A stretch of 64,000 bases of DNA, from positions 62,001-126,000 of the forward strand of contig JACPWG010000183.1 of assembly GCA_016197205.1 (NCBI GenBank), written 5' to 3'. Source of the DNA: Planctomycetota bacterium (GTDB taxonomy: Bacteria; Planctomycetota; MHYJ01; WSZJ01; JACPWG01). The translations under genes and the position numbers were made by a program. The notes below the pieces were generated by a model. The model saw only the letters and a list, made by a program, of their open reading frames with translations, did not search any database and was not told the DNA's origin. Positions 1-64,000 of this stretch are shown piece by piece. Positions within the stretch are counted from its first letter, which is position 1. Every line of letters begins with the position of its first letter.

Positions 1-141
1 AGGGGCGGCGGGATTCGCCGGCGCGGCGGGGCCCGCCGGTGGCGTGCCCGCGCCGGCGGGCGGCGTGTCCTGGGCGGGGGCCGCGGGCGCGAGAGCCAGC
101 AGCCCGAGGAGGAGAGCGGTCGCGAGACGCGGCCACTTCAT
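1..141 (-). CDS. Exported protein, N-terminal part only (runs off the left edge)
   Basis: An ATG at 141 opens 47 codons before the window ends. The N-terminus is basic (MKWPR) followed by a Leu/Ala-rich core ending near APAAPAQ, a good signal peptide, and then a Pro/Ala/Gly-rich stretch typical of a low-complexity linker. A purine-rich sequence (CAGGGACG) lies just upstream of the ATG, and a perfect sigma70-type promoter lies at 181-208. The mature domain is outside the window, so no function can be given. Confidence 0.7.
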   Translation of the reverse strand, partial: MKWPRLATALLLGLLALAPAAPAQDTPPAGAGTPPAGPAAPANPAAP

Positions 142-180
142 GCGTTCGTCCCTGCGGAGCGTCGGAAACAAAAGGGACGA

Positions 181-208
181 ATTATAGCAACGCCGACCCC
201 CCTGTCAA
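181..208 (-). promoter_or_regulatory. Consensus sigma70-type promoter for the gene starting at 141
   Basis: On the minus strand TTGACA (208-203) and TATAAT (186-181) are separated by 16 bases. Both hexamers are exact consensus, which is striking in DNA this GC-rich. Expected transcription start is about 175, giving a leader of about 33 bases. Confidence 0.8.
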
Positions 209-268
209 CGATCTTGACGGGCGCCGCCCCGTGCCCACCGGCGCCCCGGTCGCGCGCCTCGCCCCCGT

Positions 269-1042
269 CTACTCCGCCGGCAACACCTCGAGCACGCGCC
301 CCAGCGGTGGCGGCTGCGAAAGCAGGTCCCGGTCGGGGCGGCGCAGCACGAAGGAGAATTCCACGCGCCACAGCCACTTGCCCTCCCGCCGCGCTTCGTC
401 GAGAGCCGGGCGGAGACTCAGGTTCTTGAAGGAGATTTTCTTCGTCTGCCCGGCCGCCAACTCCGCCACCGCGTGCCGGTACGGGCCCGGCCCCGCGATC
501 CACTCCGAGCGCTCCCAGCTCTCTTCGTAGTCCAGGAGACCGCAGAACTCGCCCGCATCGTGCCGCAGGACCGGCCCGATCAGGTAGCGGACACGGACCT
601 CCAGCTCCAGGCCCTCGAGCCGCTCCGCCTCCGGATTGACGAGGTACCCGGCGACGTCGAAGAACTCCGGGTGAAGCCCTTCCGCGCTCTGATCCCAGAC
701 GTCGAGCGTCTGGCTTCGGCCTTCCGTGCCGCGCGCTCGCGGGGCGGCGGCCGGCGGCTCCTGCTCCGGCGCCGTGCAGGCGAACTCGATCCGGTCCACG
801 AAAACCGTGGTCGGACGCGGCGTGCGAGGCCGCTGGGCGGGGCGGGGCGGGGCAGGCGTCTCGGCCGGGCCCACGGGTTCCGGCTCCGCCCGCGGGGCCG
901 GCTCCTGGGGCGGCTCGGCCGAGGCGGTCCCGCGGGTCGCCAGGCCCGTGAGCAGTCCGAGCGCCAGGAGCGAGGCGAAGAGAACCGGGGCCCGCGTGCC
1001 GCGTCTCTTCGACGGGCGGGGCCGGGGAGTGGGGGTGCGCAT
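269..1042 (-). CDS. Hypothetical exported or membrane-anchored protein
   Basis: This 257-residue protein has a basic N-terminus (RPSKRRG) and one hydrophobic segment at about residues 19-36 (FASLLALGLLTG), then a Pro/Glu-rich linker and a folded domain from about residue 80. The C-terminal part alternates hydrophobic and charged residues in a beta-sandwich-like manner (for example LELEVRVRYLI and LWRVEFSFVLRR). I recognise no family. The ATG at 1042 is preceded at only 6 bases by a -10 element (see 1049-1077), so the message is probably leaderless, which supports this start. It is divergent from the pspA-like gene. Confidence 0.7.
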   Translation of the reverse strand: MRTPTPRPRPSKRRGTRAPVLFASLLALGLLTGLATRGTASAEPPQEPAPRAEPEPVGPAETPAPPRPAQRPRTPRPTTVFVDRIEFACTAPEQEPPAAAPRARGTEGRSQTLDVWDQSAEGLHPEFFDVAGYLVNPEAERLEGLELEVRVRYLIGPVLRHDAGEFCGLLDYEESWERSEWIAGPGPYRHAVAELAAGQTKKISFKNLSLRPALDEARREGKWLWRVEFSFVLRRPDRDLLSQPPPLGRVLEVLPAE

Positions 1043-1048
1043 GCCGGT

Positions 1049-1077
1049 ATTCTAGCGCCGCCGCGCCGCTCGGGCAA
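1049..1077 (-). promoter_or_regulatory. Promoter giving a leaderless transcript for the gene at 1042
   Basis: Minus-strand TTGCCC (1077-1072), 17-base spacer, TAGAAT (1054-1049). The -10 element ends 6 bases before the ATG at 1042, so the predicted transcription start is the A of the start codon. Confidence 0.55.
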
Positions 1078-1113
1078 GCGGCGACCGCTGTCCGCTGCGC
1101 CAAGCCTTTTCGG

Positions 1114-1141
1114 TTGACTCGGTCCCGCGGCTTCCTATAAT
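1114..1141 (+). promoter_or_regulatory. Promoter of the pspA-AAA operon
   Basis: TTGACT (1114-1119), 16-base spacer, TATAAT (1136-1141). It lies 52 bases upstream of the ATG at 1194 and is back-to-back with the promoter of the divergent gene. It looks like a housekeeping sigma70 promoter; no sigma54 -24/-12 element of the kind used by enterobacterial psp is seen. Confidence 0.8.
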
Positions 1142-1193
1142 AGCCCGCTTCCCATTCGCGGGCGGATCCCGGTCGTATTCGGAGCGTGCAACC

Positions 1194-1937
1194 ATGTTCA
1201 CTCGCCTTTGGCGCGCCATCCGGTCCTTCTTTGGCGCCCTCGTCGGGGCCGCGGAGGACCCGAAGCTCATCCTCGAACAGAACATCCGCGACATGCAGGA
1301 CAAGGTGCCGGAGATCAACACCGGGCTCGCGAAGGCCCGTGCCGGCATCATCCGCCTCGAGGAGGAGGCCGCCGAGTACGAGAAACAGGTGAAGGGCCTG
1401 ACCGGCAAGATCAAGGCGTGTCTCGCCAGCGGCGAGGAGAAGCTCGCCGCCGACTTCGCCGTCCGCCTCAAGACCGCGCAGGAGGCGCTTGCCCGCAACC
1501 AGGAGCAGCATCGCGGCGCGAAGGCCGGCTACGATTCGCTCGTCAAGCTCAAGGAACGCTACATGAGCGAGATGAAGCGCAAGACCGAAGAGGCCATGCT
1601 GGCCATTCGCGAGGCGGACGCCTCCAAGTGGAAGACCGAGCTGGCCGGCGTCTTCGAGAAGTTCGAAGTCGGCGGCGTCGACACGACCCACGACGAGATG
1701 CTGCAAAAGCTCAAGGGGAAGTCCGCGGAGGCCCAGGGCAAGCTCGCCATGGCCGCCGAGACGATCCACATGAAGGACATCGACATGGAGGAGAAGGCCC
1801 GCGAAATGGAAGGCCGGGCGCTCCTCGACCAGTTCAAGCTGGAGATGGGCCTCGCCACGCCCGCCGCCGCGGAGTCCGCCGGCCCCGCGAAGGAAGGCGA
1901 AAAGACCATCGGCCCTGCCGAACGCGCGAAGGGGTAA
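1194..1937 (+). CDS. PspA/IM30 (Vipp1) family membrane-stress protein
   Basis: The 247-residue product begins MFTRLWRAIRSFFGALVG, an amphipathic helix like the membrane-binding first helix of PspA/IM30. It then has the family signature region (EDPKLILEQNIRDMQ) and a long coiled coil to about residue 205, with heptad-like Lys/Glu/Ala patterning. Length is normal (about 220-260). Family members belong to the ESCRT-III superfamily and assemble on stressed membranes. The last 40 residues are Ala/Pro/Glu-rich and probably disordered. The next gene starts 6 bases after the stop and encodes an AAA+ ATPase, so an ATPase that remodels or disassembles the PspA polymer is a reasonable inference. Confidence 0.92.
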   Translation: MFTRLWRAIRSFFGALVGAAEDPKLILEQNIRDMQDKVPEINTGLAKARAGIIRLEEEAAEYEKQVKGLTGKIKACLASGEEKLAADFAVRLKTAQEALARNQEQHRGAKAGYDSLVKLKERYMSEMKRKTEEAMLAIREADASKWKTELAGVFEKFEVGGVDTTHDEMLQKLKGKSAEAQGKLAMAAETIHMKDIDMEEKAREMEGRALLDQFKLEMGLATPAAAESAGPAKEGEKTIGPAERAKG

Positions 1938-1943
1938 CCGTCG

Positions 1944-3674
1944 ATGTCCGACCCGATCGAACGCATGCCCCTGTGGGCCCAGCAGCTCGCGGAGAAATAC
2001 CGCGGCGGCACCACGTCGCAGTTCCTCATCCACGGGAACATCCACGACCTCGTGCCGCTGCGCGACCCCGCCGGCAACGCCACCTTCGTGCCGCTCCGCG
2101 ACTTCCTCGCCCAGGGGGTCTTCCCGCAGCGCGACCTCGTGCTCTACTACGACCTCTCCGCCGGCATCAGCGCCGCCTCCCCGAAGATGATGGAGGACCT
2201 TCACCAGGTCGCGGCCGCGGTGGACGCGGTCGCAGGCACCAAGTACGCCGCCGGCCTGCCGCGCGAGGCGTCGCGCGCCCTGCCCTTCCTCGAACGCTAC
2301 GTGCGCACGCGCACCATGAACGCGGCCGCGCGAAAAAAAATCGCCATCGTCATCGAGTACGCCGAGATGATCTGCCCCGCCGGGCAGCTCAGTTACCAGT
2401 CCACCGACGAGAGCTCGAACCTCATCACGCTCCTCAAGTGGGCGCGCGACCCGCTCTTCCTCGCCAACGACGTGACCATCTGCCTCGTCGTGCAAAACCT
2501 CGCCGAGCTGCACGGCATGGTCGTCAACAACCCCTACACCGCGAAGATCGAGATCCCGCACCCCATGGGGGACGAGCGGCTGGAATTCGTCGTCTCCCTC
2601 TCGCAGGGGAAGGATTTCCTGGAGCTGTCGGACCTGACGCCCGAGGTGCTCTCCGAGCTGACCGCGGGGCTCACGCGGATCAACCTGCTGCACCTCGTGA
2701 ACGAGGCCCTGCGCAACCGGAAGCGCATCTCCCTCGCCTACGTCGTCGAAAAAAAGAAAGAACTCATCGAGAAGGAGTGCTACGGCCTCCTGGAATTCCT
2801 GCAGCCCAGCTACACCCTCGACCTCGTGTCCGGGCACGACGCGGCGAAGCGCTGGCTCCGGGAGGACGCGCGGCTCATCAAGGAGGGGAAGCTCGACGTC
2901 GTCCCGATGGGCTACCTGATCTGCGGCCCGGTGGGGACGGGGAAGACGTTCCTGATCACCTGCTTCGTCGGCGAGATCGGGATCCCGTGCGTGAAGCTCC
3001 TGAATTTCCGCTCGCAGTGGCAGGGGGTCACGGAAGGGAACTGGGAGAAGATCCTGAACGTGCTGAAGGCGACGGGCCCGGTCGGCGTGATCATCGACGA
3101 GGCGGACGCGGCCGTGGGCCGGCGCGAGGCGTCGGGGGACAGCGGGACCTCGAGCCGCGTCTTTTCGCAGCTCGCGAGCCAGATGGGGGACACGCGGTAT
3201 CGCGGGCGGATCCTGTGGTTCCTGCTCACGTGCAGGCCGGATCTCTTGCCCGTCGACCTGAAGCGGCAGGGCCGGGCGGAGGTGCACATTCCGCTGTTTT
3301 ATCCCGACGACGAGGCGGAGCGGCGCGGCCTGGTGCGGATCATGGGGAAGAAGCAGAAGGCGGCGATCGCCGAAGGGGCGGAGCAGGAGATCCCGACCGA
3401 CGGCAAGCTCTCGGGGGCGGACGTGGAGGGCCTGGTGGTCCGGGCGAAGCGGCGGTCGATCCTGGAGGGGCATGCGGCGGTCACGCGGGAGGACTTCTCG
3501 CGCGAGGTGCGCGACTTCATCCCGCCGACCTACAAGCACGAGGTGGAGTTGCAGGAGCTGGCGGCCGTGGTCGAGTGCACGAGCAAGGAGTTCCTGCCCT
3601 CGCTCTACCGGACCGTGGACCGGGTGAAGCTGGTCGCGCGGTACCAGGAGCTGCAGGCGCTGCTCGGGGGGTGA
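1944..3674 (+). CDS. AAA+ ATPase, partner of the PspA homologue
   Basis: This 576-residue protein has an N-terminal alpha/beta region of about 270 residues resembling an inactive or second ATPase-like module (IAIVIEYAEMICPAG). A C-terminal AAA+ core follows, with Walker A GPVGTGKT at residues 328-335 and Walker B IIDEAD at 383-388. An arginine-rich sensor region follows (TCRPDLLPVDLKRQGR) and then a helical lid. It lies 6 bases downstream of the pspA-like gene and shares its promoter. PspA-AAA pairs are known from comparative genomics of the Psp system; the exact role here is inferred. A run of eight A residues (2333-2340) lies inside the gene with the frame intact. Confidence 0.88.
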   Translation: MSDPIERMPLWAQQLAEKYRGGTTSQFLIHGNIHDLVPLRDPAGNATFVPLRDFLAQGVFPQRDLVLYYDLSAGISAASPKMMEDLHQVAAAVDAVAGTKYAAGLPREASRALPFLERYVRTRTMNAAARKKIAIVIEYAEMICPAGQLSYQSTDESSNLITLLKWARDPLFLANDVTICLVVQNLAELHGMVVNNPYTAKIEIPHPMGDERLEFVVSLSQGKDFLELSDLTPEVLSELTAGLTRINLLHLVNEALRNRKRISLAYVVEKKKELIEKECYGLLEFLQPSYTLDLVSGHDAAKRWLREDARLIKEGKLDVVPMGYLICGPVGTGKTFLITCFVGEIGIPCVKLLNFRSQWQGVTEGNWEKILNVLKATGPVGVIIDEADAAVGRREASGDSGTSSRVFSQLASQMGDTRYRGRILWFLLTCRPDLLPVDLKRQGRAEVHIPLFYPDDEAERRGLVRIMGKKQKAAIAEGAEQEIPTDGKLSGADVEGLVVRAKRRSILEGHAAVTREDFSREVRDFIPPTYKHEVELQELAAVVECTSKEFLPSLYRTVDRVKLVARYQELQALLGG

Positions 3675-3794
3675 GGCCGGCGGCCTCAAGCGCCTTGCCT
3701 CTCCCTCGAGGCGACTCCCGGCTCGCTCACGACTCGAGGCTCACCCTGCGCTGACGAATGCGCGGAAGGAAGCAGATCTCGGGCTGGAAATCCT

Positions 3795-3824
3795 TTGCTT
3801 CGACCACACGAGGGGGCTTAGAAT
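3795..3824 (+). promoter_or_regulatory. Possible promoter of the DUF433/DUF5615 pair
   Basis: TTGCTT (3795-3800), 18-base spacer, TAGAAT (3819-3824). The predicted transcription start, about 3831, excludes an in-frame ATG at 3823 and favours the ATG at 3937. The -35 match is weak. Confidence 0.4.
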
Positions 3825-3936
3825 GCAGTTGCCTCCCCTTGGGAACGCACCACCTTCCCCGGACCAGTTTCGCACCCACCCGGGATGGCGACGCGCTCCG
3901 ACGGGGACCTCTCCCTCCTTTTCAGAGCAGGCCTCC

Positions 3937-4275
3937 ATGACCACCCTCGATACCCTTGCTGCCGAACCAGCCCCGATTCGACACGATGCAGAAGGAGTCG
4001 CGCGCGTTGGGGGCACAAGGGTCCGGTTGGAGAGCGTCATCACCGCGTTCCAGAACGGCTGTGCCGCCGAAGAGATCCTATTGAAATACCCCTCACTTCA
4101 TCTGACGGACATCTACGGCGTCATTGCCTATTACCTTTGGCGGCGGGACGAAATCGAGGCGTACCTCCATGAGCGTCAGAGCATGGAGGCGCAAGTGCGC
4201 GAGGAAAACGAAGCCCGTTTCCCCCCCGAGGGTGTCCGACAGCGCCTCCTGGCACGCCGAGTCCCGTCACCTTGA
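3937..4275 (+). CDS. DUF433 protein (antitoxin-like partner)
   Basis: This 112-residue protein carries the DUF433 core: GTRVRLESVITAFQNG, then AEEILLKYPSLHLTDIYG and AYYLWRRDEIEAYL. This is a small winged-helix-like fold usually found next to a DUF5615 PIN-like protein. The reading frame is open further upstream to 3823, but the DUF433 fold starts after the ATG at 3937, where a weak purine-rich site (GAGCAGG) precedes it. Its stop codon overlaps the TTG start of the next gene, implying translational coupling. By analogy with VapBC-type pairs this is the antitoxin or DNA-binding partner (inference). Confidence 0.88.
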   Translation: MTTLDTLAAEPAPIRHDAEGVARVGGTRVRLESVITAFQNGCAAEEILLKYPSLHLTDIYGVIAYYLWRRDEIEAYLHERQSMEAQVREENEARFPPEGVRQRLLARRVPSP

Positions 4276-4631
4276 GCGCCAGCTTGCGGTTCCTGGTCGA
4301 CGAGGATTTTGACAACGATGTCCTCCGCGGACTTCTCCGTCGACTTCCTGCCTTGGATGTTGTCCGAGTTCAGGACGTGGGCTTGGCCGGGGCGAGCGAT
4401 TCGTCCATTCTGGCCCGTGCGGGTCAGGACGGGAGGGTGGTTCTCACTCACGATGTCAGCACGATGACAAGGCAGGCCTACTCTCGCGCTGCGAGCGGGG
4501 TTCCGATGCCCGGTCTGTTCGCAGTGAGCCAGGACCTCCCCATCGGCCGCGCCATCGAGGACCTCCTGCTTCTCGCAGAGTGCAGCTACGAAGGCGAGTG
4601 GGAAGGGCAGGTGCGCTACCTGCCCCTTTGA
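4272..4631 (+). CDS. DUF5615 PIN-like protein (toxin-like partner)
   Basis: The 119-residue product starts at TTG 4272 inside the TTGA overlap with the DUF433 stop. It reads LRFLVDEDFDNDVLRGL, with the acidic pair of PIN-like nucleases near the N-terminus. Further conserved acidic positions follow in SDSSILARAGQDGRVVLTHD, and the helical end is IGRAIEDLLLLAEC. Length fits DUF5615. PIN-like domains cleave RNA; this branch is predicted to be the toxin of the DUF433/DUF5615 type II-like pair, though activity has rarely been tested. No mobile element borders it. Confidence 0.88.
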   Translation: MSASLRFLVDEDFDNDVLRGLLRRLPALDVVRVQDVGLAGASDSSILARAGQDGRVVLTHDVSTMTRQAYSRAASGVPMPGLFAVSQDLPIGRAIEDLLLLAECSYEGEWEGQVRYLPL

Positions 4632-4767
4632 GGGCACGAGTGGACGGGACCTTCGAGCATCGCCCATCGGTCGGCGTCCTCCCTTTCAGCGGTGCCACTA
4701 GCTGCCCCCGGCGCCGCGCCCCGGCGTTCTGCCGCCTGCGCCCCCCTGCGTCTCCACGCCACGCCGG

Positions 4768-4797
4768 TTGACGTCCGCCCGCACTTCCGGATAGAAT
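4768..4797 (+). promoter_or_regulatory. Promoter of the Hsp70-like gene
   Basis: TTGACG (4768-4773), 18-base spacer, TAGAAT (4792-4797), about 85 bases before the ATG at 4890. No CIRCE-like inverted repeat is seen in the leader, so there is no sign of HrcA heat-shock control. Confidence 0.6.
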
Positions 4798-4889
4798 CCC
4801 CCCACCGCGACCTCGGGCGCGTCCCCGGCAGGCGCCCGAATCCTCACCGCGGGCCCCGTTCCCCGCCGCGCTGGAGGCACACCCACGCC

Positions 4890-6590
4890 ATGTCCGGATG
4901 GGCGCTCGACCTCGGGACCACGAACACGGGCATGGCCCGTTGGGACGCCGCCGAGGCGCGGCCCCTCCTCGTCGAGCTGCCCGGCGTCTGCAGGAAGCCC
5001 GGCGGCGAGGACCCGCTCGAGGCGCCGCGCATGGTCCCCTCCGCCACCCACTTGCTGGAGGAGCTGGACTTCTTCTCCCGCATCGGCAAGTGGGGCTTCA
5101 TCAATCGCCGCTTCTTCCTCGGCCGGCACGCGCTCATCGGCCGGCCGGCCCTCGACCGCAACCGCCTGCGGATCTACCCGAGCTACCTCCCGGGCTTCAA
5201 GCCCTACCTCGCCACCGAGCCCCTCCGGCCGGTCGTCCGCGTCGGGAGCCGCTCCTACACCGCGCGGGACGTCGCGCAGACCTTTCTCCGCGAATTGCTC
5301 GCCGAAGTCAAGCGCGTCACCGGGGAACGGGTCCGCGAGCTGGCCGTCGCGGCGCCGGTGGACGCGTACGAGGGCTACCGCGCAGAGGTCCAGCGGATCG
5401 GAAAAAACCTCGGCATTCGGAAGATGCGCTTCGTGGACGAGCCGGTGGCCGCGGCCATGGGCTATGGACTGGGCACCGGCAAAGACCGCCTCGTCCTGGT
5501 CGCGGACTTCGGCGGCGGCACCTTCCACCTCGCCCTCATCGCGCTCGCGGCGCGCGAGGCCCAGGCGGGCCGTTGCCGCGTCGTCGCCAAGGTCGGCCGG
5601 CCGCTGGGGGGCGACCTCATCGACCGCTGGCTCATGGAGGACTTTTCCCGCCGCCTCGGCTATCAGCTTCGCGAGGACGCCACCGACGACGTGGTCGTCT
5701 TCTGGTATCGGCTCATGCTCGCCGAGGTGCGGCGCGTGAAGGAGGCCGTGTACTTCAAGGAGTCCGAAAGCCTGGGGCTCACGCCGCCGGACCACTACCG
5801 CCGCCTGGACGCTTCCGACCCGGGCCGCCCGGTGCGGCTCGAGGTCCGCCGCGACGACGTGGTCGAGGTGCTCAAAAAAAAGGGACTCTACGAAACCATC
5901 GAAGGGTGCCTCGGGGAGATCCACACCCAGGCCCGCACCCAGGGCGTGGACGCGGACAAGGTCGACGAGGTCCTGATGGTCGGCGGCTCCACCCTCCTCC
6001 CGGGCATCTACCCTCTCTTCGAGGCGCGTTTCGGCCGCAGCCGCGTGCGCGCCTGGCAGCCGTTCGAGGCGGTCGCGTACGGGGCCTGCGTCTACTCCGC
6101 GAACGCCTACACGCAGTCGGACTTCATCATCCATGACTATGCCTTCGTCACGCACGACGCCCAGACCCACAAGCCCGAGTACACGGTGATCGTCCCCCGC
6201 GGGACGCGCTTCCCGACGGGCGGCGACTTCTGGAAGCGCAAGCTCATCCCGACCTGCTCGCTCGGCGAACCGGAGACGATGTTCAAGCTCGTGATCGCCG
6301 AGATCGGGTCGAACTGGGGCGGCAACGAACGACACTTCGTCTGGGACGCCGCGGGCGCGCTCCACACCCTGGGCGCGCGGCGGGACGGCGACGAACGGAT
6401 CATCGTCCCGCTCAACGAATCGAATCCCGCCCTGGGCCGGCTGGACCCGCCCCACTCGCCGAGCGATCGGGCGCCGCGTCTCGAGATCTGCTTCGGCGTC
6501 AACGACGAGCGATGGCTCTGCGCGACGGTGCTCGATCTCAAGACACGCCGCTGGCTCATGCGCGAAGAGCCCGTGGTTCGGCTGCTGTAG
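4890..6590 (+). CDS. Hsp70-like (DnaK superfamily) ATPase, divergent
   Basis: This 566-residue protein begins with the phosphate-1 loop DLGTTNTGMA. It continues with FVDEPVAAAMGYG, the phosphate-2 loop VADFGGGTFHLALI and the adenosine motif LMVGGSTLLPGIYPLF. That is a complete actin-like nucleotide-binding domain of about 430 residues. The C-terminal 130 residues are shorter than the DnaK substrate domain plus lid, and there is no EEVD-like tail, so it is not canonical DnaK. The start at 4890 was chosen because the ATPase core begins immediately after it and GGAGG lies 12 bases upstream. The HEAT protein gene follows in the same direction. Client proteins are unknown. Confidence 0.88.
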   Translation: MSGWALDLGTTNTGMARWDAAEARPLLVELPGVCRKPGGEDPLEAPRMVPSATHLLEELDFFSRIGKWGFINRRFFLGRHALIGRPALDRNRLRIYPSYLPGFKPYLATEPLRPVVRVGSRSYTARDVAQTFLRELLAEVKRVTGERVRELAVAAPVDAYEGYRAEVQRIGKNLGIRKMRFVDEPVAAAMGYGLGTGKDRLVLVADFGGGTFHLALIALAAREAQAGRCRVVAKVGRPLGGDLIDRWLMEDFSRRLGYQLREDATDDVVVFWYRLMLAEVRRVKEAVYFKESESLGLTPPDHYRRLDASDPGRPVRLEVRRDDVVEVLKKKGLYETIEGCLGEIHTQARTQGVDADKVDEVLMVGGSTLLPGIYPLFEARFGRSRVRAWQPFEAVAYGACVYSANAYTQSDFIIHDYAFVTHDAQTHKPEYTVIVPRGTRFPTGGDFWKRKLIPTCSLGEPETMFKLVIAEIGSNWGGNERHFVWDAAGALHTLGARRDGDERIIVPLNESNPALGRLDPPHSPSDRAPRLEICFGVNDERWLCATVLDLKTRRWLMREEPVVRLL

Positions 6591-6641
6591 CCGGCGGTTC
6601 CGGTCAGCTTCGGCAACGCGTTGGTCGGCGGTCACCGGTCG

Positions 6642-8099
6642 ATGGACACTCTCTGGGCGTGGGCCGGCTTCCTGCTCCTCTTGTCCGGGGCGATTCCCTG
6701 GCTGCACGCAAAGCACCGCGCCCGGCGTTGGCGACGCGCGGGCGCGCACCTCGGGCTGTCCTTCGACGGGAGCTGGTGGGGGACCCCGCGTCGCTTGTCG
6801 GGGACGCTCGACGGCCTTGCCGTGCAGGTGGAAGTCCTCGAACAGTACTCCGGCGGGGCCTCCGGGAAGACTACGCGGTTTCGAGTGACCGGCCCGGACC
6901 TGCCGGCGGACCTGATGGTGCTCCCGCCGGGCGTGGCGCCGGAGGGGGCGGGCCGGGTCCGGACGGGGGACGAGGAGTTCGATGCCGGCGTCTTCGCGGC
7001 CGGTCCCGAACTCTCGACCATCGCCGCGCTCGATTTTCAAACGCGAAAGGACCTCGCCACGCTGGTCCGGCTGCGCGGCGGCGGGTTGCACAGCGGCGTG
7101 CTCCTCCTGCCCGTCGCCGGCGTGCCCACGGAGGTCGCGTCGATCCTCGAGACGGTGCGGTCGTCGGTCGCGGCGGTGCGGCGACTCTCGCTCGAGCGCA
7201 AGGGGGTGAGGGACCGCCTCGCCCACAACGCGACGCGCGATCCGAATCCCGGCGCGCGCCATCGGAACCTGGAGCTGCTCCTCGCCCACTATGCGGAGAG
7301 CCCGGTCACCGAGGCCGCCCTGCGCGCGGCCGTGCAGGACCTGGAGCCGCGCATCCGCCTGCTGGCCGGCACCCACCTCGGCCAGGCCGGATGGGATGCG
7401 CTGATCTCGCTCGTCGCGAAGGAAGACCTGCCCGATGAAGTGCGGTCCGGTGCCCTGCTCCATCTCGTCGGGGAGCTTCCCCGCGAGCGACTCGTCCCGC
7501 TCCTGGAGGGGCTCGCGGAGGGGCGGAGCGCCGCGGTCTTTCGGATCGGCGTGCGCTCGCTCACCCGGCTCGGGCGACCCCTCGGGTTCGATCGTCTGGT
7601 GGGGGCGCTGCGTGGCGCGCCGGCGGCGGTGGCCGCGGTCATCGCGGAGGAGCTGGGGGAAACCGGGGACCCGCGCGCGGAGGAGACGTCGATCCGGTTG
7701 CTCGGCCACGAGGACGCGCAGGTGAGGCTCCGGGCGGCGGCGACGCTGGGCCGGGTGGGGGGGCTGCGGGCGGTCGAGCCGCTGCGGGGCTGCGCCGGGG
7801 CGAGCGGGCGGCTTCTCGATGGCGAGCTGCGCCGCGCGATCGACGCGGCCGTGAAGGCCATCCACGCGCGGCTCGGCGTCGAGGGAGGCGTCGGCAGCCT
7901 CTCGCTGGCGGACCCGGGCCCAGGGGCCGGGACGCTCTCGCTGGCCACGGAGGAGGGCGCGCTGTCCCTGGCGCCGAAGGAAGCAGCCCGGGACGCCGCC
8001 TCGCGAGCGGTCGAAAAAAAGAGTGCAGGCGAAGGGCGGGCCGCGGCGGGCAGTACGGGCGCCGGGGAGCGGGGGGAGCCGCCGCCGCGTCAGACGTAG
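6642..8099 (+). CDS. Membrane-anchored HEAT-repeat protein
   Basis: The 485-residue protein starts with a transmembrane helix (WAWAGFLLLLSGAIPWL). A globular region of about 170 residues follows, then HEAT-type helical pairs at about residues 200-390 (for example AQVRLRAAATLGRVGGLRAV). The tail has three G-x-L-S-L-A repeats, GSLSLA, GTLSLA and GALSLA, spaced about 10 residues apart, then a charged low-complexity end. HEAT arrays bind proteins; no enzymatic motif is seen. It follows the Hsp70-like gene by 51 bases and may share its transcript. Its 3' end overlaps the convergent transporter gene by 10 bases. An in-frame TTG at 6621 is an alternative start. Confidence 0.8.
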   Translation: MDTLWAWAGFLLLLSGAIPWLHAKHRARRWRRAGAHLGLSFDGSWWGTPRRLSGTLDGLAVQVEVLEQYSGGASGKTTRFRVTGPDLPADLMVLPPGVAPEGAGRVRTGDEEFDAGVFAAGPELSTIAALDFQTRKDLATLVRLRGGGLHSGVLLLPVAGVPTEVASILETVRSSVAAVRRLSLERKGVRDRLAHNATRDPNPGARHRNLELLLAHYAESPVTEAALRAAVQDLEPRIRLLAGTHLGQAGWDALISLVAKEDLPDEVRSGALLHLVGELPRERLVPLLEGLAEGRSAAVFRIGVRSLTRLGRPLGFDRLVGALRGAPAAVAAVIAEELGETGDPRAEETSIRLLGHEDAQVRLRAAATLGRVGGLRAVEPLRGCAGASGRLLDGELRRAIDAAVKAIHARLGVEGGVGSLSLADPGPGAGTLSLATEEGALSLAPKEAARDAASRAVEKKSAGEGRAAAGSTGAGERGEPPPRQT

Positions 8100-9490
8100 A
8101 AAAGGAACGTGAGGGCGACGTAGAGGGGCAGGAGGACGAGGCCGGCGCGCCAGACATACCCGCCGAAGGACGGCATGCGGACGCCGTTGGCCTCGGCGAT
8201 CGCCTTGATCATGAAGTTCGGTCCGTTCCCGATGTAGGTGTTCGCGCCCATGAAGACGGACCCGATGGAAATCGCGGAGAGGAAGAGGTGGGGGATGCCG
8301 ACCACCTCGGGCGTGAGCCCCATGCCCTGGGCGAGGGCGAGGAACGTCAGGTAGGTCGGGGCGTTGTCGAGGAAGCTCGAGAGGACGCCGGAGCCCCAAA
8401 AGAACTGCCACGGGTGCGTCATGCCGAGCATGTGGCCCCGGTCGTGCAGGATCGCCAGCGCGGGGATCATCGTGAGAAAAATCCCGGCGAAGAGCACGGC
8501 GACTTCGAGGATGGGAGCGAAGCTGAAGCGGTTGGCCTCGCGCACCGCGCGCGGCGTGGTTCGGAGGGACGCGAGGGCCAGCCCCGCCATGAGCCCTTCC
8601 CGGACGCCGAAGGGCCAGTCGTACTTGCCGCTCAGGAAGGCCGCCGCGACGACGAGCGCGAGGTAGAAGCAGTTCGTGACGCCCTCGAGGACGAGCTTGG
8701 GACGCCGGCTGACTTCCTCCAGGAGCGAGCCCTTGGTGGCCAGCTCTTCCCGCTCGAAGACGAAGCTGTCGACGAAGTGGAAGACCACGAGCAGGAACCC
8801 GACCCCGAGCGCCCAGGCGGGCCAAAGGCCGAGGGTCCAGAAGAAGGGGACCCCGCGCAGGAAGCCCAGGTAGAGGGGGGGGTCGCCGAGGGGGGTGAGG
8901 CTGCCGCCGACGTTTGCCACGACGAGGATGAAAAAAAGAACCAGGTGGTCGCGCCTGGCGCGGCCCTCGTTGGCGCGCAGGAAGGGCTGGATGAGGAGCA
9001 TCGAGGCCCCGGTCGTGCCGATGAGGCTGGCGAGGACGGCGCCGATGGCCAGGGTGAGAGTGTTGCGCAGGGGAGTGCCCGAGGGGGCGCCCTTGACGTG
9101 GACGCCTCCGGAGATGACGTAGAGCGTCGCCAGGAGGACGATGAAGGAGACGTACTCCTTGGCCCGATCGACCAACTCGTGCGAATCGAGGCCGGCGATC
9201 CAGAGTCCGACGGGGACGCCGAGCAGCGTGCAGACGAGGCCCTTGTTCCAATGGGAGTCCCACCAGCGGTGGGCGAAGAGCGGCAGGACCGCGATCCCCA
9301 GGAGAAGGACGGCGAAGGGGAGCACGCTGAAGAGCGGGAGCCTCAGCCCCAGCGGCTGCTCCTGCACCGGCCCGCCCTCCGCGAAGGCGAGCGCGGGGAA
9401 AAAAAAGACCCCGGCTGCGACGGCCGTGAAGACGGCCCGCAGGACGGGGGCCCGCGGGGAGCGGGGATGGAAACGCAAGCGGCCGATCAC
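8090..9490 (-). CDS. Ion transporter of the ArsB/NhaD superfamily (CitMHS-like)
   Basis: The 466-residue polytopic protein has about 12 hydrophobic segments. Its half-repeat signature motifs are VVANVGGSLTPLGDPPLYLG and SSFLDNAPTYLTFLALAQG, where Gly-Asp and Asp-Asn-Ala-Pro are the re-entrant ion-site signatures of this superfamily. These motifs fit putative Na+/H+ antiporters or citrate/Mg-type carriers; substrate cannot be decided from sequence. The start is GTG 9490, whose GTGA overlaps the stop of the upstream gene, so translation is coupled. Phe-rich segments are encoded across A-runs at 8931-8937 and 9401-9408 on the plus strand, with the frame intact. Confidence 0.83.
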   Translation of the reverse strand: MIGRLRFHPRSPRAPVLRAVFTAVAAGVFFFPALAFAEGGPVQEQPLGLRLPLFSVLPFAVLLLGIAVLPLFAHRWWDSHWNKGLVCTLLGVPVGLWIAGLDSHELVDRAKEYVSFIVLLATLYVISGGVHVKGAPSGTPLRNTLTLAIGAVLASLIGTTGASMLLIQPFLRANEGRARRDHLVLFFILVVANVGGSLTPLGDPPLYLGFLRGVPFFWTLGLWPAWALGVGFLLVVFHFVDSFVFEREELATKGSLLEEVSRRPKLVLEGVTNCFYLALVVAAAFLSGKYDWPFGVREGLMAGLALASLRTTPRAVREANRFSFAPILEVAVLFAGIFLTMIPALAILHDRGHMLGMTHPWQFFWGSGVLSSFLDNAPTYLTFLALAQGMGLTPEVVGIPHLFLSAISIGSVFMGANTYIGNGPNFMIKAIAEANGVRMPSFGGYVWRAGLVLLPLYVALTFLFYV

Positions 9491-10164
9491 CGGGACGTGA
9501 GCCTTCCAACGAAGTGGGCGAGGAAGAGCAGTGCCAGGGCCGCTCCTGCGAAGAGCGGGACGAAACGGGAGAGGTCGCCGCCCGGCGGGACCGGGGCGCC
9601 GGGGCGCGCCTGCCGCGCTTCCAGCACCCGCGCGCCCAGGATCAAGGCCGCGAGTAGAACGTACACCCAATCGAGGCCGGCGCCGACCGGCGCGTGGTCG
9701 AAGCCGATCAGGGTGGCGATGAGCAGGAGCACCGCGGGCCCGACCACCGACCAGAAGGTGCGGGTGAAGCAGCCTGCGAGGTTGTCCTCGGTCCCCGCGC
9801 CGGCCGCGGTGGCCCCGGCGGCCGCGCCGGCCGCGCCGGCCGACGTGGGCACGGTAAGGGGGGTCGGCGCCGGTGCGGGTGTGGGCGCGGGTGAGGCCGA
9901 GGCCGGAGGGAGGGCGGAGGCGGTCGCAGGCGCCGAGGCCGCGGAGGCGACGGGCGCAGCGGGTGCGGGGGCTGCCGAGGGCGGGGAAGAGGGGGCCGAC
10001 GGCGCGGGCGCGGGTGGCGCCGGCAGCGTGCCGGGGGCAACGGCTCCAGGTCCCGGTCCCGGGGCGGAGGCGGGCGCGCCCGGGCCGCCGCCCCCGGCCG
10101 GCTTCGCGTCTCCTCCCTGGCCGTGCGGCTCGTGTTTGTGGTGCTTCTTGTGCTTCTTCCCCAT
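9487..10164 (-). CDS. Hypothetical membrane protein with Ala/Pro-rich N-terminal half
   Basis: The 225-residue product opens with a Lys/His cluster (MGKKHKKHHKHEPHGQ), followed by about 100 residues of Ala/Pro/Gly low complexity. Two or three transmembrane helices then follow (VVGPAVLLLIATLIGF, WVYVLLAALILGARVL, VPLFAGAALALLFLAHFVG). AGGGGAAAGAG precedes the ATG at 10164. The GTGA overlap with the transporter gene suggests an accessory subunit; the His/Lys cluster could bind metal or acidic lipid (speculative). No family recognised. Confidence 0.7.
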   Translation of the reverse strand: MGKKHKKHHKHEPHGQGGDAKPAGGGGPGAPASAPGPGPGAVAPGTLPAPPAPAPSAPSSPPSAAPAPAAPVASAASAPATASALPPASASPAPTPAPAPTPLTVPTSAGAAGAAAGATAAGAGTEDNLAGCFTRTFWSVVGPAVLLLIATLIGFDHAPVGAGLDWVYVLLAALILGARVLEARQARPGAPVPPGGDLSRFVPLFAGAALALLFLAHFVGRLTSR

Positions 10165-10765
10165 GCTTCTCTTTCCCCTCGGTGCGCCGAGGACGCCCGG
10201 ATTGGAAACCACCGTCTTCGAATTCGTTTCCGAGTGTGGGATGGTGCCCGGCGATGATATGCCGTCCACGCGGGGGCGGCAACGTTTTTCGCAGGTGTGC
10301 GGGCGGAGAGCCGGGCCAGAGCAGCCGATGGCCGCAACCAAAGCTCGACGAACCACAGATTTCACAGATACCACAGATTGCGACCATTCTAATCTGTGAC
10401 ACAAGCTCGCAAAAGCTTGTTTTTCTGGCAACGAATTCTCCGCAGAAAATTCGCGAAATCGGCGAAATGCGCGGTTCGTCTTTCCGTGTTTTCGGCGTCT
10501 TCGGTGGCTCGTCCCTTTTGTTGCGGCCGGCGGCTGCCCTGTGCTGCTAATCGTTCGAAGATTGTTTTCTTGCGACAATTCTTGTTTGGGTCGAGCGCCG
10601 CGAAAACCACAGATTTCACAGATTCCACGCGATTACACAGATTCCGAATCTGTGTAATCGTCGTTAATCTGTGAAATCTGTGGTTCCGTCGTCGCCTGGC
10701 TGCGGCACCGCCGCGCTGTGAAATCTGTGGTTCCCATTCGGTTTCGGGCGCGAGCCTGACTTCGA
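10165..10765. repeat. Intergenic region rich in ACCACAGATTTCACAGATT-type repeats and a nested palindrome
   Basis: No gene is supported in these 600 bases. Copies of AACCACAGATTTCACAGAT lie at 10351-10369 and 10605-10624 (direct) and at 10666-10685 and 10717-10732 (inverted). The 10605-10624 and 10666-10685 arms are perfect 20-base inverted repeats. Between them lies a second perfect 15-base palindrome (10630-10644 and 10646-10660). A further segment (10494-10518, TTCGGCGTCTTCGGTGGCTC) recurs near 60207-60233. The whole could extrude a cruciform or fold into a strong RNA hairpin. Confidence 0.85.
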
Positions 10766-12100
10766 TCACGGTCCGGCTCGGAGCGCCAGCACGTGCGCCC
10801 GCCAGCCCCCCTCGAGGTCGTTCGGATCGCAGCCGAAGGCCCTTCGAAACGCGGCCAGCCCGCCGCGTCCCCGGCGATACTGGTCCACGGCCGTGAGGAA
10901 GGCCCCGCGATAGCGTCCCTCCGAGCCGAGGAGAAGGAAGTGCACGAATCCCCACGCCGCGCCATAGTAGGCGGCGTGCTCCGGGCCGCCGAAGTCCTCC
11001 GCATCGGCGGCGACCAGCGCGTTCGGGCGGGGCGCCTTGCCGGCGCGCAGCATCTCCTGCAGCTCCGCGAGGCACCGGGCCATTTCCCCTCCACGCTGCA
11101 GTCGACCCACGAGGAGCGCGCCGTTCCGATACGTGCTGCCGCCGAAGAAATTCGCGAGCCCCTCGTCGATCCAGATCGTGCCCGCCTTGCGCTTCATCCG
11201 CTCCTCCAGGGCGGTCACGTGCAGGGCCAGCTCGGCCTGGGTCGGCGCCTCCACCACGACCGGCAGTTGAAGCTGTTCGCGGACGAGGAGGTGCGTGATT
11301 TCGTGCAGGAGGGTCTCCGGCACGCCTCGGTCGCGCTCGTCGGAGTCTTCGAGGGCGAGCACTTCGTTCTTGCCCAGATCGGCATAGCCGCGGAGGCACG
11401 CGCGACTTGACTCGGAGACGAACGCGATTTTCGGATAGGTGCGGGCCACGTAGGTCTGGAAGTCCTCCGCCCGGGTGAAAACCTGAACCGGGTAGGGCCC
11501 GGCCAGGGGTTTCGGTCGTAGCGCGGTGTCCAGCTCGGCGACGAAGGCTCGCACCAGGGCCTGCACGGGGCCTTGCAGCCGCTCCAGGAATTCAGGTCGG
11601 CCCGGGCTGCGGAGCAGAAACGGCGGGGAGGAGAGCTCGATCCAGCCGGGACCGGCCTGCGGGAGGGCACGCCCCTCGAGGCGGTCCAGTTCGAGCCGGG
11701 CGGCGCCGTGGGCGGGGTCGATGGCGAGGACCCTTTGCAGTTCGCGCCGTGCCTCCTCGCGGAGTCCCTTCGCCAGGCACCAACGGGCGAGCTCCAGATG
11801 CGCCTCGGTGTCGGTGAGTACGAGAGAGGACGCTCTCCTGCGGTACAGCTCCGCGGGCGAGTCCGCGCGCTCGATGGAGGCCACATCCCCGCGGGGCACG
11901 ACCATCTCCCCGAAAGGGAGCTGGACGCGCACCTCCGTCGCCGTCTCGGTGACCTGTCCCTCGAGGACCGCGCCGTTCTTCAGGCGAACGAGGTCCGCGC
12001 AGGCGCTCCGTGACCCGTCCGGAGCCGACAGGGCGAGCAACAGGGCGACCAGCCATGGGAATGCCCTGCCGGCGTCAAGAGGGGCTTTGCGGAAAAGCAT
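10766..12100 (-). CDS. Exported DUF1570-like zinc metalloprotease with N-terminal SH3-like domain
   Basis: The 444-residue protein has a signal peptide (PWLVALLLALSAP) and then a small beta domain (LVRLKNGAVLEGQVTE to VPRGDVASIE), a type common at the start of planctomycete exported proteins. A TPR-like helical pair follows, and then a gluzincin-like domain with HEITHL (the HExxH zinc motif). A downstream IDEGLANFFGG supplies the third, glutamate ligand. The family's substrates are unknown. Two ATGs (12106 and 12100) are possible; GGGAG sits 8 bases from the ATG at 12100, so that one is chosen. A consensus promoter lies at 12144-12172. Confidence 0.85.
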   Translation of the reverse strand: MLFRKAPLDAGRAFPWLVALLLALSAPDGSRSACADLVRLKNGAVLEGQVTETATEVRVQLPFGEMVVPRGDVASIERADSPAELYRRRASSLVLTDTEAHLELARWCLAKGLREEARRELQRVLAIDPAHGAARLELDRLEGRALPQAGPGWIELSSPPFLLRSPGRPEFLERLQGPVQALVRAFVAELDTALRPKPLAGPYPVQVFTRAEDFQTYVARTYPKIAFVSESSRACLRGYADLGKNEVLALEDSDERDRGVPETLLHEITHLLVREQLQLPVVVEAPTQAELALHVTALEERMKRKAGTIWIDEGLANFFGGSTYRNGALLVGRLQRGGEMARCLAELQEMLRAGKAPRPNALVAADAEDFGGPEHAAYYGAAWGFVHFLLLGSEGRYRGAFLTAVDQYRRGRGGLAAFRRAFGCDPNDLEGGWRAHVLALRAGP

Positions 12101-12143
12101 GTGCATTTCTCCCGGGCGAGCATGGGTGCCTCATCACCGTCCG

Positions 12144-12172
12144 TTTATAGAGGAACCGTCCGGCGCTGTCAA
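12144..12172 (-). promoter_or_regulatory. Promoter of the metalloprotease gene
   Basis: Minus-strand TTGACA (12172-12167), 17-base spacer, TATAAA (12149-12144), about 44 bases ahead of the ATG at 12100. Confidence 0.75.
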
Positions 12173-12442
12173 TGGGTTCGGCGGTCCGGTGCCGCGCCGG
12201 GGTCCACGGCGGCAAGGGCTGACGGTCGCGACAAGCCGGAGGCGGGCCGGCGGACACCGGGCGGCGACCTGAAAATGGCCTCTCCGCGTTCGGGTGCGGG
12301 GCGGACCCGTCCACCGAAGCGCCTCGCGCGAACGGGGAAGCGCTGCCCAGCATGGGCTGGAGGGCCGCAGCGGACGAGGAGGGCGCTGCGACCGTCGGAA
12401 AGCAGATGGGTGGGGCCCAGGAGGGCGTGCCCGACTCTCCGC
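12173..12442. other. Intergenic region without recognisable gene
   Basis: Between the divergent promoters at 12144-12172 and 12443-12471 there is GC-rich DNA with open frames but no ribosome-binding site, no recognisable protein motif and none of the repeat families seen elsewhere. I see nothing definite in it. Confidence 0.5.
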
Positions 12443-12471
12443 TTGACTTGCACGGGGTCGGCCGCTATAGT
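12443..12471 (+). promoter_or_regulatory. Promoter of the small protein / phosphoesterase / nucleotidyltransferase operon
   Basis: TTGACT (12443-12448), 17-base spacer, TATAGT (12466-12471); about 47 bases of leader before the TTG start at 12525. Confidence 0.75.
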
Positions 12472-12524
12472 TAACGTGTTTTAATAATGCGAAATCGCCG
12501 CCGTCAGGATCGGAGGGTCGTGGT

Positions 12525-12734
12525 TTGTTCAGTTCCGAGGAGATTGTCTTTGCTCGTCGCGTCGTCTTGAAGAAGTGGACGGACGAGGCCCGGGTCCGCG
12601 AGTGCATGGACTTGAAGAAGGCGCAGGTCGCGGACCCGAATCCCAAACGGTTGTGGGACCTGCTGGTCGAACGGGGCTACCTGACCCCGGATCAGGCGCG
12701 GGCGGTCCGGGAAACCACGCGGAGCGTGAAGTGA
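12525..12734 (+). CDS. Small helical protein, first gene of operon
   Basis: A 69-residue product starts at TTG 12525, with GGAGGG 8 bases upstream and a strong promoter before it. It reads EEIVFARRVVLKKWTDEARV, then LVERGYLTPDQARAVRE. This is a tandem helical module with the Gly-Tyr-Leu-Thr turn seen in GspE N-terminal-like and planctomycete signalling modules; the protein at 35854 begins with a similar one. Its TGA overlaps the GTG start of the phosphoesterase (GTGA), so it is translationally coupled. Function unknown; an adaptor role is a guess. Confidence 0.72.
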   Translation: MFSSEEIVFARRVVLKKWTDEARVRECMDLKKAQVADPNPKRLWDLLVERGYLTPDQARAVRETTRSVK

Positions 12735-13564
12735 GGATCGCGGTCACCGCCGATCCTCATTTCGACCTGCGAGCCCGTTGCGACCCCGGCGCCTTTGTCG
12801 AGCTGCGCGACTCGATCGCGGCGGCGCGACCGGAAGTCTTCCTCATCGCCGGGGACCTCGTGGGCCTCGGAAAAATCCATCTCGCCGAATTCCTCGACCT
12901 CTTTCAAGACCTCCCCGCCCTCAAGCTCGTGGTCCCCGGCAACCACGACCTGTGGCTGGCCGCGGGGGACTCCTACCGGTACTACAAGGAGCAGCTCCCG
13001 GAGCTGTACGCGCGCCACGGCTTCCACATGTTGGATGCCGCTCCCGTGGTCCACGACGGCGTCGGGTTCGTCGGCTCCGTCGGCTGGTACGACTACAGCC
13101 TCGCCGACGAGTCGCTCGTCCTCCCGCCGGGGTCGAGTTACGAGGGGAAGCGCTTCCGCGGCTCGCGCTGGAACGACGCGCTCTTCGTGCGCCTCGGCCG
13201 GTCCGATGTCGAATTCACCGGCGAACTGGCCGCGCGCTTCGAGGCCGACCTGCACGAAGTGGAGGCGCGCGCGGACCAGGTCGTCGCGATGACCCATGTC
13301 CTGGCGTTCCCCGAGATGCGCGCCTACCGCGGCGAAGGGCCGGTGTTCCGGTTCGCCGCCGCCTACCTGGGGAGCCGTCGCTTCGGGGAAATCCTCGAAC
13401 GCCACCCGAAAGTGCGGTACCATTTCAGCGGACACGTCCATGCGCCGTCCCGTCTCCGGCGCGGCGCCCTCGAGTCGATCAACGTCGGGTCCACCTACCA
13501 CGTGAAGCGTTTCGAGTGCGTGGAACTGTCGTGCAAGCCGAACGAGTCGCCGTCTCCCTCCTGA
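12731..13564 (+). CDS. Calcineurin-like metallophosphoesterase
   Basis: This 277-residue protein carries the metallophosphoesterase signature in order: TADPHFD (D-x-H), AGDLVG (GD), PGNHDLW (GNHD), MTHVLAF (H) and FSGHVHAPS (GHxH). All two-metal ligands are present, so it should be an active phosphoesterase; the substrate is unknown. The start is GTG 12731, overlapping the upstream stop. Its 3' end overlaps the next gene by 34 bases, an arrangement that implies tight co-translation with the tRNA nucleotidyltransferase-like enzyme. Confidence 0.88.
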   Translation: MRIAVTADPHFDLRARCDPGAFVELRDSIAAARPEVFLIAGDLVGLGKIHLAEFLDLFQDLPALKLVVPGNHDLWLAAGDSYRYYKEQLPELYARHGFHMLDAAPVVHDGVGFVGSVGWYDYSLADESLVLPPGSSYEGKRFRGSRWNDALFVRLGRSDVEFTGELAARFEADLHEVEARADQVVAMTHVLAFPEMRAYRGEGPVFRFAAAYLGSRRFGEILERHPKVRYHFSGHVHAPSRLRRGALESINVGSTYHVKRFECVELSCKPNESPSPS

Positions 13565-14862
13565 AGCGCCTCCGCGAGCGCGGCCACCAGGCGTTCTTCG
13601 CCGGCGGCTGCGTGCGCGACCTCCTCCTGGGCGTCCCTCCCAAGGACTACGACATCGCCACGTCGGCGCGGCCGGAGGAGGTGCAGGCGCTTTTCCCGCG
13701 CTCCGTTCCCGTCGGCGCGCAGTTCGGCGTGGTCCGCGTCCAGGTCGCGCGCCTGGAGTTCGAGCTCGCCACGTTCCGGCGGGACGGCCCGTACCTGGAC
13801 GGCCGCCGCCCCGCCCACGTCGACCTGCTGCGCTCCGCGGAGGAGGACGCGCGCCGGCGCGACTTCACCGTGAACGGGATGTTCTACGACCCCGTGACGG
13901 CGCGCGTGGTCGATTTCGTCGGGGGGAGGGAGGACTTGACGCGGCGCGTCATCCGCGCGATCGGCGAGCCGGCGGCGCGGTTCGAGGAGGACCGGCTACG
14001 CCTGTTACGGATGGTCCGGCTGGCCTGTCAGCTCGGCTTCTCGATCGACCCGGCGACGGCCGCGTCGGCGCGCGCGCTGGCGCCCCGCGTGCTCAGCGTG
14101 AGCGCGGAGCGTGTGCGCGACGAGCTGCTCCGCATGCTGACCGGGCCCCGACCCGCGGGGGCGCTCGAGGGACTGGACGCGCATGACCTCCTGCTCCACG
14201 TCCTCCCCGAAGTGTGCCGGATGAAGGGGGTGGAGCAGCCGCCGGAATTTCACCCCGAAGGCGACGTCTGGGTGCACACGCTCCTCGTGCTGCGAAATTT
14301 GCCCGCGCGCCCGACCGGGACGCTGGCCCTTGCCGCGCTCCTCCACGACGTGGGAAAGCCTGGGACCTTCCGGCGCGCGGAGGACCGGATCCGGTTCGAC
14401 GGGCACGCGGAGCTGGGAGAGACGATGAGCCGCGAGGTCTGCGAACGGCTGAAGCTGTCGGGCGAGGAAACCGCTCGCGTGGGGGCGCTGGTGGGGCACC
14501 ACATGCGCTTCCTCGCGATCCGCGAGATGCGGACCGCGACGCTGAAGCGGCTGCTGCGGGAGCCGTGGTCGGAAGAGCTGCTGGAGCTGCACCGCGCGGA
14601 CGCCTTGGGCGCGCTGGCCGGGACCGGCACTTACGAGTATTGCCGCGAGAAGCTGGCCGAATTCCGGGCGGCGGAGGCGGCGGCCTCGCTGCGTCCTCCG
14701 CGGCTCGTGACCGGGCAGGACCTGCTCGCGCTGGGGTATGCGCCCGGCCCGATTTTCCGCGAGATCCTCCAGGCGGTCGAAGACGCGCAGCTCGAGGGCG
14801 AGCTCACGGAGCGGGAGGCTGCGCTCCGGTGGCTCGAGGCGCGCTTCCCGCGGCAGCACTAG
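13531..14862 (+). CDS. CCA-adding enzyme / poly(A) polymerase family nucleotidyltransferase with HD domain
   Basis: The 443-residue protein has the class II polymerase head: FFAGGCVRDLLLG, KDYDIAT (catalytic D-x-D) and EEDARRRDFTVNGM. The RNA-binding neck region follows (ARFEEDRLRLLRMVRLACQ). A C-terminal HD domain shows HTLLVLRNL and LAALLHDVGKP. It is most likely a tRNA CCA-adding enzyme, perhaps with HD-dependent 2',3'-phosphodiesterase activity as in E. coli Cca; an A-adding-only enzyme or poly(A) polymerase cannot be excluded. GTG 13531 is the start that keeps the GG motif about 24 residues in. It lies within the upstream gene's 3' end. The last 59 bases overlap the convergent NYN gene. 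Confidence 0.9.
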   Translation: MQAERVAVSLLKRLRERGHQAFFAGGCVRDLLLGVPPKDYDIATSARPEEVQALFPRSVPVGAQFGVVRVQVARLEFELATFRRDGPYLDGRRPAHVDLLRSAEEDARRRDFTVNGMFYDPVTARVVDFVGGREDLTRRVIRAIGEPAARFEEDRLRLLRMVRLACQLGFSIDPATAASARALAPRVLSVSAERVRDELLRMLTGPRPAGALEGLDAHDLLLHVLPEVCRMKGVEQPPEFHPEGDVWVHTLLVLRNLPARPTGTLALAALLHDVGKPGTFRRAEDRIRFDGHAELGETMSREVCERLKLSGEETARVGALVGHHMRFLAIREMRTATLKRLLREPWSEELLELHRADALGALAGTGTYEYCREKLAEFRAAEAAASLRPPRLVTGQDLLALGYAPGPIFREILQAVEDAQLEGELTEREAALRWLEARFPRQH

Positions 14863-16570
14863 GCGCGTCCAGGGGGACGGTCACGGCAACAGGCTGGGCC
14901 GGGGCAAGGGGGAGGGAGGGGGGATCATTCGGCCGCGCGGCTGTGGGGGCAAGCTCGGCGGGGAGCGCGGGCGCGGCCGGCTGGGGCGGCGCCGCGGGCG
15001 AGGCCATGGGCGCGGTCGGGGGCGCGGCGGCGGTTGCGGTGGGGGCTGCGGTATCCGCAGCCGGCGACCCGGCGGGCGCGCCGGGACCGGGACCCGCGGC
15101 CGCGCCGTTTCCGTTCGTCGTGGCGGCCGTTCCGGTCGGCGCCGATCCAGGGGCCAGGGGAGCGGCGCCGGCCGCCGAAAGCGCTGGGGCGGCCTGCACA
15201 CCCGGCGGGGACGCGAGTGCGTCAGCCGGGCCCGGCACCCGGCCAGGGTCGGGCATGCGCCCCGCCTCGCCGACCCGATCGCCGCGAGTCTCGAAGCGGG
15301 TGACGGACCGGAAGGAGCGGGACGTCATTTTCTTCGCCACCATCGGGTGGTCGGCGCGCAGTTCCACGACGGAGTAGGTGAAACCGGAGTCCCCTTCCAT
15401 GCTCTTGATGGCGATCGCGCCCATCTGCTGCAGCGTGGCGATGAGCTCCTTTCGCTGCTCGTTCGAGTACTGGAAAAAGGCCTCGTTCATGTAATTCCGG
15501 AAGAAGGGCGCGAGCCAGATCAGCTCATTCCTGTGGGTTTCCTGGGCGCGAACGAGCAGTTCGACGCAGCGCTCGAGGTTCTCGATGTTCATGTGGGAGC
15601 GACGGTAGATGGTCGTATCGCTGGGCGGGCGAGGGCCCTCGCCGCTCGCGGGCATGCCCGGCAGGCCCGCGGCCGGGGCACCCGCGGGAGCCGTGCCGGG
15701 GGCCGGAGGCGAAACCGTCGCGCATGCACCGGCCTGGGCGGCCGCGGCGGTCGTCGTGGGAGCGGGGACCGCGGCGGGGCCGGCGCCGTTGGTCGAAGCG
15801 GGCTCCGGCGCGGCGGCCCCCGACGTGGCGGGAGCGGCGGGACTCGCGTTCGCGTTGACGGCGGGGCCGGGGCTCGTCGCCGCGAGCGAACCCGCGTTCC
15901 CGTTCGTCGTCGACGCGGCGGCGGCAGCCGATAGCGCCGTCTGCGCGGCCGCAAGCCCGGCGGCGAGGGGCGCCTGCGGCCCGGTGGCAACGCCCGCCGC
16001 GGGCGGCGGAGCCGGGGCCTGCATCGGCTGCGGCGCTTCCCGCTGGACGTACTGCGTCATCTGCATGAGCTGCGGGAGAAGCGTCGCCGCGTCGAGGAAA
16101 TTGTCCGGTCCGACGATCTCCTTGAGGTCGCCGGAGGTGTTCTGCCGGAAGCCGACGACCGTGACCGCTTTCGCTCGTTCTTTGATTCGGCGCACGATTG
16201 GGATATAGTCTCTGTCTCCGCCGACGATCACGAAGTGCTCGATGTCGTCGCGCATGAGGAGGATTTCCATGGCCTGGAGGCTCAGGACCAGGTCCGCGCT
16301 GTTCTTGTTCGGCTTCGCGGTGAGGTACTGGGGTTCGAAGCCCATCATGGCCAGCGAGTGCAGCGCCTCCCGGGTGTCGGAATAGTCCCAGTCCGAGAAG
16401 GAGCGGCCGATGACCAGGGAGACGCCCTTGTCGCGCAGCATTTTCTTCAAGGCGGAGAGGAGTGCCGTGGCGATGTCCACGGGGCGCGGCGTGTGAGGCG
16501 GGATGCAGATGTCTTTCTTGATGCTCAGATAGATGTTTTCGAAGTCGATGAAGACGGCGCCATTGACCAT
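14804..16570 (-). CDS. NYN (LabA/DUF88) RNase-like protein with C-terminal helical domain
   Basis: The 588-residue protein begins VFIDFENIYLSIKKD, continues with NKNSADLVLSLQAMEIL and ends its core with FVIVGGDRDYIPIV. These are the acidic positions of the NYN PIN-like nuclease fold (LabA/DUF88 branch), present intact at about residues 5-175. A long Ala/Pro linker (about 190-320) leads to a winged-helix-like domain (SHMNIENLERCVELLVRA to TYSVVELRADHPMVAK) that resembles OST-HTH/LOTUS-type RNA-binding modules in position. A second Ala/Pro tail follows. It probably processes RNA (inference). GAGGG precedes the ATG. Confidence 0.85.
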   Translation of the reverse strand: MVNGAVFIDFENIYLSIKKDICIPPHTPRPVDIATALLSALKKMLRDKGVSLVIGRSFSDWDYSDTREALHSLAMMGFEPQYLTAKPNKNSADLVLSLQAMEILLMRDDIEHFVIVGGDRDYIPIVRRIKERAKAVTVVGFRQNTSGDLKEIVGPDNFLDAATLLPQLMQMTQYVQREAPQPMQAPAPPPAAGVATGPQAPLAAGLAAAQTALSAAAAASTTNGNAGSLAATSPGPAVNANASPAAPATSGAAAPEPASTNGAGPAAVPAPTTTAAAAQAGACATVSPPAPGTAPAGAPAAGLPGMPASGEGPRPPSDTTIYRRSHMNIENLERCVELLVRAQETHRNELIWLAPFFRNYMNEAFFQYSNEQRKELIATLQQMGAIAIKSMEGDSGFTYSVVELRADHPMVAKKMTSRSFRSVTRFETRGDRVGEAGRMPDPGRVPGPADALASPPGVQAAPALSAAGAAPLAPGSAPTGTAATTNGNGAAAGPGPGAPAGSPAADTAAPTATAAAPPTAPMASPAAPPQPAAPALPAELAPTAARPNDPPSLPLAPAQPVAVTVPLDAPSAAAGSAPRATGAQPPAP

Positions 16571-16645
16571 GATGCTACCCTCATGTTTCGTGTCATGTGT
16601 GGGTGGGGCAAAAGTCCGGAGGACCCTGCCGTGGATGCGGGGTGG

Positions 16646-16674
16646 ATTATACGACCGCCGGGATCAGGTGTCAA
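16646..16674 (-). promoter_or_regulatory. Perfect-consensus promoter of the NYN gene
   Basis: Minus-strand TTGACA (16674-16669), 17-base spacer, TATAAT (16651-16646), the optimal sigma70 arrangement. About 70 bases of leader. Confidence 0.85.
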
Positions 16675-16702
16675 TTTCCCTCCCTCCGAGGAGTGCACTC
16701 CG

Positions 16703-17608
16703 ATGACGCATCGACTCGTGCCGGTCCCGCTTCTCTCCCTTGCGCTGCTTTTCGTGCTGTGCGGCCCGCTCCCGGCCTGGGGGAGACGCGGGCACGAGCT
16801 GGTGAACGACCGGGCCATCGGCCTTTTGCCCCCGGAGCTGCGGCCGTTTTTCGAGAGGCACCGTCCGGAGCTGCTGGTGTTGGCGAACGAGCCGGACCTG
16901 CGCAAGCAGCGGGATCCGCAGGAGGGACCGCGCCACTTCCTGGACCTGGACGCGGCCGGCGATCCGGCCCAGTACCCGCGCACGCTGGAGGAGGCGATGC
17001 GGCGCTTCGGCGCGAAGCGCGCGGTCGAGTACGGGGTGCTGCCCTGGCATATCGGGACGGTGTCCGCGGAGTTGACGGCGGCGATGAAGGCGGGGAACGA
17101 GGCGCAGATCGTGGACATCGCGGGCCGGCTGGGACACTACGTGGGGGACAGCTTCGTGCCGCTCCACGCCTGCCTGAACTACGACGGGCAGCTCACCGGG
17201 AACACGGGGATCCACAAGCTCTGGGAAGCGGACCTGCTCGAGCGCTATCCCTTCGACAAGACGATGCTCGCGAGTCTGGGGACGCCGATGGTGCTCGAGG
17301 ATCCGGTGGTCTTCGCGTTCGAGACGCTGACCACGGGCCAGGCGGAAGTGCAGGGGATCCTGGAGTGCGACACGGCACTTCACGCGTTGCGCGGGAAGCA
17401 CGAGTACTTCGAGAAGCTGCGCGAGCGCACGGGCGCGCTCGCGGACCGTCGCCTGGGCGAAGCCGCGACTGCGACGGCGAGCCACTGGCTGACGGCCTGG
17501 GTGCGTGCGGGGAAACCGGCGATGCCCGCGGCGGCCGGGGACGGCGCCGCGCAGCCGCAGGCGCCGGCGGAGGCGCCGATGCCCACGCCGGTGCCTTCGA
17601 AGAACTGA
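16703..17608 (+). CDS. Exported zinc-dependent phospholipase C / S1-P1 nuclease-like protein
   Basis: The 301-residue product has a signal peptide ending near LPAWG. The mature N-terminus WGRRGHELVNDRA supplies Trp1 and the first His, as in the trinuclear-zinc phospholipase C / P1 nuclease fold. Further ligand regions are RHFLDLD, LPWHIGTVS, LGHYVGDSFVPLHA and GIHKLWE. All the expected His/Asp clusters are visible, so it is probably active on phosphodiesters outside the cytoplasm; lipid versus nucleic acid substrate is undecided. The C-terminus is Ala/Pro-rich. GAGGAG lies 10 bases before the ATG at 16703. Confidence 0.82.
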   Translation: MTHRLVPVPLLSLALLFVLCGPLPAWGRRGHELVNDRAIGLLPPELRPFFERHRPELLVLANEPDLRKQRDPQEGPRHFLDLDAAGDPAQYPRTLEEAMRRFGAKRAVEYGVLPWHIGTVSAELTAAMKAGNEAQIVDIAGRLGHYVGDSFVPLHACLNYDGQLTGNTGIHKLWEADLLERYPFDKTMLASLGTPMVLEDPVVFAFETLTTGQAEVQGILECDTALHALRGKHEYFEKLRERTGALADRRLGEAATATASHWLTAWVRAGKPAMPAAAGDGAAQPQAPAEAPMPTPVPSKN

Positions 17609-17680
17609 GTCCGCGCGCTCCCCGCTCGATGCGCGTCGCAGCTCCGTCCCCCGCACTTCGTTCCCCGCGCTCGCCGCCGG

Positions 17681-19096
17681 CTACTTCTTGCCGTCGCCGG
17701 CGGCCCCCGTGCCCCCGTGCGCTTTCCACCACTCGTCCCACTTCGCGCGCAGGGCCTCGGGGTCGGTCTCCTTGAATTTCTCGCCTGCGAGCGCCTCGAG
17801 CGCCGCGAGCGCGCCGGCGTGGACGGTGGCGAGGCCGGCCTGCCGGTTGTCCTCGACGAACGACACGTTGTCGGTGTCCGCGAGGAGCGGGATCAGGTCG
17901 CCCGCGGCCGCTGTTTCGTGGAGCCGGCCGAGCGCGAGGGCGGCGAAGTAGCGGACGTTGGGGGATGCGTCGGCCAGCAAGGGGCGGACGGCGGCGGCGG
18001 CGCCGGGGCCCCCGAGCCGACCCAGCGCGCGGGCGGCCTGGGCGCGAACGGCGGGCTCCGCGTCCTTGGCGAGCGGCAGCACGTCCTTCGCCGTTGCTTC
18101 CACGCGCAGGCGTCCGAGGATCCAGAGCGCGTGGGCCCGGACCTCAGCGCGGGCGTCGGCGAGCAGGGGGAGCGCGGACGGCGCGAGCGCCGCGTCGCCG
18201 AACTCTCCGATGAGCCACGCCGCATCGACCATGGACTCGGACGGCACCGCGTGGAGGTCCTGGAGGAGCTGCGGGGCGACCTCTCGGGCCTGCAGGTCCA
18301 CGAGGGTCCAGACCGCGGCCTGGCGCACGCCGAACCGCTCGTCGAGGAGCTGCTTGCCGAGGGCGGGGACGAAGGCATGATCACCGATTTTTTTTGCCGC
18401 GACGATGGTCTGGGTGCGGACGCCTTCGTCCGGGTCCGCGAGCAATTTGAGAATCGCGGACGTGGCCGAGCCGGCCCGCATCTCCCCGAGGCCCCAGGCG
18501 GCCGTCGCGCGGATGCTCGGGTCCGCATCGGCGCAGAGTGGGAGGAGGTCCTTCGCCATCCCTTCGTCGTGGGCCGAGCCGAGGACGCGAGCCGCGGCCC
18601 CGCGCACGCCGGGGTCCGCGTGCCCGAGGAGGGGGAGGATCTCACGCGCGATGGTGGCGTCATTGAGCGAGGCCAGCACCTCGAGCGCCGTGCGGGCGAC
18701 GTCCGGCTCCGGATCGCGCACGAGCGCGAGCAGCTCTTTGCGGCGTGAAGCCGGGCCCTCGGGGAAGAGCCCGATGCCTTGGGTGGCGGATTGGCGGACG
18801 TCCGCCGCCGGGTCCGCCGTCAGGGCGACGAGGACCGCGAGCCCGTCGGGATCGGCCAGGCCGACCAGCTCGTCGACGACGCCCTTGCGCTTCTGCGCGT
18901 CGTCGGACTTCAGCCGCGCGATCAACGCTTCGCACTTCTGCGCGAGCCGCTCCGAGACGATCTTTTCCCACGCCGCGGGGGCGGTGGGCTTCGCAGGCTC
19001 CGCGCCCGCGAGGGCGGAAAAAATCGTCAGACCCAGCAAGGCGAGTGCGGGGATGAGGCCCTCTCGGAGAGGTGCGTCGTGCGTGTTTCTCGCCAT
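17681..19096 (-). CDS. Exported HEAT/PBS-lyase-like repeat protein
   Basis: The 471-residue protein has a signal peptide or anchor (LIPALALLGLTIFSALAGA). Then come about twelve HEAT-like repeats of about 31 residues from residue 75 to 420, each of the type DAEPAVRAQAARALGRLG. A short C-terminal segment (LEALAGEKFKETDPEALRAKWDEWWKAH) follows. Such arrays are scaffolds; there is no catalytic motif. The ATG at 19096 is preferred over 19156 because it directly precedes the signal peptide and has GGGGT upstream. A tract of eight T (18389-18396, plus strand) encodes Lys-Lys-Ile. Confidence 0.83.
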   Translation of the reverse strand: MARNTHDAPLREGLIPALALLGLTIFSALAGAEPAKPTAPAAWEKIVSERLAQKCEALIARLKSDDAQKRKGVVDELVGLADPDGLAVLVALTADPAADVRQSATQGIGLFPEGPASRRKELLALVRDPEPDVARTALEVLASLNDATIAREILPLLGHADPGVRGAAARVLGSAHDEGMAKDLLPLCADADPSIRATAAWGLGEMRAGSATSAILKLLADPDEGVRTQTIVAAKKIGDHAFVPALGKQLLDERFGVRQAAVWTLVDLQAREVAPQLLQDLHAVPSESMVDAAWLIGEFGDAALAPSALPLLADARAEVRAHALWILGRLRVEATAKDVLPLAKDAEPAVRAQAARALGRLGGPGAAAAVRPLLADASPNVRYFAALALGRLHETAAAGDLIPLLADTDNVSFVEDNRQAGLATVHAGALAALEALAGEKFKETDPEALRAKWDEWWKAHGGTGAAGDGKK

Positions 19097-19518
19097 TCGT
19101 GTACCCCGACTCTCGGAAGCCGTACCAGGAGTTAATAAAAAGTTATCGAGGTGCAAAACCGCCGACCCCGTTGTGCATGGGCGATCGTGGGTGCCCGCTT
19201 CGTGGGCACGGCAACGCCGTGCCCCTACGGAAAATTTCCAATCGCTATTCGAAATCGAAGGTCCGCGCCCCCTCGGCGCCCTTGGTGGTCCCAGGCTCCG
19301 GCCGTGTCTGCGGCGTTCACCCTACCGGCCATCCTCTGCGTCTCCGCGTCTCTGTGGTTCGTCCGACCTTCCTCCCCTCATCGCCCATCCACTTTTCACC
19401 CAACCCCTCCGCCTCGGCGGGATCGAACCCGGGGCCGCGCCCGGACGCGCTGAGACCGCTCCCTGACGGTCGCGGTTCCGTAGCGTCGCAGGTTCAGCCC
19501 CCCTTTCCCCCTCACCCC
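19097..19518. repeat. Intergenic region with dispersed repeat modules
   Basis: No gene is supported. It contains a GTGGGCACGGCAACGCCGTG-type hairpin motif (19201-19225). A 26-base segment at 19334-19359 is the exact reverse complement of 56621-56646. A motif at 19452-19479 (GAGACCGCTCCCTGACGGTC plus 8 more bases) recurs at 38805-38833, 59834-59861 and 60128-60155. These look like remnants of small dispersed repeats. Confidence 0.8.
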
Positions 19519-20943
19519 TCACAACGCCTCCCCGAACGTGTGGATCTTCAGCAGGCTCGAGGACCCGACCGTCGGGCTCGTGCCGCTGATCACGATCATC
19601 CGGTCACCGGCGCGCGCCCACCCGCGGTCGAGCGCCGCCCGCTCCGCCTCCTGGATGAAGTGCGGCAGATCGCGGAGGTCGCGGGAAAGGCAGGGCGTCA
19701 CGCCCCAGTAAAGGGCCATGCGCCGGTAGGTCTCCTCCCGCGGCGTCATGGCCAGGATCCGCATCGCCGGCCGTTGCTGGGAAAGCAGGCAGGCCGTGAT
19801 CCCCGAAGCCGTGAGCACCGCGAGCACGGGGACCTTCAGCTCGCGCGCCGCGAAGCACGCCGCGTCCACCAGCGACTCCTCGACCACGTACGGAGTCGCC
19901 AGCTCCGTCGACAGCGGCCGGTCGTAGGGGTAGAGGCTTCCTTCCGCCTCCTCGGCGATGCGCGCCATCTGCCGCACGGTCTCCACCGGATACCGGCCCC
20001 GAGCGGTCTCGCCGGAGAGCATGACCGCGTCCGTGCCGTCCAGAATCGCGTTCGCCACGTCGCTCGCCTCCGCACGCGTCGGGATCGGGTTCGCCACCAT
20101 CGACTCCAGCATCTGCGTGGCGGTGATGACGGGCTTCGCGCGGTGATTCGCCCGCGTGATGATCCGCTTCTGCAGGACCGGCACCTTCTCGACGCTCACC
20201 TCGACGCCGAGGTCGCCGCGCGCGACCATGAGGCCGTCGGCCGCGTCCACGATCTCGTCGAGGTGCTCGATCGCCTCCGGCTTTTCGATCTTCGCGATGA
20301 TGGGCGTCGTGCGCCCCGCGCCGCGCACGATTTCACGCAGGCCCTGCAGGTCGCCCGGCCGGCGCACGAAGGACAACGCCACGAAATCGACGCCCAGGGA
20401 GAGGCCGAACTGGACGTCCTCCAGGTCCTTCGGGGTCATGGCCGGCGTGCTGAGGGGGACGCCGGGGAGATTGAGCCCCTTGTTCTCGAAGAGCGGCCCC
20501 CCGTGCGTCACCTCGCACCGGACGTCGGTCGCCGTCTTGTCGAGGACGCGGACCCGGAGCAGGCCGTCGTCGATCAGGAGCACGTCGCCGGGCCGCACGT
20601 CGCCCGGCAGGTTCGCGTACGTCGTCGACACGACCTCGGCCGACCCGGGCACTTCGCGGGTCGTCACCGTGAACGACTTCCCGGCGGTCAGCAGGACGGG
20701 GCCGCCCCCGACGAGCCGGCCGGTCCGGATCTTCGGTCCCTGCAGGTCCTGCAGGATCGCAATCGCGCGCCCGGCCGACGCGGAGGCCAGGCGGACGTCT
20801 TGGAACACCCGCTCGTGCTCCTGGCGGGTGCCGTGGGAGAAGTTGAAGCGGAAGACGTCCACGCCGGCCTCGATGAGCCGGGCGATCATTTCCGGGGAAT
20901 TGGACGCCGGGCCGAGGGTGGCCACGATCTTTGTTCTGCGCAT
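19519..20943 (-). CDS. pyk: Pyruvate kinase
   Basis: The 474-residue enzyme converts phosphoenolpyruvate and ADP to pyruvate and ATP in the cytoplasm, the last step of glycolysis. Sequence landmarks are RRTKIVATLGPASNSPEMI at the N-terminus, FRFNFSHGT, DLQGPKIRTG, the active-site lysine segment IIAKIEKPE, VARGDLGVEV and ITATQMLESM. A beta-barrel B domain lies at about residues 70-165 and the allosteric C domain ends at GSSSLLKIHTFGEAL. Length is normal. The ATG at 20943 has no Shine-Dalgarno but a -10 box seven bases upstream, so a leaderless mRNA is expected. It stands alone. Confidence 0.97.
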   Translation of the reverse strand: MRRTKIVATLGPASNSPEMIARLIEAGVDVFRFNFSHGTRQEHERVFQDVRLASASAGRAIAILQDLQGPKIRTGRLVGGGPVLLTAGKSFTVTTREVPGSAEVVSTTYANLPGDVRPGDVLLIDDGLLRVRVLDKTATDVRCEVTHGGPLFENKGLNLPGVPLSTPAMTPKDLEDVQFGLSLGVDFVALSFVRRPGDLQGLREIVRGAGRTTPIIAKIEKPEAIEHLDEIVDAADGLMVARGDLGVEVSVEKVPVLQKRIITRANHRAKPVITATQMLESMVANPIPTRAEASDVANAILDGTDAVMLSGETARGRYPVETVRQMARIAEEAEGSLYPYDRPLSTELATPYVVEESLVDAACFAARELKVPVLAVLTASGITACLLSQQRPAMRILAMTPREETYRRMALYWGVTPCLSRDLRDLPHFIQEAERAALDRGWARAGDRMIVISGTSPTVGSSSLLKIHTFGEAL

Positions 20944-20950
20944 GGGGGGG

Positions 20951-20978
20951 ATTATAGTAGCCCGCCGCGCGAATACAA
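20951..20978 (-). promoter_or_regulatory. Promoter giving a leaderless pyruvate kinase mRNA
   Basis: Minus-strand TTGTAT (20978-20973), 16-base spacer, TATAAT (20956-20951), followed by seven C and the ATG. The predicted transcription start coincides with the start codon. Confidence 0.75.
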
Positions 20979-21071
20979 GAAATGCTCTATCCGCCACGAC
21001 GCCTACGTCTGCCGCGCCAAGGCCGGGCCCTCGCCGTCGAGGCGCACTCGACCGCCGCCCGACCTCCGTGG

Positions 21072-21100
21072 TTGACACGGCGTCCCCCAGCCGCTATCCT
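21072..21100 (+). promoter_or_regulatory. Promoter giving a leaderless permease mRNA
   Basis: TTGACA (21072-21077), 17-base spacer, TATCCT (21095-21100), then six bases to the ATG at 21107. It is back-to-back with the pyruvate kinase promoter within a 163-base intergenic region. Confidence 0.65.
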
Positions 21101-21106
21101 CCGCGC

Positions 21107-22186
21107 ATGCTTGCCCGTCTCCTCCATCGCCTGCCCTCCCCCCTCGCGGCCTTGCTCCGCGCGTGCCTCGGCGCCGCGCGGAGCCCGTGGATCCACTATG
21201 TCGTGCGCCGGCTGCTCGTCTCGCTGCCGACGCTGCTCGCCGTCGCGGCCCTCTGCTTTTCCCTCGTCCACCTCATGCCCGGCGATCCGGCGCGGGCGAT
21301 CGCCGGCGAGAAGGCGCCGGAGCGGGAGGTCGAACGGGTGCGGAAGCAGTATGGGCTGGATCGCCCTCTCCCCGAACAGTTCGTCCGTTACCTCGAACAG
21401 GCCGTGCTCCGGCAGGACCTCGGCCGCTCCTGGCTCACGAAACGGCCCGTGGCCGCGGAGCTGGGGCGCACGCTGCCCGCGACGTTCGAGCTGACGCTCG
21501 CCGCGATGCTCATCGCCTCGCTCGTCGGGGTCGGCGCCGGCTCGCTCGCGGCGCTCCGTCGCGGCGGCCTCTGGGATCACCTCACCATGGTCGGCGCGCT
21601 GGCCGGCGTTTCGGTCCCGGTTTTTTTCCTCGGCTTGCTGCTCCTCATGGCCTTCGGCCGGTGGCTGCCCGCGGGGGGACGGAGCGATCCGACCGACTTG
21701 TACGAGCTGCGCACGCGACTCGTCCTGCTCGACGCCCTGCTTGCGGGCCGCCTGGACCGCTTCCTCGACGGCTTGCGGCACTTGGCGCTCCCCGCGCTCG
21801 CGCTCGCGACCATCCCGATGGCCGTCATCGCGCGCATGACGCGCTCAAGCCTGCTCGAGGTCCTGTCGCGGGACTACGTCCGAACGGCGCGTGCGAAGGG
21901 CCTCCCGGAGCGCTCCGTCCTCGTGCGCCACGCGCTCCGCAACGCCCTCGTGCCGATCGTGACGACGGTCGGGTTGCAGTTCGGCTCCCTGCTGGCGGGC
22001 GCGGTGCTCACCGAGACCGTGTTCGGTTGGCCCGGGGTGGGCAGCTACGTGGTCGAGGCGATCGCGCGGCGCGACCTCGTGGCGCTGCAAGGGGGCATCC
22101 TTCTGATCGCGACGATCTTCGTCGCCGTGAATCTCGCGGTGGATCTCCTCTACGCCCTGCTCGACCCGCGGATCCAATTGCGCTGA
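21107..22186 (+). CDS. Peptide/nickel-type ABC transporter permease (DppB/OppB family)
   Basis: The 359-residue protein has six hydrophobic segments. It carries the OppB N-terminal signature (FSLVHLMPGDPARAIAG to YGLDRPLPEQFVRYL) and the EAA loop that docks the ATPase (VRTARAKGLPERSVLVRHAL). The typical end is FGWPGVGSYVVEAI. It would form the heteromeric channel of a dipeptide, oligopeptide or nickel importer in the inner membrane with the next gene product. No solute-binding protein or ATPase gene lies nearby, so the substrate is open. There is an N-terminal extension of about 30 residues before the first helix. Confidence 0.93.
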   Translation: MLARLLHRLPSPLAALLRACLGAARSPWIHYVVRRLLVSLPTLLAVAALCFSLVHLMPGDPARAIAGEKAPEREVERVRKQYGLDRPLPEQFVRYLEQAVLRQDLGRSWLTKRPVAAELGRTLPATFELTLAAMLIASLVGVGAGSLAALRRGGLWDHLTMVGALAGVSVPVFFLGLLLLMAFGRWLPAGGRSDPTDLYELRTRLVLLDALLAGRLDRFLDGLRHLALPALALATIPMAVIARMTRSSLLEVLSRDYVRTARAKGLPERSVLVRHALRNALVPIVTTVGLQFGSLLAGAVLTETVFGWPGVGSYVVEAIARRDLVALQGGILLIATIFVAVNLAVDLLYALLDPRIQLR

Positions 22187-22199
22187 GGACTCGTCGACC

Positions 22200-23108
22200 A
22201 TGGGCCAGAGGTTCGTCCGCGCGTTTCGGCGCAGCGTCTCCGGGCGGGTCGGCCTCCTGCTCGTCGCCGTTTTTCTCGTCGTCGCGGCGGGGGAGCGGCG
22301 GCTCGCCCCCTGGCCGCCGGACCAGGTTTCCGTGGAACGTGCGCTGCTCGCCCCCGGACCCGCCCACTGGCTCGGCACGGACGACCTGGGCCGCGATCTG
22401 CTCAGCCGGGTGCTTGTCGGCGGCCGCATCTCGCTCCTCATCGGGGTCTTCTCCGTGCTCGTCGCCGCGGCGCTCGGAGTGCCGCTTGGGCTGCTCGCCG
22501 GGTATTCGGGCGGCTTCGTCGATCTGGCGATCTCACGGCTGGTCGACGTGATCCTCGCCTTTCCCGGGATCCTGCTGGCGATCGCGCTCATGGCCGTGCT
22601 CGCGCCGCGGCAAGGGGACTTCACCTTGGAACAGGGGGTGGCCAACCTGACGCTCGCGGTCGCCGTGGTGAACCTGCCCGCCTACGTGCGGCAGGTGCGT
22701 GCGAGCGCGATCGGCCTCCGGGAGCTGGAGTTCGTGACCGCCAGCCGCGCCCTGGGCGCCGGCACCTTCCACATCCTCTTTCGCGTCCTCCTCCCGAATT
22801 GTCTCTCGCCGATCCTGGTCCTCGCGACGCTGGGCATCGGCACCGCGGTCCTGGAGGCCGCGGCGCTGGGCTTCGTGGGGCTGGGGATCCCGCCCGGAAC
22901 GCCGGAGTGGGGGACGCTGCTCGCGGAGAACCGTTCTCTTTTCCGGGAGGCGTGGTGGACCGTGGTCGGCCCGGGGCTGGCCGTGAGTCTCACGGTGCTG
23001 GGGTTCAACCTGCTCGGGGACGGCCTGCGTGACGCGTTGGACCCGCACACGTCCTCGTCGTCGGGGGGCGCCGGCGGGGCAGGCGCGGGGCGGCAAGAAC
23101 TGCCCTGA
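22200..23108 (+). CDS. Peptide/nickel-type ABC transporter permease (DppC/OppC family)
   Basis: The 302-residue second permease subunit starts 13 bases after the first, with GAGGAC upstream. Signature segments are HWLGTDDLGRDLLSRVLVGG, the EAA loop (FVTASRALGAGTFHILFRVL) and LGFVGLGIPPGTPEWGTLL, ending DGLRDALDP as in DppC. A Ser/Gly-rich tail follows. It forms the heterodimeric pore with the upstream product. The following gene is unrelated and has its own promoter, so the ATPase and binding protein must be encoded elsewhere. Confidence 0.93.
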   Translation: MGQRFVRAFRRSVSGRVGLLLVAVFLVVAAGERRLAPWPPDQVSVERALLAPGPAHWLGTDDLGRDLLSRVLVGGRISLLIGVFSVLVAAALGVPLGLLAGYSGGFVDLAISRLVDVILAFPGILLAIALMAVLAPRQGDFTLEQGVANLTLAVAVVNLPAYVRQVRASAIGLRELEFVTASRALGAGTFHILFRVLLPNCLSPILVLATLGIGTAVLEAAALGFVGLGIPPGTPEWGTLLAENRSLFREAWWTVVGPGLAVSLTVLGFNLLGDGLRDALDPHTSSSSGGAGGAGAGRQELP

Positions 23109-23178
23109 GCGACTGCGGCGAGCGACGGACCCCGCGACGCGGATCGGGGGTGGCTGGTGCGGGAACGCTAGAAAGGCG

Positions 23179-23206
23179 TTGACACATCAAGCCTTTGCGC
23201 TATAAT
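23179..23206 (+). promoter_or_regulatory. Perfect-consensus promoter of the HD-GYP gene
   Basis: TTGACA (23179-23184), 16-base spacer, TATAAT (23201-23206). The ATG is at 23395, so the leader is about 180 bases and contains hairpins (see 23213-23394). Confidence 0.85.
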
Positions 23207-23212
23207 TTTCCT

Positions 23213-23394
23213 TTCTATCCAGGGTCCGGCCGAGCAGCCCTCCCTTTCCCCCGTGAGGGAGAGGGACGAGTCGAGGGGTGCCACGGGCGTGGCACCCGTG
23301 TCTGTCTTTGGTTGCGGCGAGCCGTGGGAGGGGGTGGTGCTGGACCGGGTTGCGCGCCCGGTCGATGAGGCATCCTCTGGTCGTAGGAGAGCCC
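23213..23394 (+). promoter_or_regulatory. Structured 5' leader of the HD-GYP gene
   Basis: The leader holds a perfect 9-base stem (GGGTGCCAC 23276-23284, loop GGGC, GTGGCACCC 23289-23297) and a second potential stem (CCGGG/CCCGG near 23346-23362). The Shine-Dalgarno GGAGAG comes just before the ATG. Part of it (GCGGCGAGCCGTGGGAGGGG, 23315 onward) resembles the reverse complement of 27009-27033, so at least half may be an inserted repeat rather than a riboswitch. No known riboswitch core was recognised. Confidence 0.4.
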
Positions 23395-24459
23395 ATGGAG
23401 ACCCTCCAGAGCCTCGTGACCGGGCTGATGTCCACGTTGAACACCTACACTGTCCACGAGTGCGTTGCGTCGGTCTGCGAGAACATCCTCAAGTTCACGG
23501 AAGCCGACCGCTGCGTGATCTACCTCATGGAGAAGGGCAGCGATGAGCTCTTCTCCGGGGCGTACGCGACGCGCGGCGGGGGCTACGCGCCGGAGAAATT
23601 CGTGAAGGTCGGCACCGGCATCGCGGGCTGGGTCGCGGCCCGGGGCGCGCCCCTGATCCTGGATGCCGCCGGGGCCGACCCGCGCTTCCTGGAGGAGTGG
23701 CCGCTGAACGGGGAAGCCCCGCCGCTGAACGCCTCGGTGATCGCGGTGCCGCTCATCTCGTTCGATTCGTTCGTGGGCGTGGTCGAGGTGGTGCGGACGC
23801 AGGGGGAGGGCTTTCGGAAATCCCTGATCACGGACCTCCAGCCGCTCGCGAACATCGCGGGGCTCGCGATTCCGCGCGAGACGGACGACGGCTTCGCGCG
23901 CCTGGCCGAGGTGTGCATCCGGTTCCTGGAAGAGAAGGACCGCTACACCCACGGCCATTCGATCCGAGTGATGAAGTACTCGTTGATGATCGCGGAGGGC
24001 GTCGGGCTGCCGCACAGCCAGATGGAGGAGCTGCGGCTGTGCGCGCTGCTCCACGACATCGGCAAGGTGATCATCAAGGACTCGCTCCTCGGCAAGCCGG
24101 GGCGCCTGACCAGCAAGGAGCTGCAGACGATCCGCATGCATCCCACGATCGGCTTCAACATCGTGGAGAAGATCTCGAAGACGCTCTCGCGCAAGATCCG
24201 TTCGCACCACGAGCGCTTCGACGGCAACGGCTACCCGGACCGGCTCCAGGGGGACAACATCCCTCTCGCCTCGCGGATCATTTGCGTGGCGGACACCCTG
24301 GACGCGATCACGTCCGACCGGCCGTACCGACCCGCGCGCGGGATCGACGTGGCGATCGAGGAGATCAAGAAGCATACGAATACGCAATTCGATCCCGCGC
24401 TGGTCGAGGCCCTCCTCAAGGCGAACGCCGAGGGACGGCTGCATTTGGTCCGAGTCTGA
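23395..24459 (+). CDS. GAF plus HD-GYP signalling phosphodiesterase
   Basis: The 354-residue protein has an N-terminal GAF domain (about 1-165; EADRCVIYLMEKGSD, GIAGWVAARGAPLIL). An HD-GYP domain follows, with HGHSIRVMKYSLMIA, the metal pair LLHDIGK and HHERFDGNGYPDRLQGD, which contains the GYP motif, then VADTLDAITSDRPYR. All family metal ligands are present, so hydrolysis of cyclic di-GMP or a related dinucleotide is expected, with the GAF domain sensing a ligand. It is soluble and cytoplasmic. The start at 23395 has a good Shine-Dalgarno; frames opening earlier run through repeat-like leader DNA. A PilZ gene (52859) is another c-di-GMP-type component in the window. Confidence 0.92.
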   Translation: METLQSLVTGLMSTLNTYTVHECVASVCENILKFTEADRCVIYLMEKGSDELFSGAYATRGGGYAPEKFVKVGTGIAGWVAARGAPLILDAAGADPRFLEEWPLNGEAPPLNASVIAVPLISFDSFVGVVEVVRTQGEGFRKSLITDLQPLANIAGLAIPRETDDGFARLAEVCIRFLEEKDRYTHGHSIRVMKYSLMIAEGVGLPHSQMEELRLCALLHDIGKVIIKDSLLGKPGRLTSKELQTIRMHPTIGFNIVEKISKTLSRKIRSHHERFDGNGYPDRLQGDNIPLASRIICVADTLDAITSDRPYRPARGIDVAIEEIKKHTNTQFDPALVEALLKANAEGRLHLVRV

Positions 24460-24639
24460 ACCCGACGGAGGGTTCGGCGCACGCGTGGGAGGGGGTGGGA
24501 CCGCGGCTTTCGCCGATTTCGCAAATTGGATGGGCCCCTGCGCGAAATTCGCGGTCGTGTCCCCTGGCTTGGCCGATTTCAAGTTCTTGGCCGCGGCGGA
24601 GCCGCGCTCTGGTTTTCACCCGAACGGAGGAACGTCGAG

Positions 24640-25971
24640 ATGCCCGTGGAAGCTGCCGCCCCGATCGACGCTCGCGCGATCCTGGAGAAGGAGGAGGCCT
24701 CGCTGGAGGAGCTTCTCTCGGTCCGCAAGCACGTCTTCGCCTCCCTCGAGCGCCGCACGGAGCTTGAGAAGAACCTCGAGAAGGTCGTGAAGGGCCTTTC
24801 GAGCGAGAACAAGCAGCAGGTTCGCCAGGGGGTGGGCCTGTGGCTCCTGGGCAAGCCCCAGGAGGCCATCGAGGAATTCCAGGACTGCCGCCTCTCGAAG
24901 GAAGGGCAGTTCTTTCTCGCGCTGGCGCACATGGAGCTGGACCAGCTCGAGGCCGCGGAGGAGCTCTTCGGGAAAGTCCGCGAGGCGGATCCTGCCGCGC
25001 TGCTCCCGCTGATCTATCTCTCCGAAGTGCGGATCAAGCGCGGCCGGGCGGCCGAGGCCCACGCCGAGCTGTCGAAGCTGAAGAAGGAGTTCGGCGGCCG
25101 GGCGGACTTCCACTACGCCTACGGTCTCGCGCTCGACATGCTGGGCCATTACGACGAGGCGGACGGGGAATACGAGAAGGCCCTGGAGGACGACCCGACG
25201 CACTCGAAGACGCTCTTTCGGCGCGCGTACAACTTGGACCTGCGCGGGCACGAGGAGGAGGCGCTTGCGCTGTACGAAGAGTTGCGGAAGGTGCGGCCGC
25301 CGTACGTGAGCGCGATGATCAACCTCGGCCTCATGTACGAGGACCGGTCGGAGTACGAGCAGGCCATCCAGTGCTACGAGGCGATCCTGGAGTCGTACCC
25401 GAACCACGGGCGGTCGCGGCTGTACTTGCGGGACGCGCAGGCCTCCCTCCACATGTACTACGACGAGGAGGCCAAGAAGAAAGAACACAAGATGCAGCAG
25501 CTTCTCTCGACGCCGATCAGCGAGCTGCAGCTTTCGATCCGGAGCCGGAACTGCCTGGCGAAGATCAACGTGCAGACCATGGGCGACCTCGTGAAGAAGA
25601 CGGAAGAGGACCTCATGGGCTGCAAGAACTTCGGCGAGACCTCGCTCCGGGAGATCAAGGAAGTGCTGCGGCAGCGCGGGCTGGCGCTGGCCTCGCCCGG
25701 CCAGGCCGCGATCGCGGGCAAGCCGCGGGCGTTCGGCGGCGCGGGCGGCATCGCGGGCAAGGAGGACGTGCTCTCGAAGGCGCTGACCGAGTTCGAGTGG
25801 TCGGCCCGCTGCAAGAAGTGCATCGAGAAGCTGGGCCTGGTGACGATGGGCGACCTCGCGCAGAAATCGGAGCCGGACCTGCTCGGCGTGAAGAACTTCG
25901 GCCTGACGTCGCTGAACGAGATCAAGCAGAAGCTGGCAGGGCTGGGTCTGGGGCTGCGCGTCGAAACGTAG
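24640..25971 (+). CDS. TPR protein with two RNA polymerase alpha C-terminal-like domains
   Basis: The 443-residue protein starts with a coiled coil (about 15-60). TPR-like helical repeats follow at about 65-275 (for example YAYGLALDMLGHYDEADGEY and MINLGLMYEDRSEYEQAIQC). Then come two copies of a helix-hairpin-helix module like RpoA-CTD. The first is at about 293-350 (SELQLSIRSRNCLAK ... LMGCKNFGETSLREIK), the second at about 383-440 (FEWSARCKKCIEKLG ... LLGVKNFGLTSLNEIK). The alpha-CTD contacts UP-element DNA and activators, so a transcription-linked adaptor role is plausible, but this is inference. It has its own GGAGG before the ATG at 24640. It is not RpoA: the N-terminal dimerisation domain is absent. 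Confidence 0.9.
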   Translation: MPVEAAAPIDARAILEKEEASLEELLSVRKHVFASLERRTELEKNLEKVVKGLSSENKQQVRQGVGLWLLGKPQEAIEEFQDCRLSKEGQFFLALAHMELDQLEAAEELFGKVREADPAALLPLIYLSEVRIKRGRAAEAHAELSKLKKEFGGRADFHYAYGLALDMLGHYDEADGEYEKALEDDPTHSKTLFRRAYNLDLRGHEEEALALYEELRKVRPPYVSAMINLGLMYEDRSEYEQAIQCYEAILESYPNHGRSRLYLRDAQASLHMYYDEEAKKKEHKMQQLLSTPISELQLSIRSRNCLAKINVQTMGDLVKKTEEDLMGCKNFGETSLREIKEVLRQRGLALASPGQAAIAGKPRAFGGAGGIAGKEDVLSKALTEFEWSARCKKCIEKLGLVTMGDLAQKSEPDLLGVKNFGLTSLNEIKQKLAGLGLGLRVET

Positions 25972-26292
25972 CGGAAGGCGGCCGGACGGTCGGACGACAA
26001 GACGACAAGACGGCCGGACGACAAGTCGGAATGCTCGCGCGGCGCCCGCGCCGGGAGACCGGTGCGGGCGCCGCTCTTTTTTGCGCAGGCCCGGGGCGGG
26101 GGAGCGGGAGCGCAAGCGGGCGACGGGGCACGGCCCGCGGCGGAAGCGCCCTTTGACCTGGGGCGGACCGGCGGAGTAGAGTCGTTTCCGGACATCGGGC
26201 GGGTCGGAGGGGATCTCCGCTGCTCGGCGGCGGCCACCTGGATGCGAGGGCAACACCAGAAGGGCGTGATCGGACCCGAGGAGAGATTGCCC

Positions 26293-26931
26293 GTGGAAAG
26301 CGGATCAGGGAAACAACTGGCGGTCGTGCTCTCGCTGCTGCCGGTGCTGGCGTACTTCGTTTGGGACGCCTGGGCCCAGTGGGAGAGATCGCCGATGCGG
26401 GCCGCGGCGCGGGCTGCCGCTGCCCAGGCGGAGAGTCAGGGCGCGAGGGGGACCGGGCCGACTGCGACCCCGGGCGCGCCTGCCGCTGAGAGCGTCGCGC
26501 TGCCGGCGATCGAGGTCGCCGGAGGCGGGGAGGCGGGGGTGCGCATTGGGGACCTGCTGCCTGCCGTACAGCGGCAGCGTGAGCGCGTTCGGGCGGAGCT
26601 GAGGCGCGAATCCCCCGCGCTGCCGGCGAGCGACGCGGCGGGGCGGATCGACCTGGCCCTTGCGAAGTGCCTTACGGCCGACGGTGTCACTTCGCGAGCT
26701 CGCTCCGGCTGGCAGGAGACGCCTGACACCGCCGGGCGGGTGCTGGTTCGCACCCAGGACTTCACGCTGGTCGGTACCGAGTCCGCCCTCGCGAGCGTGC
26801 TGTCGGGTGTGCTCGAGCTGGAGCCGGGGGCCGTGATGATCGAAGACCTTGTCGTCCGCCCGGAGCAGCCGGGCGCCGCGGGACCGCTCCTCGCGGACCT
26901 GCGCATCGTGGCGGCCTTCCGCAAGCCGTAG
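26293..26931 (+). CDS. Single-pass membrane protein, possibly PilO/GspM-like
   Basis: The 212-residue product starts at GTG 26293, with GAGGAGA 8 bases upstream. One transmembrane helix (LAVVLSLLPVLAYFVWDAW) is followed by an Ala-rich linker, a helical segment (VQRQRERVRAELRR) and a C-terminal domain. That domain reads LVRTQDFTLVGTESALASVL, then MIEDLVVRP, then LADLRIVAAFRKP. The order TM, coiled coil, ferredoxin-like domain resembles PilO and GspM, the inner-membrane platform proteins of type IV pili and type II secretion. The resemblance is in pattern only, and no other secretion gene is adjacent. Confidence 0.65.
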   Translation: MESGSGKQLAVVLSLLPVLAYFVWDAWAQWERSPMRAAARAAAAQAESQGARGTGPTATPGAPAAESVALPAIEVAGGGEAGVRIGDLLPAVQRQRERVRAELRRESPALPASDAAGRIDLALAKCLTADGVTSRARSGWQETPDTAGRVLVRTQDFTLVGTESALASVLSGVLELEPGAVMIEDLVVRPEQPGAAGPLLADLRIVAAFRKP

Positions 26932-27334
26932 GGCCGGCCCTTTCAAGGTGGGGAGGGCTGTTCGACTGTTGTGAAATGGAGCCTCAGATGCTGGGTGAGG
27001 CAAGGAGCCACCTTCCCACGGCTCTCCGCCGCTGGCCACGAGCCCTTGTGGTGCAGGGCTTTCGCCCTGCACCGACGGGACGCCCCGCATGAGAGTCGCG
27101 GAGCGTTTGGAGTGCGGGAGCGACCAGAGGAGGGCGGGGAGGAGCTTCAAACGATCCGTGCGAGAGCGGGTGCAGGGTGGAAGCCCTGCACCACAACGCA
27201 GGCTCAAGTCGCATCATCAAGTGAGCCGGCGGCTTGCGTCCGACACCGGGGCGGCGCAGCCACCTTGGAAGGGCTGGCCGTAGGGCCTTGCCTCGGCCGT
27301 CCGACGCACGCGCGGAACTGCCAAGAGGTGTACC
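26932..27334. repeat. Intergenic region with two GTGCAGGGC-type hairpins
   Basis: No gene is supported. A perfect 9-base hairpin (27050-27058 and 27063-27071, loop TTTC) and a second one with the same arm sequence (27169-27177 and 27184-27192) lie 110 bases apart. The segment at 27009-27033 resembles the reverse complement of 23315-23338. These are dispersed hairpin repeats rather than terminators, as no T-run follows either. Confidence 0.7.
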
Positions 27335-29137
27335 ATGGTCGCCTGGAGCGTCTGCCGGCGGGAGATGGATGCCGCGGCTTGCTCCGGCAGGGTCTACATG
27401 ATCCGCACGCTCTTTCTCCTCGTGCCCGCGCTGATCCTCGCGCAGCCGTGGCAGATTTCGGGGTTCTTCGACCCAAAGGTGCAGGATCTATCCGAGCTGG
27501 CCCGCCTGGGACACCGCCTCTACGGCGCTATTTTCACCAGTGAGCTCGTGTTCGTTTCCCTGCTGGCGCCGCTCCTGACCACGGGGCTCGTGGTGCGCGA
27601 GCGCGACCAGCGGACGCTGGAACTCCTGCTCCTTTCCCCCCTCACCGCGTCGGAGATCCTCTTCGGCAAGCTGGCTGCGGCAATGGCGGACTTGGGGGCG
27701 ATGCTCTTCCTGGCCGCACCGATCCTCGCAGCCGCCGTCGGGCTGGGCGGCACGCGGATGGAAACGTTCCTGATCGACCAGTGCTGCGTGTTCGTCTGCG
27801 GCGTCTGGGCGGGGACGTGCGGGCTGGTCTTTTCAGTCTTGTGTCGTCGGTTCGTGACGGCCGCGCTCTGGACCTATGCGAGCATGTGCTTCCAGAGCGC
27901 GATCGTGCTGCTTCTGCTGGGGGCAGGGGGTCCGCCGTTCCGCTCAGCCTGGACATGGGGCGCATTCGGGCCACTTGCCTACTCTCTGGTGCGCGTGTCC
28001 TTGCAATCGACGGCGGGTTCGCCGCTCTCTGAACCCTGGCCGGTCGTGCTGGTCGGCTGGACGCTGGTTTCCTGCCTGCTCGTGCGCATCGCGGCCCCGG
28101 AACTGGCAGCGAGCACGGTCCGACCCTCGGCGCGCGTCGTCGTCCCGCAGGCGAGACGCTTGCCCGCACGCGGCAGTCGGCTTGTGGCGCAGGGCATCTT
28201 GTGCATGCTGCTTGGTGGTGTTCTTACCGCCATGCTGATTGCCGGTCCGCGGCTGGTCGGCGCAACAAATGGCCGGGGCCTGTTCCCGCTGGTAGTGGCC
28301 TCTTTCGTCCTGGTCAGGATCGGGTACGCCGCCTTCCGCCCTGCGTGGTCGGGGCGGCGCATATGGGATCGCCCGCTCGCTTGGCAAGCCGCCGTGCAAC
28401 AGCGGACCCCTGCGCTTGACTTCGCGGTTGAACTCGCCGTGCTCGTGCTGGCCGGACTGATCGGCGTCCTCATGTCCAGAGACGTGCTGTTCCCATGGGA
28501 TTTCCCGGGGGATCGCATACGACAGGCTGACCTCCTCGTTCTGGAGACCGGTGTACTTCTGTTTTTCGTGATGCTTCGGGCGGGTCCCGCGGCGGCGCGC
28601 TGCGTGGAGGGAGGGCGGCTCGAGACGCTCGCGCTGACACCGCTACGGGCGCAGGACTTCGTATCGGGACAGTGGCTCGGCCTGGGGCTCGCGCTCGCCC
28701 CGCTCGCGGTGCTTCTCCTGTTGCATGCCGCGCTGGCCGGCGCGGTTTGGGGGGCCATTCCGTCCGGTGCCATGCTTCGCGGCCTTGTGCAGATCGCGGC
28801 CATCCTGTACTGTCATGTTTCACTGGGCATGCACCTTGGCGTGTGGTTGCGAAACTCGGCCGCTTCGGCGACCGCCCATGTCGGGCTGTGCCTCACCGTC
28901 TTCGTGCTCCTGCCGCTGCTCGCCGTCGCGCTTACCGCGCCAGATGTCTTCTGGCACGGCTCCCTTCATCTCGACATCGCCGCCGGGCTTTTCCCGGACA
29001 TCGACCCGGCGCCCGGGACCGGTGTGCTCACCCTCGGCAGCGCGTTCGAAGTGTCGACGCTGCTTCACGCGGAGCTGGGGTTCATTTTTCAAATGTGGAC
29101 GCTGCACCGACTGGGCGTGATTCCGCGACCGCGGTGA
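27335..29137 (+). CDS. ABC-2 type transporter permease (two fused halves)
   Basis: The 600-residue polytopic protein has about 12-14 hydrophobic segments. The first half has the ABC-2 signature ELVFVSLLAPLLTTGLVVRE followed by RTLELLLLSPLTASEILFGK. The second half repeats the pattern weakly (LETLALTPLRAQDFVSGQWL). This is the arrangement of double-module ABC-2 permeases of the gliding/export type. AGAGGT precedes the ATG. The exported protein gene follows 53 bases later. No ATP-binding cassette gene is in the neighbourhood; it may be supplied in trans. Confidence 0.83.
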   Translation: MVAWSVCRREMDAAACSGRVYMIRTLFLLVPALILAQPWQISGFFDPKVQDLSELARLGHRLYGAIFTSELVFVSLLAPLLTTGLVVRERDQRTLELLLLSPLTASEILFGKLAAAMADLGAMLFLAAPILAAAVGLGGTRMETFLIDQCCVFVCGVWAGTCGLVFSVLCRRFVTAALWTYASMCFQSAIVLLLLGAGGPPFRSAWTWGAFGPLAYSLVRVSLQSTAGSPLSEPWPVVLVGWTLVSCLLVRIAAPELAASTVRPSARVVVPQARRLPARGSRLVAQGILCMLLGGVLTAMLIAGPRLVGATNGRGLFPLVVASFVLVRIGYAAFRPAWSGRRIWDRPLAWQAAVQQRTPALDFAVELAVLVLAGLIGVLMSRDVLFPWDFPGDRIRQADLLVLETGVLLFFVMLRAGPAAARCVEGGRLETLALTPLRAQDFVSGQWLGLGLALAPLAVLLLLHAALAGAVWGAIPSGAMLRGLVQIAAILYCHVSLGMHLGVWLRNSAASATAHVGLCLTVFVLLPLLAVALTAPDVFWHGSLHLDIAAGLFPDIDPAPGTGVLTLGSAFEVSTLLHAELGFIFQMWTLHRLGVIPRPR

Positions 29138-29190
29138 GGACGAGTTCGAACGCACAGGCCACCTCCTCGCGCATCGACCGGAGGACCACC

Positions 29191-31761
29191 ATGTCCGCTC
29201 CGCACCGGCGACGAACACAAGGAACGCCCTGCGCTGTCGGGCTCCTCCTCGCCGCACTGGTCCTCGCCTTCGCGGCGCGCGCAGCGCCGGCGCAGGACGG
29301 TTCGGAGCTGCGCCTCGAGGCCGAAGCGGGGCTCGGGGGCACGGTCCCCTGCTGGGGCTGGACGCCCATCTGGGTGCGCGTCACGAATCGTGGGCCAGGA
29401 GTGCGCGGCACGCTCTTCGTGGAGCCCCAAGGCCCCGTTCCCAAGGGGGAGCGCGTCGAGCGGCGGGTCGATCTCCCGCAGGGGGCGACCAAGGAATTCT
29501 GGCTCTATGCGTTTCCCTCGCTACCGGAGTGTTCGTTCCGGGTCGGACTGGAGGTTGCGGGGGAGGGGGAAGTGCGGGAGCTGCTCCTGCCCGGCCGAGG
29601 CGCCGATTGGGGTATCACGATGGGGTTGCTCGGCGATGCGGGCCTGTCGGTGGACGAGTTGGAGTCGGTCCGACCGTCGAGAGTCAGGGTGGGCAAGGTC
29701 CTTCCCTCCCGTGCCCCCGACCGCTGGGTCGGGTATACCGCTCTTCAGGGCATGGTGGTGGCACAAGCCTCGACGGCGTCCCTGCCGACACCGGAGCAGG
29801 GAGAGGCCTTCGTCCGATGGGTGCGGTGCGGCGGCCTCGCGATCATCGTCGCGTCGCGCGGAGCGGCGCCTGTCCGGGGCACGCCCTTTGGGGACCTCCT
29901 CCCCGCGCGGCTGGGCCCGATGCGCGACTTGGACGCGGTCCCTGCGATCACGGCCTTCGCCTTGGAAGAGGGGGATGCGGTCCCTACGCCGGCCGTGGTC
30001 GGCGCCTCCTCGTCGCGGATCACGGTCTCCACTGTCGGGGAGTGCCGGGGGACGGTGCTCCTGGAGAAAGACGGCGTGCCGCTGATCGTTGCCGGTCATT
30101 GCGGGCTCGGTCGCGTGGTGCTCCTCACGTTCGATCCGTGGTCGCCGCCGTTTGCCCGCTGGCCTGGGATGTCGGCGATCTGGCATCGGCTTCTCTTCGA
30201 CCAACCGATCCTCGATCCCTCGCCGCGGATCGACGTGGTCGGTGGCGATCCGGAGCGGATGCGGGACTTGGCAGCCCTCTCGCCCGCCGGGGTGCGGCTC
30301 CGTTGCGTGGCCCCGGCCGATTTGCCCGCGGACGCGTCGGGCTACGACGACACGGACTGGCTCGTCGTTACCCGCGCAAGCCGCCACGTGTTTGCTCGTC
30401 CGGAGCAGGAACAGGCCGTGCGGACCTGGGCCTCACACGGTGGCCAGGTACTCGCCGTTTGTGCGGAAGGCGGCGCCGTCCTTCGCGGCTCGGCGATCGA
30501 CCGATGGCTCGTGGGCCGGCTCGGGAACGACACCGTCGAGGTCTCCTCGGTCGAGGGGCTGGAGTGGGACGTGGGGGCTGCTCCGAGCTGCTCCCCTCCC
30601 TTCCGAGCGTCCAAGTTGACGACGACTTCGGGGATCTCGTGGTGGGGAGCAGCCGGCCAGGCGCCACTGGTGTTCCAGGAGGCTTATGACGGGCCGTCCC
30701 AGGCGGTGTTCCTGACGTTCGATCCATGGTCCGCTCCGTTCGCCGGCTGGCCCCCGATGCGACGCTTTTGGCGCCGTGCATATCACCTGGGGGACGTATG
30801 GTTCTTGAAGACCAATCGTGCCTTCCAGTCCCCCGAGTCCGAGCTCCTGCGGGCTCAACCTCGTCGCGATCGACTCGCGCTCCTTTTCGTTGCGTACTTG
30901 CTGGTGCAGGGACCGGCGGATTGGTGGTTGCTGCGCCGGCTCCGCTGGGCGCGCTGGCGGTGGGCCACCGCGGCGCTCTGGGGCGTCCTCTTCGGCGGGG
31001 CCGCCTTCGCTCTCGGGGTGGAAGGTCGCATCTACGGCCCGCGCCTTTGGCAAAGCGTTGTCGTGAATCTGGACGGGGAGGGGCTTGGCATGGCCGCCGA
31101 AGCCCGGGGCGGCCTCTACAGTTCGTGGGGCGGGCGTTACACGCTGACCGCGAGCACACCGGAGACGTTCCTCCATGAGTACGGGATTTATCGCTCGGGT
31201 GTAGGCTCGTCCGCCGAACCTGTAATGGGAACGGTTACGGAGCAGGCGGAGGTGTGCCGACTCCGGTCCCTCCACTTGCTGGCGGGCGAGCATCGCGACT
31301 TCACTGTAAAGGGGGAATGGCCGGCGGGCACGGGACCGTCGATCCGCGTCGTGACGACCTCGGACGGCGTGCGCGTCTCGAATGGGAGCGGGTTCGCGCT
31401 CGAGGAGGTCGCCGTGTTCTCCGGCGGCAGTCTGTGGACGGGCATGGGTCGAGTCGCCGCCGGGGAAGACCGGGCCCTTCCCTGGGCGGGCGCTGCATCA
31501 CACGGCCTTCTCCGACGCGGCTGGACGTGGAAGCCGATCGGCCTCCCGGGCTCATCCGACAGCGTTCCTCAGGTGCTCCGCCGCACGCTCGTCACCAACT
31601 GCCTCCTTACGGGGCATGGCCTTGGCGAATTCGGAACGTGGCTCGCCTCCGGCGGGAAGATCCTCGTGGCGCGCGTGGACTGGAACCCGTGCCGTGTGCG
31701 CGTGGAAGGGAGCGACCCCGAGCGCATCGAGGCGACACTTCTGCGCGTGTCTTTCCGCTGA
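29191..31761 (+). CDS. Large exported/membrane protein, partner of the ABC-2 permease
   Basis: The 856-residue protein has a signal peptide (VGLLLAALVLAFAARAAPAQ) and an Ig-like beta region. A central region repeats the motif VLLTFDPWSPPFARWP (about residue 310) and VFLTFDPWSAPFAGWP (about 508) around GATase-like glycine-rich strands (RCGGLAIIVASRG, SHGGQVLAVCAEGG). Two transmembrane helices follow at about 565-610, and a beta-rich C-terminal region ends the protein. The two-fold repeat and type I GATase-like fold resemble the auxiliary subunits often encoded beside ABC-2 permeases in planctomycetes and gliding bacteria. GGAGG lies 6 bases before the ATG. No catalytic cysteine is evident. Confidence 0.72.
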   Translation: MSAPHRRRTQGTPCAVGLLLAALVLAFAARAAPAQDGSELRLEAEAGLGGTVPCWGWTPIWVRVTNRGPGVRGTLFVEPQGPVPKGERVERRVDLPQGATKEFWLYAFPSLPECSFRVGLEVAGEGEVRELLLPGRGADWGITMGLLGDAGLSVDELESVRPSRVRVGKVLPSRAPDRWVGYTALQGMVVAQASTASLPTPEQGEAFVRWVRCGGLAIIVASRGAAPVRGTPFGDLLPARLGPMRDLDAVPAITAFALEEGDAVPTPAVVGASSSRITVSTVGECRGTVLLEKDGVPLIVAGHCGLGRVVLLTFDPWSPPFARWPGMSAIWHRLLFDQPILDPSPRIDVVGGDPERMRDLAALSPAGVRLRCVAPADLPADASGYDDTDWLVVTRASRHVFARPEQEQAVRTWASHGGQVLAVCAEGGAVLRGSAIDRWLVGRLGNDTVEVSSVEGLEWDVGAAPSCSPPFRASKLTTTSGISWWGAAGQAPLVFQEAYDGPSQAVFLTFDPWSAPFAGWPPMRRFWRRAYHLGDVWFLKTNRAFQSPESELLRAQPRRDRLALLFVAYLLVQGPADWWLLRRLRWARWRWATAALWGVLFGGAAFALGVEGRIYGPRLWQSVVVNLDGEGLGMAAEARGGLYSSWGGRYTLTASTPETFLHEYGIYRSGVGSSAEPVMGTVTEQAEVCRLRSLHLLAGEHRDFTVKGEWPAGTGPSIRVVTTSDGVRVSNGSGFALEEVAVFSGGSLWTGMGRVAAGEDRALPWAGAASHGLLRRGWTWKPIGLPGSSDSVPQVLRRTLVTNCLLTGHGLGEFGTWLASGGKILVARVDWNPCRVRVEGSDPERIEATLLRVSFR

Positions 31762-31777
31762 ATCCTGAGAGAGACCA

Positions 31778-31806
31778 TTGACGATGGCCGCCGACGTCGA
31801 TATCGT
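31778..31806 (+). promoter_or_regulatory. Weak candidate promoter of the hydrolase gene
   Basis: TTGACG (31778-31783), 17-base spacer, TATCGT (31801-31806). The leader would be about 185 bases and includes a CTCCGCCTGAAGGCGGA hairpin (31909-31925). Confidence 0.3.
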
Positions 31807-31997
31807 GTCGGGCCTGGCGGGGACCCGCTCTCGGACGAGAAGCGTGTTGGCGGAGTTCTGAGCTGCCATCCGAAAGCCTGGTGGGGGTCCACTGCCATGC
31901 CGGCCGAAGCTCCGCCTGAAGGCGGAACTACGAACGGTCGCTCGGCGTTCTAGAACCATGGCCGAGTGTGGAAAAACCGCTGCTTGGAGAATGTCAA

Positions 31998-32939
31998 TTG
32001 GCGAATTTGAGCTCGAACCGAGGAGTGTCAAGGCGTCGATTTCTGCGAGGGTCGTTCGCGGCGGTGGCGGCTGCGAGTCTGGGCTTCGGCGATTCGGCCG
32101 GCGACCGGGGCGGCGCGTGGGCCGACGACGACGCGAGCAAGCCGGCGAACGAGCCGGACTCCTCGGGGTTTTTCGATTCCGACGGGCTGAAGATCCACTA
32201 CGAGGTGTTCGGCGGAGGCGAGCCCATCGTCCTGGTGCACGGTTGGGGCGTCGACCTGAAAAAAAACTGGGTGGAGAGCGGCTGGGTCGAGGCCCTGCGA
32301 CCGATGCGCAAGGTGGTCGCCCTCGACTGTCGCGGTCACGGCCGGAGCGGCAAGCCGCACGAGCAGGCGGCCTACAGCTACGGCACGATGGCACGGGACG
32401 TCCTCCACCTCCTGGACCACCTGAAGCTGCCGAAGGCCGACCTCTTCGGCTACTCCATGGGCGCGTTCATGGCCGTCCATCTGCTCGGCCACGAACGGGG
32501 CCGATTCAGCTCGGTCATCATGGGCGGCATCGGCGACGAGACCGAGCAGAGCAAGGACGCGGGCTTCATTGCTGAGGCGTTGCGGGCGAAGGATCCTTCG
32601 CGGATCATGAACCCAGCGGGCTGGGCCTACCGCGCCTACGTGGGGTCGGATCCGAACAACGATCTCGAGGCGCTCGCGTTGGCCGCGCTCCAGATGTGGC
32701 CCGAGGGCTATCCTCTCGTCCTCGGCGGCCCCGGCCTCGACGCGGTCGACATCCCCGTCCTCATCGTCAACGGCCAGCAGGACGCCTATGAGGTCACGGC
32801 CGGGCAGCTCTCGGCCGCGATTCCCGGCGCCAGGCGTGTCACGATCCCGGGCACGGACCACCTCAGCGTTGTCCCGGACGCGCGCTTCAAGAGCGCGGTC
32901 CTGTCGTTCTTGCAGGCGATTCCGGCGTCGCCCCGGTAG
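31998..32939 (+). CDS. Tat-exported alpha/beta hydrolase
   Basis: The 313-residue protein has a twin-arginine signal (SRRRFLRGSFAAVAAASLG). An alpha/beta-hydrolase fold follows: oxyanion loop VLVHGWGVD, strand-turn VVALDCRGHGRS, nucleophile elbow GYSMGA (Ser), a late acidic region IVNGQQDAY and the catalytic His in GTDHLS. The full Ser-Asp-His set is present, so an esterase, lipase or related activity in the periplasm is expected; the substrate is unknown. TTG 31998 is chosen because GGAGA lies 7 bases upstream and the Tat motif then sits near the N-terminus; GTG 31968 is possible. It carries an A8 run with the frame intact. Confidence 0.88.
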   Translation: MANLSSNRGVSRRRFLRGSFAAVAAASLGFGDSAGDRGGAWADDDASKPANEPDSSGFFDSDGLKIHYEVFGGGEPIVLVHGWGVDLKKNWVESGWVEALRPMRKVVALDCRGHGRSGKPHEQAAYSYGTMARDVLHLLDHLKLPKADLFGYSMGAFMAVHLLGHERGRFSSVIMGGIGDETEQSKDAGFIAEALRAKDPSRIMNPAGWAYRAYVGSDPNNDLEALALAALQMWPEGYPLVLGGPGLDAVDIPVLIVNGQQDAYEVTAGQLSAAIPGARRVTIPGTDHLSVVPDARFKSAVLSFLQAIPASPR

Positions 32940-32961
32940 CGGATCGCCGTCGCACCGGTCG

Positions 32962-33002
32962 AAAAAAAAGGCCCGGCCGCGCGATCGACGCGCGGCCGGG
33001 CC
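32962..33002 (-). terminator. Intrinsic terminator of the sigma/VWA operon
   Basis: A perfect 14-base stem (32970-32983 and 32989-33002, loop ATCGA) is followed on the minus strand by eight T residues (complement of A 32962-32969). It sits 34 bases past the stop of the VWA gene. Read on the plus strand it may also slow the hydrolase transcript, but the T-run there is farther away. Confidence 0.9.
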
Positions 33003-33036
33003 AGGTCAGCCGTTTTTCCTCGTCCCCCCCCGTCCG

Positions 33037-35097
33037 TCACTTCTGCGACGCCAGCGCCTTCGCCTTCCGCGCCAGGTCGAGGAACTCCTTGCGATACCCC
33101 TCGCGGTCGGCGCCCAGGCTGGAGCCCGCGATCTCGACCACCGCGTCCCACGAAAAGCCCGCCGCGAATTCCGACCGGCGCAGGAGCATGCCGTAGCCCG
33201 CCACCGCCGCGGCGAATCGGAAATCGGTCGAGGCCTTGTCGAACTCCCCGCCCGCGCCGCGCAGCGGATAGGTCATGAGCGTGCTCGCGTCCCCCTCCGG
33301 CTGCTTGTAGCGGAGCTTCACCGTGCACAGCTCGCCGCTCGCGCCGGCCGCCGGCGAGGCCGCGGGCGCCTGCTGGTACTTGAGCGGGTCCACCGCGGGC
33401 GCGCCCCCCTCCGGCGCCGCGCCGCCGGCCGTGACCAGCTCGTAGAGCGCGGTCACCGTGTGGCCGGCGCCGATCTCGCCCGCGTCCTTCTTGTCGTCGT
33501 TGAAGTCCTCCTTCGCGAGGATCCGGTTCTCGTAGCCGATCAGCCGATACGAAGAGACTTGCGCCGGATTGAACTCGATCTGGATCTTCACGTCCTTCGC
33601 GATCGTGACGAGCGTCCCCGCCATCTGCTCCACGAGCACCTTTCGCGCCTCGCGCAGGCTGTCCACGTAGGCGTAGTTGCCGTTCCCCTTGTCGGCAAGC
33701 TTCTCGAGCGTGTCGTCCTTGTAGTTCCCCATGCCGAAACCGAGCACGCTCAGAAACACGCCCGACTTCGCCTTGTCCTCGATGGTCCGCACCAGCTCCC
33801 CCTGGCTCGTGACGCCGACGTTGAAGTCGCCGTCGGTCGCAAGGATCACGCGGTTCGTCCCGCCCTGGAGGAAGTGCTCCCGCGCGACTTCGTAGGCGAG
33901 CTGGATGCCCGCGCCGCCGTTCGTCGAGCCGCCCGCGTGGAGGCGCTCGATGGCGGCGAGGATCTCCTGCTTCTTGTCGCCCGTCGTCGACGGCAGGACC
34001 AGACCGGACGCGCCCGCGTACACGACGATCGCCACGCGGTCGTTCTCGCCGAGCTGGTTGACGAGGAGTTGGATGCCGGACTTCAAGAGCGGCAGCTTGT
34101 TCGGCTCGTTCATCGACCCGGAGACGTCGAGCAGAAAGACGAGGTTGCTCGGCGGCCGGTGATCGAGGTCCAGCTCCCGGCCCTTGAGCCCGACGCGGAG
34201 CAGCTTGTGTCCGCTCTTCCATGGGCAGGCAGCCACCTCCATGTGAACGGCGAAGGGGTGCGCCTTGTCGGACGGAGGGGCGTAGTCGTAGGTGAAGTAG
34301 TTGACCATCTCCTCCAGCCGTACGGCATCGGGCGGGGGGAGCATGCTGCCGGTCAGGTAGCGCCTGACGTTCGCGTAGCTCGCCGTGTCGACGTCGATGC
34401 TGAAGGTCGAGAGCGGGTGCTCGTGGACGCTGTGAAACGCGTTCTCGACGATGCGGCTGTAGGCTTCGGTGTGGAACTCGCCCTCGACCTCCTGGAGGCG
34501 ACGCACCATGTCGGGAGTAGCGTCGGCGCGGTCCCGGGTCGTCGGGGCGAGGACCCCAGCGGGCGGGACCGGCGCGGGGCCGGGCATCGCACCGAGGATT
34601 GGAAGCCCGGCGAGTTGCACCCGGGCCTGCGCTCTTTCGACGCCTGCGGTCCCGGTGTCGACGGAGCGCGCCTCGCGCGTGACGAGAAGCGTGCCCGGAG
34701 CGGACGGGCTGAGTTCATAGAGTCTGGGGATTTGAATCGAATAGCAAATCCCCCCGACCACGCACGCGGCCGCGGCCCACGCAAGCTGCCGCACGAGCTT
34801 CGATGGCGGTCGCGCGCCACCGGCCGCATCGGTCGCCGCCGGCGTCGGACCCGCCGCCCCTGCCACGCCCGCCGCCCCCGCGCGCGCCAGCCGCTCCCTC
34901 TGCTCCGCGCTCAGCCCCGGCCCGGGCTCGGCCGCGAGCCGTGTCCGCAGCGAGTCGCCGCGCCTCCGCGCGGCCTCCACGCGCGCCGCCAGCCCCGCGT
35001 CTCCCGCGACCCGCCGCTCCACGTCCGCCCGCTCCGCGCCTTCCAGCTCGCCCAGTGCGTAGGCGGTGATCTTCCAGTCTTCCAGTTCGATCGTCAT
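33037..35097 (-). CDS. Anti-sigma-like plus YfbK-type von Willebrand factor A protein
   Basis: The 686-residue protein begins like the cytoplasmic part of ECF anti-sigma factors (DWKITAYALGELEGAERADV). One transmembrane helix follows at about residues 100-120 (AWAAAACVVGGICYSI), then a linker, the YfbK N-terminal domain (STFSIDVDTASYANVRRYL) and a VWA domain. The VWA domain has an intact MIDAS (FLLDVSGSMN, GGSTNGGAGI, ILATDGDFNVG). The C-terminal DUF3520-like region runs from about residue 480. GAGGAG precedes the ATG. The sigma factor gene lies 27 bases upstream in the same operon, so the N-terminus probably binds that sigma factor while the external VWA domain senses an adhesive or metal-dependent ligand (inference). 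Confidence 0.88.
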   Translation of the reverse strand: MTIELEDWKITAYALGELEGAERADVERRVAGDAGLAARVEAARRRGDSLRTRLAAEPGPGLSAEQRERLARAGAAGVAGAAGPTPAATDAAGGARPPSKLVRQLAWAAAACVVGGICYSIQIPRLYELSPSAPGTLLVTREARSVDTGTAGVERAQARVQLAGLPILGAMPGPAPVPPAGVLAPTTRDRADATPDMVRRLQEVEGEFHTEAYSRIVENAFHSVHEHPLSTFSIDVDTASYANVRRYLTGSMLPPPDAVRLEEMVNYFTYDYAPPSDKAHPFAVHMEVAACPWKSGHKLLRVGLKGRELDLDHRPPSNLVFLLDVSGSMNEPNKLPLLKSGIQLLVNQLGENDRVAIVVYAGASGLVLPSTTGDKKQEILAAIERLHAGGSTNGGAGIQLAYEVAREHFLQGGTNRVILATDGDFNVGVTSQGELVRTIEDKAKSGVFLSVLGFGMGNYKDDTLEKLADKGNGNYAYVDSLREARKVLVEQMAGTLVTIAKDVKIQIEFNPAQVSSYRLIGYENRILAKEDFNDDKKDAGEIGAGHTVTALYELVTAGGAAPEGGAPAVDPLKYQQAPAASPAAGASGELCTVKLRYKQPEGDASTLMTYPLRGAGGEFDKASTDFRFAAAVAGYGMLLRRSEFAAGFSWDAVVEIAGSSLGADREGYRKEFLDLARKAKALASQK

Positions 35098-35124
35098 GGG
35101 ATTGCTCCTCGGTGGATTTCGAAT

Positions 35125-35664
35125 TCAGGAACGAATCGGGCTCGCATCGGCTCCGTCGAGGTCGCCGCGCAGCCGCTCCATCGCGTTGTGGATGAGCACG
35201 CCGACGTGGCTCACCGTCAGTCCGGTCGCAGCCGCGATCTCCTTGTAGCGCAGCCCCTCCTGGAAACGCAGGCGCACCACCTCCTGCTCCTTCGGGGGCA
35301 GCTTCGCAAGCAGTCGCCGCGCTTCCTCGGCGGACTCCCGGGCCGCTGCCGCGGCCTCGGGGGCCGGTGCCGCGCTCGGCCGCTCCGCCAGGTCCGCCAC
35401 GTCCGTCGCTTTCATGAACTTCTCCTTCCGCGCCAGGTCGATCGCCCGCGATCGGCAAACCGTGAAGAGCCACGGCGCCGGCCGCGCACGATCCACTTTC
35501 GAGGCGCTCCGCACGAGTTCGAGAAAGGTCTCCTGCACGGCGTCGCGCGCACGCTCGACGTCGCCGGTCAGGGAGAGGGCGTAGCGCGTCAGCGGCCGTT
35601 CGAAGTGCCGAACGACTTCGGGAAACCAGGCCGCTCCGGCGGGGAAGGTCGGTTGCTCGTCCAT
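35125..35664 (-). CDS. ECF-type RNA polymerase sigma factor
   Basis: This 179-residue protein has region 2 (FERPLTRYALSLTGDVERARDAVQETFLELVR, where the DAVQE core binds the polymerase clamp) and region 2.3-2.4 (PWLFTVCRSRAIDLARKE). Region 4 is LPPKEQEVVRLRFQEGLRYKEIAAATGLTVSHVGVLIHNAMERLR, a standard helix-turn-helix for -35 recognition. A linker rich in Ala/Pro/Glu separates them. It is the first gene of the operon with the anti-sigma-like VWA protein. No clear ECF-type self promoter could be assigned upstream. Confidence 0.93.
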   Translation of the reverse strand: MDEQPTFPAGAAWFPEVVRHFERPLTRYALSLTGDVERARDAVQETFLELVRSASKVDRARPAPWLFTVCRSRAIDLARKEKFMKATDVADLAERPSAAPAPEAAAAARESAEEARRLLAKLPPKEQEVVRLRFQEGLRYKEIAAATGLTVSHVGVLIHNAMERLRGDLDGADASPIRS

Positions 35665-35853
35665 GCGCGTCTGACGCCCTCCACCAAGACTACGGACGGA
35701 GACGGCTTCTCTTACTCCAATTCTGGGAAAAAGACAACCCGCTCGTCCGGCCGCGAAGCGTTTCCCCTTCCCCTGCGGGGGTGACTACGATAGAATTGGC
35801 CGTCAAGAACCGTCGAAAGGCGACCGCGGGGCGGTTCGCAGGGAAGGGAGTTC

Positions 35854-38730
35854 ATGGACCCTGTCGACGACCTCCTCCTGGGGCAGGCGGCCCTCGAAAA
35901 GGGCTACCTCACCCAGGCTCATCTGGTGAAACTCCTCCGCGAGCAGGGGGACGGGTCCGGAAAGTCGCTCGCCGCGCTCCTCGTCGAACGACACTTCGTC
36001 ACCTCCGCGGAGCTCGAGGAGCTGCTTCGCGCGAGCGCGGGCGAGGCTCCACCGCCGCCGCCCATGTCGCCGCTTCCCGCTGCGAAGCGACCGACAGCAA
36101 AAAAAACAGAGCGTCAGCCCGCGCCTGCGCCGCGGGCTTCGTCGATCCCCCCCGCGCAGCTCGCCACGCCGACGCCCGCGCGCGGAACGCGGCGCCCTTC
36201 GGAAGTTGGCCGCGCGTGCGTTGGCGGTGCCGCCGCCCCGGCAGCTCCCGCCAAGCACCCCTCGCGTGCAGTACCCGCGACGCCATCGGAAGCCGGGCCC
36301 GCAGAGGCCTCCGGCCGCGCGGGACGCCCTCGCCTTTCCTGGAAGAAGGCCGCGGCCGTCTCCCTCGCGACCGGGCTTGCGCTCGTCGGCGGCCTGTTCG
36401 CCCTCCGCGCGCGCGGGCCCTTCCCCACGACCGTTGCCGTCGCGCCGGCGCCGCAGCGCACCGAGGACCCCGCGCTCGCCGCCGAGTTCGCATTGCTGGA
36501 GGCAAACGCGCGCGACCCGCTGCTCGCGCTGCCGGCCTTCGCGGCCTCGTGTGAGGAGTTCGCCGCCCGGGCCGGAGACTCGCCGCCGGCGGAAAAGGCG
36601 CGCGCCCTCGCGGTCCGCGTACGGCTCGTGGAAGCGCGTCGCCGCATGGGCGGGCTCGAGCGGGAGGTCGACACCCTCCTCGCGGACGCGAAATTCGGCG
36701 AGGCGCGCCGGCGGTTCGTGGAGTTCGCGCGACCGCAGATCGTGGACGACGCGTTCGCGGCGGAGCTGGCGGCCCTGGAGGGGCGCATCGCCAGGGCCGC
36801 GGACGACGCCGTCACGGGACTCGTCCTCGAGGCGCACGCCCTCGCCGACTCGGGAAAGGCGGACGAAGCGCGCGCGCTGCTGGAGGGCGTCCGAGGGTGG
36901 GGGATCCCCTCGACCGACGCGGCCGTCGCCTGCACCCTGGAGGCCATCGCCGGCAAGGCCCAGTCGCCCATCGCCGGCGGCAAAAGCGCGGAGGCCGGCG
37001 CGGGCGCGGGGGCGCCGCTCGGGCCGCCCGGTGGGACCCGAGGGGCGGCTGCGGTCCCGGGCGCGGGCGCGGACGCGCGGCAGGCCTACGAAGCGATTGT
37101 CCGCGACGTGGAACGGCTGGAGGCGGAAGGGGCGTACGCGCGGGCGATCGCGCGCTGCGGGGAGTTCCCGGCCCGCTTCGCCGGGACGGGCTATGCCTTC
37201 CTGTTGCGCGACCGTCGTGTGAGCTTGGAAAAGCGCGCCGCGGCAGGCGTAGCCGCCGGCGGCGCCGCCGGCGAGGCGGCCGGTGCGCCTGCGAGCGACC
37301 CGGGCAAGGACGCCCCCCCGGGCGGTGTCGCCGCGGGTCCCGCTTCGGGCGATCCGGCCGCGTCCCCCGCGGGCGCAGCGGGTGCAGCGGGTGCAGCGGG
37401 TGCAGCGGTGCCGGGCCCGCGCCGCGGCGCGCGAGGTGCCGCCGCGCCGGCCGCCCCCCCGCGTGCCCCGCCCCACTCGTCCACACCCGCGGAGAAGGGG
37501 GCGGTGGAGGAGTTGTCCCGCCGCTACCTGGTCGAGAAGTCGCTCACGCCCGAGGAGCGGAAGGCCACGATCCGCGCGATCGGCGACATCCGCACGCCCG
37601 AGGCCGCGGAGCTCCTCTGGAAGGTGCTGGCCGACACCAGCGATCGTGCCCTCATCCTGGCCATCCTCCAGGCCCTCGGCGAAAACGGCACGCGCGAAGC
37701 CGAAAAGCACCTCCTGAAGGCCAGCGGCGTGTCGGACGCGGACATCGCGGCCTCGGCGATCGAGGCCCTGGGCGCCTTGCCCGATGCCTCCGCCGCGGTG
37801 CATCGGAAGCTGCTCGATTTCGTCAGGTCCCGGCAGCTCGGGTTGCTCTCCGCGGCGGCCGGTGCGCTGGGACGCCTGCGCGTGAAGGAGGCGTTCCCTC
37901 CCTTACGCGACCTCCTCACCCACTCGACCTGGCAGGTCCGCGCGATCGCCATCGAGGCCCTGACCGCGCTTCGGGAACGCGAGGCCGTTCCCGCCTTGAT
38001 CGCCCGGCTCGACAAGGAGTCCGGCCGCCTGCGTGCGGACCTGGTGGCCTCCCTTCTGCGCCTCACGGGGGAAAAGCTCGGCGGGGACGCGGTCGCCTGG
38101 CGGCACTGGTGGAACGACCACAAGGAGTCCTTCGTGATCGCGGAGGCGGCCGAAGAGGTGGTGGTCGAAGGGGACGACAAGACCACCTACTACGGCATCC
38201 CGATCGTCTCCAAGCGGATCTGCTTCCTGCTCGACATTTCCGGGAGCATGAGCGCCCCGGACAACGAAGGGTCGACGATGGCGGGGAACGCAGCCGGAGG
38301 CAAAAGTCGGCTCGACGTCGCCAAACGGGAGCTTGCGGACGCGATCGACCGGCTGGCGAAGGACGTCGCCTTCAACATCATTTTTTTTGACCACGTCATG
38401 GAGCCCTGGCAGCCGCGGCTCGAGTTCGCCACTCCCGCCTGCAAGGCGACCGCGAGGTCGTTCGTGGAGCGCCAGCGGCCGCGCGGCGGCACGAACATCT
38501 TCGACGCGCTCGAACTGGCGATGCAGGACCGGAACGTCGACACGGTGTTCCTGCTCTCCGACGGGGCGCCGTCCGCGGGTCGAATCACGGCCACGGACGA
38601 CATCCTCCGCGAGGTGCGCGCCATGAACCGCCTCCGTCGGGTCGCGCTTCACACGATCGCGATCGGCGGGCGGAGCGCGTTCATGGAGGAGCTCGCGCGT
38701 CAGAACGGCGGGACGCACATCCAGAAGTGA
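35854..38730 (+). CDS. Membrane-anchored HEAT-repeat and VWA protein
   Basis: The 958-residue protein has an N-terminal helical module (LLLGQAALEKGYLTQAHLVK and LVERHFVTSAELEELLR), related to the small protein at 12525. Then come a Pro/Ala linker, a transmembrane helix at about 170-187 (AAAVSLATGLALVGGLFAL), a helical region and an Ala/Gly linker with a 9-base tandem repeat (37375-37407). HEAT repeats (about 560-730) and a C-terminal VWA domain with MIDAS (FLLDISGSMS, GGTNIFDAL, FLLSDGAPS) complete it. It probably scaffolds or senses in the envelope; ligand unknown. GGAAGGGAG precedes the ATG. A8 and T8 tracts lie in frame. Confidence 0.87.
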   Translation: MDPVDDLLLGQAALEKGYLTQAHLVKLLREQGDGSGKSLAALLVERHFVTSAELEELLRASAGEAPPPPPMSPLPAAKRPTAKKTERQPAPAPRASSIPPAQLATPTPARGTRRPSEVGRACVGGAAAPAAPAKHPSRAVPATPSEAGPAEASGRAGRPRLSWKKAAAVSLATGLALVGGLFALRARGPFPTTVAVAPAPQRTEDPALAAEFALLEANARDPLLALPAFAASCEEFAARAGDSPPAEKARALAVRVRLVEARRRMGGLEREVDTLLADAKFGEARRRFVEFARPQIVDDAFAAELAALEGRIARAADDAVTGLVLEAHALADSGKADEARALLEGVRGWGIPSTDAAVACTLEAIAGKAQSPIAGGKSAEAGAGAGAPLGPPGGTRGAAAVPGAGADARQAYEAIVRDVERLEAEGAYARAIARCGEFPARFAGTGYAFLLRDRRVSLEKRAAAGVAAGGAAGEAAGAPASDPGKDAPPGGVAAGPASGDPAASPAGAAGAAGAAGAAVPGPRRGARGAAAPAAPPRAPPHSSTPAEKGAVEELSRRYLVEKSLTPEERKATIRAIGDIRTPEAAELLWKVLADTSDRALILAILQALGENGTREAEKHLLKASGVSDADIAASAIEALGALPDASAAVHRKLLDFVRSRQLGLLSAAAGALGRLRVKEAFPPLRDLLTHSTWQVRAIAIEALTALREREAVPALIARLDKESGRLRADLVASLLRLTGEKLGGDAVAWRHWWNDHKESFVIAEAAEEVVVEGDDKTTYYGIPIVSKRICFLLDISGSMSAPDNEGSTMAGNAAGGKSRLDVAKRELADAIDRLAKDVAFNIIFFDHVMEPWQPRLEFATPACKATARSFVERQRPRGGTNIFDALELAMQDRNVDTVFLLSDGAPSAGRITATDDILREVRAMNRLRRVALHTIAIGGRSAFMEELARQNGGTHIQK
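37375..37407 (+). repeat. Nine-base tandem repeat inside the HEAT-VWA gene
   Basis: The unit GCAGCGGGT is repeated nearly four times and encodes Gly-Ala-Ala repeats in a linker. In-frame copy changes would alter linker length without a frameshift. Confidence 0.75.
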
Positions 38731-38963
38731 TGCGGGGAGGCCACGGAGCGAACCTGCCACAGAGGGCACGGAGGTCACGGAGGGACGGCGCCGCCGCCAA
38801 TTCCGAACCGCGACCGTGAGGGAGCGGTCTCGGGGTGTTCGTCGTCGCCCCGGGATTCGATCCCGCCCACCGGCGCACGATCGTCAGGATGGCATTGCGC
38901 CCAAGATGCTTCGCAGGAGGACTCGATGCTCCAGCCGTCTCCGTGGCCTGAAGGAGCCGGGGC
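38731..38963. repeat. Intergenic region with dispersed repeat modules
   Basis: It contains CCACAGAGGGCACGGAGG (38755-38772), a relative of the 26-base motif at 19334 and 56621. It also holds a copy of the GAACCGCGACCGTGAGGGAG family (38805-38833) with its extension to a GGGATTCGATCCCGCC segment near 38868. No promoter could be picked for the kinase gene. Confidence 0.75.
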
Positions 38964-41900
38964 ATGAGCCTCGAGCTGATCTGCGAAGGTTGCCACCAGG
39001 CCTTGCACTTCCAGGACGCGGGCGGGACGGTCCCGGAGCGCTGCCCGAGGTGCGGCCGGGCACTGCCGCTCTTGCCGCACGAAACGCGAGGCGCCGAGGC
39101 CGCGTCGGTCGTACCGGATGCGACGGCCACGCGCGTGGATCCGGTCGGCTACGTGACGGTGCGCGACCCCGCGCCACCCGGACCCGCGGGCTCCTTTGCG
39201 GCGGTCGCTCCCGTTCGCTCGACGGACACGGAGCGTGGACGCACGCAGCTTCGCGACGCCGAGCACCCTCCTGCCGAGCCGGCCCCCGCGTTCGCGCCCA
39301 CGGCCTCCTTGCTTCCCGTGCCGGCGCCTCCGGACGTGCCCGCCCCTTCGCCCTCCGCCGTGACGCCGCCCCTCCTGGCGCCGGCCGTCTCCTCACACCC
39401 CTCCGCGGCCCAGGGCGGTTCTCCCTCCGATGGCGTTCCGGTCGAGTGGGCCGTCGGCGACGTGCTCCTTGACGTCTACGAAGTGACCGGGGTGCTCGGC
39501 GTCGGCGGCATGGGCAAGGTCTATCGCGTGCATCACCGCGACTGGGACCTCGACCTTGCGGTGAAGAGTCCCCATCCCGGCATCTTCCAGAGTCCGCGGG
39601 GCAAGGAGGAGTTCATTCGCGAGGCGGAAACCTGGGTGCACCTCGGCATCCATCCGCACACTGTAAGCTGCCACTACGTCCGCGTGCTGGGCGGGACGCC
39701 GCGCATCTTCGCGGAGTGCGTGGACGGCGGCAGCCTCGCGGACTGGATCCGCGACGAGCGGCTGTACGCGGCCGGGCCGGCGGGCGCGCTCGGCCGGATC
39801 CTCGACGTCGCCATCCAAATGGCCTGGGGGCTCTCGCACGCACACGACCAGGGGCTGATTCATCAAGACGTGAAGCCGGCGAACGTCATGATGTCGAACG
39901 AAGGCGAGGCGAAGGTCACCGACTTCAGCCTGGCACGCGCGCGCTGGGCGGCCGGCGATCGCGCAGGGCCGCGCCCGGACGGGGATCCTCTCGTGAGCGT
40001 CGGAGGCATGACGCCCGCGTACTGTTCGCCGGAGCAGGCGTCGCGCCAGCCGCTCTCGCCCGCCACCGACCTTTGGTCCTGGGCCGTGTCGGTGCTGCAG
40101 CTCTTTACCGGCAGGGTCGCGTGGGCCGCCGGTCCCTTCGCGCGCCCCGCGCTCGACGCGTGTCTGCTCGCGGCCGGCAGCGTCGGCCTCGCGCCTCCGT
40201 TGCCGGCCTCCGTCGCGGCGTTGCTCGCGAGGTGCTTGGAGCCGGATCCGGCCGCGCGCGGCGCGGGCTTCGGCCCCCTCGCCGACGAGCTGGAAAAGGT
40301 CTACGCCTCGGAGGTCGGCCGTCCCTACCCGCGCGTGCGACCGCGCGGCGTCCGGGGCCGCGGCGGGACGCTCAACAATCGCGCGATCTCGTCCCTCGAC
40401 CTCGGCGAAGCGGCGGAGGCGGAGCGCGTCCTCGGCGAGGCCCTGCGCGAGGAACCGGGTCTGCTCGAGGCGACGTACAATCTGGGCCTCCTGCGCTGGC
40501 GCCGTGGGCTCGTGACCGACGATGTTTTTCTGCGCGCGCTGGCGGCGACCGCCGGACCGGAGGCGGCGCTGTACCGCGGCTGGATCCAGCTCGAACGCGG
40601 GGACGCGGAGGCCGCGGTCCGCGAGCTGGAGGCCGCCGTGCTCGGGCTGCCGTCCCGCGCCGATGCGTGGAAGGCCCTGGGGACCGCGCTCTTTTCCCTC
40701 GGTCGGGCCGACGACGCGGCGCGTGCGCTGGCGGAGGCGCGTCGCCTGGGCGGCGGCGCCGTCGTGGTCGATGCGGAACAGCTCCGCCGTACGCTACCCG
40801 GCCGACGCATCGCGCCGCTCGAGCGGCTGTCGACGGGGGAGCGGCCGCTGAGCGCGGTTGCGCTTTCGGTCGACGGCCTCTCGGTGGCGGCGGGGGACGC
40901 GTCCGGCGTAGTGCGGGTCTGGCGGCTGCCGGGGGAGTTCGCGGTCCATACTTTCCGTGAGGGGGCGAAGGAGGAAGGAGCTGCGGAGCAGGCGACGGAA
41001 AAAAAAGCTGTGAAGGGCGCCGAAGAAGGGCGCTCGGTGTTGTCGCTGGCGTTCGTCGGGGCGCTGGAGAGGCTCGTGGCGGGCTTCGAAGATGGGACGG
41101 TGCGCGCGTGGGACTGCGCGAGCGGCGCGCGGGTCGCGACGCGTGCGCCGGACGGTGCGGAGGCCGCCTGCATGGCCTTCGCCGCGGGGACCGGTCGGGG
41201 CGTGTGCGGCGACCGGCGTGGCGGACTGCGGGAGTTGCCTTGGCCGGCGGCCGACGTCGTCGCCGAGGCCGGCGTCGCGGGCGCGCCTCGTCCAAAGGTA
41301 CTGCGTGCTCATCGCTGGCCGGTCGTGACCGTCGGGCTTTCCGCGGACGGGCGGGTGGCCGCGTCGGGGGCGCAGGACCGGCTGTTGAAGGTTTGGGAGC
41401 TGCGCACGGGGAGCGTCCTGGCGACCTTCGAAGGGCACGCGGGCGCGATCACGTCGGCGGCGCTGTCGGACGACGGCGGGACGGCGCTTTCCGGCTGCGA
41501 AGACGGCACGATGCGGGTGTGGGACGTCCGGATGCGCGCTTGCCTCCGGAGCCTGGACGCGCACGCGGGTCCGGTCTGGTCCGTGGCCTTCCTCCCCGGC
41601 GCACGTGGCATGGTCTCCGCGGGAAACGACGGCCTGGTGCGGCTGTGGAGCCTGGGGAGCGGGCGGTGCGTGCGGACGCTCGAGGCGCACGGGAGCGAGG
41701 CGATCGCGCTCGCCGTCTCGGCCGGCGCCGGTCGAGACGGGGCGCGGCTCGCCTCGGCGGGGCTGGACGGCAAGGTCCGCGTGTGGCAGGCCGGCGCGCG
41801 CGGGATCGCCGCGAGCCCGTACTTCCTGTGCCGGCCCGTCTCCGCCGAGCGGATGGTGAAGGACGAGCGGCTGTTCGGGGCGATCCTCGAGCACGCGCAG

Positions 41901-43127
41901 GAGTCGGCGCAGGCCGGCGATTTCCGGGAAGCGCACCGACTGGTGCGGTCGGCGCTCGCGCTGCCGGGTTTCGAGCGTTCTCCCGAGGGCATGCTCCGGC
42001 TTTCGAAGCTCGGGGGCGTGGCCGTGGCGACGCGCGTGCTCGGGGCGTGGGAGCGCGGAGACCTCGGATCGACCGGCGTCGCCTCGGCGGCGGTGGAGTT
42101 CGACTTCGATGCGCGACGCGCGTTCACGGGCGGCGCGGATGGCGTGCTTCGGAGTTGGGACCTTCTGAAAGGGGATTGTGCGCGGCCGTTCCCGCTGGCC
42201 GCCGGCCCGATTTCGCGGCTGGCGGCGTCCGCGTTCGGCTCGTGCGCCGTGGTGGCGGGGGAGGGGCGGGAGGTCTACAACGTGGATTCGCGGCGCGGCC
42301 TGATCCTGTCGAGCTGCGCCGGGCACACGGACCGGGTCACGGGCCTGGGGTTTATCCCTGAGGCGGACGCGCTGGTGACCGCGAGCCTGGACGGGACGCT
42401 CCGGTTCTGGGAGCTGTCCGGCGGCGGCTGCCGGCGGACCCTTCGCGCGCGGGACGGGGCGCTCGTGCACGTCGCGGTCTCGGGTGACGGCCGGCACCTG
42501 GTTTCGGTGGGCGCGAACGGCGGCGTGCTCGTCTGGGACGCGCACTCGGGCGCGCCGCTCTTGACCCTCGCGCGCGGGGGGCGGCCGTTCGAGCTGGCCG
42601 CGTTTTCGCCGGGCGGCGGCTACGTGCTCGGCGGGCGCACCGACGGGCGGCTGGTGCTCTGGGACCTGTCGACGGCGTCGGAGGCGGCGGTCTTTTGGGG
42701 GCCGGAGGCGCCTGTGCGCGCCTTTGCCTTCGCGCCCGGGGGCGGGCTCGCGTGCGTGGCGAGCGCGGACGGGACCGTGACCGTCTGGCGGCTGCCGGAA
42801 GGGAAGGAGTCAGCCGCCGTGCGCGCGCACTCAGGGAGCTTCGGTCGAGCGGCCTTCTCGCGGGACGGCCGGTTCTGCCTCGCCGCGCACGCGCGCGGGC
42901 TGAGCCTGCTGGTGCTCGACTGGGAGCTGGAGGTGGCGCCCCTGGAGCCGGAGGGCGGGCCGCCGGGGCGCGGGCCGGGTCGGGGAGTGGGCCGGCGCGA
43001 CGGCCGCCGCGACGCGCGGGAGCTGCCGGGTGCGCTGCGCGGCGACCTGCCGTGGCGTCCGCCGGGCGTGGCGGGCCGGGTGGCGCGGTGGCTGCGGCGG
43101 GGGTTCGCGGCGCGGGGGAGGGAGTAG
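38964..43127 (+). CDS. Serine/threonine protein kinase with TPR and WD40 repeats
   Basis: The 1387-residue protein has an N-terminal zinc ribbon (CEGCHQ ... CPRCGR), a Pro/Ala linker and a Hanks-type kinase domain at about 160-440. Kinase landmarks are GVLGVGGMGKVYRV (P-loop), AVKSP (Lys), LIHQDVKPANVMM, VTDFSLARA and PAYCSPEQA. Catalytic Asp residues are kept, but HRD is HQD and DFG is DFS. TPR-like repeats (about 465-600) and roughly a dozen WD40 repeats to residue 1320 follow, ending in a basic tail. No transmembrane helix is evident. It likely phosphorylates partners recruited through the WD40 propellers. The last 91 bases of the gene are duplicated at 48086-48176. Confidence 0.92.
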   Translation: MSLELICEGCHQALHFQDAGGTVPERCPRCGRALPLLPHETRGAEAASVVPDATATRVDPVGYVTVRDPAPPGPAGSFAAVAPVRSTDTERGRTQLRDAEHPPAEPAPAFAPTASLLPVPAPPDVPAPSPSAVTPPLLAPAVSSHPSAAQGGSPSDGVPVEWAVGDVLLDVYEVTGVLGVGGMGKVYRVHHRDWDLDLAVKSPHPGIFQSPRGKEEFIREAETWVHLGIHPHTVSCHYVRVLGGTPRIFAECVDGGSLADWIRDERLYAAGPAGALGRILDVAIQMAWGLSHAHDQGLIHQDVKPANVMMSNEGEAKVTDFSLARARWAAGDRAGPRPDGDPLVSVGGMTPAYCSPEQASRQPLSPATDLWSWAVSVLQLFTGRVAWAAGPFARPALDACLLAAGSVGLAPPLPASVAALLARCLEPDPAARGAGFGPLADELEKVYASEVGRPYPRVRPRGVRGRGGTLNNRAISSLDLGEAAEAERVLGEALREEPGLLEATYNLGLLRWRRGLVTDDVFLRALAATAGPEAALYRGWIQLERGDAEAAVRELEAAVLGLPSRADAWKALGTALFSLGRADDAARALAEARRLGGGAVVVDAEQLRRTLPGRRIAPLERLSTGERPLSAVALSVDGLSVAAGDASGVVRVWRLPGEFAVHTFREGAKEEGAAEQATEKKAVKGAEEGRSVLSLAFVGALERLVAGFEDGTVRAWDCASGARVATRAPDGAEAACMAFAAGTGRGVCGDRRGGLRELPWPAADVVAEAGVAGAPRPKVLRAHRWPVVTVGLSADGRVAASGAQDRLLKVWELRTGSVLATFEGHAGAITSAALSDDGGTALSGCEDGTMRVWDVRMRACLRSLDAHAGPVWSVAFLPGARGMVSAGNDGLVRLWSLGSGRCVRTLEAHGSEAIALAVSAGAGRDGARLASAGLDGKVRVWQAGARGIAASPYFLCRPVSAERMVKDERLFGAILEHAQESAQAGDFREAHRLVRSALALPGFERSPEGMLRLSKLGGVAVATRVLGAWERGDLGSTGVASAAVEFDFDARRAFTGGADGVLRSWDLLKGDCARPFPLAAGPISRLAASAFGSCAVVAGEGREVYNVDSRRGLILSSCAGHTDRVTGLGFIPEADALVTASLDGTLRFWELSGGGCRRTLRARDGALVHVAVSGDGRHLVSVGANGGVLVWDAHSGAPLLTLARGGRPFELAAFSPGGGYVLGGRTDGRLVLWDLSTASEAAVFWGPEAPVRAFAFAPGGGLACVASADGTVTVWRLPEGKESAAVRAHSGSFGRAAFSRDGRFCLAAHARGLSLLVLDWELEVAPLEPEGGPPGRGPGRGVGRRDGRRDARELPGALRGDLPWRPPGVAGRVARWLRRGFAARGRE
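43037..43127 (+). repeat. Left copy of a kinase 3'-end direct repeat
   Basis: The final 91 bases of the WD40 kinase gene, including its stop codon, match 48086-48176 without gaps. I count 10 differences over the last 87 positions. The two copies bracket the STAND/AbiEii cassette in the same orientation. Confidence 0.85.
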
Positions 43128-43198
43128 GCGGGGCGCCGGGCGCGAAACCGTTTCTCGGAGTGCTCCAGGGAGAGCCTTGTTGTGCCGAAGACCGGCTC

Positions 43199-43228
43199 TT
43201 GTCATTACCCCCTGGATCGAACTATACT
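43199..43228 (+). promoter_or_regulatory. Promoter of the STAND/AbiEii cassette
   Basis: TTGTCA (43199-43204), 18-base spacer, TATACT (43223-43228). The ATG used is at 43423, leaving a leader of about 190 bases; an in-frame ATG at 43291 would shorten it to about 55. Confidence 0.6.
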
Positions 43229-43422
43229 CTACCCTGGCATGGCGAGCACGATCTTCAGGTCGTCGATGGTAGGACGCTCTCGCGTTCTGCATGCATGCCG
43301 TCCGCGGTTCATCATCTGAGCTGAGCGCCGGTTGCAAGCGCGGCCGTTCGAGGACCGCAAGACGAAGCCCCTGCCGCCGCTCCAAAGGCCGGCGCAAAGA
43401 GACACAATCGAGGCAGACGGGA

Positions 43423-46400
43423 ATGCCCCTCGGCATCGGACAACCGATCTCCGGTCGAGAGTTCGAAAGAGAGACCTCCGCATGGACGGGGGAGCGTTTC
43501 GGCTTCCTCTGCAACTCCCTCGTCGCTGCCCTTTCCGAACGATGCTTCTCGTCGGACCTGTCTCTCACCTTCACCCACAATGCGGCCGATGCTGGGGTGG
43601 ACGCCGAGGTCACCGTGGAGCTTGGCCAATCCCCACCCGGCGAGGCCGGCCAGCTTCTCAGCCCCGGCTGGAACGTCTTCCAGTACAAGAAGCGTGACGT
43701 CCACGCCCGCGGGCGCCGGCAAGCGATCTCCGACCTGAAACGCAACGTCAAGGGCGCGCTCGCCGCCGTGCAAGCGCGGTGCGGCCGAACCCTCAGCCGC
43801 TACGCCCTCCTCACGAACATCGGCCTCGATCACCAGCACAAGACGGAGCTCAAGTCCGCCCTGCTATCCGGATACGCCCGGACGTCCCAAGTCGGAGTTG
43901 AGGTTTCCGGCGCGGAGGAAATCGCCCAGCTTCTCAATAATCGCCCACACCTGCGCGCCGCGTATTTCCAACCCTCCGCGTTCAGAACGTGGAAGTCCGC
44001 GCTTGACCTCCTCCTCCGCTCGAAATCCCTCGGTCGGGTCGTCCACCTCGAGGGGCGGAAGGAGTCGATCGAGCGTCTCGAAGCCATGCTGGCGGACGCC
44101 GGAGTTCGGGTGATTGTACTCTGGGGGCAGCATGACGTCGGGAAGAGCCGCCTCGCCCTGGAAGCAACCCGGACGCGACAGGACTCCGTGGTCGTGGCGA
44201 CAGCGCCCTTGGAGTTCTCCCCGGCGGAGCTTCGGGCCCTCCCGGGGGCTGACAGGGAGACGATCTGCGTTCTCGAGGATCCGGCCCGGGAGGACGTCGA
44301 GACCCTCATCCGGGAAGCCCTTGCGGAGCCCAAGCTCAAGCTGATCCTCACGGTTCCTGCTTTTGCCCATACGGTGGTACCTTCCTACGGGGCAGACACA
44401 AGAGTAAGGCTGCTCCAAGTCGAACCGCTACCCGAGAGCGAGTCCCGGCGGCTCATCGAGCAGGTGGATCCGCTCCTCCCCTTCGGTCTGGCCGAGTGGA
44501 TTGTCCGGCGGTCCGCTGGACTTCCTGGCCCGATCTTGGCTGCCGCCGCGCTGGGCGGAAAGTTGTATGCCGGGGCGCCGGACTTCGAGGTGGCGGTCGG
44601 CCGCGAGTATGCAACCCGGATCGCGAGCCTTCTTGGCCCGAGCGCCCTGAACGCGGCAAGCCTCGTTTCGGTGATGACCCAGACCGGAGTCGCCGGCGAG
44701 GCCGCACGGGAGCTTCAGCGGCTATGCGAAATCCTTCAGACGCCCCAGGCCGAAGTGACGAACGAGCTCGACCGTCTTGTCGACGCCGGCTTTCTGCGCC
44801 GGCGCGGTTCCTATGTCGAGGTGTCAATCCCCTTCCTCGCCAACCACTTGGCGAGTCAACTGGTGGCATCGCACGAGAGCGAGCTTTTGGCGCTCCTTGC
44901 CCTGCCCTCCGGCGCGGGGCTCCGGTTCCTGCGCCGTGTCGGAGGCCTCGCGCCAAGTTGCGCTCATGGCTTGTGGGACTTGCTCTTCTCCGATGGCGGC
45001 CTCTTTCATGGGCGACACTTGCTCGATAGTGTCTCGCACCTGAAGGCGGTGGCGGGGGCGCTTCCCGAAAGGACCCTCTCGGCCCTCCGGGCAGTCCTGA
45101 CCGGACTGAGTTTCGAGGAGCTTCGACGAATCGACCGAAGAGTGCGAGTCGAGCTGGTGTTCCTCCTTGAACAACCGCTCTTCCGAAAGAGCACGAGTGC
45201 GGAGGCGCTGCGGTTGATCGGCCTGCTCGCCAATGCCGAGGACGTTCGCGATTCGAAGCACGCGTCAGGTGTGTTCGCCGAGTGTTTTGCCACCGAGCAT
45301 CCCCAGTTTCCGCTGCCCTTGGAAGACCGCTTGCAGGTGCTGTGCGAATTCGCCGACTCCGCGGATCCCAGGCGGCGGCAACTCGCTTGTAGCGCGGTCG
45401 AAGAAGGCATGCCCGGCAATCGCGGGATGATCCGCCTCCGTTCGTCCGATGGTGCAAGGCCCTTTGACCCGCAGCCCGTCATGACGTACGCTGAACTGTG
45501 GGCCTATGCGCAGTCGCTGATGGAAGTGGCATGGCGAATGGCAGAGGGCTCGGACGACGCCTCCGCAGGGGCCCGGCGCGCGCTGCCCGGACTGACTCGA
45601 CGTCTAGGACTATACTGTCGCCCACGGCTGTGCGTCCCTTGGTTCAAGCGGTTGGTCGACGGAGCCGTTCAGGAACACCCGACGGTGGAGATCGCCCCAA
45701 TTGCCGACGCAATCGACGCGGTGGTTCGAGGGGTTCTCGACGCGCTAGCGCGGGAGGCATTGCCGGCGGAGGGCCGGGAGGAGCTGGTCGCGGACCAAGA
45801 CGCCCTCGCGACATTGGCGGGTCGGCTAAAGTCCGCCTCGTTCTCTGTCCGCCTTCGCCGTCGGCTCGGAAGTGACGCCTGGACGGGAGACGACCCGGCC
45901 GCGGACCAGGAGCTTAAGGCGCTCGCGGACGAGGCTGTAGCCCGGCCGGAATTGATGACGGCAGAGCTCTGGGAGTGGCTGCCGTCGATGGTCATCCATC
46001 ATGCCCCGGGCTTTGTCCGCCTCGTGGGGAAACGCGACACGAATCGGGTTCTTTGCGACAGGGTGGAGTCCGTCGGCGCCGCGTCGGACGGTGCGTACCT
46101 GTTCTCCTCGTACTGGTTGGGTTGGGTAGAGGTCGATCCGGTGGCCGCCGAGAAGCGCTTGGATGAGCTCGCCGCCAACGACCTGGTTGATGGGCGAGCC
46201 GTGGTGGGGGCGACCTGCACTCTGCCGGCGAGCTCGGCCGCCGTCGACAGGCTCATCGGCCAGGTTGGACGAGGGCGCGCGGATGCCGAATACGTGGCAC
46301 GGTCGATTGAGTGCCATCGATGGATGGAACCGCTCGCCCCGTGCGATGCGGAGCGCTTGTTCCGCGTGATCGCAGGGGAGGGGCTGCGCGAAGGCCGCCT

Positions 46401-47337
46401 CGTCGTCGAGCTCCTCGGTATGTGGCTGCATCTTCACAAAGCGCTGGGTCCCGAGCTCGAAAACCTCGCGTGGCAGACTCTGGAGGCCGATCCTCCCGTC
46501 GGCGGGCGTGCTGAAGAAGAATGGGCGTTCGATCAGCTTGCGGCGCATCTGGCGGAGCGCGATTCCAACCGCGCATTCCAGTTGCTTGAACGCCTCTTGG
46601 GCGGTGATCGACAGGACAAATGGAGTCCTGTTGACAATGAGTGCAAGGTCGAGTTTTGGCGGAAGCTGAAATCAGTGGATGCCGACCGCGCCATCGGCAT
46701 CCTCCTGCGTGCGGCTGAGAACGGGTCTGTGCACAGTTGGCTCTTGCGGAGGGCGATGCAACATCTGCTGGACCCGGTGCAGGACTCGGCGATTCTGCTT
46801 GGTCATGCCCAACGTACGGTGGCGGTGGCTCGGATGCTGGCGGAAGGAGTGGCCTTCGAGAGCGCAGGGTTCTGGGCTTTCGCAAGCGCCGTGACGGACC
46901 TTTACCCTGAGGATGACTCGCTCTGGCATGGCATCGCGACGCACTTGGAGGGATGGACTGGGGTCCGAGAAGGCTCGCTGTCCGCTTTCCTTGAGGAGCG
47001 GTGTCTCCAGGTCAGGGAAGCCATTCGTGCCCGATCGCTCTCGCCCGTATTGCGGAGGCGGCTCGACGGGTGGCTTGAGAGAGTCGAAGTGCGAATCGGC
47101 GAGCACTTGGTCTGGGAATACGACGAGGACATTGACGGGCTGATGGGCCACATCCACCAGAAGGACTCCCAGCGCATCTGGGCCATCGGCCGCATCTTGA
47201 AACACGCCCGGTTCGACGAAGTCCGCAAACTTCTGACGGTTGAGGACATCGAGGAGGCCCTGCCCCAGGTGGACCTGCCCAAGAAGCGGCGAGAGCTCCT
47301 GGAGGCTGCGCTCCCGATCTGGAAAAATGCCGGCTAG
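43423..47337 (+). CDS. Mrr-like nuclease - STAND NTPase - helical repeat protein (candidate antiphage, Avs-like)
   Basis: The 1304-residue protein has three parts. Residues 10-150 resemble an Mrr/PD-(D/E)XK nuclease: AADAGVDAEVTVEL with D60, then FQYKKRD with Q87-x-K89. Residues about 200-450 form a STAND-type P-loop NTPase: Walker A GQHDVGKS (235-242), Walker B ICVLED (281-286), then a winged-helix segment (ELDRLVDAGFLRRRGSY). The remaining 800 or so residues are helical repeats without recognisable sequence family. This nuclease-STAND-repeat order is that of Avs antiviral proteins, where the repeats sense phage proteins and the nuclease attacks DNA (family knowledge; role here inferred). 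The start at 43423 precedes the nuclease fold; 43291 would add a basic tail. The AbiEii gene overlaps its end by 11 bases. Confidence 0.85.
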   Translation: MPLGIGQPISGREFERETSAWTGERFGFLCNSLVAALSERCFSSDLSLTFTHNAADAGVDAEVTVELGQSPPGEAGQLLSPGWNVFQYKKRDVHARGRRQAISDLKRNVKGALAAVQARCGRTLSRYALLTNIGLDHQHKTELKSALLSGYARTSQVGVEVSGAEEIAQLLNNRPHLRAAYFQPSAFRTWKSALDLLLRSKSLGRVVHLEGRKESIERLEAMLADAGVRVIVLWGQHDVGKSRLALEATRTRQDSVVVATAPLEFSPAELRALPGADRETICVLEDPAREDVETLIREALAEPKLKLILTVPAFAHTVVPSYGADTRVRLLQVEPLPESESRRLIEQVDPLLPFGLAEWIVRRSAGLPGPILAAAALGGKLYAGAPDFEVAVGREYATRIASLLGPSALNAASLVSVMTQTGVAGEAARELQRLCEILQTPQAEVTNELDRLVDAGFLRRRGSYVEVSIPFLANHLASQLVASHESELLALLALPSGAGLRFLRRVGGLAPSCAHGLWDLLFSDGGLFHGRHLLDSVSHLKAVAGALPERTLSALRAVLTGLSFEELRRIDRRVRVELVFLLEQPLFRKSTSAEALRLIGLLANAEDVRDSKHASGVFAECFATEHPQFPLPLEDRLQVLCEFADSADPRRRQLACSAVEEGMPGNRGMIRLRSSDGARPFDPQPVMTYAELWAYAQSLMEVAWRMAEGSDDASAGARRALPGLTRRLGLYCRPRLCVPWFKRLVDGAVQEHPTVEIAPIADAIDAVVRGVLDALAREALPAEGREELVADQDALATLAGRLKSASFSVRLRRRLGSDAWTGDDPAADQELKALADEAVARPELMTAELWEWLPSMVIHHAPGFVRLVGKRDTNRVLCDRVESVGAASDGAYLFSSYWLGWVEVDPVAAEKRLDELAANDLVDGRAVVGATCTLPASSAAVDRLIGQVGRGRADAEYVARSIECHRWMEPLAPCDAERLFRVIAGEGLREGRLVVELLGMWLHLHKALGPELENLAWQTLEADPPVGGRAEEEWAFDQLAAHLAERDSNRAFQLLERLLGGDRQDKWSPVDNECKVEFWRKLKSVDADRAIGILLRAAENGSVHSWLLRRAMQHLLDPVQDSAILLGHAQRTVAVARMLAEGVAFESAGFWAFASAVTDLYPEDDSLWHGIATHLEGWTGVREGSLSAFLEERCLQVREAIRARSLSPVLRRRLDGWLERVEVRIGEHLVWEYDEDIDGLMGHIHQKDSQRIWAIGRILKHARFDEVRKLLTVEDIEEALPQVDLPKKRRELLEAALPIWKNAG

Positions 47338-48010
47338 TATCCTGACCCCCTTGCAAAAGCTGGTGCTGGAGCGACTCTTCGACTCCGGGTTGGGGGATCG
47401 CGGTTACTTCCTGAGCGGTGGAACAGCGTTGGCAGAGTTCTACCTCCAGCACCGCCTGTCGGACGATCTCGACATCTTCACACGGAAGCCGAACCTGTCG
47501 GCGGAAGACCTCGAGCTGGTTCGGCACGTATTCGAGGAGCTCGGACTCGAGACGAATCGTGAGAGGAGGGTACCGAGCTTCGCCGAGTACTTCGTCTGGC
47601 AGCCGGGCTCCCCTGACAAGCTGAAGCTTCAGTTCGTAGGCGGCGAGGTCCCCGCGACGATGGCCCCGCCCTTCATGCGGGGGACGATCGTCGTGGACTC
47701 GCTGGAGGACATCGCGGTCAACAAGGTCTGCACCATCGTGGACAGATTCGAAGCCAAGGACTTCGTTGATCTCCACTTCATCCTGAGAGAGACCCGGTTC
47801 CAACTGGACTACCTGCTCGCCCGGGCCAGTGAGAAGGACATGGACGTCGAGGGCGAGGAAGGCCAACTGACGTTTGCGACTTCGCTGCTTCGTGTGCGGG
47901 ATCTGGCTCAGTTGCCTCGGATGATCAAGCCGCTCACGCTGGAGCAGCTTCGCGTGGATTTGACTCCCCGTGCTGAGGAACTCATCCGCCGCCTTCGCCC
48001 GCGGGGCTAG
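47327..48010 (+). CDS. AbiEii/AbiGii-type nucleotidyltransferase toxin-like protein
   Basis: The 227-residue protein has the DNA polymerase-beta-like signature of AbiEii toxins: YFLSGGTALAEF (about residues 27-38), then LSDDLDIF with acidic D46, D47 and D49. It continues with VDSLEDIAVNKVCTIVDRFEAKDFVDLHFI, the conserved lysine and Asp-Phe-x-Asp region. AbiEii transfers nucleotides to RNA (tRNA acceptor ends or GTP-binding in the original AbiE) and is usually paired with the AbiEi antitoxin. No AbiEi homologue is present; the partner is instead the overlapping STAND protein gene. The ATG at 47327 lies 8 bases inside the upstream gene's end, so the two are co-translated. Confidence 0.87.
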   Translation: MPASILTPLQKLVLERLFDSGLGDRGYFLSGGTALAEFYLQHRLSDDLDIFTRKPNLSAEDLELVRHVFEELGLETNRERRVPSFAEYFVWQPGSPDKLKLQFVGGEVPATMAPPFMRGTIVVDSLEDIAVNKVCTIVDRFEAKDFVDLHFILRETRFQLDYLLARASEKDMDVEGEEGQLTFATSLLRVRDLAQLPRMIKPLTLEQLRVDLTPRAEELIRRLRPRG

Positions 48011-48085
48011 TGCGCAATTGGTGCCAGGGTGCACACCCGCACAGTGTCGGGGGCGCTTCCCTCGGCAAGCGAGTGTTGCTGCGGA

Positions 48086-48176
48086 GCGCGGCGACCGGCC
48101 GTGGCGTCCGCCGGGCGTGGCGGGTCGGGTGGTGCGGTGGCTGCGGCGGGGATTCGGCTCGCGGGGGTCGGCGTAG
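48086..48176 (+). pseudogene. Remnant of a WD40 kinase paralogue 3' end (right copy of the direct repeat)
   Basis: The segment translates as RPWRPPGVAGRV, then RWLRRGF, and ends in a stop at the same position as the kinase gene's own end. Alignment with 43037-43127 is gapless. Differences are spread as expected of diverged paralogues, not of a recent duplication. No start codon or kinase sequence precedes it, so it is a gene relic. It marks the right boundary of the cassette. Confidence 0.75.
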
Positions 48177-48215
48177 GGCCCTGCGGGCCCGGCGGTGAGG
48201 CGAGGTCGGAGGGGG

Positions 48216-48238
48216 AAAAAAAATGGGGCGTCGCCCCC
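48216..48238 (-). terminator. Terminator of the zinc-ribbon / TPR / signal-peptidase-like operon
   Basis: On the minus strand a short stem (GGGGC/GCCCC, 48237-48233 with 48229-48225, loop of 3) is followed by A and eight T (complement of A 48216-48223), 17 bases past the stop at 48255. The stem is short but the T-run is long. Confidence 0.55.
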
Positions 48239-48254
48239 GGCGGCGGTGCCGCCG

Positions 48255-48599
48255 CTAATTGCCCGCGGGCGGCGCGAGCACGGCCTTCACGGGCGGCTCG
48301 GTGTAGTAGTAGCGATAGGTGGAGTAGCTGGCCGTCAGGCCGCTGGAGGGGACTTCGACAGGCTTCGGCCAGCCGCTCTTGCCGAAGGTGTACTTGATGG
48401 TACACGAGAGGAGGAAGGCAGCGATCGCGATGACGAGAAAGCTGCGCATCTGCTCCTCGAGGTCGTTCGCGTCCCGGAACTCAGCCTTCGAGAGCAGGGA
48501 GCCCTCCACCTCCGAGCGCACGTAGTGGATCTTCTCGCCGCAGCGGCGGCAGAAGGCCTCGGTGGTGGGATTGTCGAACTCGCAGCTAGGGCACTTCAT
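48255..48599 (-). CDS. Zinc-ribbon single-pass membrane protein
   Basis: The 114-residue protein starts with a treble CxxC...CxxC zinc ribbon (MKCPSCEFDN and FCRRCGEKI). A helix of mixed charge follows, then a transmembrane segment (SFLVIAIAAFLLSCTIKY, about 53-70) and a Tyr-rich external tail. It is 9 bases downstream of the TPR protein gene, in the operon with the signal-peptidase-like protein. Function unknown; the ribbon probably mediates protein contacts. Confidence 0.78.
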   Translation of the reverse strand: MKCPSCEFDNPTTEAFCRRCGEKIHYVRSEVEGSLLSKAEFRDANDLEEQMRSFLVIAIAAFLLSCTIKYTFGKSGWPKPVEVPSSGLTASYSTYRYYYTEPPVKAVLAPPAGN

Positions 48600-48608
48600 G
48601 GCGGACTC

Positions 48609-49976
48609 TCACTTGAGCTCCTTGAGCCGACGGTCGAGCTCCGGCTGGTTTCTGTCGATGGCAAGGCTCGCTTGGTACAGTTTCGCGGCGTCCGCGCGCG
48701 TTTTGGGTTTGTCGTAGAGGACGGCCCGGTTCCTCAGCAGGACCGCATCCGGCGGCTCGTGCAGGTCGTTCGCCGCCTTCAGGGCCAGGTCCATCGTCGC
48801 TTCGGCGGCGGGCGAGTCGGTCCAGTACTGCGCGCAGGCGAGGTTGTTCAGCGCGGCTACCTTCACGACGTCGGGCACCTTTCGCTTCAGGGCCTCGCCG
48901 AAAACGTAGCTTAGGAACTGGCCGAACGACTCGCTCGGGGGTTCGCCCGGGCTGCGCAGGCTGCCGAAACCCGCATTGAGCCAGACGTCCGTGATCTCCG
49001 CCGCTTCGGGCGTCGAGCCGCGCAGATACCCGGAGACGTTCACGATGGCCCGCTTGTGCGCCCACTGGCAGAGGAAGGAATTGTCGAGGCTTGCCTTCGC
49101 CCGGTTGTACGCGGTGACCATCTCCAGGCTCCAGGTGTGGCCTGGGCGAAGCGTGCTCAGCGTCACGTTCAGATCCTGATTGAGCTTGTCCACCTCCTCC
49201 ACGGCCATCGGCGGCTGCTCCGCGACGATCTGCGCCCAGATGTAGATCAGGTTCACCAGGGGCAGCTTGCCGCGCGGGCAGAGCGCATACGCCCGCAGAT
49301 ACTCGTCCCTCGCCTGGTTCCACCGCTTGGTCTGGAGGAAGAGCGTGGCGCGCCCGAGGTAGAGATCGAGGAGCCCGTCGATCGTCGGGACCCCCATCTC
49401 CTCCTCCTGGCACTTCTTGAACCAGCTCTCCGCGGCCGCCCGGTCCCCGCGACGGAGGGCGATGTGTCCCAGCTCGATGAGCGGCTCCGGGGCCTGGGGC
49501 TCCGCGGTCATGGCCTGTTCCAGCAGCCGCGCGGCGTCGTCCAGGTGGGCCTTGTCGCCGGAGAAGTCCGCCCGCTTGATCCGGGCGACCGCCGAGGACA
49601 CGAGCACCGTCCAGGGCGGATTCGGTCTTGCCAACAGTCCGTCCAGGAGGCCGATCGCCTCTTCGAGCCCGGTGACGTCCTTCGTCACGAGCGTCGCGCC
49701 GTCGATTTTGGACTTCGCGTAGAATTCCTGGGCCGGCCCGTACTCCGGACGGGCCTTGCGCGCGGCGTCCAACGCCGAGCTCGCCTCGGCGACCTGGTCG
49801 CTGAAGAAGCAGAGCAGCGCCTGGGAGAAATTCGTCGAGAGCCGGTAGTCCCGGTAGCCGCTCACGGACAAGTAGAGCGAGAGAATGGTGAGCAGAAGGG
49901 CCGCGACCCCCTCGGAGAGGGAAAGGGTCGTGAACTGATACCGACCCACGCGAAGGACCGGTTTGAAATTGTCCAT
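48609..49976 (-). CDS. Membrane-anchored TPR protein
   Basis: The 455-residue protein has an N-terminal transmembrane helix (GVAALLLTILSLYLSVSGY, about 23-41). TPR-like helical repeats fill the rest (for example LIELGHIALRRGDRAAAESW and LYLGRATLFLQTKRWNQARDEY), ending in AKLYQASLAIDRNQPELDRRL. No enzymatic motif is seen. It is the middle gene of a three-gene operon, so it likely scaffolds an envelope complex with the degenerate signal-peptidase-like protein. Confidence 0.82.
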   Translation of the reverse strand: MDNFKPVLRVGRYQFTTLSLSEGVAALLLTILSLYLSVSGYRDYRLSTNFSQALLCFFSDQVAEASSALDAARKARPEYGPAQEFYAKSKIDGATLVTKDVTGLEEAIGLLDGLLARPNPPWTVLVSSAVARIKRADFSGDKAHLDDAARLLEQAMTAEPQAPEPLIELGHIALRRGDRAAAESWFKKCQEEEMGVPTIDGLLDLYLGRATLFLQTKRWNQARDEYLRAYALCPRGKLPLVNLIYIWAQIVAEQPPMAVEEVDKLNQDLNVTLSTLRPGHTWSLEMVTAYNRAKASLDNSFLCQWAHKRAIVNVSGYLRGSTPEAAEITDVWLNAGFGSLRSPGEPPSESFGQFLSYVFGEALKRKVPDVVKVAALNNLACAQYWTDSPAAEATMDLALKAANDLHEPPDAVLLRNRAVLYDKPKTRADAAKLYQASLAIDRNQPELDRRLKELK

Positions 49977-50062
49977 GCGAGAGGTTCCGTGTTTGAGCCG
50001 GGCCGCCGTGCGCCGGACGTCCCGGCGGGGAACGCGCGGCGGCAGGCAGGCGGGAGGTCGTC

Positions 50063-50575
50063 TCAGCGGGGATTGAAGAGCGGGGCCGCCTTGCCGCGGA
50101 CCGAATGGACGGAGATCGGGCCGAGGCTGCGGCTATCGAACCCCACCTCGCCCCGGTAGTCGCCGAGGATGAAGTAGTGGTCGCGCGGGACCATGATCTC
50201 CGGGACGTCTTCGGAGGCGCGGCCCGACTCGCGAATGTAGTCCTCGCCGACGATTTGGCCGTTGATCTTCAGCTTCCCCTTTTCCATGGACACGCGTTCC
50301 CCGGGCAGCGCGATCAGCCTGCCCACGAAGCGCTGCCGCGGGTTTAGGGCGGAGTCGGAGAGGTATTCGTAGTGGAGGATGGTCCGCCGGACCTCCATGT
50401 TCTGGTTGGGGAGCCGCTCTTTCTCCAGGAAGTAGATGTAGCTGTCCTTGGGGATGAGCGGCATCATCTGCTCAGACTCGACCCTCGTGCAACTGTAGGT
50501 GCGAATCGCGTAGATGATCCCCCACAGGAGGAAAAACCCGCAGAGGTACTTGATGTACTTTTCGATGACCCACAT
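50063..50575 (-). CDS. Signal peptidase I-like (S26) protein lacking the catalytic dyad
   Basis: The 170-residue protein has an N-terminal transmembrane helix (YLCGFFLLWGIIYAI) and S26 boxes. These are VESEQMMPLIPKDSYIYF (box B), RFVGRLIALPGERV (box D) and ILGDYRGEVGFDSRSLGPI (box E). In active enzymes box B reads S-x-S-M-x-P and box D K-R-V-I-x-x-P-G-D; here the serine position before Met37 is Gln36 and the lysine position is Gly. The fold seems retained but Ser/Lys catalysis is not expected. It heads the operon with the TPR and zinc-ribbon proteins. Confidence 0.83.
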   Translation of the reverse strand: MWVIEKYIKYLCGFFLLWGIIYAIRTYSCTRVESEQMMPLIPKDSYIYFLEKERLPNQNMEVRRTILHYEYLSDSALNPRQRFVGRLIALPGERVSMEKGKLKINGQIVGEDYIRESGRASEDVPEIMVPRDHYFILGDYRGEVGFDSRSLGPISVHSVRGKAAPLFNPR

Positions 50576-50695
50576 GGCGGCCTCGCTCGCGGAAGAGGGG
50601 CGGTGTCGGTCAAGCGGGGGACCGGGGGGGCAACCTCCGTGCTCGCCATGCGCCAGAGAAGGGCAGCACGAACGGCGGAACCGACCGCGTGCCGG

Positions 50696-50723
50696 ATGCT
50701 AGCAGAAATTCCCCGGGAGTCAA
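50696..50723 (-). promoter_or_regulatory. Promoter of the signal-peptidase-like operon
   Basis: Minus-strand TTGACT (50723-50718), 16-base spacer, TAGCAT (50701-50696); about 115 bases upstream of the ATG at 50575. Confidence 0.6.
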
Positions 50724-50775
50724 GGAAAACGGGCGGCCTCGGATCGTCGCGGAGTGCTGCGGTCCGGGCATTTTG

Positions 50776-50803
50776 ATTGACTTCGGGGTGCCCGAGGTTA
50801 GAA
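50776..50803 (+). promoter_or_regulatory. Promoter of the amidohydrolase gene
   Basis: TTGACT (50776-50781), 16-base spacer, TAGAAT (50798-50803). The predicted transcription start, about 50810, is just ahead of the MITE-like element at 50827, so the element lies inside the transcribed leader. Confidence 0.65.
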
Positions 50804-50826
50804 TTTGACGGAGATCGGGATCGACA

Positions 50827-50992
50827 AGTACCGCTCCACGAAAGTCGGTGACCAATAGCCGAAGGCAAGTTCGGCCGCCCGCGAGGCGCGCGAGCGGGGC
50901 GTAGTGACGGAGAACTACGTCGAGCGAGCGCAACAAAGCGGGCGGGCGAAATCGCCCAGGAAATTGGCCACCCAATTCCGTGGGGCGGTACT
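50827..50992 (+). mobile_element. MITE-like element, copy A (166 bases)
   Basis: The element is bounded by imperfect inverted repeats (AGTACCGCTCCAC at the left, GTGGGGCGGTACT at the right). The reverse complement matches 62030-62195 over the same 166 bases with about 12 differences by my count. There is no coding capacity for a transposase. It lies between a promoter and the amidohydrolase coding region and supplies in-frame start codons (GTG 50904, TTG 50964). Confidence 0.8.
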
Positions 50993-51023
50993 AAGGAAAA
51001 GCAAGACGGATACGCCCGAGGAT

Positions 51024-52583
51024 TTGCGCCTTTTCGGCGGCCACGTGCACACCCTCGTGCCCGGGGCGCCGGTCGCCTCGGCACTCCAAATTCGCGCCGG
51101 CAGGATTGCGGCTCTCGGCGAGGATCGGGACCTCGGCCCGCCCGGCCCGGGTTGCCGAAGGATCGCCCTGGACGGAGCGACGGTGCTGCCCGGCTGGGTC
51201 GATGCGCACACCCACCTGCTCGGGTATGCGCGCAGCCGCCGGCAGGTCGACCTGAGCGGGACGCGGTCGGCGGCCGAGGTCGCACGGCGCATGGCCGGTG
51301 CGCCGGGTTCTGGCTGGCTGGTGGGCCGTGGCTGGGAGCGCCATGCTTGGGTCGACGCGGCCCCGCCCGACCGCGCCCTCCTGGACTCGATTTCCGAGGG
51401 CCGGCCGGCCCTCGCGATCGCCCACGACGGCCACCAGGGCTGGGCGAACAGCCTCGCCCTTGCCCAGGCAGGGATCGACGCGGGTACGCCCGATCCGCCC
51501 GGGGGAAAGATCGTCCACGCGCCCTCGGGCGAGCCGACCGGCCTCCTGCTCGAAAACGCGCTCGACCTCGTGGCGCGCCGGGTTGAGCGACCCTCCGCCG
51601 CGGAAGAGCGTGCGCTCCTGAGAGAGGCGCTGGGCCGCCTGGTCCGGCTCGGCCTCACGCGCGTCCACGACCTCGAAGATGGACGCGCGTTCGCGCACCT
51701 CCTGGCCCTGGAACAGGACGGGGAACTGCCGCTCCCCGTCGACTTTTTTTTCCCCGGAGAGCGGCTGGAGGAGTTGGAGCGGCTCGGGCTCGCCGCGGGC
51801 CTCGGGAACGAGCGGCTGCGGGTCGCCGGCGTCAAGTTCTTCCTGGACGGGACGCTCGGCGCGAGGACCGCGGCCATGCTCGCGCCGTACGAGCGCGACC
51901 CCGGGCACCAAGGCATGCTGCTCCTGGCCGCGGACGAGTTCCGCCTGCGCGCGGGGCGCGCGGCGGCCGCGGGCCTGCCCGTCGCGGTGCATTGCATCGG
52001 GGACCGGGCCGTTCGGACGGCGCTCGACGTGCTCGAGGGGTTGCCCCGCCTCCGGGCGCCCCACCGCATCGAGCACGCGCAGTGCGTGCACCCGGACGAC
52101 CTGCCCCGGTTCGCGCGGGCGCGGATCGTCCCCTCCATGCAGCCGGCGCAGCTCTTCCTGGACCTGGAGCCGGCGGAGCGCGAGTGGGGCGCCCGGGCAC
52201 GCTGGACGTATCCGTTCCGGAGCCTGCTCGCGACGGGCGCAGCGCCGGCCTTCGGGTCGGATTGCCCAGTGGAGGACCCGGATCCGAGGCGCGGGCTCTT
52301 CGCCGCGGTCGCGCGCCGCCAGGTCGATGGGACGCCGCGAGAGGGCTGGCACCCGGAAGAGGCCCTCTCGCTGCGGGAGGCGCTCTTCGCCTACAGCATC
52401 GGCGCGGCGGCCGCGGCCGGCGGTGCGGAAGGACCGAGTCGCGGCACGATGGCCGTGGGCGCGCGTGCGAATCTGGTCGTGCTTGAGCGCGATCCCTTCC
52501 TCGGCCCGACGTCGGACTTGCTGACGAACCCCGTCCTGCTGACCGTGATCGACGGCCGGGTCGCCCATTCCACTCTGGGGTAG
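51024..52583 (+). CDS. YtcJ-like metal-dependent amidohydrolase
   Basis: The protein (519 residues from TTG 51024) has an amidohydrolase-3 fold. Landmarks are LFGGHVHTLVPG, the metal-binding VDAHTHLLGY, the lysine strand KFFLDGTLGARTA, VHCIGDRAV, HRIEHAQC and the final Asp in FGSDCPVEDPDP. All ligands of the binuclear site are present. It hydrolyses an unknown amide or cyclic compound in the cytoplasm. The reading frame is open back into the MITE-like element, and no start with a well-placed Shine-Dalgarno exists between the element (ending 50992) and the domain. Translation may therefore begin at GTG 50904 or TTG 50964 inside the element; the start is the uncertain point, not the family. Confidence 0.87.
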   Translation: MRLFGGHVHTLVPGAPVASALQIRAGRIAALGEDRDLGPPGPGCRRIALDGATVLPGWVDAHTHLLGYARSRRQVDLSGTRSAAEVARRMAGAPGSGWLVGRGWERHAWVDAAPPDRALLDSISEGRPALAIAHDGHQGWANSLALAQAGIDAGTPDPPGGKIVHAPSGEPTGLLLENALDLVARRVERPSAAEERALLREALGRLVRLGLTRVHDLEDGRAFAHLLALEQDGELPLPVDFFFPGERLEELERLGLAAGLGNERLRVAGVKFFLDGTLGARTAAMLAPYERDPGHQGMLLLAADEFRLRAGRAAAAGLPVAVHCIGDRAVRTALDVLEGLPRLRAPHRIEHAQCVHPDDLPRFARARIVPSMQPAQLFLDLEPAEREWGARARWTYPFRSLLATGAAPAFGSDCPVEDPDPRRGLFAAVARRQVDGTPREGWHPEEALSLREALFAYSIGAAAAAGGAEGPSRGTMAVGARANLVVLERDPFLGPTSDLLTNPVLLTVIDGRVAHSTLG

Positions 52584-52858
52584 GCGCCCACGCAAGAATT
52601 CGATTACATTTTCGTGGATCGACCGGTGCCTGGGGGCGCGGGCCTCCGGCCCGCGCAGCGCGGCCCAGAGGGTCGCGCCCCCGGGAGCCTCGAGGCCCGG
52701 ATCTGCGCGGTTATTTTTGCGCGGGCGCCGGCGGCCGTTCGAAAAGGAACGGCCGCTTGCCTGGGTTCGCTCCCGTCGGCGCCGCGGAAGTCGAAAAAAA
52801 AGAACGTGCTGAGAAGCTGCAAGGCCCCTCTCCGGCTCCACCAGGAGTTGAATCGCCG
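52584..52858. other. Intergenic region with a GCGCGGGCC hairpin
   Basis: A perfect 9-base stem (52636-52644 and 52648-52656, loop of 3) lies 53 bases past the amidohydrolase stop. No T-run follows, so it is a poor intrinsic terminator and more likely a short repeat. An A8 tract (52795-52802) precedes the PilZ gene. No clear promoter is seen. Confidence 0.45.
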
Positions 52859-53452
52859 ATGACGACGCGTAAGACCGGCCGCCATGCGCCTCCCCCGCGC
52901 AGCGCGGCCATTCGACAAGGGCCGGACGGGCATGAACCGGGTTCGCGACGCTCCGACACGGCCCGGCGTGGGCAGGACACGTCACGACGCGGGCCGGAAG
53001 CGGCCCGCAAGGGCTCGGACACGGCCAGGCTCGACCTCGCCGCGTTCCCGGTCGTCGAGGCGGATGCGCCGGAGCCGCAAGTCGACGTCGCCGCCAAAGG
53101 GCACGCCCGCATCGAGGACCGCGACCTGCTCCTGTCGGACGTCCGGCAGTACTACCGGAAATGGAGCCGCCAGGAAGTGCTGGTCCCGAGCGAGATCGTC
53201 ATCCTCGTCGACGGCGAGAAGATCTTCGATCGCGGCGTCGCGCAGATCAAGGACATCAGCATGAAGGGGGCCCGGCTGAGCAAGATGCAGCTCAAGAAGA
53301 TGGTGCTCCCCATGAAGCCCTTCACGATCCGGTTGCGCTTCAGCGGCAAGCGGTACAAGGGCATCGCGGCGCTGTGCAAGCCGGTCCGTTTCGCGGGGCA
53401 GCGGGAATTCGAACTTGGGGTGGAGTTCCAGAACCTCTGGGTCGAAGTGTAG
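52859..53452 (+). CDS. PilZ domain protein
   Basis: The 197-residue product has a basic, disordered N-terminal 90 residues (RRSDTARRGQDTSRRG) and a PilZ-like beta-barrel from about residue 100. The barrel shows KWSRQEVLVPSEIVIL, then VAQIKDISMKGARLSK and a final ELGVEFQNL. The DxSxxG signature is present as DISMKG. The usual RxxxR motif is only loosely matched, so c-di-GMP binding is possible but not certain. AGGAG lies 11 bases before the ATG. The next gene begins 22 bases later, suggesting an operon. Confidence 0.78.
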   Translation: MTTRKTGRHAPPPRSAAIRQGPDGHEPGSRRSDTARRGQDTSRRGPEAARKGSDTARLDLAAFPVVEADAPEPQVDVAAKGHARIEDRDLLLSDVRQYYRKWSRQEVLVPSEIVILVDGEKIFDRGVAQIKDISMKGARLSKMQLKKMVLPMKPFTIRLRFSGKRYKGIAALCKPVRFAGQREFELGVEFQNLWVEV

Positions 53453-53474
53453 CACGCTGCCGCGGAGCGCGAAC

Positions 53475-56381
53475 ATGGACGAGACCGGTTCCAGGCCGGA
53501 AGGCGGGCAAGGCTCGCCGCCGGCGCCGCCAGAGGCCTCCGCCCCGGCGGCCTCGTGCGCGGTACCGGCTCCAACCCCGCTCACGCCCACGCCCACCTCG
53601 CCCACGGCGCCGTCGGCACCGGCTCCGACGGCACCGGCGGCCGAGACGCGGATCGAGACTTCGACGCCGCTTCTGCCGACCGCCTCTGACGGCGGGAGCA
53701 CGAGCGACTCGTCCCCTGTGGGTTCGGGACCGGCCGATCGCCGGACGGCCGGGCAGACCGAACCGCCGGCTGTTGCGGAAGGGCTGAGCACCAACGCGGC
53801 CCCGGAGCCGGCGCCCGCACCCGCGCCTCCCCTGTCGGCCTCGTCCACGCCGCCGCCGGTGCCGCAACCGCAGGCCCCTTCGGGGGCCGGGGCAGCGCGC
53901 ACGTCCGCCGGGCCGGCCTCGCCCGCGGGCGCAGTCAGTTTCGCGCAGGGACCCTCGACCGCGCCCGACCCGCGCGTCTCCGCCGGGCAAGGGCTCCGCA
54001 GCTACCTGATGATGGAAGGACTGCTCAGCGGAAGCGAGCCGGGGCAGCCGCGGGCCCTCGTCACGCCTCCGACGGCGGACACGTCGCCGCCTGTCCCCGC
54101 GGCGGTGGTTGCGCCGGAGACCCTGGGACGCGCCGCCGACCAAGCGACGTCGAGTGCGACCCGTGGGCAGGAGCCGGCCCCGCCCGTTTCGGCTCGAGTC
54201 GCGGGCGCACCCGCTTCGACCGCCGTCCGTCCCTTGCCGACTCCGGCGCGGCAGCAGGGACCCCCGCCCCCGCCTCCGCAGTCGCTCTCGACTCCGACGG
54301 CCGCGGCGCCCTCTGCGGCGCCCTTGGCAGCCGCGGGCCTCGCTCCCGCGACCTCGCGCCCCCCGGCGGGATCTCCGGACGAGAGCAACCGGCCGAAGGC
54401 GGCGCAGACGACGGCGCCGGGGCCGGCCCCGGCCCTTCAGCAGGTCTCAGAGGGCTCGTCGGCAACGCCGAATCCCGCGAGTCCCCCGAAGACCGCGCGT
54501 GCCGGTCGTTTTCCCACGCCCGCGCCGAGACTCTCGCCGCGCCCCGCGCAGACCCCCGCGCGACCCGCCGCCGCGCCTGAGCCGCCGGTCGCCGCGGCGT
54601 CCACGGGCTCACCCGCGCAGCCTTCGGCCGGGACCGTCGCGCCGCCCGTCGAGCGGACGCTGCCTCGGTACCTGCCTGCGGCCGCGGCGTCCGGGGTACC
54701 TCCGGCGCCGGCCATCGCGCCAGGAACGAAGGCCGGCAAGCCGCCGCTCGCCGCGGCGCCCGGCCTGCGGATCCGTCCGCTTCCGGTCCTTGTCGTGGGC
54801 GTCGTCCTCGCGGCCGTCGGCCTGGTCGCCTGGTTTTTCCACTCCGGGCCCGGCTCCCCCTCGCTTCCTCCGGGCCCCGGCGTGGGCCCCGCCGCGCCTC
54901 CGGCCGTAGTGCCGCCGCGGCAGCCCTTGTTCCCTCCCGATCGCGGCCCGGACGCGAAAGACCCGCACAAGCGCGGCGTCGCGCCCACGTCCTCCGGCCG
55001 TCCTGGCTCCGCGGCCCCCGCCGCCACCGTCGCGGAGGAAGCCGAAGAATCGCCTGAGGCGGCTCGCATCGTGGACGAGACGCAACGGCGCGACAAAGAG
55101 GACGAGAAGCGCTGGCTCGAGACGGCGAGACGACTCCTCGCCGAAGTGGAGGACCCATTCGCCGTCGCCCTGACCCTTGGGCCGGCCAAGGGCGGTACCG
55201 TCTTTCAGGTGTACGGCAGGCTTCCGTTTCCCGACGGGACGCCGGTCGAGGTGTCGCTCGCCTACCAGGGGCGCAGGATCCCCCTGGCGCAGCAGGTCGC
55301 ATCGAGCAAGAAGGGGTACTTCCGCGCGGTGACCGGTCCCTTGCCGACCCGGCTGCGCGTCCCAGCCGGGGTCTACACCGCGGAGGCCTGTTTTCGGCGC
55401 TCCCAGCTCGGGCCGGAGACGGCGCTGGCGAGCGAGCTGAAGCTCCCCGAGACCTGCATCCGGCGCCACTCGGCCTACGTCGGCGACGAGGCGCGCGAGC
55501 CCGAGGAGCGGGAGGCCCTCCTCGAGGCGGAGCTGGGCTGCGCGGCGGAGTTGCAAGCGCGCATCGATCGGTTGACGACCGCGCTCGCGTCGGCGGCCAA
55601 GGCGCGTACCCCGGACCTCGAGGCCTGGGGGGAGACCGTCACGCTCTGGCTCTCGGAGGCTTCGCAATTCCGAGGGCGTTTCCAGGAGCTGCGCGAGACG
55701 CAATTCGCGACGCGTTTCCTCCGGGAGGAGGACGAGCTGTCGACGGTGCTGGACGCGTTCGAGACCCTGGGTCGGACGGCCGGGGCCGAGGTCTTTCGCA
55801 AGGCCCGTCGTCCGGTGCCCGAGCCCTTCCTGGACCCGACCGGGGCGGAGCGACTGGTGCTCGCGCAGGACTTCGCGCGGGAGCTGCGGGGCCGACTCGC
55901 GGCGGCGGACGCCGCGCTGCGCCGGATGGGCGGCGTGCCCGCGTGGCAGTCGGTCGCGCGCGGCGCCAGGGCGCGGACGATCGCCCTCGCCCATCGCTCG
56001 TTGGCGGAACTGTTCCAGACCACCGGGTCCTTCGAGCGGCAGGACGCGCGTGCCGGCGCGGAGGAGTTCGGGCCGGCCGGTTACCGGCGCTGGATCTTCG
56101 AGTGGATGTCCCGCGTGGAGGATGCGACCCACGGGGATCGCGGGCTCGAGGCCGCGGCGCTGCCGGAGGGACAGCGCCAGGAGGGGCCGTTACTCCGGAA
56201 GGTCCTGGCGACGCTCCTGGAGCTGGGCAAGCTCGTAGCGAGCAAGGCCCTCGCCGCGCGGGGCGCGCCGGTGGACCCGGAGCTGACGCCCGTGTCCCGC
56301 ATGGACCCCGAGAAGGAGCGGGCGAAGCTCGACCAGGAGCTTGCCCGCCTCGCCGCCGCCTATGGACCGCCCGAGGAGTAG
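53475..56381 (+). CDS. Membrane protein with Pro/Ala-rich cytoplasmic region and LAYQGR-type domain
   Basis: The 968-residue protein has about 430 residues of Pro/Ala/Ser/Thr low complexity. A transmembrane helix follows at about 437-457 (LPVLVVGVVLAAVGLVAWFF), then a Pro-rich stalk, an Ig-like domain (TVFQVYGRLPFPDGTPVEVS, LAYQGRRI, RVPAGVYTAEACF; about 570-645) and a helical C-terminal domain of about 300 residues. The Ig-like plus helical pair recurs in the protein at 60353. The long disordered region on the cytoplasmic side suggests tethering or condensate formation (inference). It follows the PilZ gene by 22 bases. No family recognised. Confidence 0.75.
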   Translation: MDETGSRPEGGQGSPPAPPEASAPAASCAVPAPTPLTPTPTSPTAPSAPAPTAPAAETRIETSTPLLPTASDGGSTSDSSPVGSGPADRRTAGQTEPPAVAEGLSTNAAPEPAPAPAPPLSASSTPPPVPQPQAPSGAGAARTSAGPASPAGAVSFAQGPSTAPDPRVSAGQGLRSYLMMEGLLSGSEPGQPRALVTPPTADTSPPVPAAVVAPETLGRAADQATSSATRGQEPAPPVSARVAGAPASTAVRPLPTPARQQGPPPPPPQSLSTPTAAAPSAAPLAAAGLAPATSRPPAGSPDESNRPKAAQTTAPGPAPALQQVSEGSSATPNPASPPKTARAGRFPTPAPRLSPRPAQTPARPAAAPEPPVAAASTGSPAQPSAGTVAPPVERTLPRYLPAAAASGVPPAPAIAPGTKAGKPPLAAAPGLRIRPLPVLVVGVVLAAVGLVAWFFHSGPGSPSLPPGPGVGPAAPPAVVPPRQPLFPPDRGPDAKDPHKRGVAPTSSGRPGSAAPAATVAEEAEESPEAARIVDETQRRDKEDEKRWLETARRLLAEVEDPFAVALTLGPAKGGTVFQVYGRLPFPDGTPVEVSLAYQGRRIPLAQQVASSKKGYFRAVTGPLPTRLRVPAGVYTAEACFRRSQLGPETALASELKLPETCIRRHSAYVGDEAREPEEREALLEAELGCAAELQARIDRLTTALASAAKARTPDLEAWGETVTLWLSEASQFRGRFQELRETQFATRFLREEDELSTVLDAFETLGRTAGAEVFRKARRPVPEPFLDPTGAERLVLAQDFARELRGRLAAADAALRRMGGVPAWQSVARGARARTIALAHRSLAELFQTTGSFERQDARAGAEEFGPAGYRRWIFEWMSRVEDATHGDRGLEAAALPEGQRQEGPLLRKVLATLLELGKLVASKALAARGAPVDPELTPVSRMDPEKERAKLDQELARLAAAYGPPEE

Positions 56382-56852
56382 GACCGCGTACGGCTCGGCG
56401 ACGGAGCTCGGGTCGTGGTGCCCGAGCGAACGGACGCCGCAGCCGGCGGGCGTCGAGAAAAAAACAACAACCCGAACTGAGGCTGAGCTCGGCCGACGGC
56501 GGCAAATGGCTGGATCATGGCTCCGCCTCCCAGCCAGACGCGGGCGAGATTTGAAATTGGAGATTTGACTTTTTGCGATTTGAAATTCGGCCCGTCCGTG
56601 TGGGTCGAATGCGGGACTTTACCACAGAGACGCGGAGACGCAGAGGCCGGGCGCCGAGTCCAGCGTCCTCTACCGGCGATGCTCTCTGGCAACGCACGGA
56701 GAGATCGATTTTCGCTCCACTTCGGCTTGTTGAAAAAAAAGGTACGAGCTGCCGGTGCCCTCGAACGCCGGGGAAGAGCCGGGGGGGACCGGAGTGCTCC
56801 CGGTCGCTCGTTTCCCCGGAGCGCCGCCGCGCCGGCCATGAGGAGTCGACGA
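56382..56852. repeat. Intergenic region with dispersed repeats
   Basis: No gene is supported. It includes a tandem of GATTTGAAATT (56549-56559 and 56578-56588) in an AT-richer patch and the 26-base motif at 56621-56646, identical to the reverse complement of 19334-19359. There are two A7-8 tracts. A TCGAGAAAAAAACAAC patch near 56453-56468 is AT-rich but no promoter pair is clear. Confidence 0.75.
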
Positions 56853-59759
56853 ATGAAGCCAGGACGCCGCGCGTCGCGAAGGGCGATGGCGCTCATCGTA
56901 TCTCTCGGGATGCTCACGCTGCTGGCGATCGTCGCAACCACGTTCGTGGCGCTTTCGCGGTCCGAGAGGGTGAGCTCCGAAAACTACGTGATCAAAGTGA
57001 GGGCGCGCATGCTCGCCGAGTCGGGCATCGACTACGCGCTCGCCAAGCTCCGTACGCCGCTCGGGCTCGGGCCCGAGTCCGTGTACGGGGGGGAGGACCT
57101 GAACGGGAACGGCGCCCAAGTCGGCGGTCCGTTCAACGCGGACGCGCTGCTGGATGACGCGAATGGGAACGCCGGCGGGGCAGTGGATTTCCTGGCCTGC
57201 CCCTTGCGGTTCGCCCGTCGCCCGAGCTGGTTCGCGGACGCGAACGGCGACGGGTTGCCCGACCTCCTCGACATCGTGGAGCGGGGGGTCGCGGCCAGGC
57301 GCGGCTATTCCGGCGTGCTGCCGGGCACGCTGCACGCGCTCGGCGACACCTTCGCGATCCGGCTCCTCGACACCTCCTCCGAGCTGTACGTCAACGGCGC
57401 CGGAAACGGCTACCGCGCGCTCTACCGGAACCTCTGCCTGCTCCTGCTCGGCAATGCGAGCCTCGGGGACCGGATCCAGGCCCGGCAGCCCTACGGCACG
57501 CCCGAGGACCTCGTGGTCACGGCGGCGCTCACCGAGGCCGAGTTCGCGGTCCTGCGCCCCTACCTCACCTGCCAGGCCTGGGTCGACTCTTCCACCATGC
57601 GGCCGGACCCCCAGGCCTCCCTCCTCGTGATGCCACGCGCCTTCCGCCGGCTCGACCGGGTGGAGCCGCGCGCCCCCATCAACGTGAACGGCGCCGACTT
57701 CAACCTCCTCGTCGCCGTGTTCCAGGGGATCTCCGGCTTCTTCACCGACAACAACGCGCCGGTCAAGAGCTTCTTCTCCATCAACGCGACGCGCGCCCGT
57801 GCGCTCGCCCAGGCGATCGTCGACGCTCGCGCCGAGACCTTCGTCGACGCGAACCCGAACGGCGTCTGGGATCCCGGGGAGGCGTTCGTGGACCGGAACG
57901 CGAACGGGCGGTACGACGGCCCGTTCCGGACGTGGGACCAGTTCGAGAATTTCCTGGGCGGCGTGCAGGGCTTCGTCGGGAATTTCAACCGGGCCTTCCG
58001 GGAACTGGTCCTGGCCAACGCCAACCCGAACTCGTGCCTGAACAAGTTCCAGCCGGACGCGCACCGGTACCACGGGACCGACAAAGCCGACCTCGTCGTG
58101 TACACCACGGAGCTTTGTTTTTCGGCCACGGGCTTCTTCGACATCTCCAGCTACGGTCGGGTCACGGACTCGAGCAACCGGGTGGTGGGGGAGGACGAGG
58201 TCCGCGCGGTGGTCAAGCTCTTCGAGACGCGCGTGCTGACCACGCAGGAGGACTTCGAGTCGGCGGGGGTCAAGGTGACGATGGACCCGGACGTGAGGAC
58301 GCTGCCCGAGGAGGTGTCGGATTTCGCGACGGAGTCCTTCACGGACACGAACGGCGACGGGCGCTTCACCAAAGGGGACGCCTTCCAGGACGCGAACGGC
58401 GACGGCGCCCGGGACGGCCCCGCGATCTACGACGGACAGGTGACGCTCCGCCCCGCGGATCCGCCCGGCAGCCTGCCCTGGGGGGACGCTTCGGCCCTCA
58501 CCTTCCGCGCGCTCTTCAACGACAGCGCCGCGACCAGCCGGGTCGGACGCGGCGACGCCTATCCCAGCCTCGTCGCGGACGTGGCGACGCCGGCCAACCG
58601 CAGGTTCCCGTTGTCCTCCGGCGCGACGGTCTCGAACGTCGTGCGGGGCGCATCCCTCGTCAAGGACCTGAGCGGCTCGAACAACTACTCGGACCTCTTC
58701 CCGGACGGCCTTTTCATCCGGCGCGAGCGGCAGAAGACGATCTACTACAGCCCGATCGGCAACATCCCGCCCCTCACGGGGTCGGTCGGCTTCTGGGTGA
58801 AGCCCACGTGGCGCGGCATTCCCGCCGCCCTGCAGTATCGCGACCTGCTGGGCATGGACCAGCAGTTCGCCTTCGCGCCCAACCGGGGGCGGATCTTCCT
58901 GATGTACGCCCTGACCCCGGGCGTCTTCGTCCTGGAGGCCCTCTGGAATCACGACTCCGCGGGCACGGCGGCCAACGAAGTGGACAACGACCAGGGGTAC
59001 GTTCCGCCGATTTTCCAGTGCCTGCACACCCTGGACATCCGAAGCAACAACTGGAACCCGGGCCAATGGCATTACTTCGCGCTCCGGTGGCAGGACATGA
59101 TGCGCTTCAACTTCTTCCTCGACGGCAATTCGTCCGCCTCTCTGTTCGAGGCGGCGCTCGAGCCGGGCGTCACGATCATCCGCATCGGGCCGGTGCCGAC
59201 GCTGAACCTGTTCACGCTCGGCTCGAACATGCCCTGGTTCAACACGATCGGCTCGGGGACGTTCGACGACCTGCGCGTCCATCGGAGCCTGGTCCCCAAC
59301 TCGGACGTCGGCCTCGCCCCGCCGTGGCGGTACGATGACACGGGGTATCCCGGCTATTCCACCTACGTCGGCCGCTTCACGCTCCCGCAGGGCGCGGTGG
59401 TACGAACCCTCGGGATGACGAGCCTCCGTCCGTCGGAAAATTACCGCGGCGATCCCCTGGACAACCGCGTCTCCACCCCGCGGCGCCGGAGGCCCGACGT
59501 CAGCCTGTCGTACAAGGTCAGCTCGGAGACCGGATGGCGCGTCCATCCCCGGTCGACCGATCCCAATCGGGTGGACGGGGAGGAGCTGCCGGTCGATCCC
59601 AACACGCCCGCGGTCGGGGCCGGCGAGACCTTCCAGTTCATGCTGACCTTCGATCGCCGCGGACAGGATCCCTTCCGGAACTCCCCGACGGTGGACGACG
59701 TGCGGGTCACGTACGCCCTCGGCTCCCCGCAGTTCTTGAGCTACAACGTCGTGCCGTAG
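56853..59759 (+). CDS. GspK/PilX-like pseudopilin with calcium loops and LamG-like domain
   Basis: The 968-residue protein begins SRRAMALIVSLGMLTLLAIV, an N-terminal hydrophobic helix like GspK or PilX minor pseudopilins, followed by VRARMLAESGIDYALAKL. The Glu at position +5 of true pilins is absent, as in GspK. A GspK-like helical region contains EF-hand-like loops (DANGDGLPDLLD, DTNGDGRFTKGD, DANGDGARDG). The C-terminal half has a LamG-like sandwich (GSVGFWVKPTWRG, NPGQWHYFALRW, FFLDGNSS, FDDLRVHRSL). It is far longer than GspK (about 320). Two ATGs (56838, 56853) are possible; GAGGAG favours 56853. It is probably a surface tip or secretion-linked protein (inference). Confidence 0.8.
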   Translation: MKPGRRASRRAMALIVSLGMLTLLAIVATTFVALSRSERVSSENYVIKVRARMLAESGIDYALAKLRTPLGLGPESVYGGEDLNGNGAQVGGPFNADALLDDANGNAGGAVDFLACPLRFARRPSWFADANGDGLPDLLDIVERGVAARRGYSGVLPGTLHALGDTFAIRLLDTSSELYVNGAGNGYRALYRNLCLLLLGNASLGDRIQARQPYGTPEDLVVTAALTEAEFAVLRPYLTCQAWVDSSTMRPDPQASLLVMPRAFRRLDRVEPRAPINVNGADFNLLVAVFQGISGFFTDNNAPVKSFFSINATRARALAQAIVDARAETFVDANPNGVWDPGEAFVDRNANGRYDGPFRTWDQFENFLGGVQGFVGNFNRAFRELVLANANPNSCLNKFQPDAHRYHGTDKADLVVYTTELCFSATGFFDISSYGRVTDSSNRVVGEDEVRAVVKLFETRVLTTQEDFESAGVKVTMDPDVRTLPEEVSDFATESFTDTNGDGRFTKGDAFQDANGDGARDGPAIYDGQVTLRPADPPGSLPWGDASALTFRALFNDSAATSRVGRGDAYPSLVADVATPANRRFPLSSGATVSNVVRGASLVKDLSGSNNYSDLFPDGLFIRRERQKTIYYSPIGNIPPLTGSVGFWVKPTWRGIPAALQYRDLLGMDQQFAFAPNRGRIFLMYALTPGVFVLEALWNHDSAGTAANEVDNDQGYVPPIFQCLHTLDIRSNNWNPGQWHYFALRWQDMMRFNFFLDGNSSASLFEAALEPGVTIIRIGPVPTLNLFTLGSNMPWFNTIGSGTFDDLRVHRSLVPNSDVGLAPPWRYDDTGYPGYSTYVGRFTLPQGAVVRTLGMTSLRPSENYRGDPLDNRVSTPRRRRPDVSLSYKVSSETGWRVHPRSTDPNRVDGEELPVDPNTPAVGAGETFQFMLTFDRRGQDPFRNSPTVDDVRVTYALGSPQFLSYNVVP

Positions 59760-60352
59760 CGGCCGCCGCCGCCGAAGAGGCCGGAGCCGCCGAACGGCGA
59801 CAAGAACTCGGGTCGACGAGCGGCGCCCAACGGCACCGCGACCGTGAGGGAGCGGCCTCGGCGTGTCCGACGTCTCCCCCGGGTTCGGTCCCGCCGGCGA
59901 TCGGTGAAAGGCGACGCGCGCCGGCGCCGGTTCCGCGCGGAATCCTGTCGCAGGAGTTCGGCGGGTGCACGAATTCGGAGATTGGGGTGTCGCGCGGAGG
60001 CCGTTGCACCAATGCCCCCGGTGCTGCGACGCGGGCAGCGGACAAGGCCCCGCGCTCTTGCGGCTCGTCACGCGGCGGTAGAGCGTACGGAGGCCTGGCC
60101 GGAACCGAAGCCGCCAAGGGACACCTCGAGACCGCTCCCTCACGGTCGCGGTTCCGTGCCGGCCGCCACCCGCCGGCGCCGTGACGTCCGCGGTTTCCGT
60201 GCCTTTCGGCGTCTTCGGCGTTTTCGGTGGCTCGTCCTCGTCTGTGGATTCCTGGTGCGGCATTCCGTTCCTTCGCCGGCGTCCTGTGGTTTCCGTGGTG
60301 ATCGATCCCGACACCGCGCTCTGAAAAAAAACTCCCTGTGCATGAGTACCTC
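59760..60352. repeat. Intergenic region with paired inverted repeats
   Basis: No gene is supported. Copies of the ACCGCGACCGTGAGGGAGCG family lie at 59834-59861 (direct) and 60128-60155 (inverted). Segment 60207-60233 resembles 10494-10518, and there is a CACAGGA/TTCCGTGG patch at 60283-60300. The paired opposing copies could fold the 300 bases between them into a large stem. Confidence 0.75.
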
Positions 60353-61861
60353 GTGAGACCAAGCATCCGTGCCTCCGCCCTCTCTCCCCTCGCCCTCGTG
60401 CTCCTCGCTCTCTGCGCCGCCTCCGTCCGCCCGCTGTCGGCGGCCGAAGGGGAGGACGAGAACCTGCGGATCGAGCAGGCGGGCTTCGACAGCCACGGAA
60501 AGGCGGTGGTGGTGAAAGTGTCGGGCGCGGCCACGCTGCCGGAGCGTTCCCGGATCGTGGTTACGCTCGCCTATCAGGGCCGCCAGGCGCGCGACACGTA
60601 CGCGAGCGGGTACGTCGAGGGCGGCGCCTGGTCGATCGAGCTGGGCCCGTTGGAGAAGAGGCCGCTGCCGGGCAGGTACGTCCTCGTCGTGAGCTTCAAT
60701 CTGGCCGAGCAGCATCCCGCGGTGCGCAAGGCCTGGAGCGCGGGCGGGCCGGGCCTGCGTCCCGAACGGGTGATCCGGACGAAAGAGCTGGTCTTCGGCG
60801 ACCCGGCCGACGAGCAGGCCGAGCGAGAACGGGCGAAGGCGGACTACAAGGGGATCGTGGAGCGGATGATCCTCCTTTCGCGCGATTTCGAAACCGCGTG
60901 GAAGGAGCTGGGAAAAAAAGAGCGCTACGTCCAGGGAGAGCACATCGACCCCCAGGCCTGGGAGGAATTGGTCTCGAAGCTCTTCGCCCGGCGCAAGGAC
61001 CTGGGGAAGGAGAGCGCGGACCTCGCGGACGAGTGCCTGGTGCCGCTGTTTCCGCAGGTGCAGGAGCGGATGACCTCCTTCCTGTCGGTATTCCTGAACG
61101 TGGTGCTGGCCCTCACGCGGGGCCGCTATCGCGCGGACCACCTGGCGATCCCCGAGGAGCTGAACCAGCTCGACCGGCTCGAAAACCTGTTCAAGGACAT
61201 CGGTCGCCTGACCGGTGCGCGGGAAGGGCTGGAGGCGTCGCTCCCCGTGCTCGAAAAGGGGAGCGAAGAGCCCGCGCTCGCCCTCGGGCAGGACCAGCGG
61301 TCCCCCGACGAGGAAAAAAAATTGGTGCGTGAGCACGTACGGGCCTGGATGGCGAAGCTGGACGCCGCACGCAAAGAGCTGGACGCCGAAGTCGCGGCCC
61401 GGCGGGCGCGGATGGAGCCTGCGGCCGGCGGCGCGAGCGGCGCGGCCGCCTTCGACGCCGCGTCCTGGGATGCGTGGTATCGGCCGTGGGCCGTGTCGTT
61501 GTCGAAGCTGCGCCTCGTGCACAAGGTCGTCCAGTTGGACACCGCGATGGACGCCGACGGGCTGATCGCGCTGAAATTCCCGAGCGTGTACGAATACACG
61601 GACCAGCTTGTGAACGACGTGGGGCAGCTCGCGCTCGGCGAGGCCGGGGCGCTTTTTCGGCGGGCCGGGCTGGCCGTTCCCGCCGCCTACCTGGCCGTGG
61701 GCGTGGACGGCGCGTCGCTGACGCCGCAGGCCGCGGAGGAGGAGCGGGACCGGCTGCGTACGACCTACGAGAGCCGCCTGGAGCAGGTTTCCGGCATCCT
61801 GGGGATCCCAGCCGAGCCCCCGCCCGCGGGCGGAGAGGCGCCCGGCCCGCAAAAAAAGTAG
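60353..61861 (+). CDS. Exported protein with Ig-like LAYQGR domain and helical domain
   Basis: The 502-residue protein (GTG 60353) has a signal peptide (LALVLLALCAASVRPLSAAEG). An Ig-like domain follows at about 30-145 (VVKVSGAATLPERSRIVVT, LAYQGRQA, PLPGRYVLVVSF), then a helical region to residue 490 (for example ELNQLDRLENLFKDIGRL). The domain order and the LAYQGR strand match the C-terminal half of the protein at 53475. GTG 60338 is an alternative start; neither has a strong Shine-Dalgarno. It carries A7-8 tracts at 60914, 61314 and 61851 with the frame intact. Function unknown. Confidence 0.75.
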   Translation: MRPSIRASALSPLALVLLALCAASVRPLSAAEGEDENLRIEQAGFDSHGKAVVVKVSGAATLPERSRIVVTLAYQGRQARDTYASGYVEGGAWSIELGPLEKRPLPGRYVLVVSFNLAEQHPAVRKAWSAGGPGLRPERVIRTKELVFGDPADEQAERERAKADYKGIVERMILLSRDFETAWKELGKKERYVQGEHIDPQAWEELVSKLFARRKDLGKESADLADECLVPLFPQVQERMTSFLSVFLNVVLALTRGRYRADHLAIPEELNQLDRLENLFKDIGRLTGAREGLEASLPVLEKGSEEPALALGQDQRSPDEEKKLVREHVRAWMAKLDAARKELDAEVAARRARMEPAAGGASGAAAFDAASWDAWYRPWAVSLSKLRLVHKVVQLDTAMDADGLIALKFPSVYEYTDQLVNDVGQLALGEAGALFRRAGLAVPAAYLAVGVDGASLTPQAAEEERDRLRTTYESRLEQVSGILGIPAEPPPAGGEAPGPQKK

Positions 61862-62460
61862 GAGGAGGAACTCGAGGCGGGAAGGCTCGGAGGCTGTGCG
61901 CCGTCGCCCTCTCAAGCGGAGCGGGAGAGGGCCGGCGGGAAGGCCGGGGTGGGGGCGGGCCGCCGACCGCCGGCGGGTCCCGCGGTGGGCTGGGACTCGC
62001 CGGCGGCCGTCCGTATCGCTTGCCCCCTGAGTACCGCCCCACAGAACTGGGTGACCAATTTCCTCGGCGATTTGGGCCGCCTGCTTCGTTGCGCTCGCTC
62101 GACGTAGTTCTCCGTTACTACGCCTCGCTCGCGCGCCTCGCGGGCGGCCGAACTTGCCTTCGGCTATTGGTCACCGACTTCCGGGGAGCGGTACTAAGTA
62201 CCGCCCCACGCAATGGGGTGACCAATTTTCTCGGCGATCGGCCACCGACTTCCGTGGAGCGGCGCATGGTTCCGACACGGGTTACAGACCGCGGTCGGCC
62301 GCCTCCCGTAGGGGCGCCCCTTGTGGGCGCCTGCGATGGGCGGCAAGTCGTTGGAGTGCGCGGTGTCGAGACGGGGGCGGGCACAAGGCCGGCCCCTACG
62401 TCAGGACGTCGACGCCTGTGCCCCGTGCGCCGTCCGATTCGAACCATGCCTGGAGCGGTA
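61862..62460. repeat. Repeat-dense intergenic region
   Basis: It contains the full MITE-like copy B (62030-62195), an adjoining damaged copy C starting at 62197, and a hairpin repeat of the CCGTAGGGGCGCC/GGCCCCTACG type (about 62307-62400). That repeat seems to sit inside copy C, whose right end (GCGGTACT) reappears at 62455-62462. No gene is supported. Confidence 0.75.
62030..62195 (-). mobile_element. MITE-like element, copy B (166 bases)
   Basis: Same length and same inverted ends (AGTACCGC...GCGGTACT) as copy A but in the opposite orientation, about 93% identical by eye. No transposase inside. Confidence 0.8.
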
Positions 62461-62462
62461 CT
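62197..62462 (-). mobile_element. MITE-like element, copy C, deleted and interrupted
   Basis: It starts AGTACCGCCCCACG directly after copy B and keeps about 45 bases of one end and 25 of the other (to about 62262). A different hairpin repeat follows, then the terminal GGAGCGGTACT at 62452-62462. The terminal bases abut the stop codon of the recombinase gene. Confidence 0.55.
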
Positions 62463-63348
62463 AAGCCCTCGGATGAGCGCGGTCGTAGGTCTCGCGCATG
62501 CGTTGCGCGGTGACGTGCGTGTAGATCTGGGTCGTGGAGATGTTCTCGTGGCCGAGGAGCTCCTGCACGGACCGGAGGTCGGCGCCGCGGTCCAGGAGAT
62601 GGGTCGCGAACGTATGGCGGAACGTGTGAGGGGAGATCGCCTTCTTGATGCCGGCCTCACGCGCGTACTTTTCGACGATCCTCCGGATGCCGCGGACGCC
62701 CAGGCGGCGGCCGGACTTGTTCAGGAAGACGGGGCCGCTCGCTTCGGCGCCGAGGGGCGCCTGGCGGGAGGCGAGGTAGTCGCGAAGCGACTGGACGGCG
62801 AGACGCCCGACCGGGGCGAGGCGCTCCTTGGAGCCCTTGCCGTGGATGCGGAGCGTGCCGCCGATCATGTCGATGTCCTTCAGGGAGAGTCCGCAGATTT
62901 CGCCGATGCGGATCCCGGTGGAGTAGAGCACCTCCAGGATGGCCCGGTCCCGGCGGCCGGCCGGGGAGCCCAGATCGGGCAGGGCGAGCAGCGCCTCGAC
63001 CTCGCGCTCCTCCAGGTAGTCGGGCAGGCGGCGTTCGAGCTTCGGCGTCCTGACCATCTTAGCCGGGTTCGACGAGATCAGCCCGCGGCGCTGGGCGAAC
63101 TTGAAGAAGCTGCGCAGGCAGGCCATCTTCCGGGCGATGGTGGACTTCTCGAAGCCGCCGGACTTGAGGAGGGCCAGGTAGCGGCGGATGACGACCTGGT
63201 CGATGGTGCCGACCTCCGGGGTGCTTGCGCCGAGCCAGAGCTTTTCCGTGAAGTGGCGCAGGTCGGCGGCGTATGCGCGCACGGTTTCGGGCGAGAAGTT
63301 CTTCCCGTACCTCAGGTGGTCCAGGAAGGCGGTGATCAGGTCCAACAT
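62461..63348 (-). CDS. xerC: Tyrosine recombinase, XerC/XerD family
   Basis: The 295-residue enzyme resolves chromosome dimers at dif sites (family function). The N-terminal SAM-like core-binding domain is FSPETVRAYAADLRHFTE. The catalytic domain has every residue of the R-K-H-x-x-R-H-Y set: STGIRIGE (Arg), GKGSKER (Lys), SPHTFRHTFATHLL (His-x-x-Arg), LGHENISTTQIYTH (His and nucleophile Tyr). Length is typical for XerC/D (about 300). The start at 63348 has GGGAGC upstream; a GTG at 63366 would add six residues. XerC versus XerD cannot be separated with certainty. The small gene at 63400 is upstream in the same direction. Confidence 0.93.
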   Translation of the reverse strand: MLDLITAFLDHLRYGKNFSPETVRAYAADLRHFTEKLWLGASTPEVGTIDQVVIRRYLALLKSGGFEKSTIARKMACLRSFFKFAQRRGLISSNPAKMVRTPKLERRLPDYLEEREVEALLALPDLGSPAGRRDRAILEVLYSTGIRIGEICGLSLKDIDMIGGTLRIHGKGSKERLAPVGRLAVQSLRDYLASRQAPLGAEASGPVFLNKSGRRLGVRGIRRIVEKYAREAGIKKAISPHTFRHTFATHLLDRGADLRSVQELLGHENISTTQIYTHVTAQRMRETYDRAHPRA

Positions 63349-63399
63349 GGTCTTGCTCCCATCCACGGTTTTGGGTTGAACGGACGTGCGGGCCGGACC

Positions 63400-63654
63400 T
63401 CAGGCCGTGGGAGGGTCCGGCGAGCCGTGGATGGGGCCCTGCCGCGTCGCGGGTCGCTCCTGCATGTAGGAGTGCCAGGCGAGCGACGCCTTGAGCACGT
63501 CGGTAAGGCTGAAATTGAGCCTCGGGTCGACCGCCCACGCGGAAAGCGCGTCCAGGGCTTGGCGCTCCTGGCCCGAGCGGAAGCGGAGGACGTACCGGTG
63601 CCGACCCTTGTTGAGCACGAGCGTGAACGGACGTTGGGTCTTCGTCCGCGGCAT
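63400..63654 (-). CDS. Small conserved-looking hypothetical protein
   Basis: The 84-residue product is basic at the N-terminus (MPRTKTQRPFTLVLNKGRHR). A beta segment (YVLRFRSGQERQALDALSAW) leads into a helix (FSLTDVLKASLAWHSYMQ) and a Pro-rich end. GGAGGG precedes the ATG at 63654, which supports translation. It lies 51 bases upstream of the recombinase start and is probably co-transcribed. Function unknown. Confidence 0.68.
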   Translation of the reverse strand: MPRTKTQRPFTLVLNKGRHRYVLRFRSGQERQALDALSAWAVDPRLNFSLTDVLKASLAWHSYMQERPATRQGPIHGSPDPPTA

Positions 63655-63895
63655 GGGGCGCCCTCCGAATTGTCAGCCTTCCCCCGGGAAGGGATCGGTC
63701 GGATCGGGACCCGGCCTCGAAGACCGCGACGCATCCTCTTGCGCTCTACGGTGCTTCGTGCCGTCCACCCAAAATATCGGTCGCGGCTTCCATTAGACTT
63801 GAATGGCCGGCGCGTGCGAGCATGCCAGCGAAATCAAGGGCTCCGGGCCGCCGGTGGGCTCATCTTAATTTGATCCGCGAAATCGGAGGTGCCGC

Positions 63896-64000
63896 ATGGC
63901 GGCTGCCAGGGTCGCGATCGTCATGGGCAGCGACTCGGACCTCGAGCTGCTGCGGCCGGGGGCCGAGCTGCTCGCCGAGTTCGGCGTGGGCTGTGAAGTG
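63896..64000 (+). CDS. purE: N5-carboxyaminoimidazole ribonucleotide mutase, N-terminal part
   Basis: The 35 codons before the window ends read AARVAIVMGSDSDLELL, then AELLAEFGVGCEV. The IVMGSDSDL nucleotide-binding loop with its catalytic Ser-Asp is diagnostic of PurE, which rearranges N5-CAIR to CAIR in purine synthesis. GGAGGTG lies 5 bases before the ATG. The rest of the gene is beyond the window. Confidence 0.92.
   Translation, partial: MAAARVAIVMGSDSDLELLRPGAELLAEFGVGCEV

Follow-up and report, generated by a model that had tools for sequence, protein, structure and literature searches.

A probable transcription factor conserved across Planctomycetota carries two RNA polymerase α-CTDs on a TPR scaffold

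The C-terminal domain of the RNA polymerase α subunit (α-CTD) is the part of the enzyme that reads UP elements, and it is touched by many activators. One gene in the window analysed here (the whole stretch of 64,000 nucleotides, from a Planctomycetota bacterium) places two such domains on a chain that is not RpoA, raising the question of what this protein is and what its α-CTDs might do there.

The coding sequence (positions 24640..25971; this and all other features of the window lie on the + strand) runs from an ATG at 24640 to a stop codon at 25971 and encodes a protein of 443 aa. ATG occurs at or near the same aligned position in most of 37 relatives, supporting the start at 24640, and a probable ribosome-binding site, GGAGG (24626..24630), was read from the sequence 9 bases upstream of it. 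The Pfam model RNA_pol_A_CTD (PF03118) matched two stretches of the protein with an E-value of 7.4e-40 and 135 bits (cut-off 23.8); scored separately, the first (CTD1, 25477..25671, E 2e-23) and the second (CTD2, 25762..25938, E 2.5e-15) reached 85 and 59 bits. Several Pfam TPR models also scored above their cut-offs and tandem helix pairs are present, which identifies the chain as a TPR protein. No RpoA N-terminal domain was found in it with Pfam or NCBIfam. Of 38 NCBIfam matches, 25 were listed, and none of these reached its cut-off; the best were to rpoA models, matched through their C-terminal parts only and far below threshold. An initial annotation, made from the sequence alone, had described two RpoA-CTD modules fused to a TPR array with the RpoA N-terminal domain missing; both points were borne out, the former also by the predicted fold and by the relatives considered below.

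AlphaFold2 modelling of the full protein with 34 sequences of its own family gave a mean pLDDT of 90.8. The model comprises N-terminal helices to which no family could be assigned (residues 11–51, 24670..24792), a TPR array of six helix pairs with a capping helix, also delineated by Pfam TPR models and fold matches (residues 56–270, 24805..25449), a helix leading into CTD1, a disordered linker with pLDDT < 50 (residues 358–372, 25711..25755) and CTD2. The helix into CTD1 forms part of a conserved M-x-x-D-E connecting segment (residues 272–289, 25453..25506) defined from two alignments, and M272 and D275 are nearly invariant in alignments of relatives. The model does not fix how the domains lie relative to one another (pTM 0.63), and the inter-CTD spacing in relatives varies from 13 to 34 residues between the equivalents of residues 351 and 372. 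As a fold search with the full-length model listed only TPR proteins, the repeats accounting for the matches, the CTD pair was modelled without the TPRs (pLDDT 86) and searched alone. All 50 of the 50 matches listed for it were α-CTDs. CTD1 superposed on solved α-CTDs with a Z-score of 13.2 and 0.9 Å over 67 residues. For CTD2, the best match was an integrative RpoA–RpoC model (Z 13.1, 1.6 Å over 74 residues), followed by solved structures at Z 12.7 and 1.3 Å and at Z 12.6 and 1.1 Å. A structure closer to another HhH family, which the initial annotation had allowed for, did not emerge: the closest folds among the matches listed were α-CTDs. Judged by sequence and predicted fold, both domains are true α-CTDs. 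The E-values, the same architecture in 36 of 39 relatives and the confidence of the full-length model together exclude a chance origin.

In those 36 relatives, one ORF with two CTDs is nearly always accompanied by an RpoA-sized ORF with one CTD. Most of the 37 relatives that we aligned are 426–488 aa long, and the 130 residues from the last TPR through CTD1, which align without gaps among them, served as the query for a survey of the phylum. This query matched over nearly its full length, with E 2e-38 or better, in 144 of the 147 sampled Planctomycetota genomes. For the three genomes without a match (G053, G126 and G146), an assembly gap is the likelier cause, because each has a congener or a fellow member of its family that carries the gene. 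The gene is single-copy, one per genome, and is kept alongside RpoA. Its protein distances track the distances between the RpoA N-terminal parts (Mantel r 0.90, with 0 of 5000 permutations as high; 23 genomes), which indicates vertical inheritance. A domain tree of 75 columns set 40 CTD1 sequences apart from 40 CTD2 sequences with local support of 0.75–0.82; since E. coli RpoA sits on the CTD1 side, the tree does not tell the RpoA ancestor of the CTDs. The assignment to Planctomycetota follows from hydrazine synthase alpha, encoded in 5 of 6 tested genomes of one family (f49): hydrazine synthase is the anammox enzyme, and to our knowledge anammox is confined to this phylum. Planctomycete-specific PSD1 matched neither the genome of the window nor the controls and was uninformative as a phylum marker.

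The protein is phylum-wide, and this near-universality, which the initial annotation did not include, is the more important point; specificity to the phylum does not follow, the sister PVC phyla lying outside the sampled genomes. Across 41 genomes of a Clostridia-group phylum, that of an Oscillospiraceae genome discussed below, the query found only RpoA-sized frames, matched over query positions 50–130, plus one unrelated AAA fusion, which was also the only find of a protein-pattern search of genome contigs. Plasmid and phage collections yielded no TPR fusion, their matches being only RpoA α-CTDs or small CTD proteins. We found no paper on the family in open-access full texts, whose coverage is incomplete; domain databases may well already list the architecture. 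Within the family, the protein of a single-contig anammox-family genome (G100, locus L111) stops soon after CTD1 and is missing CTD2, another anammox-family member (G128, L110) retains the TPRs and CTD1 with a degenerate CTD2, and part of the TPR array of a third genome (G024, L055) fails to align. CTD1 is therefore the most constant part.

To compare surfaces, we used the 265, 261 and 287 determinants of E. coli RpoA, with residue lists from the E. coli literature and E. coli numbering throughout; 37 proteins of the family were set against 23 RpoA proteins of the phylum. In CTD1, the arginine equivalent to R265 (R301, 25540-25542) is invariant (37/37), as is G296 (37/37), with E302 in 35/37, S299 in 34/37 and N268 and C269 in 29/37 each. 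In CTD2, R265 (R390, 25807-25809) and E302 are each kept in 36/37, G296 in 35/37 and S299 in 33/37; N268 occurs in 0/37, its position being Lys in the protein of the window and Lys or Arg in 26/37. The comparison at the 265 determinant suggested by the initial annotation thus came out nearly complete for CTD1 and in part only for CTD2, where R265 stands and N268 does not. The same annotation had named the loss of all DNA- and sigma-contacting residues as an outcome that would speak against its reading; instead, the DNA-contacting residues are kept. Position 267 is basic in 37/37 CTD1 and 32/37 CTD2 domains, compared with 2/23 RpoA proteins of the phylum, and position 297, Lys or Arg in 22/23 of these RpoA proteins, is Glu or Asp in 24/37 CTD1 domains. 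K298 is replaced by Thr in most of both CTDs, a change that is not special to the fusion because RpoA of the phylum has Thr too (22/23). In a permutation test over all positions, buried ones included and phylogeny ignored, the 265 surface was conserved above the domain average (P 0.006 for CTD1 and 0.003 for CTD2); part of the conservation of G296 may be structural. R265 and N268 are published DNA contacts of the α-CTD (PMC11434276), and in Thermus, where some DNA-binding residues of the α-CTD are not conserved, UP-element stimulation is absent (PMC5511352). Judged by these contacts and the Thermus case, CTD1 looks DNA-competent and CTD2 altered: the residues speak for DNA binding in the former and for a changed DNA surface in the latter.

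The sigma-facing surface shows a different distribution. Position 259 is acidic in 37/37 CTD1 and 30/37 CTD2 domains, and position 261 in 15/37 and 31/37, respectively. In E. coli, 259 and 261 face sigma region 4, with D259/E261 contacting R603 of sigma70 (PMC5511352). On these counts, an acidic patch facing sigma would be retained chiefly in CTD2. Neither the 261 nor the 287 surface was conserved above the domain average in either CTD in the permutation test on the 37 proteins.

The genome of the window contains only two α-CTD matches, both in the TPR-CTD protein, and neither an RpoA N-terminal domain nor ribosomal protein S11 was found in its 91%-complete assembly. Loss of the CTD from this organism's RpoA was considered and rejected, as the assembly holds no RpoA at all, S11 is missing too and the RpoA proteins of relatives carry a normal CTD. 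With RpoA and S11 both missing, an assembly gap is likelier than CTD loss, and the ribosomal-protein region was probably not assembled. A GAF/HD-domain gene lies upstream of the TPR-CTD gene in this genome. In further lineages, it is followed directly by a prepilin peptidase gene at 11 loci and by ruvA at 7; 9 loci have an EF-G-like gene close by. Gene calling in the neighbourhoods was crude and located the TPR-CTD gene at 34 of the 37 loci. As no stable operon partner or neighbour conserved across the phylum was seen in the 37 loci analysed, the neighbourhood is of little help on function.

Compared with the α-CTD of RpoA, the domains are alike in fold (Z ~13, 0.9–1.6 Å) and in DNA-contacting residues, of which CTD1 has nearly the full set and CTD2 a part. 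The TPR-CTD protein differs in having two CTDs per chain on a TPR scaffold, in the missing N268 of CTD2, in its basic 267 and in the acidic 297 of most CTD1 domains; lacking the N-terminal domain, it cannot enter the core enzyme as an α subunit. We consider it probably an overlooked phylum-wide transcription factor. More specifically, sequence and model give about even weight to a core Planctomycetota transcription cofactor, scaffolded by TPRs, that would bind promoter DNA and possibly also sigma region 4 in the manner of an α-CTD. In sequence and model, the TPR superhelix continues through the connecting helix into a CTD1 with a nearly whole minor-groove (265) surface, from which the flexible linker leads to a diverged CTD2 where R265 and an acidic 261-like patch persist. 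CTD1 would bind A/T-rich minor grooves at or near promoters, as the α-CTD of RpoA does, CTD2 could make a second DNA contact or touch sigma region 4, and the TPR array could grip a protein partner, be it an activator or some component of RNA polymerase, with an effect on transcription initiation. At a set of promoters, the extra pair of α-CTDs, supplied in trans, might thereby recruit or stabilise the polymerase or be brought in next to it. In favour of such a cofactor we count the true α-CTDs, the near-universal vertical inheritance beside RpoA, the kept 265 surface, the gain of a basic 267 and the acidic 259/261 of most CTD2 domains; against it stand the acidic 297 in 24/37 CTD1 domains, the loss of N268 from all CTD2 domains, the lost or degenerate CTD2 of some anammox-family genomes and the absence of a conserved transcription-linked neighbour. 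A stronger version, which we put forward tentatively and regard as doubtful, is a phylum-defining basal factor that delivers extra α-CTDs in trans by means of its TPRs; to recognise promoters, the polymerase of the phylum would then rely on an accessory part that standard models of the bacterial enzyme do not include. A pair of α-CTDs on a separate protein, its DNA-contacting arginine retained throughout nearly the entire phylum, would imply that the E. coli and Bacillus models lack an element of promoter recognition in Planctomycetota. The protein offers a concrete single-copy gene for study in the tractable Planctopirus limnophila.

The same evidence bears on other roles. If the CTDs were minor-groove modules acting away from promoters, with the TPRs bridging proteins to the chromosome, a nucleoid or general DNA scaffold would account for the DNA surface kept in both CTDs, the extra basic residue, activator- and sigma-facing surfaces conserved no more than average and the lack of a transcription neighbour; we think this unlikely, since the protein is single-copy with only two DNA modules and DNA binding alone does not require the acidic 259/261 patch of most CTD2 domains. 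The DNA-contacting residues that CTD1 shares with RpoA, in the same genomes, would also suit a decoy or brake that competes with RpoA α-CTDs for UP elements, sigma region 4 or activators and lowers transcription from strong promoters. Near-universal, long-term conservation together with a TPR array exceeds the needs of a plain competitor, however, and the activator-facing 287 surface shows no special conservation, making such a role quite improbable.

We hold it equally improbable that the α-CTD fold has been reused to hold protein partners with DNA left unbound: the Lys-to-Glu/Asp change at 297 in most CTD1 domains, the loss of N268 from CTD2 and the loss or degeneration of CTD2 in some lineages point that way, whereas R265 points to DNA, being invariant in CTD1, kept in 36/37 CTD2 domains and accompanied by a basic residue gained beside it. 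The HhH-like fold and the ruvA gene that directly follows at 7 of the analysed loci hint at a factor for DNA repair or recombination, but prepilin peptidase takes that place in other lineages and, among the matches listed, the CTDs match α-CTDs and not repair HhH domains; this role is very improbable indeed.

Bacterial TPR proteins such as MamA share the TPR superhelix, but they are without an α-CTD and match in the repeats only, under curated cut-offs. α-CTDs outside RpoA occur in the Oscillospiraceae CTD-AAA ATPase and in small proteins of viral contigs, and weak matches came from BREX PglW and from an actinobacterial-type RpoC model; unlike the TPR-CTD protein, these have other partner domains and mostly one CTD, none was seen phylum-wide, and their homology to it is limited to the CTD. 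The Oscillospiraceae protein (L032:5185-7032, +) is 616 aa long and combines an α-CTD with an AAA ATPase and a lid domain, with rpoA on the same contig. A 1503-residue open frame in another genome (G037, L072:3568-8076, −) has one further α-CTD match (E 2e-9) in addition to those of RpoA and the TPR-CTD protein. Among IMG/VR viral contigs, L075, L076 and L078 encode stand-alone α-CTDs of ~75 aa, the first two with the RARKC and NFGVTSL forms that characterise the family's CTD2. Other IMG/VR entries encode a small α-CTD protein with a long C-terminal part that has no Pfam match (L077), a small protein with two CTD-like stretches (L088) and a CTD after an apparent helix-turn-helix part (L092). 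In L081 (IMG/VR), a 190-aa ORF around 6001-6162 fuses sigma-70 region 4 (PF04545, E 8e-12) to an α-CTD (E 1e-18), two parts that are in mutual contact in RNA polymerase.

What the first reader, a model, noticed from the sequence alone, without database searches (positions are those of the whole stretch)
43128..48085. STAND nuclease protein overlapping an AbiEii nucleotidyltransferase: candidate undescribed antiphage system
A 1304-residue protein combines an Mrr-like motif (D60, Q87-x-K89), a STAND-type P-loop (GQHDVGKS, ICVLED) and about 800 residues of unclassified helical repeats. Its stop overlaps by 11 bases the start of an AbiEii-type nucleotidyltransferase that lacks its usual AbiEi antitoxin. 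Both components belong to defence families, but Avs proteins are normally stand-alone and AbiEii normally pairs with AbiEi. The coupling suggests the STAND protein controls or is armed by the nucleotidyltransferase.
Basis: partly seen in the sequence, partly recalled or inferred. Interest (0 to 1): 0.88.

Follow-up and report, generated by a model that had tools for sequence, protein, structure and literature searches.

The report
Immune sensor fused to toxin's antidote
A large bacterial protein that looks like a phage-detecting immune receptor appears to carry, at its tail, the built-in antidote to a toxin-like enzyme made by the next, overlapping gene, and the same pair recurs in at least five bacterial phyla, which suggests a phage alarm that can both cut DNA and release a toxin.

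Summary
A 1304-aa protein (43423-47337) and an AbiEii-family nucleotidyltransferase (47327-48010) overlap by 11 nt. The same pair, with the same 11-nt overlap, occurs in nine of nine loci where both genes can be read (Planctomycetota, Elusimicrobia, Acidobacteria, Deltaproteobacteria, Nitrospira).

The last ~78 residues of the big protein are homologous to small stand-alone proteins encoded just upstream of AbiEii toxins elsewhere, including in this genome. So an antitoxin-like partner is fused to the STAND protein. Two homologs that lack this domain also lack AbiEii.

The big protein is built as a PD-(D/E)xK-type N-terminus (D60, Q87-x-K89 invariant; fold search inconclusive), a STAND NTPase and a HEAT-like sensor (Foldseek hits Avs4 and EfAvs5), then the partner domain. 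It is a distant relative of PD-lambda-4A. Some homologs sit beside restriction or other defence genes. In the window the module is flanked by a 98-nt repeat of the upstream gene's 3' end.

Best mechanism: a phage-sensing STAND nuclease that holds an AbiEii toxin silent through its tail and releases it on activation or destruction. Neutralisation and phage defence are untested.

The parts
43423..47337 (+). Large STAND protein, 1304 aa (PD-(D/E)xK-like N-terminus, STAND NTPase, sensor solenoid, C-terminal partner domain)
43423..44034 (+). Residues 1-204: predicted PD-(D/E)xK nuclease domain; D56, G58, D60, Q87, K89 invariant in 15 homologs
   Evidence: conservation; model, pLDDT 78.8; weak Mrr_cat profile match; Foldseek not significant
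44035..44682 (+). Residues 205-420: STAND NTPase core (Walker A G235-x-H-x-x-G-K241-S, Walker B ...E285-D286, G-x-P at 366-368)
   Evidence: AAA_16 in 7 of 10 homologs, best E 2.6e-6; five-stranded P-loop core in model
44692..44823 (+). Residues 424-467: winged helix-turn-helix after the NTPase
   Evidence: weak HTH hits; helices plus beta hairpin in model
44863..47094 (+). Residues 481-1224: HEAT-like helical solenoid, putative phage-trigger sensor; least conserved segment (37% mean identity)
47101..47334 (+). Residues 1227-1304: C-terminal AbiEii-partner (antitoxin-like) domain fused after a low-confidence linker; 56% mean identity
   Evidence: hhalign prob 97.2, E 4.7e-11 against stand-alone partners; stand-alone-only model recovers the fusions
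47327..47337 (+). 11-nt overlap of the two reading frames, same length in 9/9 loci (translational coupling)
47327..48010 (+). AbiEii-family nucleotidyltransferase, 227 aa, motifs I-IV intact (G31G32, R43, D47xD49, K133...R140, K144-D145xxD148)
   Evidence: motif definitions from PMC3985639
43199..43228 (+). Only sigma-70-like promoter match in 43100-48300; upstream of the large gene (consensus match only)
43031..43128 (+). Direct repeat copy 1 (98 nt): 3' end, with stop codon, of the upstream kinase-WD40 gene 38964-43127
48080..48177 (+). Direct repeat copy 2 (98 nt, 88% identical), displaced to the far side of the module; only these two copies in the 9.1-Mb genome

Best explanation
This is a mobile two-gene antiphage module in which a STAND (Avs/NLR-like) nuclease carries the antitoxin of a type IV-like nucleotidyltransferase toxin as its own C-terminal domain. 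In the resting cell the tail domain of the STAND protein binds and silences the AbiEii enzyme, made in step with it through the 11-nt overlap. When the solenoid recognises a phage component, the STAND part oligomerises, the N-terminal nuclease cuts nucleic acid, and the tail is rearranged (or the protein is destroyed by the phage) so that the transferase is freed to stop growth, probably by modifying tRNA or another RNA as MenT toxins do. Shown here: the conserved pair, the overlap, the homology of the tail to stand-alone AbiEii partners, STAND/solenoid architecture, intact catalytic motifs, defence neighbourhoods at some loci. Inferred: nuclease activity, neutralisation by the tail, triggering by phage, RNA target.
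For: The pair with the same 11-nt overlap occurs in 9/9 loci in five phyla. The tail domain matches stand-alone partners, and 20 of 26 partner-domain hits in 392 genomes are followed in the same direction by an AbiEii match. The two homologs without the tail (L044, L046) have no AbiEii in the held flanks. STAND and AbiEii distances correlate (Mantel r=0.80, p=1e-4), both genes are under purifying selection, and the tail (56%) and AbiEii (53%) are the most conserved parts while the sensor is the least (37%). Nuclease triad invariant; STAND plus solenoid matches Avs4 and EfAvs5. Neighbours: type I restriction enzyme, HmaA/DrmD-like helicase, HEC-01A. Precedent: 68-aa MenA1 blocks MenT1 by direct binding (PMC10435456); AbiEii toxicity needs motifs I-IV (PMC3985639), all present here.
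Against: No toxicity, neutralisation or defence data. Foldseek did not confirm the nuclease fold. The classical AbiE antitoxin does not bind its toxin (PMC3985639), so binding by the tail is not assured. Six of 26 partner-domain hits have no AbiEii match next to them, and a few of the other 20 are truncated. The window locus itself is not in an obvious defence island.
Confidence: 0.55

Rival explanations
1. Guard/addiction: the nuclease-STAND is the only defence effector; the AbiEii toxin is held by the tail so that loss or phage-mediated shut-off or degradation of the STAND protein kills or arrests the cell. The toxin guards the defence gene rather than being switched on by the sensor.
For: Antitoxin is part of the defence protein itself, so losing it frees the toxin; partner-only remnants without an intact AbiEii are seen (L104/L057, L105/L058; L047); AbiE is reported to stabilise plasmids (PMC3985639); module looks mobile.
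Against: Does not require the tail to sit on the sensor end of the protein; homologs L044 and L046 do without it.
Confidence: 0.22
2. The tail is a docking tether, not an antitoxin: the nucleotidyltransferase is a non-toxic accessory enzyme, for example one that modifies the STAND protein or makes a signal, needed to arm or disarm the nuclease.
For: Obligate pairing and co-loss fit an accessory enzyme equally well; I found no report that the stand-alone partners have been tested.
Against: All four motifs needed for AbiEii toxicity are intact; the stand-alone partner-AbiEii pairs look like toxin-antitoxin pairs.
Confidence: 0.17
3. It is simply a PD-lambda-4-type system with an extra gene; the transferase plays no part in defence.
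For: Weak PADLOC match to PD-Lambda-4_A, E 2.3e-6 over residues 427-721; broader relatives lack AbiEii.
Against: AbiEii and the fused tail are conserved together across five phyla with an unvarying overlap and are the most conserved segments.
Confidence: 0.06

Closest known systems
AbiE (AbiEi-AbiEii) type IV toxin-antitoxin
   Same: Second gene is an AbiEii/DUF1814 transferase with motifs I-IV; partner gene upstream, tightly coupled.
   Different: No AbiEi (COG5340, wHTH plus C-terminal domain). The partner is a ~78-aa domain of another family, fused to a 1200-aa STAND protein; no Pfam family matches it.
MenA1-MenT1 (M. tuberculosis)
   Same: Small non-AbiEi antitoxin pairs with an AbiEii-like transferase (PMC10435456).
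   Different: No sequence link tested between MenA1 and this domain; MenA1 is stand-alone, not fused to a sensor.
Avs (AVAST) STAND systems, e.g. Avs4, EfAvs5
   Same: N-terminal effector, STAND NTPase, helical-repeat sensor; Foldseek match to Avs4 E 1.4e-5 and EfAvs5 E 2e-4.
   Different: No PADLOC Avs model matches; carries a C-terminal antitoxin-like domain and a partner toxin gene.
PD-lambda-4 (Vassallo et al. 2022)
   Same: PD-Lambda-4_A is the only PADLOC match to the large protein; broader relatives match it over ~1000 residues.
   Different: Match to our protein covers only residues 427-721; P0002 matches AbiEii models and no PD-Lambda-4 model.
CapRel and other fused toxin-antitoxin sensors
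   Same: Phage sensing coupled to release of a toxin within one polypeptide (PMC9712102, listed; mechanism from general knowledge).
   Different: Here the antitoxin, not the toxin, is fused to the sensor, the sensor is a STAND NTPase with its own putative nuclease, and the toxin is a separate transferase.

Membership tests
AbiEii/DUF1814 nucleotidyltransferase | Profile match above curated cut-off | tested here: met
   PF08843 58 bits, cut-off 22.5
AbiEii/DUF1814 nucleotidyltransferase | Motifs I (hGG), II (R...DhD), III (K...R), IV (+DxxD) required for toxicity | tested here: met
   G31G32, R43, D47xD49, K133/R140, K144-D145xxD148 in P0002; near-invariant in 13 sequences; motif definitions
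AbiE type IV toxin-antitoxin system | Upstream AbiEi (COG5340-type) antitoxin with wHTH | tested here: not met
   No AbiEi match in the large protein or in partner domains
AbiE type IV toxin-antitoxin system | Toxin neutralised by the partner | not testable with these tools
   needs expression assay
STAND NTPase (Avs/NLR-like) | P-loop NTPase of AAA_16/STAND type, wHTH, C-terminal repeats | tested here: met
   AAA_16 in 7/10 homologs; P-loop core, wHTH and solenoid in model; Foldseek Avs4, SAMD9, NLRP9
Avs (AVAST) system | Match to a known Avs family profile | tested here: not met
   PADLOC scan: only PD-Lambda-4_A
PD-(D/E)xK nuclease | Conserved D...(D/E/Q)xK triad | tested here: met
   D60, Q87, K89 invariant in 15 homologs
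PD-(D/E)xK nuclease | Nuclease fold | tested here: inconclusive
   Secondary-structure order fits; no significant PDB match; Mrr_cat profile E 0.0038, shuffles at best 0.13
PD-lambda-4 | Full-length PD-Lambda-4_A homology | tested here: inconclusive
   E 2.3e-6, residues 427-721 only
PD-lambda-4 | Presence of the PD-lambda-4 partner gene | not tested
   Identity of the B component could not be read from the held paper or found in E. coli; P0002 matched no PD-Lambda-4 model

The most novel reading that the evidence does not exclude
A bacterial NLR-type receptor whose tail is the antitoxin of a separate tRNA- or RNA-modifying nucleotidyltransferase: one recognition event both activates a nuclease and releases a toxin, and destruction of the receptor by the phage also releases the toxin, giving a two-layer, tamper-proof immune module.
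Probability: 0.4. Interest if true: 0.88.

Novelty: new variant of a known kind. Interest (0 to 1): 0.72.

Why it matters
STAND immune receptors and toxin-antitoxin pairs are usually treated as separate kinds of phage defence. A conserved fusion of the two shows a concrete physical route by which a pattern-recognition receptor could control a toxin, and it defines a small family of AbiEii partners with no Pfam entry that can be tested at once as antitoxins. It may also explain other AbiEii genes that seem to lack an antitoxin.

Tried and rejected
Searches of viral contigs with P0001 alone found no relative, and with A7 only one partial relative; plasmids: no match to P0001. PDB by sequence: none for P0001. 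Pfam or NCBIfam on P0001: nothing significant. Idea that the tail is a known Pfam domain (I first thought of DUF6922): no Pfam match in 17 members, dropped. Cap4 nuclease family (PF14130) as yardstick: nothing found in 149 genomes or controls, so no comparison. Finding PD-lambda-4B in E. coli through a Vibrio relative: no match. Flanking repeats looked for at 16 other loci: clear only in L040 (56 nt, 82%) and, at a stand-alone pair, L053; the 201-nt repeat in L037 runs to the contig end and is probably an assembly effect. L057 considered as a natural partner-AbiEii fusion for structure prediction, rejected because it lacks the catalytic half. The own-genome copy at C60 (L112) has no AbiEii beside it.

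Full report
WHAT IS THERE. The window lies in a 9.1-Mb Planctomycetota genome (G000:C184; relatives G044 and G082 named 'Planctomycetota bacterium' as L037 and L043). Gene 1 (43423-47337, 1304 aa) and gene 2 (47327-48010, 227 aa) are on the + strand and share 11 nt, ATGCCGGCTAG. Gene 2 is an AbiEii-family transferase (PF08843, E 1.8e-15). Gene 1 has no significant Pfam, NCBIfam or PDB sequence match; its only PADLOC match is PD-Lambda-4_A, E 2.3e-6, residues 427-721.

IT IS A REAL MODULE. A full-length relative of gene 1 was first found in another genome of the phylum (46% identity), followed by an AbiEii gene with the same 11-nt overlap. A scan of one genome per species gave 12 relatives. Among all loci where gene 1 is full length and its downstream end is readable with the C-terminal domain, nine of nine (window, L036-L043: Planctomycetota, Elusimicrobia, Acidobacteria, Deltaproteobacteria, Nitrospira) are followed by AbiEii. 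Using the aligned start of the AbiEii protein, the overlap is 11 nt in every case. Pairwise distances of the two proteins correlate (Mantel r 0.80, p 1e-4), and dN is well below dS for both in the closest pairs, where dS is not saturated.

THE TAIL IS AN ABIEII PARTNER. One locus (L026/L050) has a 161-aa protein ahead of AbiEii that shares only its C-terminal part with the last ~75 residues of gene 1. The own genome's second AbiEii (C196) and others have small upstream proteins with the same pattern. A profile of three partners, none of them fused, matched the tails of three fusions by profile comparison (prob 97.2, E 4.7e-11) and, searched in 199 genomes, recovered the tails of the window protein and of two relatives (E 1.7e-7, 1.2e-7, 8.4e-6). 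With the enlarged profile, 26 places in 392 genomes carry the domain; 20 are followed in the same direction by an AbiEii match, six are not. Two relatives of gene 1 end before the domain (L044 Scytonema; L046, frameshifted) and neither has AbiEii in the held flanks. In a tree rooted on the PD-lambda-4A-like relatives these two group together (0.84) inside the family, which fits one joint loss, though the root sits on a long branch. No Pfam family matches the domain.

ANATOMY OF GENE 1. Residues 1-204: D56, G58, D60, G82, Q87, K89 and P175 are invariant in 15 sequences. The model (pLDDT 78.8) has the order helix-helix-strand-strand-strand-helix-strand-helix-strand. Foldseek found nothing below E 0.001. 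The profile aligns DGGVD...QxK with the same motif of Mrr_cat at E 0.0038, against 0.13 or worse in 20 column shuffles. I call this a probable PD-(D/E)xK nuclease, not a proven one. Residues 205-480: STAND NTPase and winged helix; AAA_16 in 7 of 10 homologs. Residues 481-1224: helical solenoid; then a low-confidence linker at 1226-1238 and a small helical domain. Foldseek hits for 200-1304 are Avs4 (E 1.4e-5), SAMD9, EfAvs5, NLRP9 and HEAT-repeat proteins; TM-scores are low, as expected for long superhelices. The sensor is the least conserved part (37%), the tail (56%) and AbiEii (53%) the most. AbiEii keeps all four motifs whose mutation abolishes toxicity in the S. agalactiae AbiEii (PMC3985639).

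SURROUNDINGS AND MOBILITY. In the window the module is bracketed by a 98-nt direct repeat (88%), copy 1 being the 3' end of the upstream kinase-WD40 gene and copy 2 lying beyond AbiEii; no other full copy exists in the genome. In L040 a 56-nt, 82% repeat does the same with the 3' end of the gene downstream of the module. Third-position GC of the module (0.76, 0.80) is below its neighbours (0.87-0.90). This suggests acquisition by insertion at gene ends; no integrase was seen between the repeats. Other loci lie beside defence genes: type I restriction genes (L039), an HmaA/DrmD-like helicase (L045), HEC-01A (L047); more distant relatives beside pAgo-like, HEC-01A and PDC-M54A genes and on plasmids.

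HOW IT MOST LIKELY WORKS. See Best explanation. The step from 'partner domain' to 'antitoxin' is an inference from gene order and from MenA1, a 68-aa antitoxin that blocks the related MenT1 by binding (PMC10435456). The classical AbiEi does not bind its toxin, so the mode of neutralisation is open. Three readings remain: sensor-controlled release, guard against loss or attack, and docking of an accessory enzyme. Mutating K89, K241 and D47/D49 separately tells them apart.

NOVELTY. Each part belongs to a known kind. I found no description of a STAND protein carrying an AbiEii partner domain in the open-access papers searched; that library is incomplete. Hence 'new variant of a known kind', interest 0.72.

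Noticed in passing
43031-43128 and 48080-48177: 98-nt direct repeat made of the 3' end of the kinase-WD40 gene brackets the module; a similar 56-nt repeat of a gene 3' end brackets the module in L040 (6867-6922 / 11672-11727). Looks like insertion at gene ends without a visible integrase.
   Followed up: partly
L049 1378-2413 (G000:C196:224.8-225.7 kb): The same genome has a second AbiEii with a small stand-alone partner of the same family as the fused tail.
   Followed up: yes
L055, L057, L058, L047: Loci with the partner domain but a broken or missing AbiEii (catalytic half deleted or stop codon), as if the toxin can decay while the partner stays.
   Followed up: partly
L044 11290-12035: The Scytonema homolog without AbiEii is followed by two genes that look like XisH and XisI (recognised by eye, not tested).
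   Followed up: no
L063, L064, L062, L018, L021: A broad family of ~1270-aa PD-Lambda-4_A-like STAND proteins lies on cyanobacterial, haloarchaeal, Vibrio and Rhizobium plasmids, annotated only as hypothetical or ATP-binding protein.
   Followed up: partly
38964-43127: Protein kinase with a long WD40 region upstream of the module; the genome holds many WD40 paralogs (27 matches).
   Followed up: no
L086 2206-3348: A viral contig (IMG/VR) encodes a partial relative of the sensor region of the large protein.
   Followed up: no

What the first reader, a model, noticed from the sequence alone, without database searches (positions are those of the whole stretch)
50063..50575. Signal peptidase I fold without its Ser/Lys dyad in a membrane operon
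Boxes B, D and E of S26 peptidases are recognisable, but the nucleophile position holds Gln36 and the general-base position Gly. It is co-transcribed with a membrane TPR protein and a zinc-ribbon membrane protein. This suggests a pseudo-peptidase that binds signal sequences or regulates another peptidase.
Basis: partly seen in the sequence, partly recalled or inferred. Interest (0 to 1): 0.6.

Follow-up and report, generated by a model that had tools for sequence, protein, structure and literature searches.

The report
Dead signal peptidase in conserved membrane cassette
This gene encodes a protein with the shape of the enzyme that trims export tags off proteins but without its cutting residues, and in many planctomycete bacteria it travels with the same two membrane-protein genes, which suggests the old enzyme was recycled as a building block of an undescribed envelope complex.

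Summary
Window 50063-50575 (minus strand) encodes a 170-aa S26 signal-peptidase-I homologue with Gln36 where the nucleophilic Ser should be and Gly85 where the general-base Lys should be. This is neither an alignment slip nor decay. It belongs to a Planctomycetota group in which the Lys position is G/A/S/T in all 51 scorable rows of 52 and Ser remains in 7 of 52. The Gly272 and Ser278 equivalents are lost too, while structural residues stay conserved.

The S26-TPR-zinc-ribbon gene order is conserved. A TPR and/or zinc-ribbon gene follows 43 of 54 dyad-less S26 genes and 0 of 25 dyad-bearing ones. In the window's class the same 13 of 23 genomes carry both S26psi and the zinc-ribbon gene. A HEAT-repeat gene often lies divergently upstream; a few dyad-less S26 genes precede a secretin/PilM operon instead.

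The signal-sequence-reader idea is weakened: groove positions constrained in active enzymes vary here. Most likely it is a non-catalytic scaffold subunit of an undescribed inner-membrane complex. SipA and SpsA are precedents for the kind; my literature searches did not find the cassette. Complex formation and function remain inferred.

The parts
50063..50575 (-). S26psi: signal-peptidase-I homologue, 170 aa, N-terminal hydrophobic helix plus S26 domain; Q36 and G85 replace the catalytic Ser and Lys
   Evidence: AlphaFold2 model of moderate confidence (mean pLDDT 65.5) matches SpsB and SipA best
48609..49976 (-). TPR protein, 455 aa, N-terminal hydrophobic segment (about residues 20-38) then a TPR alpha-solenoid
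   Evidence: model mean pLDDT 76.1, helical solenoid; homologues directly downstream of S26psi in relatives
48255..48599 (-). Zinc-ribbon membrane protein, 114 aa: N-terminal CxxC...CxxC, one hydrophobic segment (about 54-72), short conserved C-terminal tail
   Evidence: third gene of the cassette in relatives; single strong copy in this genome
50117..50164 (-). Box E region (residues 138-153) retained: D139, R141, D147-S148-R149, G152-P153; the S278-equivalent serine of active enzymes is not retained in the family
50318..50323 (-). G85-R86: general-base Lys replaced by Gly, neighbouring Arg retained
   Evidence: G21 A16 S13 T1 of 51 psi rows; K 25 of 25 dyad-bearing rows
50468..50470 (-). Q36 at the nucleophile position
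   Evidence: S in 7 of 52 psi rows; S in 25 of 25 dyad-bearing rows

Best explanation
A signal-peptidase-I fold that lost catalysis in an ancestor within Planctomycetota and is kept as a non-catalytic structural or docking subunit (S26psi) of an inner-membrane complex with a membrane-anchored TPR protein and a zinc-ribbon membrane protein. Shown: the dyad and two further active-site positions are gone family-wide, scaffold residues are conserved, the gene is under purifying selection in the genus tested, and the three-gene order is kept across 23 GTDB families. Inferred: that the three proteins bind one another; that the S26 and TPR domains face the periplasm with the zinc ribbon in the cytosol; that the complex helps assemble or hold other envelope proteins, the S26 domain giving membrane-proximal docking and the TPR, HEAT and toroid parts binding clients.
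For: Dyad loss: K at the Lys position in 0 of 51 scorable psi rows against 25 of 25 dyad-bearing rows; S at the nucleophile in 7 of 52 against 25 of 25; G272 equivalent G in 2 of 51 against 25 of 25; S278 equivalent S in 25 of 25 dyad-bearing rows but not among the commonest psi residues. Scaffold kept: M37 44/52, P39 47/51, R86 49/51, G92 52/52, P130 51/52, D147 48/49, S148 46/49, R149 45/48, G152 49/49. Tree: all 25 dyad-bearing plus 2 dyad-less rows lie on one side of a branch (98/92), the other 52 dyad-less rows outside it. Cassette: TPR and/or zinc-ribbon gene downstream in 43 of 54 dyad-less and 0 of 25 dyad-bearing loci. In the class the same 13 of 23 genomes have strong S26psi and strong zinc-ribbon hits, at neighbouring places. 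Order S26-TPR-ZR kept; S26 stop and TPR start overlap by 4 bases in 11 of 32 loci where both were called. dN/dS 0.14-0.52 for S26psi in the 10 pairs of 5 same-genus species. Zinc-ribbon proteins have more K/R before than after the hydrophobic segment in 25 of 33. Divergent HEAT-repeat gene in 16 of 43 cassette loci. Groove positions relaxed.
Against: No direct evidence of a complex, of expression, or of any phenotype. The association of dyad loss with the cassette is essentially one event on the tree, so the Fisher p is not an independent-trials test. K/R counts do not support an orientation for S26psi (more before than after in 6 of 31) or for the TPR protein (15 of 31). 11 of 54 dyad-less S26 genes lack the cassette in the DNA held; 5 of these precede a secretin instead. 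The divergent HEAT gene is absent beside the window's cassette. The only close experimental precedent, SipA, is a pilus assembly factor whose mechanism is itself unknown.
Confidence: 0.5

Rival explanations
1. Signal-peptide or tail receptor: the S26 groove still binds the end of signal peptides, pilin N-termini or another short extended peptide without cutting, holding clients for the TPR protein, as proposed for SipA.
For: Fold kept. The SipA authors propose peptide binding in a conserved cleft and saw a peptide in it. A minority of dyad-less S26 genes lie directly upstream of a secretin/PilM operon.
Against: Groove positions are much more variable than in dyad-bearing relatives: I86 equivalent entropy 3.38 against 1.18 bits, S88 3.26 against 0.79, I144 2.75 against 1.08, with overall means 2.57 against 2.03. 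In SipA itself a mutation predicted to occlude the cleft had no effect on polymerisation.
Confidence: 0.2
2. Regulator of the active signal peptidase: S26psi pairs with or competes with the housekeeping LepB and tunes export-signal processing.
For: The same genome carries another S26 gene with an intact dyad (contig C140, IPTGSM and FIKRVVG) that could be the partner.
Against: 0 of 25 dyad-bearing S26 genes were beside the cassette. The intact paralogue has a long insertion and lies on another contig. No physical evidence.
Confidence: 0.1
3. Type IV pilus or type II secretion assembly factor in general: the cassette serves pilus or secretin biogenesis.
For: Dyad-less S26 genes elsewhere on the tree sit directly upstream of secretin, with PilM in L118 (Pfam Secretin in L067, L118, L143; L115 and L131 by sequence similarity). 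SipA is a pilus assembly factor.
Against: Secretin and PilM are in 23 of 23 genomes of the class, with or without the cassette (13 of 23), so the cassette is not required for them there. No secretin or PilM lies beside the window's cassette among the gene products scanned. Secretin-type S26psi scored E<1e-50 in only 6 of 392 genomes.
Confidence: 0.12
4. Active enzyme with a non-canonical catalytic apparatus.
For: Some conserved polar residues remain (D65, D139, D147, S148).
Against: These are conserved alike in dyad-bearing enzymes, and no Lys, His or Cys reaches 70% in the psi rows. Gly272 and Ser278 equivalents are lost as well.
Confidence: 0.04
5. Decaying pseudogene or misaligned ordinary signal peptidase.
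For: None beyond the missing residues.
Against: Open frames and conserved scaffold in relatives; dN/dS below 1 in all 10 pairs; unambiguous register against solved SPases.
Confidence: 0.01

Closest known systems
Streptococcus pyogenes SipA/LepA (PDB 4N31, 4K8W), signal-peptidase-like pilus assembly factor
   Same: SPase-I fold without Ser-Lys dyad; Gly at the Lys position, Gly272 and Ser278 equivalents also replaced; among the best sequence and structure matches
   Different: SipA lies in sortase-pilus clusters of Gram-positives and keeps the peptide cleft almost entirely. Here the groove positions vary and the partners are a TPR and a zinc-ribbon membrane protein.
Staphylococcus aureus SpsA
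   Same: Signal peptidase homologue lacking the catalytic residues, listed as inactive in a review
   Different: Described there as dispensable next to SpsB; no cassette mentioned in the passages seen. Not compared by sequence here.
Type I signal peptidase (LepB, SpsB, TIGR02227)
   Same: Fold, boxes B/D/E, N-terminal hydrophobic segment
   Different: Catalytic Ser and Lys and two supporting positions absent
TcaA-like membrane proteins (zinc ribbon, TM, extracellular part)
   Same: Weak match of the zinc-ribbon protein's ribbon and TM, E=7.3e-4, 18.5 bits against a cut-off of 550
   Different: Only the first 64 residues match, far below the cut-off; not a member

Membership tests
Type I signal peptidase (S26A) | S26 fold/profile | tested here: met
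   Pfam 69.1 bits against cut-off 22.9; NCBIfam TIGR02227 78.1 against 47; structure matches
Type I signal peptidase (S26A) | nucleophilic Ser in box B | tested here: not met
   Q36; S in 7 of 52 psi rows
Type I signal peptidase (S26A) | general-base Lys in box D | tested here: not met
   G85; K in 0 of 51 psi rows
Type I signal peptidase (S26A) | signal peptide cleavage | not testable with these tools
   needs an in vitro assay
SipA-type pseudo-signal peptidase | SPase fold without the dyad, supporting active-site residues replaced | tested here: met
   SipA residues passages
SipA-type pseudo-signal peptidase | conserved peptide-binding cleft | tested here: not met
   groove columns far more variable than in dyad-bearing S26
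SipA-type pseudo-signal peptidase | location in a sortase-pilus gene cluster | tested here: not met
   cassette genes and 8 neighbouring gene products scanned; no sortase or pilin family among the hits shown (for one protein only 25 of 46 families were shown)
SipA-type pseudo-signal peptidase | required for pilus polymerisation | not testable with these tools
   needs a deletion phenotype
S26psi-TPR-ZR cassette (this report) | dyad-less S26, then TM-TPR, then zinc-ribbon-TM on one strand | tested here: met
   window; both TPR and ZR detected in 33 of 79 loci surveyed, one of the two in 10 more

The most novel reading that the evidence does not exclude
Planctomycetota possess a lineage-wide inner-membrane complex whose core is a retired signal peptidase. 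The S26 fold, stripped of catalysis and with a relaxed peptide groove, was recruited as a structural hub together with a TPR solenoid and a zinc-ribbon membrane protein (in some lineages with a fused squalene-cyclase-like toroid), and other members of the same dead fold were recruited to secretin/PilM operons. It would be a second, non-Gram-positive origin of signal-peptidase pseudoenzymes as assembly factors.
Probability: 0.35. Interest if true: 0.7.

Novelty: new variant of a known kind. Interest (0 to 1): 0.55.

Why it matters
Signal-peptidase pseudoenzymes are known from a few Gram-positive cases. Here one is found in at least 43 of 392 sampled planctomycete genomes (23 GTDB families) as the first gene of a conserved three-gene cassette. 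That gives a defined, testable candidate complex in a phylum with unusual and poorly understood cell envelopes. It also warns that a protein above the curated cut-offs of Peptidase_S26 and TIGR02227 would be named signal peptidase I although it lacks both catalytic residues.

Tried and rejected
Alternative dyad: searched the 52 psi rows for conserved K/H/C/S/T/D/E; only D65, D139, D147 and S148 pass 70%, all shared with dyad-bearing enzymes.

Anti-phage defence: no PADLOC hit for S26psi or the zinc-ribbon protein; the TPR protein's hit to PycTM (E=0.025) was taken as noise. The TPR model's fold search gave generic TPR solenoids, no specific function.

General type IV pilus link: secretin and PilM are in 23 of 23 class genomes whether or not the cassette is present, so phyletic profiling gave nothing.

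Viral contigs: no relative. Plasmids: 54 records matched; of the 15 rows shown 14 are annotated lepB. The cassette's presence outside Planctomycetota was not testable: the one genome-contig scan used patterns from the closest relatives and found only Planctomycetota MAGs.

Orientation from K/R counts: inconclusive for S26psi and TPR.

Gene calling was a home-made codon-position caller; S26 was missed in 3 of 43 loci (L108, L109, L140), so gap figures cover 32 loci only. The S26 model has low confidence at residues 28-54, which carry the nucleophile loop, so register there rests on sequence alignment.

Choice of loci: the 79 surveyed loci are not random. One search took dyad-less-looking hits plus the window; one search took the next best-scoring matches in rank order; picked further listed matches, partly for short open frames. 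Choice was by the S26 match, not by its neighbours.

Full report
WHAT IS THERE. The ORF at window 50063-50575 is on the minus strand, ATG start, 170 codons. It matches Peptidase_S26 (E=5.6e-19) and the NCBIfam signal peptidase I model above cut-off. Downstream on the same strand follow a 455-aa protein with an N-terminal hydrophobic segment and TPRs (48609-49976, 86 bp gap) and a 114-aa zinc-ribbon protein with one hydrophobic segment (48255-48599, 9 bp gap). The window lies in a 9.1 Mb, 197-contig assembly. The named relatives of its S26 gene are all Planctomycetota MAGs, two of them labelled Candidatus Brocadiia and Planctomycetia.

THE DYAD IS REALLY MISSING. A profile of 17 family members aligned to solved signal peptidases puts the catalytic Ser and Lys of the B. 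anthracis and S. aureus enzymes at the columns of Q36 and G85, and SipA's Asp and Gly at the same columns (residue identities for SipA). In 52 dyad-less rows outside the dyad-bearing clade, the Lys column is G21 A16 S13 T1 of 51 scorable rows, and the Ser column has S in 7 of 52. In 25 dyad-bearing rows they are K 25/25 and S 25/25. The Gly272-equivalent column is G in 25 of 25 dyad-bearing rows but 2 of 51 psi rows, and the Ser278-equivalent S of 25/25 is replaced by mixed residues. Structural positions stay: M37 44/52, P39 47/51, R86 49/51, G92 52/52, P130 51/52, D139 46/51, D147 48/49, S148 46/49, R149 45/48, G152 49/49. No Lys, His or Cys column reaches 70%, so there is no visible substitute dyad. 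Within one genus (5 species, 10 pairs) S26psi dN/dS is 0.14-0.52 (simple counting method, dS 0.72-1.24, so rough). It is a maintained pseudoenzyme, not a decaying gene.

THE CASSETTE. I surveyed 79 S26 loci; 78 came from relatives found in searches of 59 and 392 genomes and one is the window. 25 have both Ser and Lys; none of them has a homologous TPR or zinc-ribbon gene within 3.5 kb downstream. Of 54 without the pair, 33 have both, 8 the zinc ribbon only and 2 the TPR only, together 43; 11 have neither. The 11 include a contig that is too short to tell (L067, 3026 bases), which nevertheless shows a secretin. The Fisher p of 2e-12 ignores relatedness. On the maximum-likelihood tree (79 rows) all dyad-bearing rows plus two dyad-less ones (L127, L154) lie on one side of a branch with support 98/92, so the association is mainly one ancient split followed by long retention. 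Within the window's class the strong S26psi hits (E<=5.2e-33) and strong zinc-ribbon hits (E<=1.3e-15) fall in the same 13 of 23 genomes at neighbouring positions; the remaining zinc-ribbon hits are weak partial ones in other genomes. The 43 cassette loci come from 43 genomes in 23 GTDB families (handles; families in the tree), a lower bound because not every match was fetched.

GENE LAYOUT. S26 stop and TPR start overlap by 4 bases in 11 of 32 loci where both were called, and the gap was at most 129 bp in all 32, which points to translational coupling. A divergently transcribed HEAT-repeat gene belongs to one cluster in 16 of 43 cassette loci (HEAT by Pfam in L054 and L069). Beside the window's cassette that place is taken by an amidohydrolase. 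In several lineages the zinc-ribbon protein carries a large C-terminal part; in L156 it matches the squalene-hopene cyclase C-terminal family, and L151 looks alike by sequence.

A SECOND CONTEXT. In L067, L115, L118, L131 and L143 the dyad-less S26 gene is directly upstream of a secretin-like gene (Pfam Secretin confirmed in L067, L118 and L143, PilM in L118; L115 and L131 by sequence similarity to L118). A profile of these five scored E<1e-50 in 6 of 392 genomes. One genome (G077) has both contexts (L118 and L156). Secretin and PilM genes are in 23 of 23 genomes of the class regardless of the cassette, so I do not read the cassette as a pilus gene set.

HOW IT LIKELY WORKS. The groove test argues against a conserved signal-peptide groove: I86, S88 and I144 equivalents have entropies of 3.38, 3.26 and 2.75 bits in psi rows against 1.18, 0.79 and 1.08 in dyad-bearing rows, where the overall means are 2.57 and 2.03. 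This differs from SipA, whose authors report an almost entirely conserved cleft, although their cleft-occluding mutant was still functional (passages only). The Lys position is confined to small residues, while fold-defining residues are kept. I therefore favour a structural or docking role in a membrane complex with the TPR and zinc-ribbon proteins. Complex formation, topology and client are inference. For orientation only the zinc-ribbon protein gives a signal (25 of 33 with more K/R before the segment).

STRUCTURE. The AlphaFold2 model of S26psi (8 sequences, mean pLDDT 65.5, residues 28-54 below 50) best matches SpsB (Z 9.5, 114 aligned, rmsd 3.6) and SipA (Z 9.2, 97 aligned, rmsd 3.5). 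The TPR model (mean pLDDT 76.1) is a helical solenoid that matches TPR proteins generally.

WHAT IS KNOWN. SipA (PMC4049620; passages read) and S. aureus SpsA (PMC12445088; passages read) are dyad-less signal peptidase homologues, and a 2026 paper discusses SipA's lost dyad (PMC12984324; passages). I found no description of this planctomycete family or cassette in the searches (listings only; that library lacks most subscription papers). The E. coli numbering of active-site and groove residues other than those quoted in the passages is recalled.

VERDICT. A confirmed observation and a new variant of a known kind: a planctomycete pseudo-signal-peptidase in a conserved membrane cassette of unknown function.

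Noticed in passing
G000 contig C30, about 28.3-29.4 kb (L005): A further S26 paralogue in the same genome with box B IPTAAM: Ala at the nucleophile but Lys kept (FVKRVVG), possibly another partial loss of the dyad.
   Followed up: partly
window 43597-48010 (+): A 1246-aa protein with a weak PADLOC match to PD-Lambda-4_A (E=2.4e-6) directly followed by an AbiEii-family nucleotidyltransferase: a candidate defence pair next to the cassette.
   Followed up: no
window 38964-43127 (+): Protein kinase domain fused to many WD40 repeats, 1387 aa.
   Followed up: no
window 35854-38730 (+): HEAT repeats followed by a von Willebrand factor A domain, 958 aa.
   Followed up: no
window 56886-59759 (+): 957-aa protein whose N-terminus looks like a PilX/GspK-type pilin-like segment (recalled resemblance; no Pfam hit).
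   Followed up: partly
L142 711-2132, L149 2089-3219, L151 7343-8719, L156 923-2380: Zinc-ribbon members of the cassette with large extra C-terminal parts; L156 matches the squalene-hopene cyclase C-terminal family.
   Followed up: partly
L068, L069, L071, L120, L135, downstream of the cassette: A convergently transcribed gene of one cluster; in L068 it reads like an NtrC-type response regulator.
   Followed up: no
L127 and L154: Two dyad-less S26 genes inside the dyad-bearing clade with no cassette: apparently independent losses.
   Followed up: no
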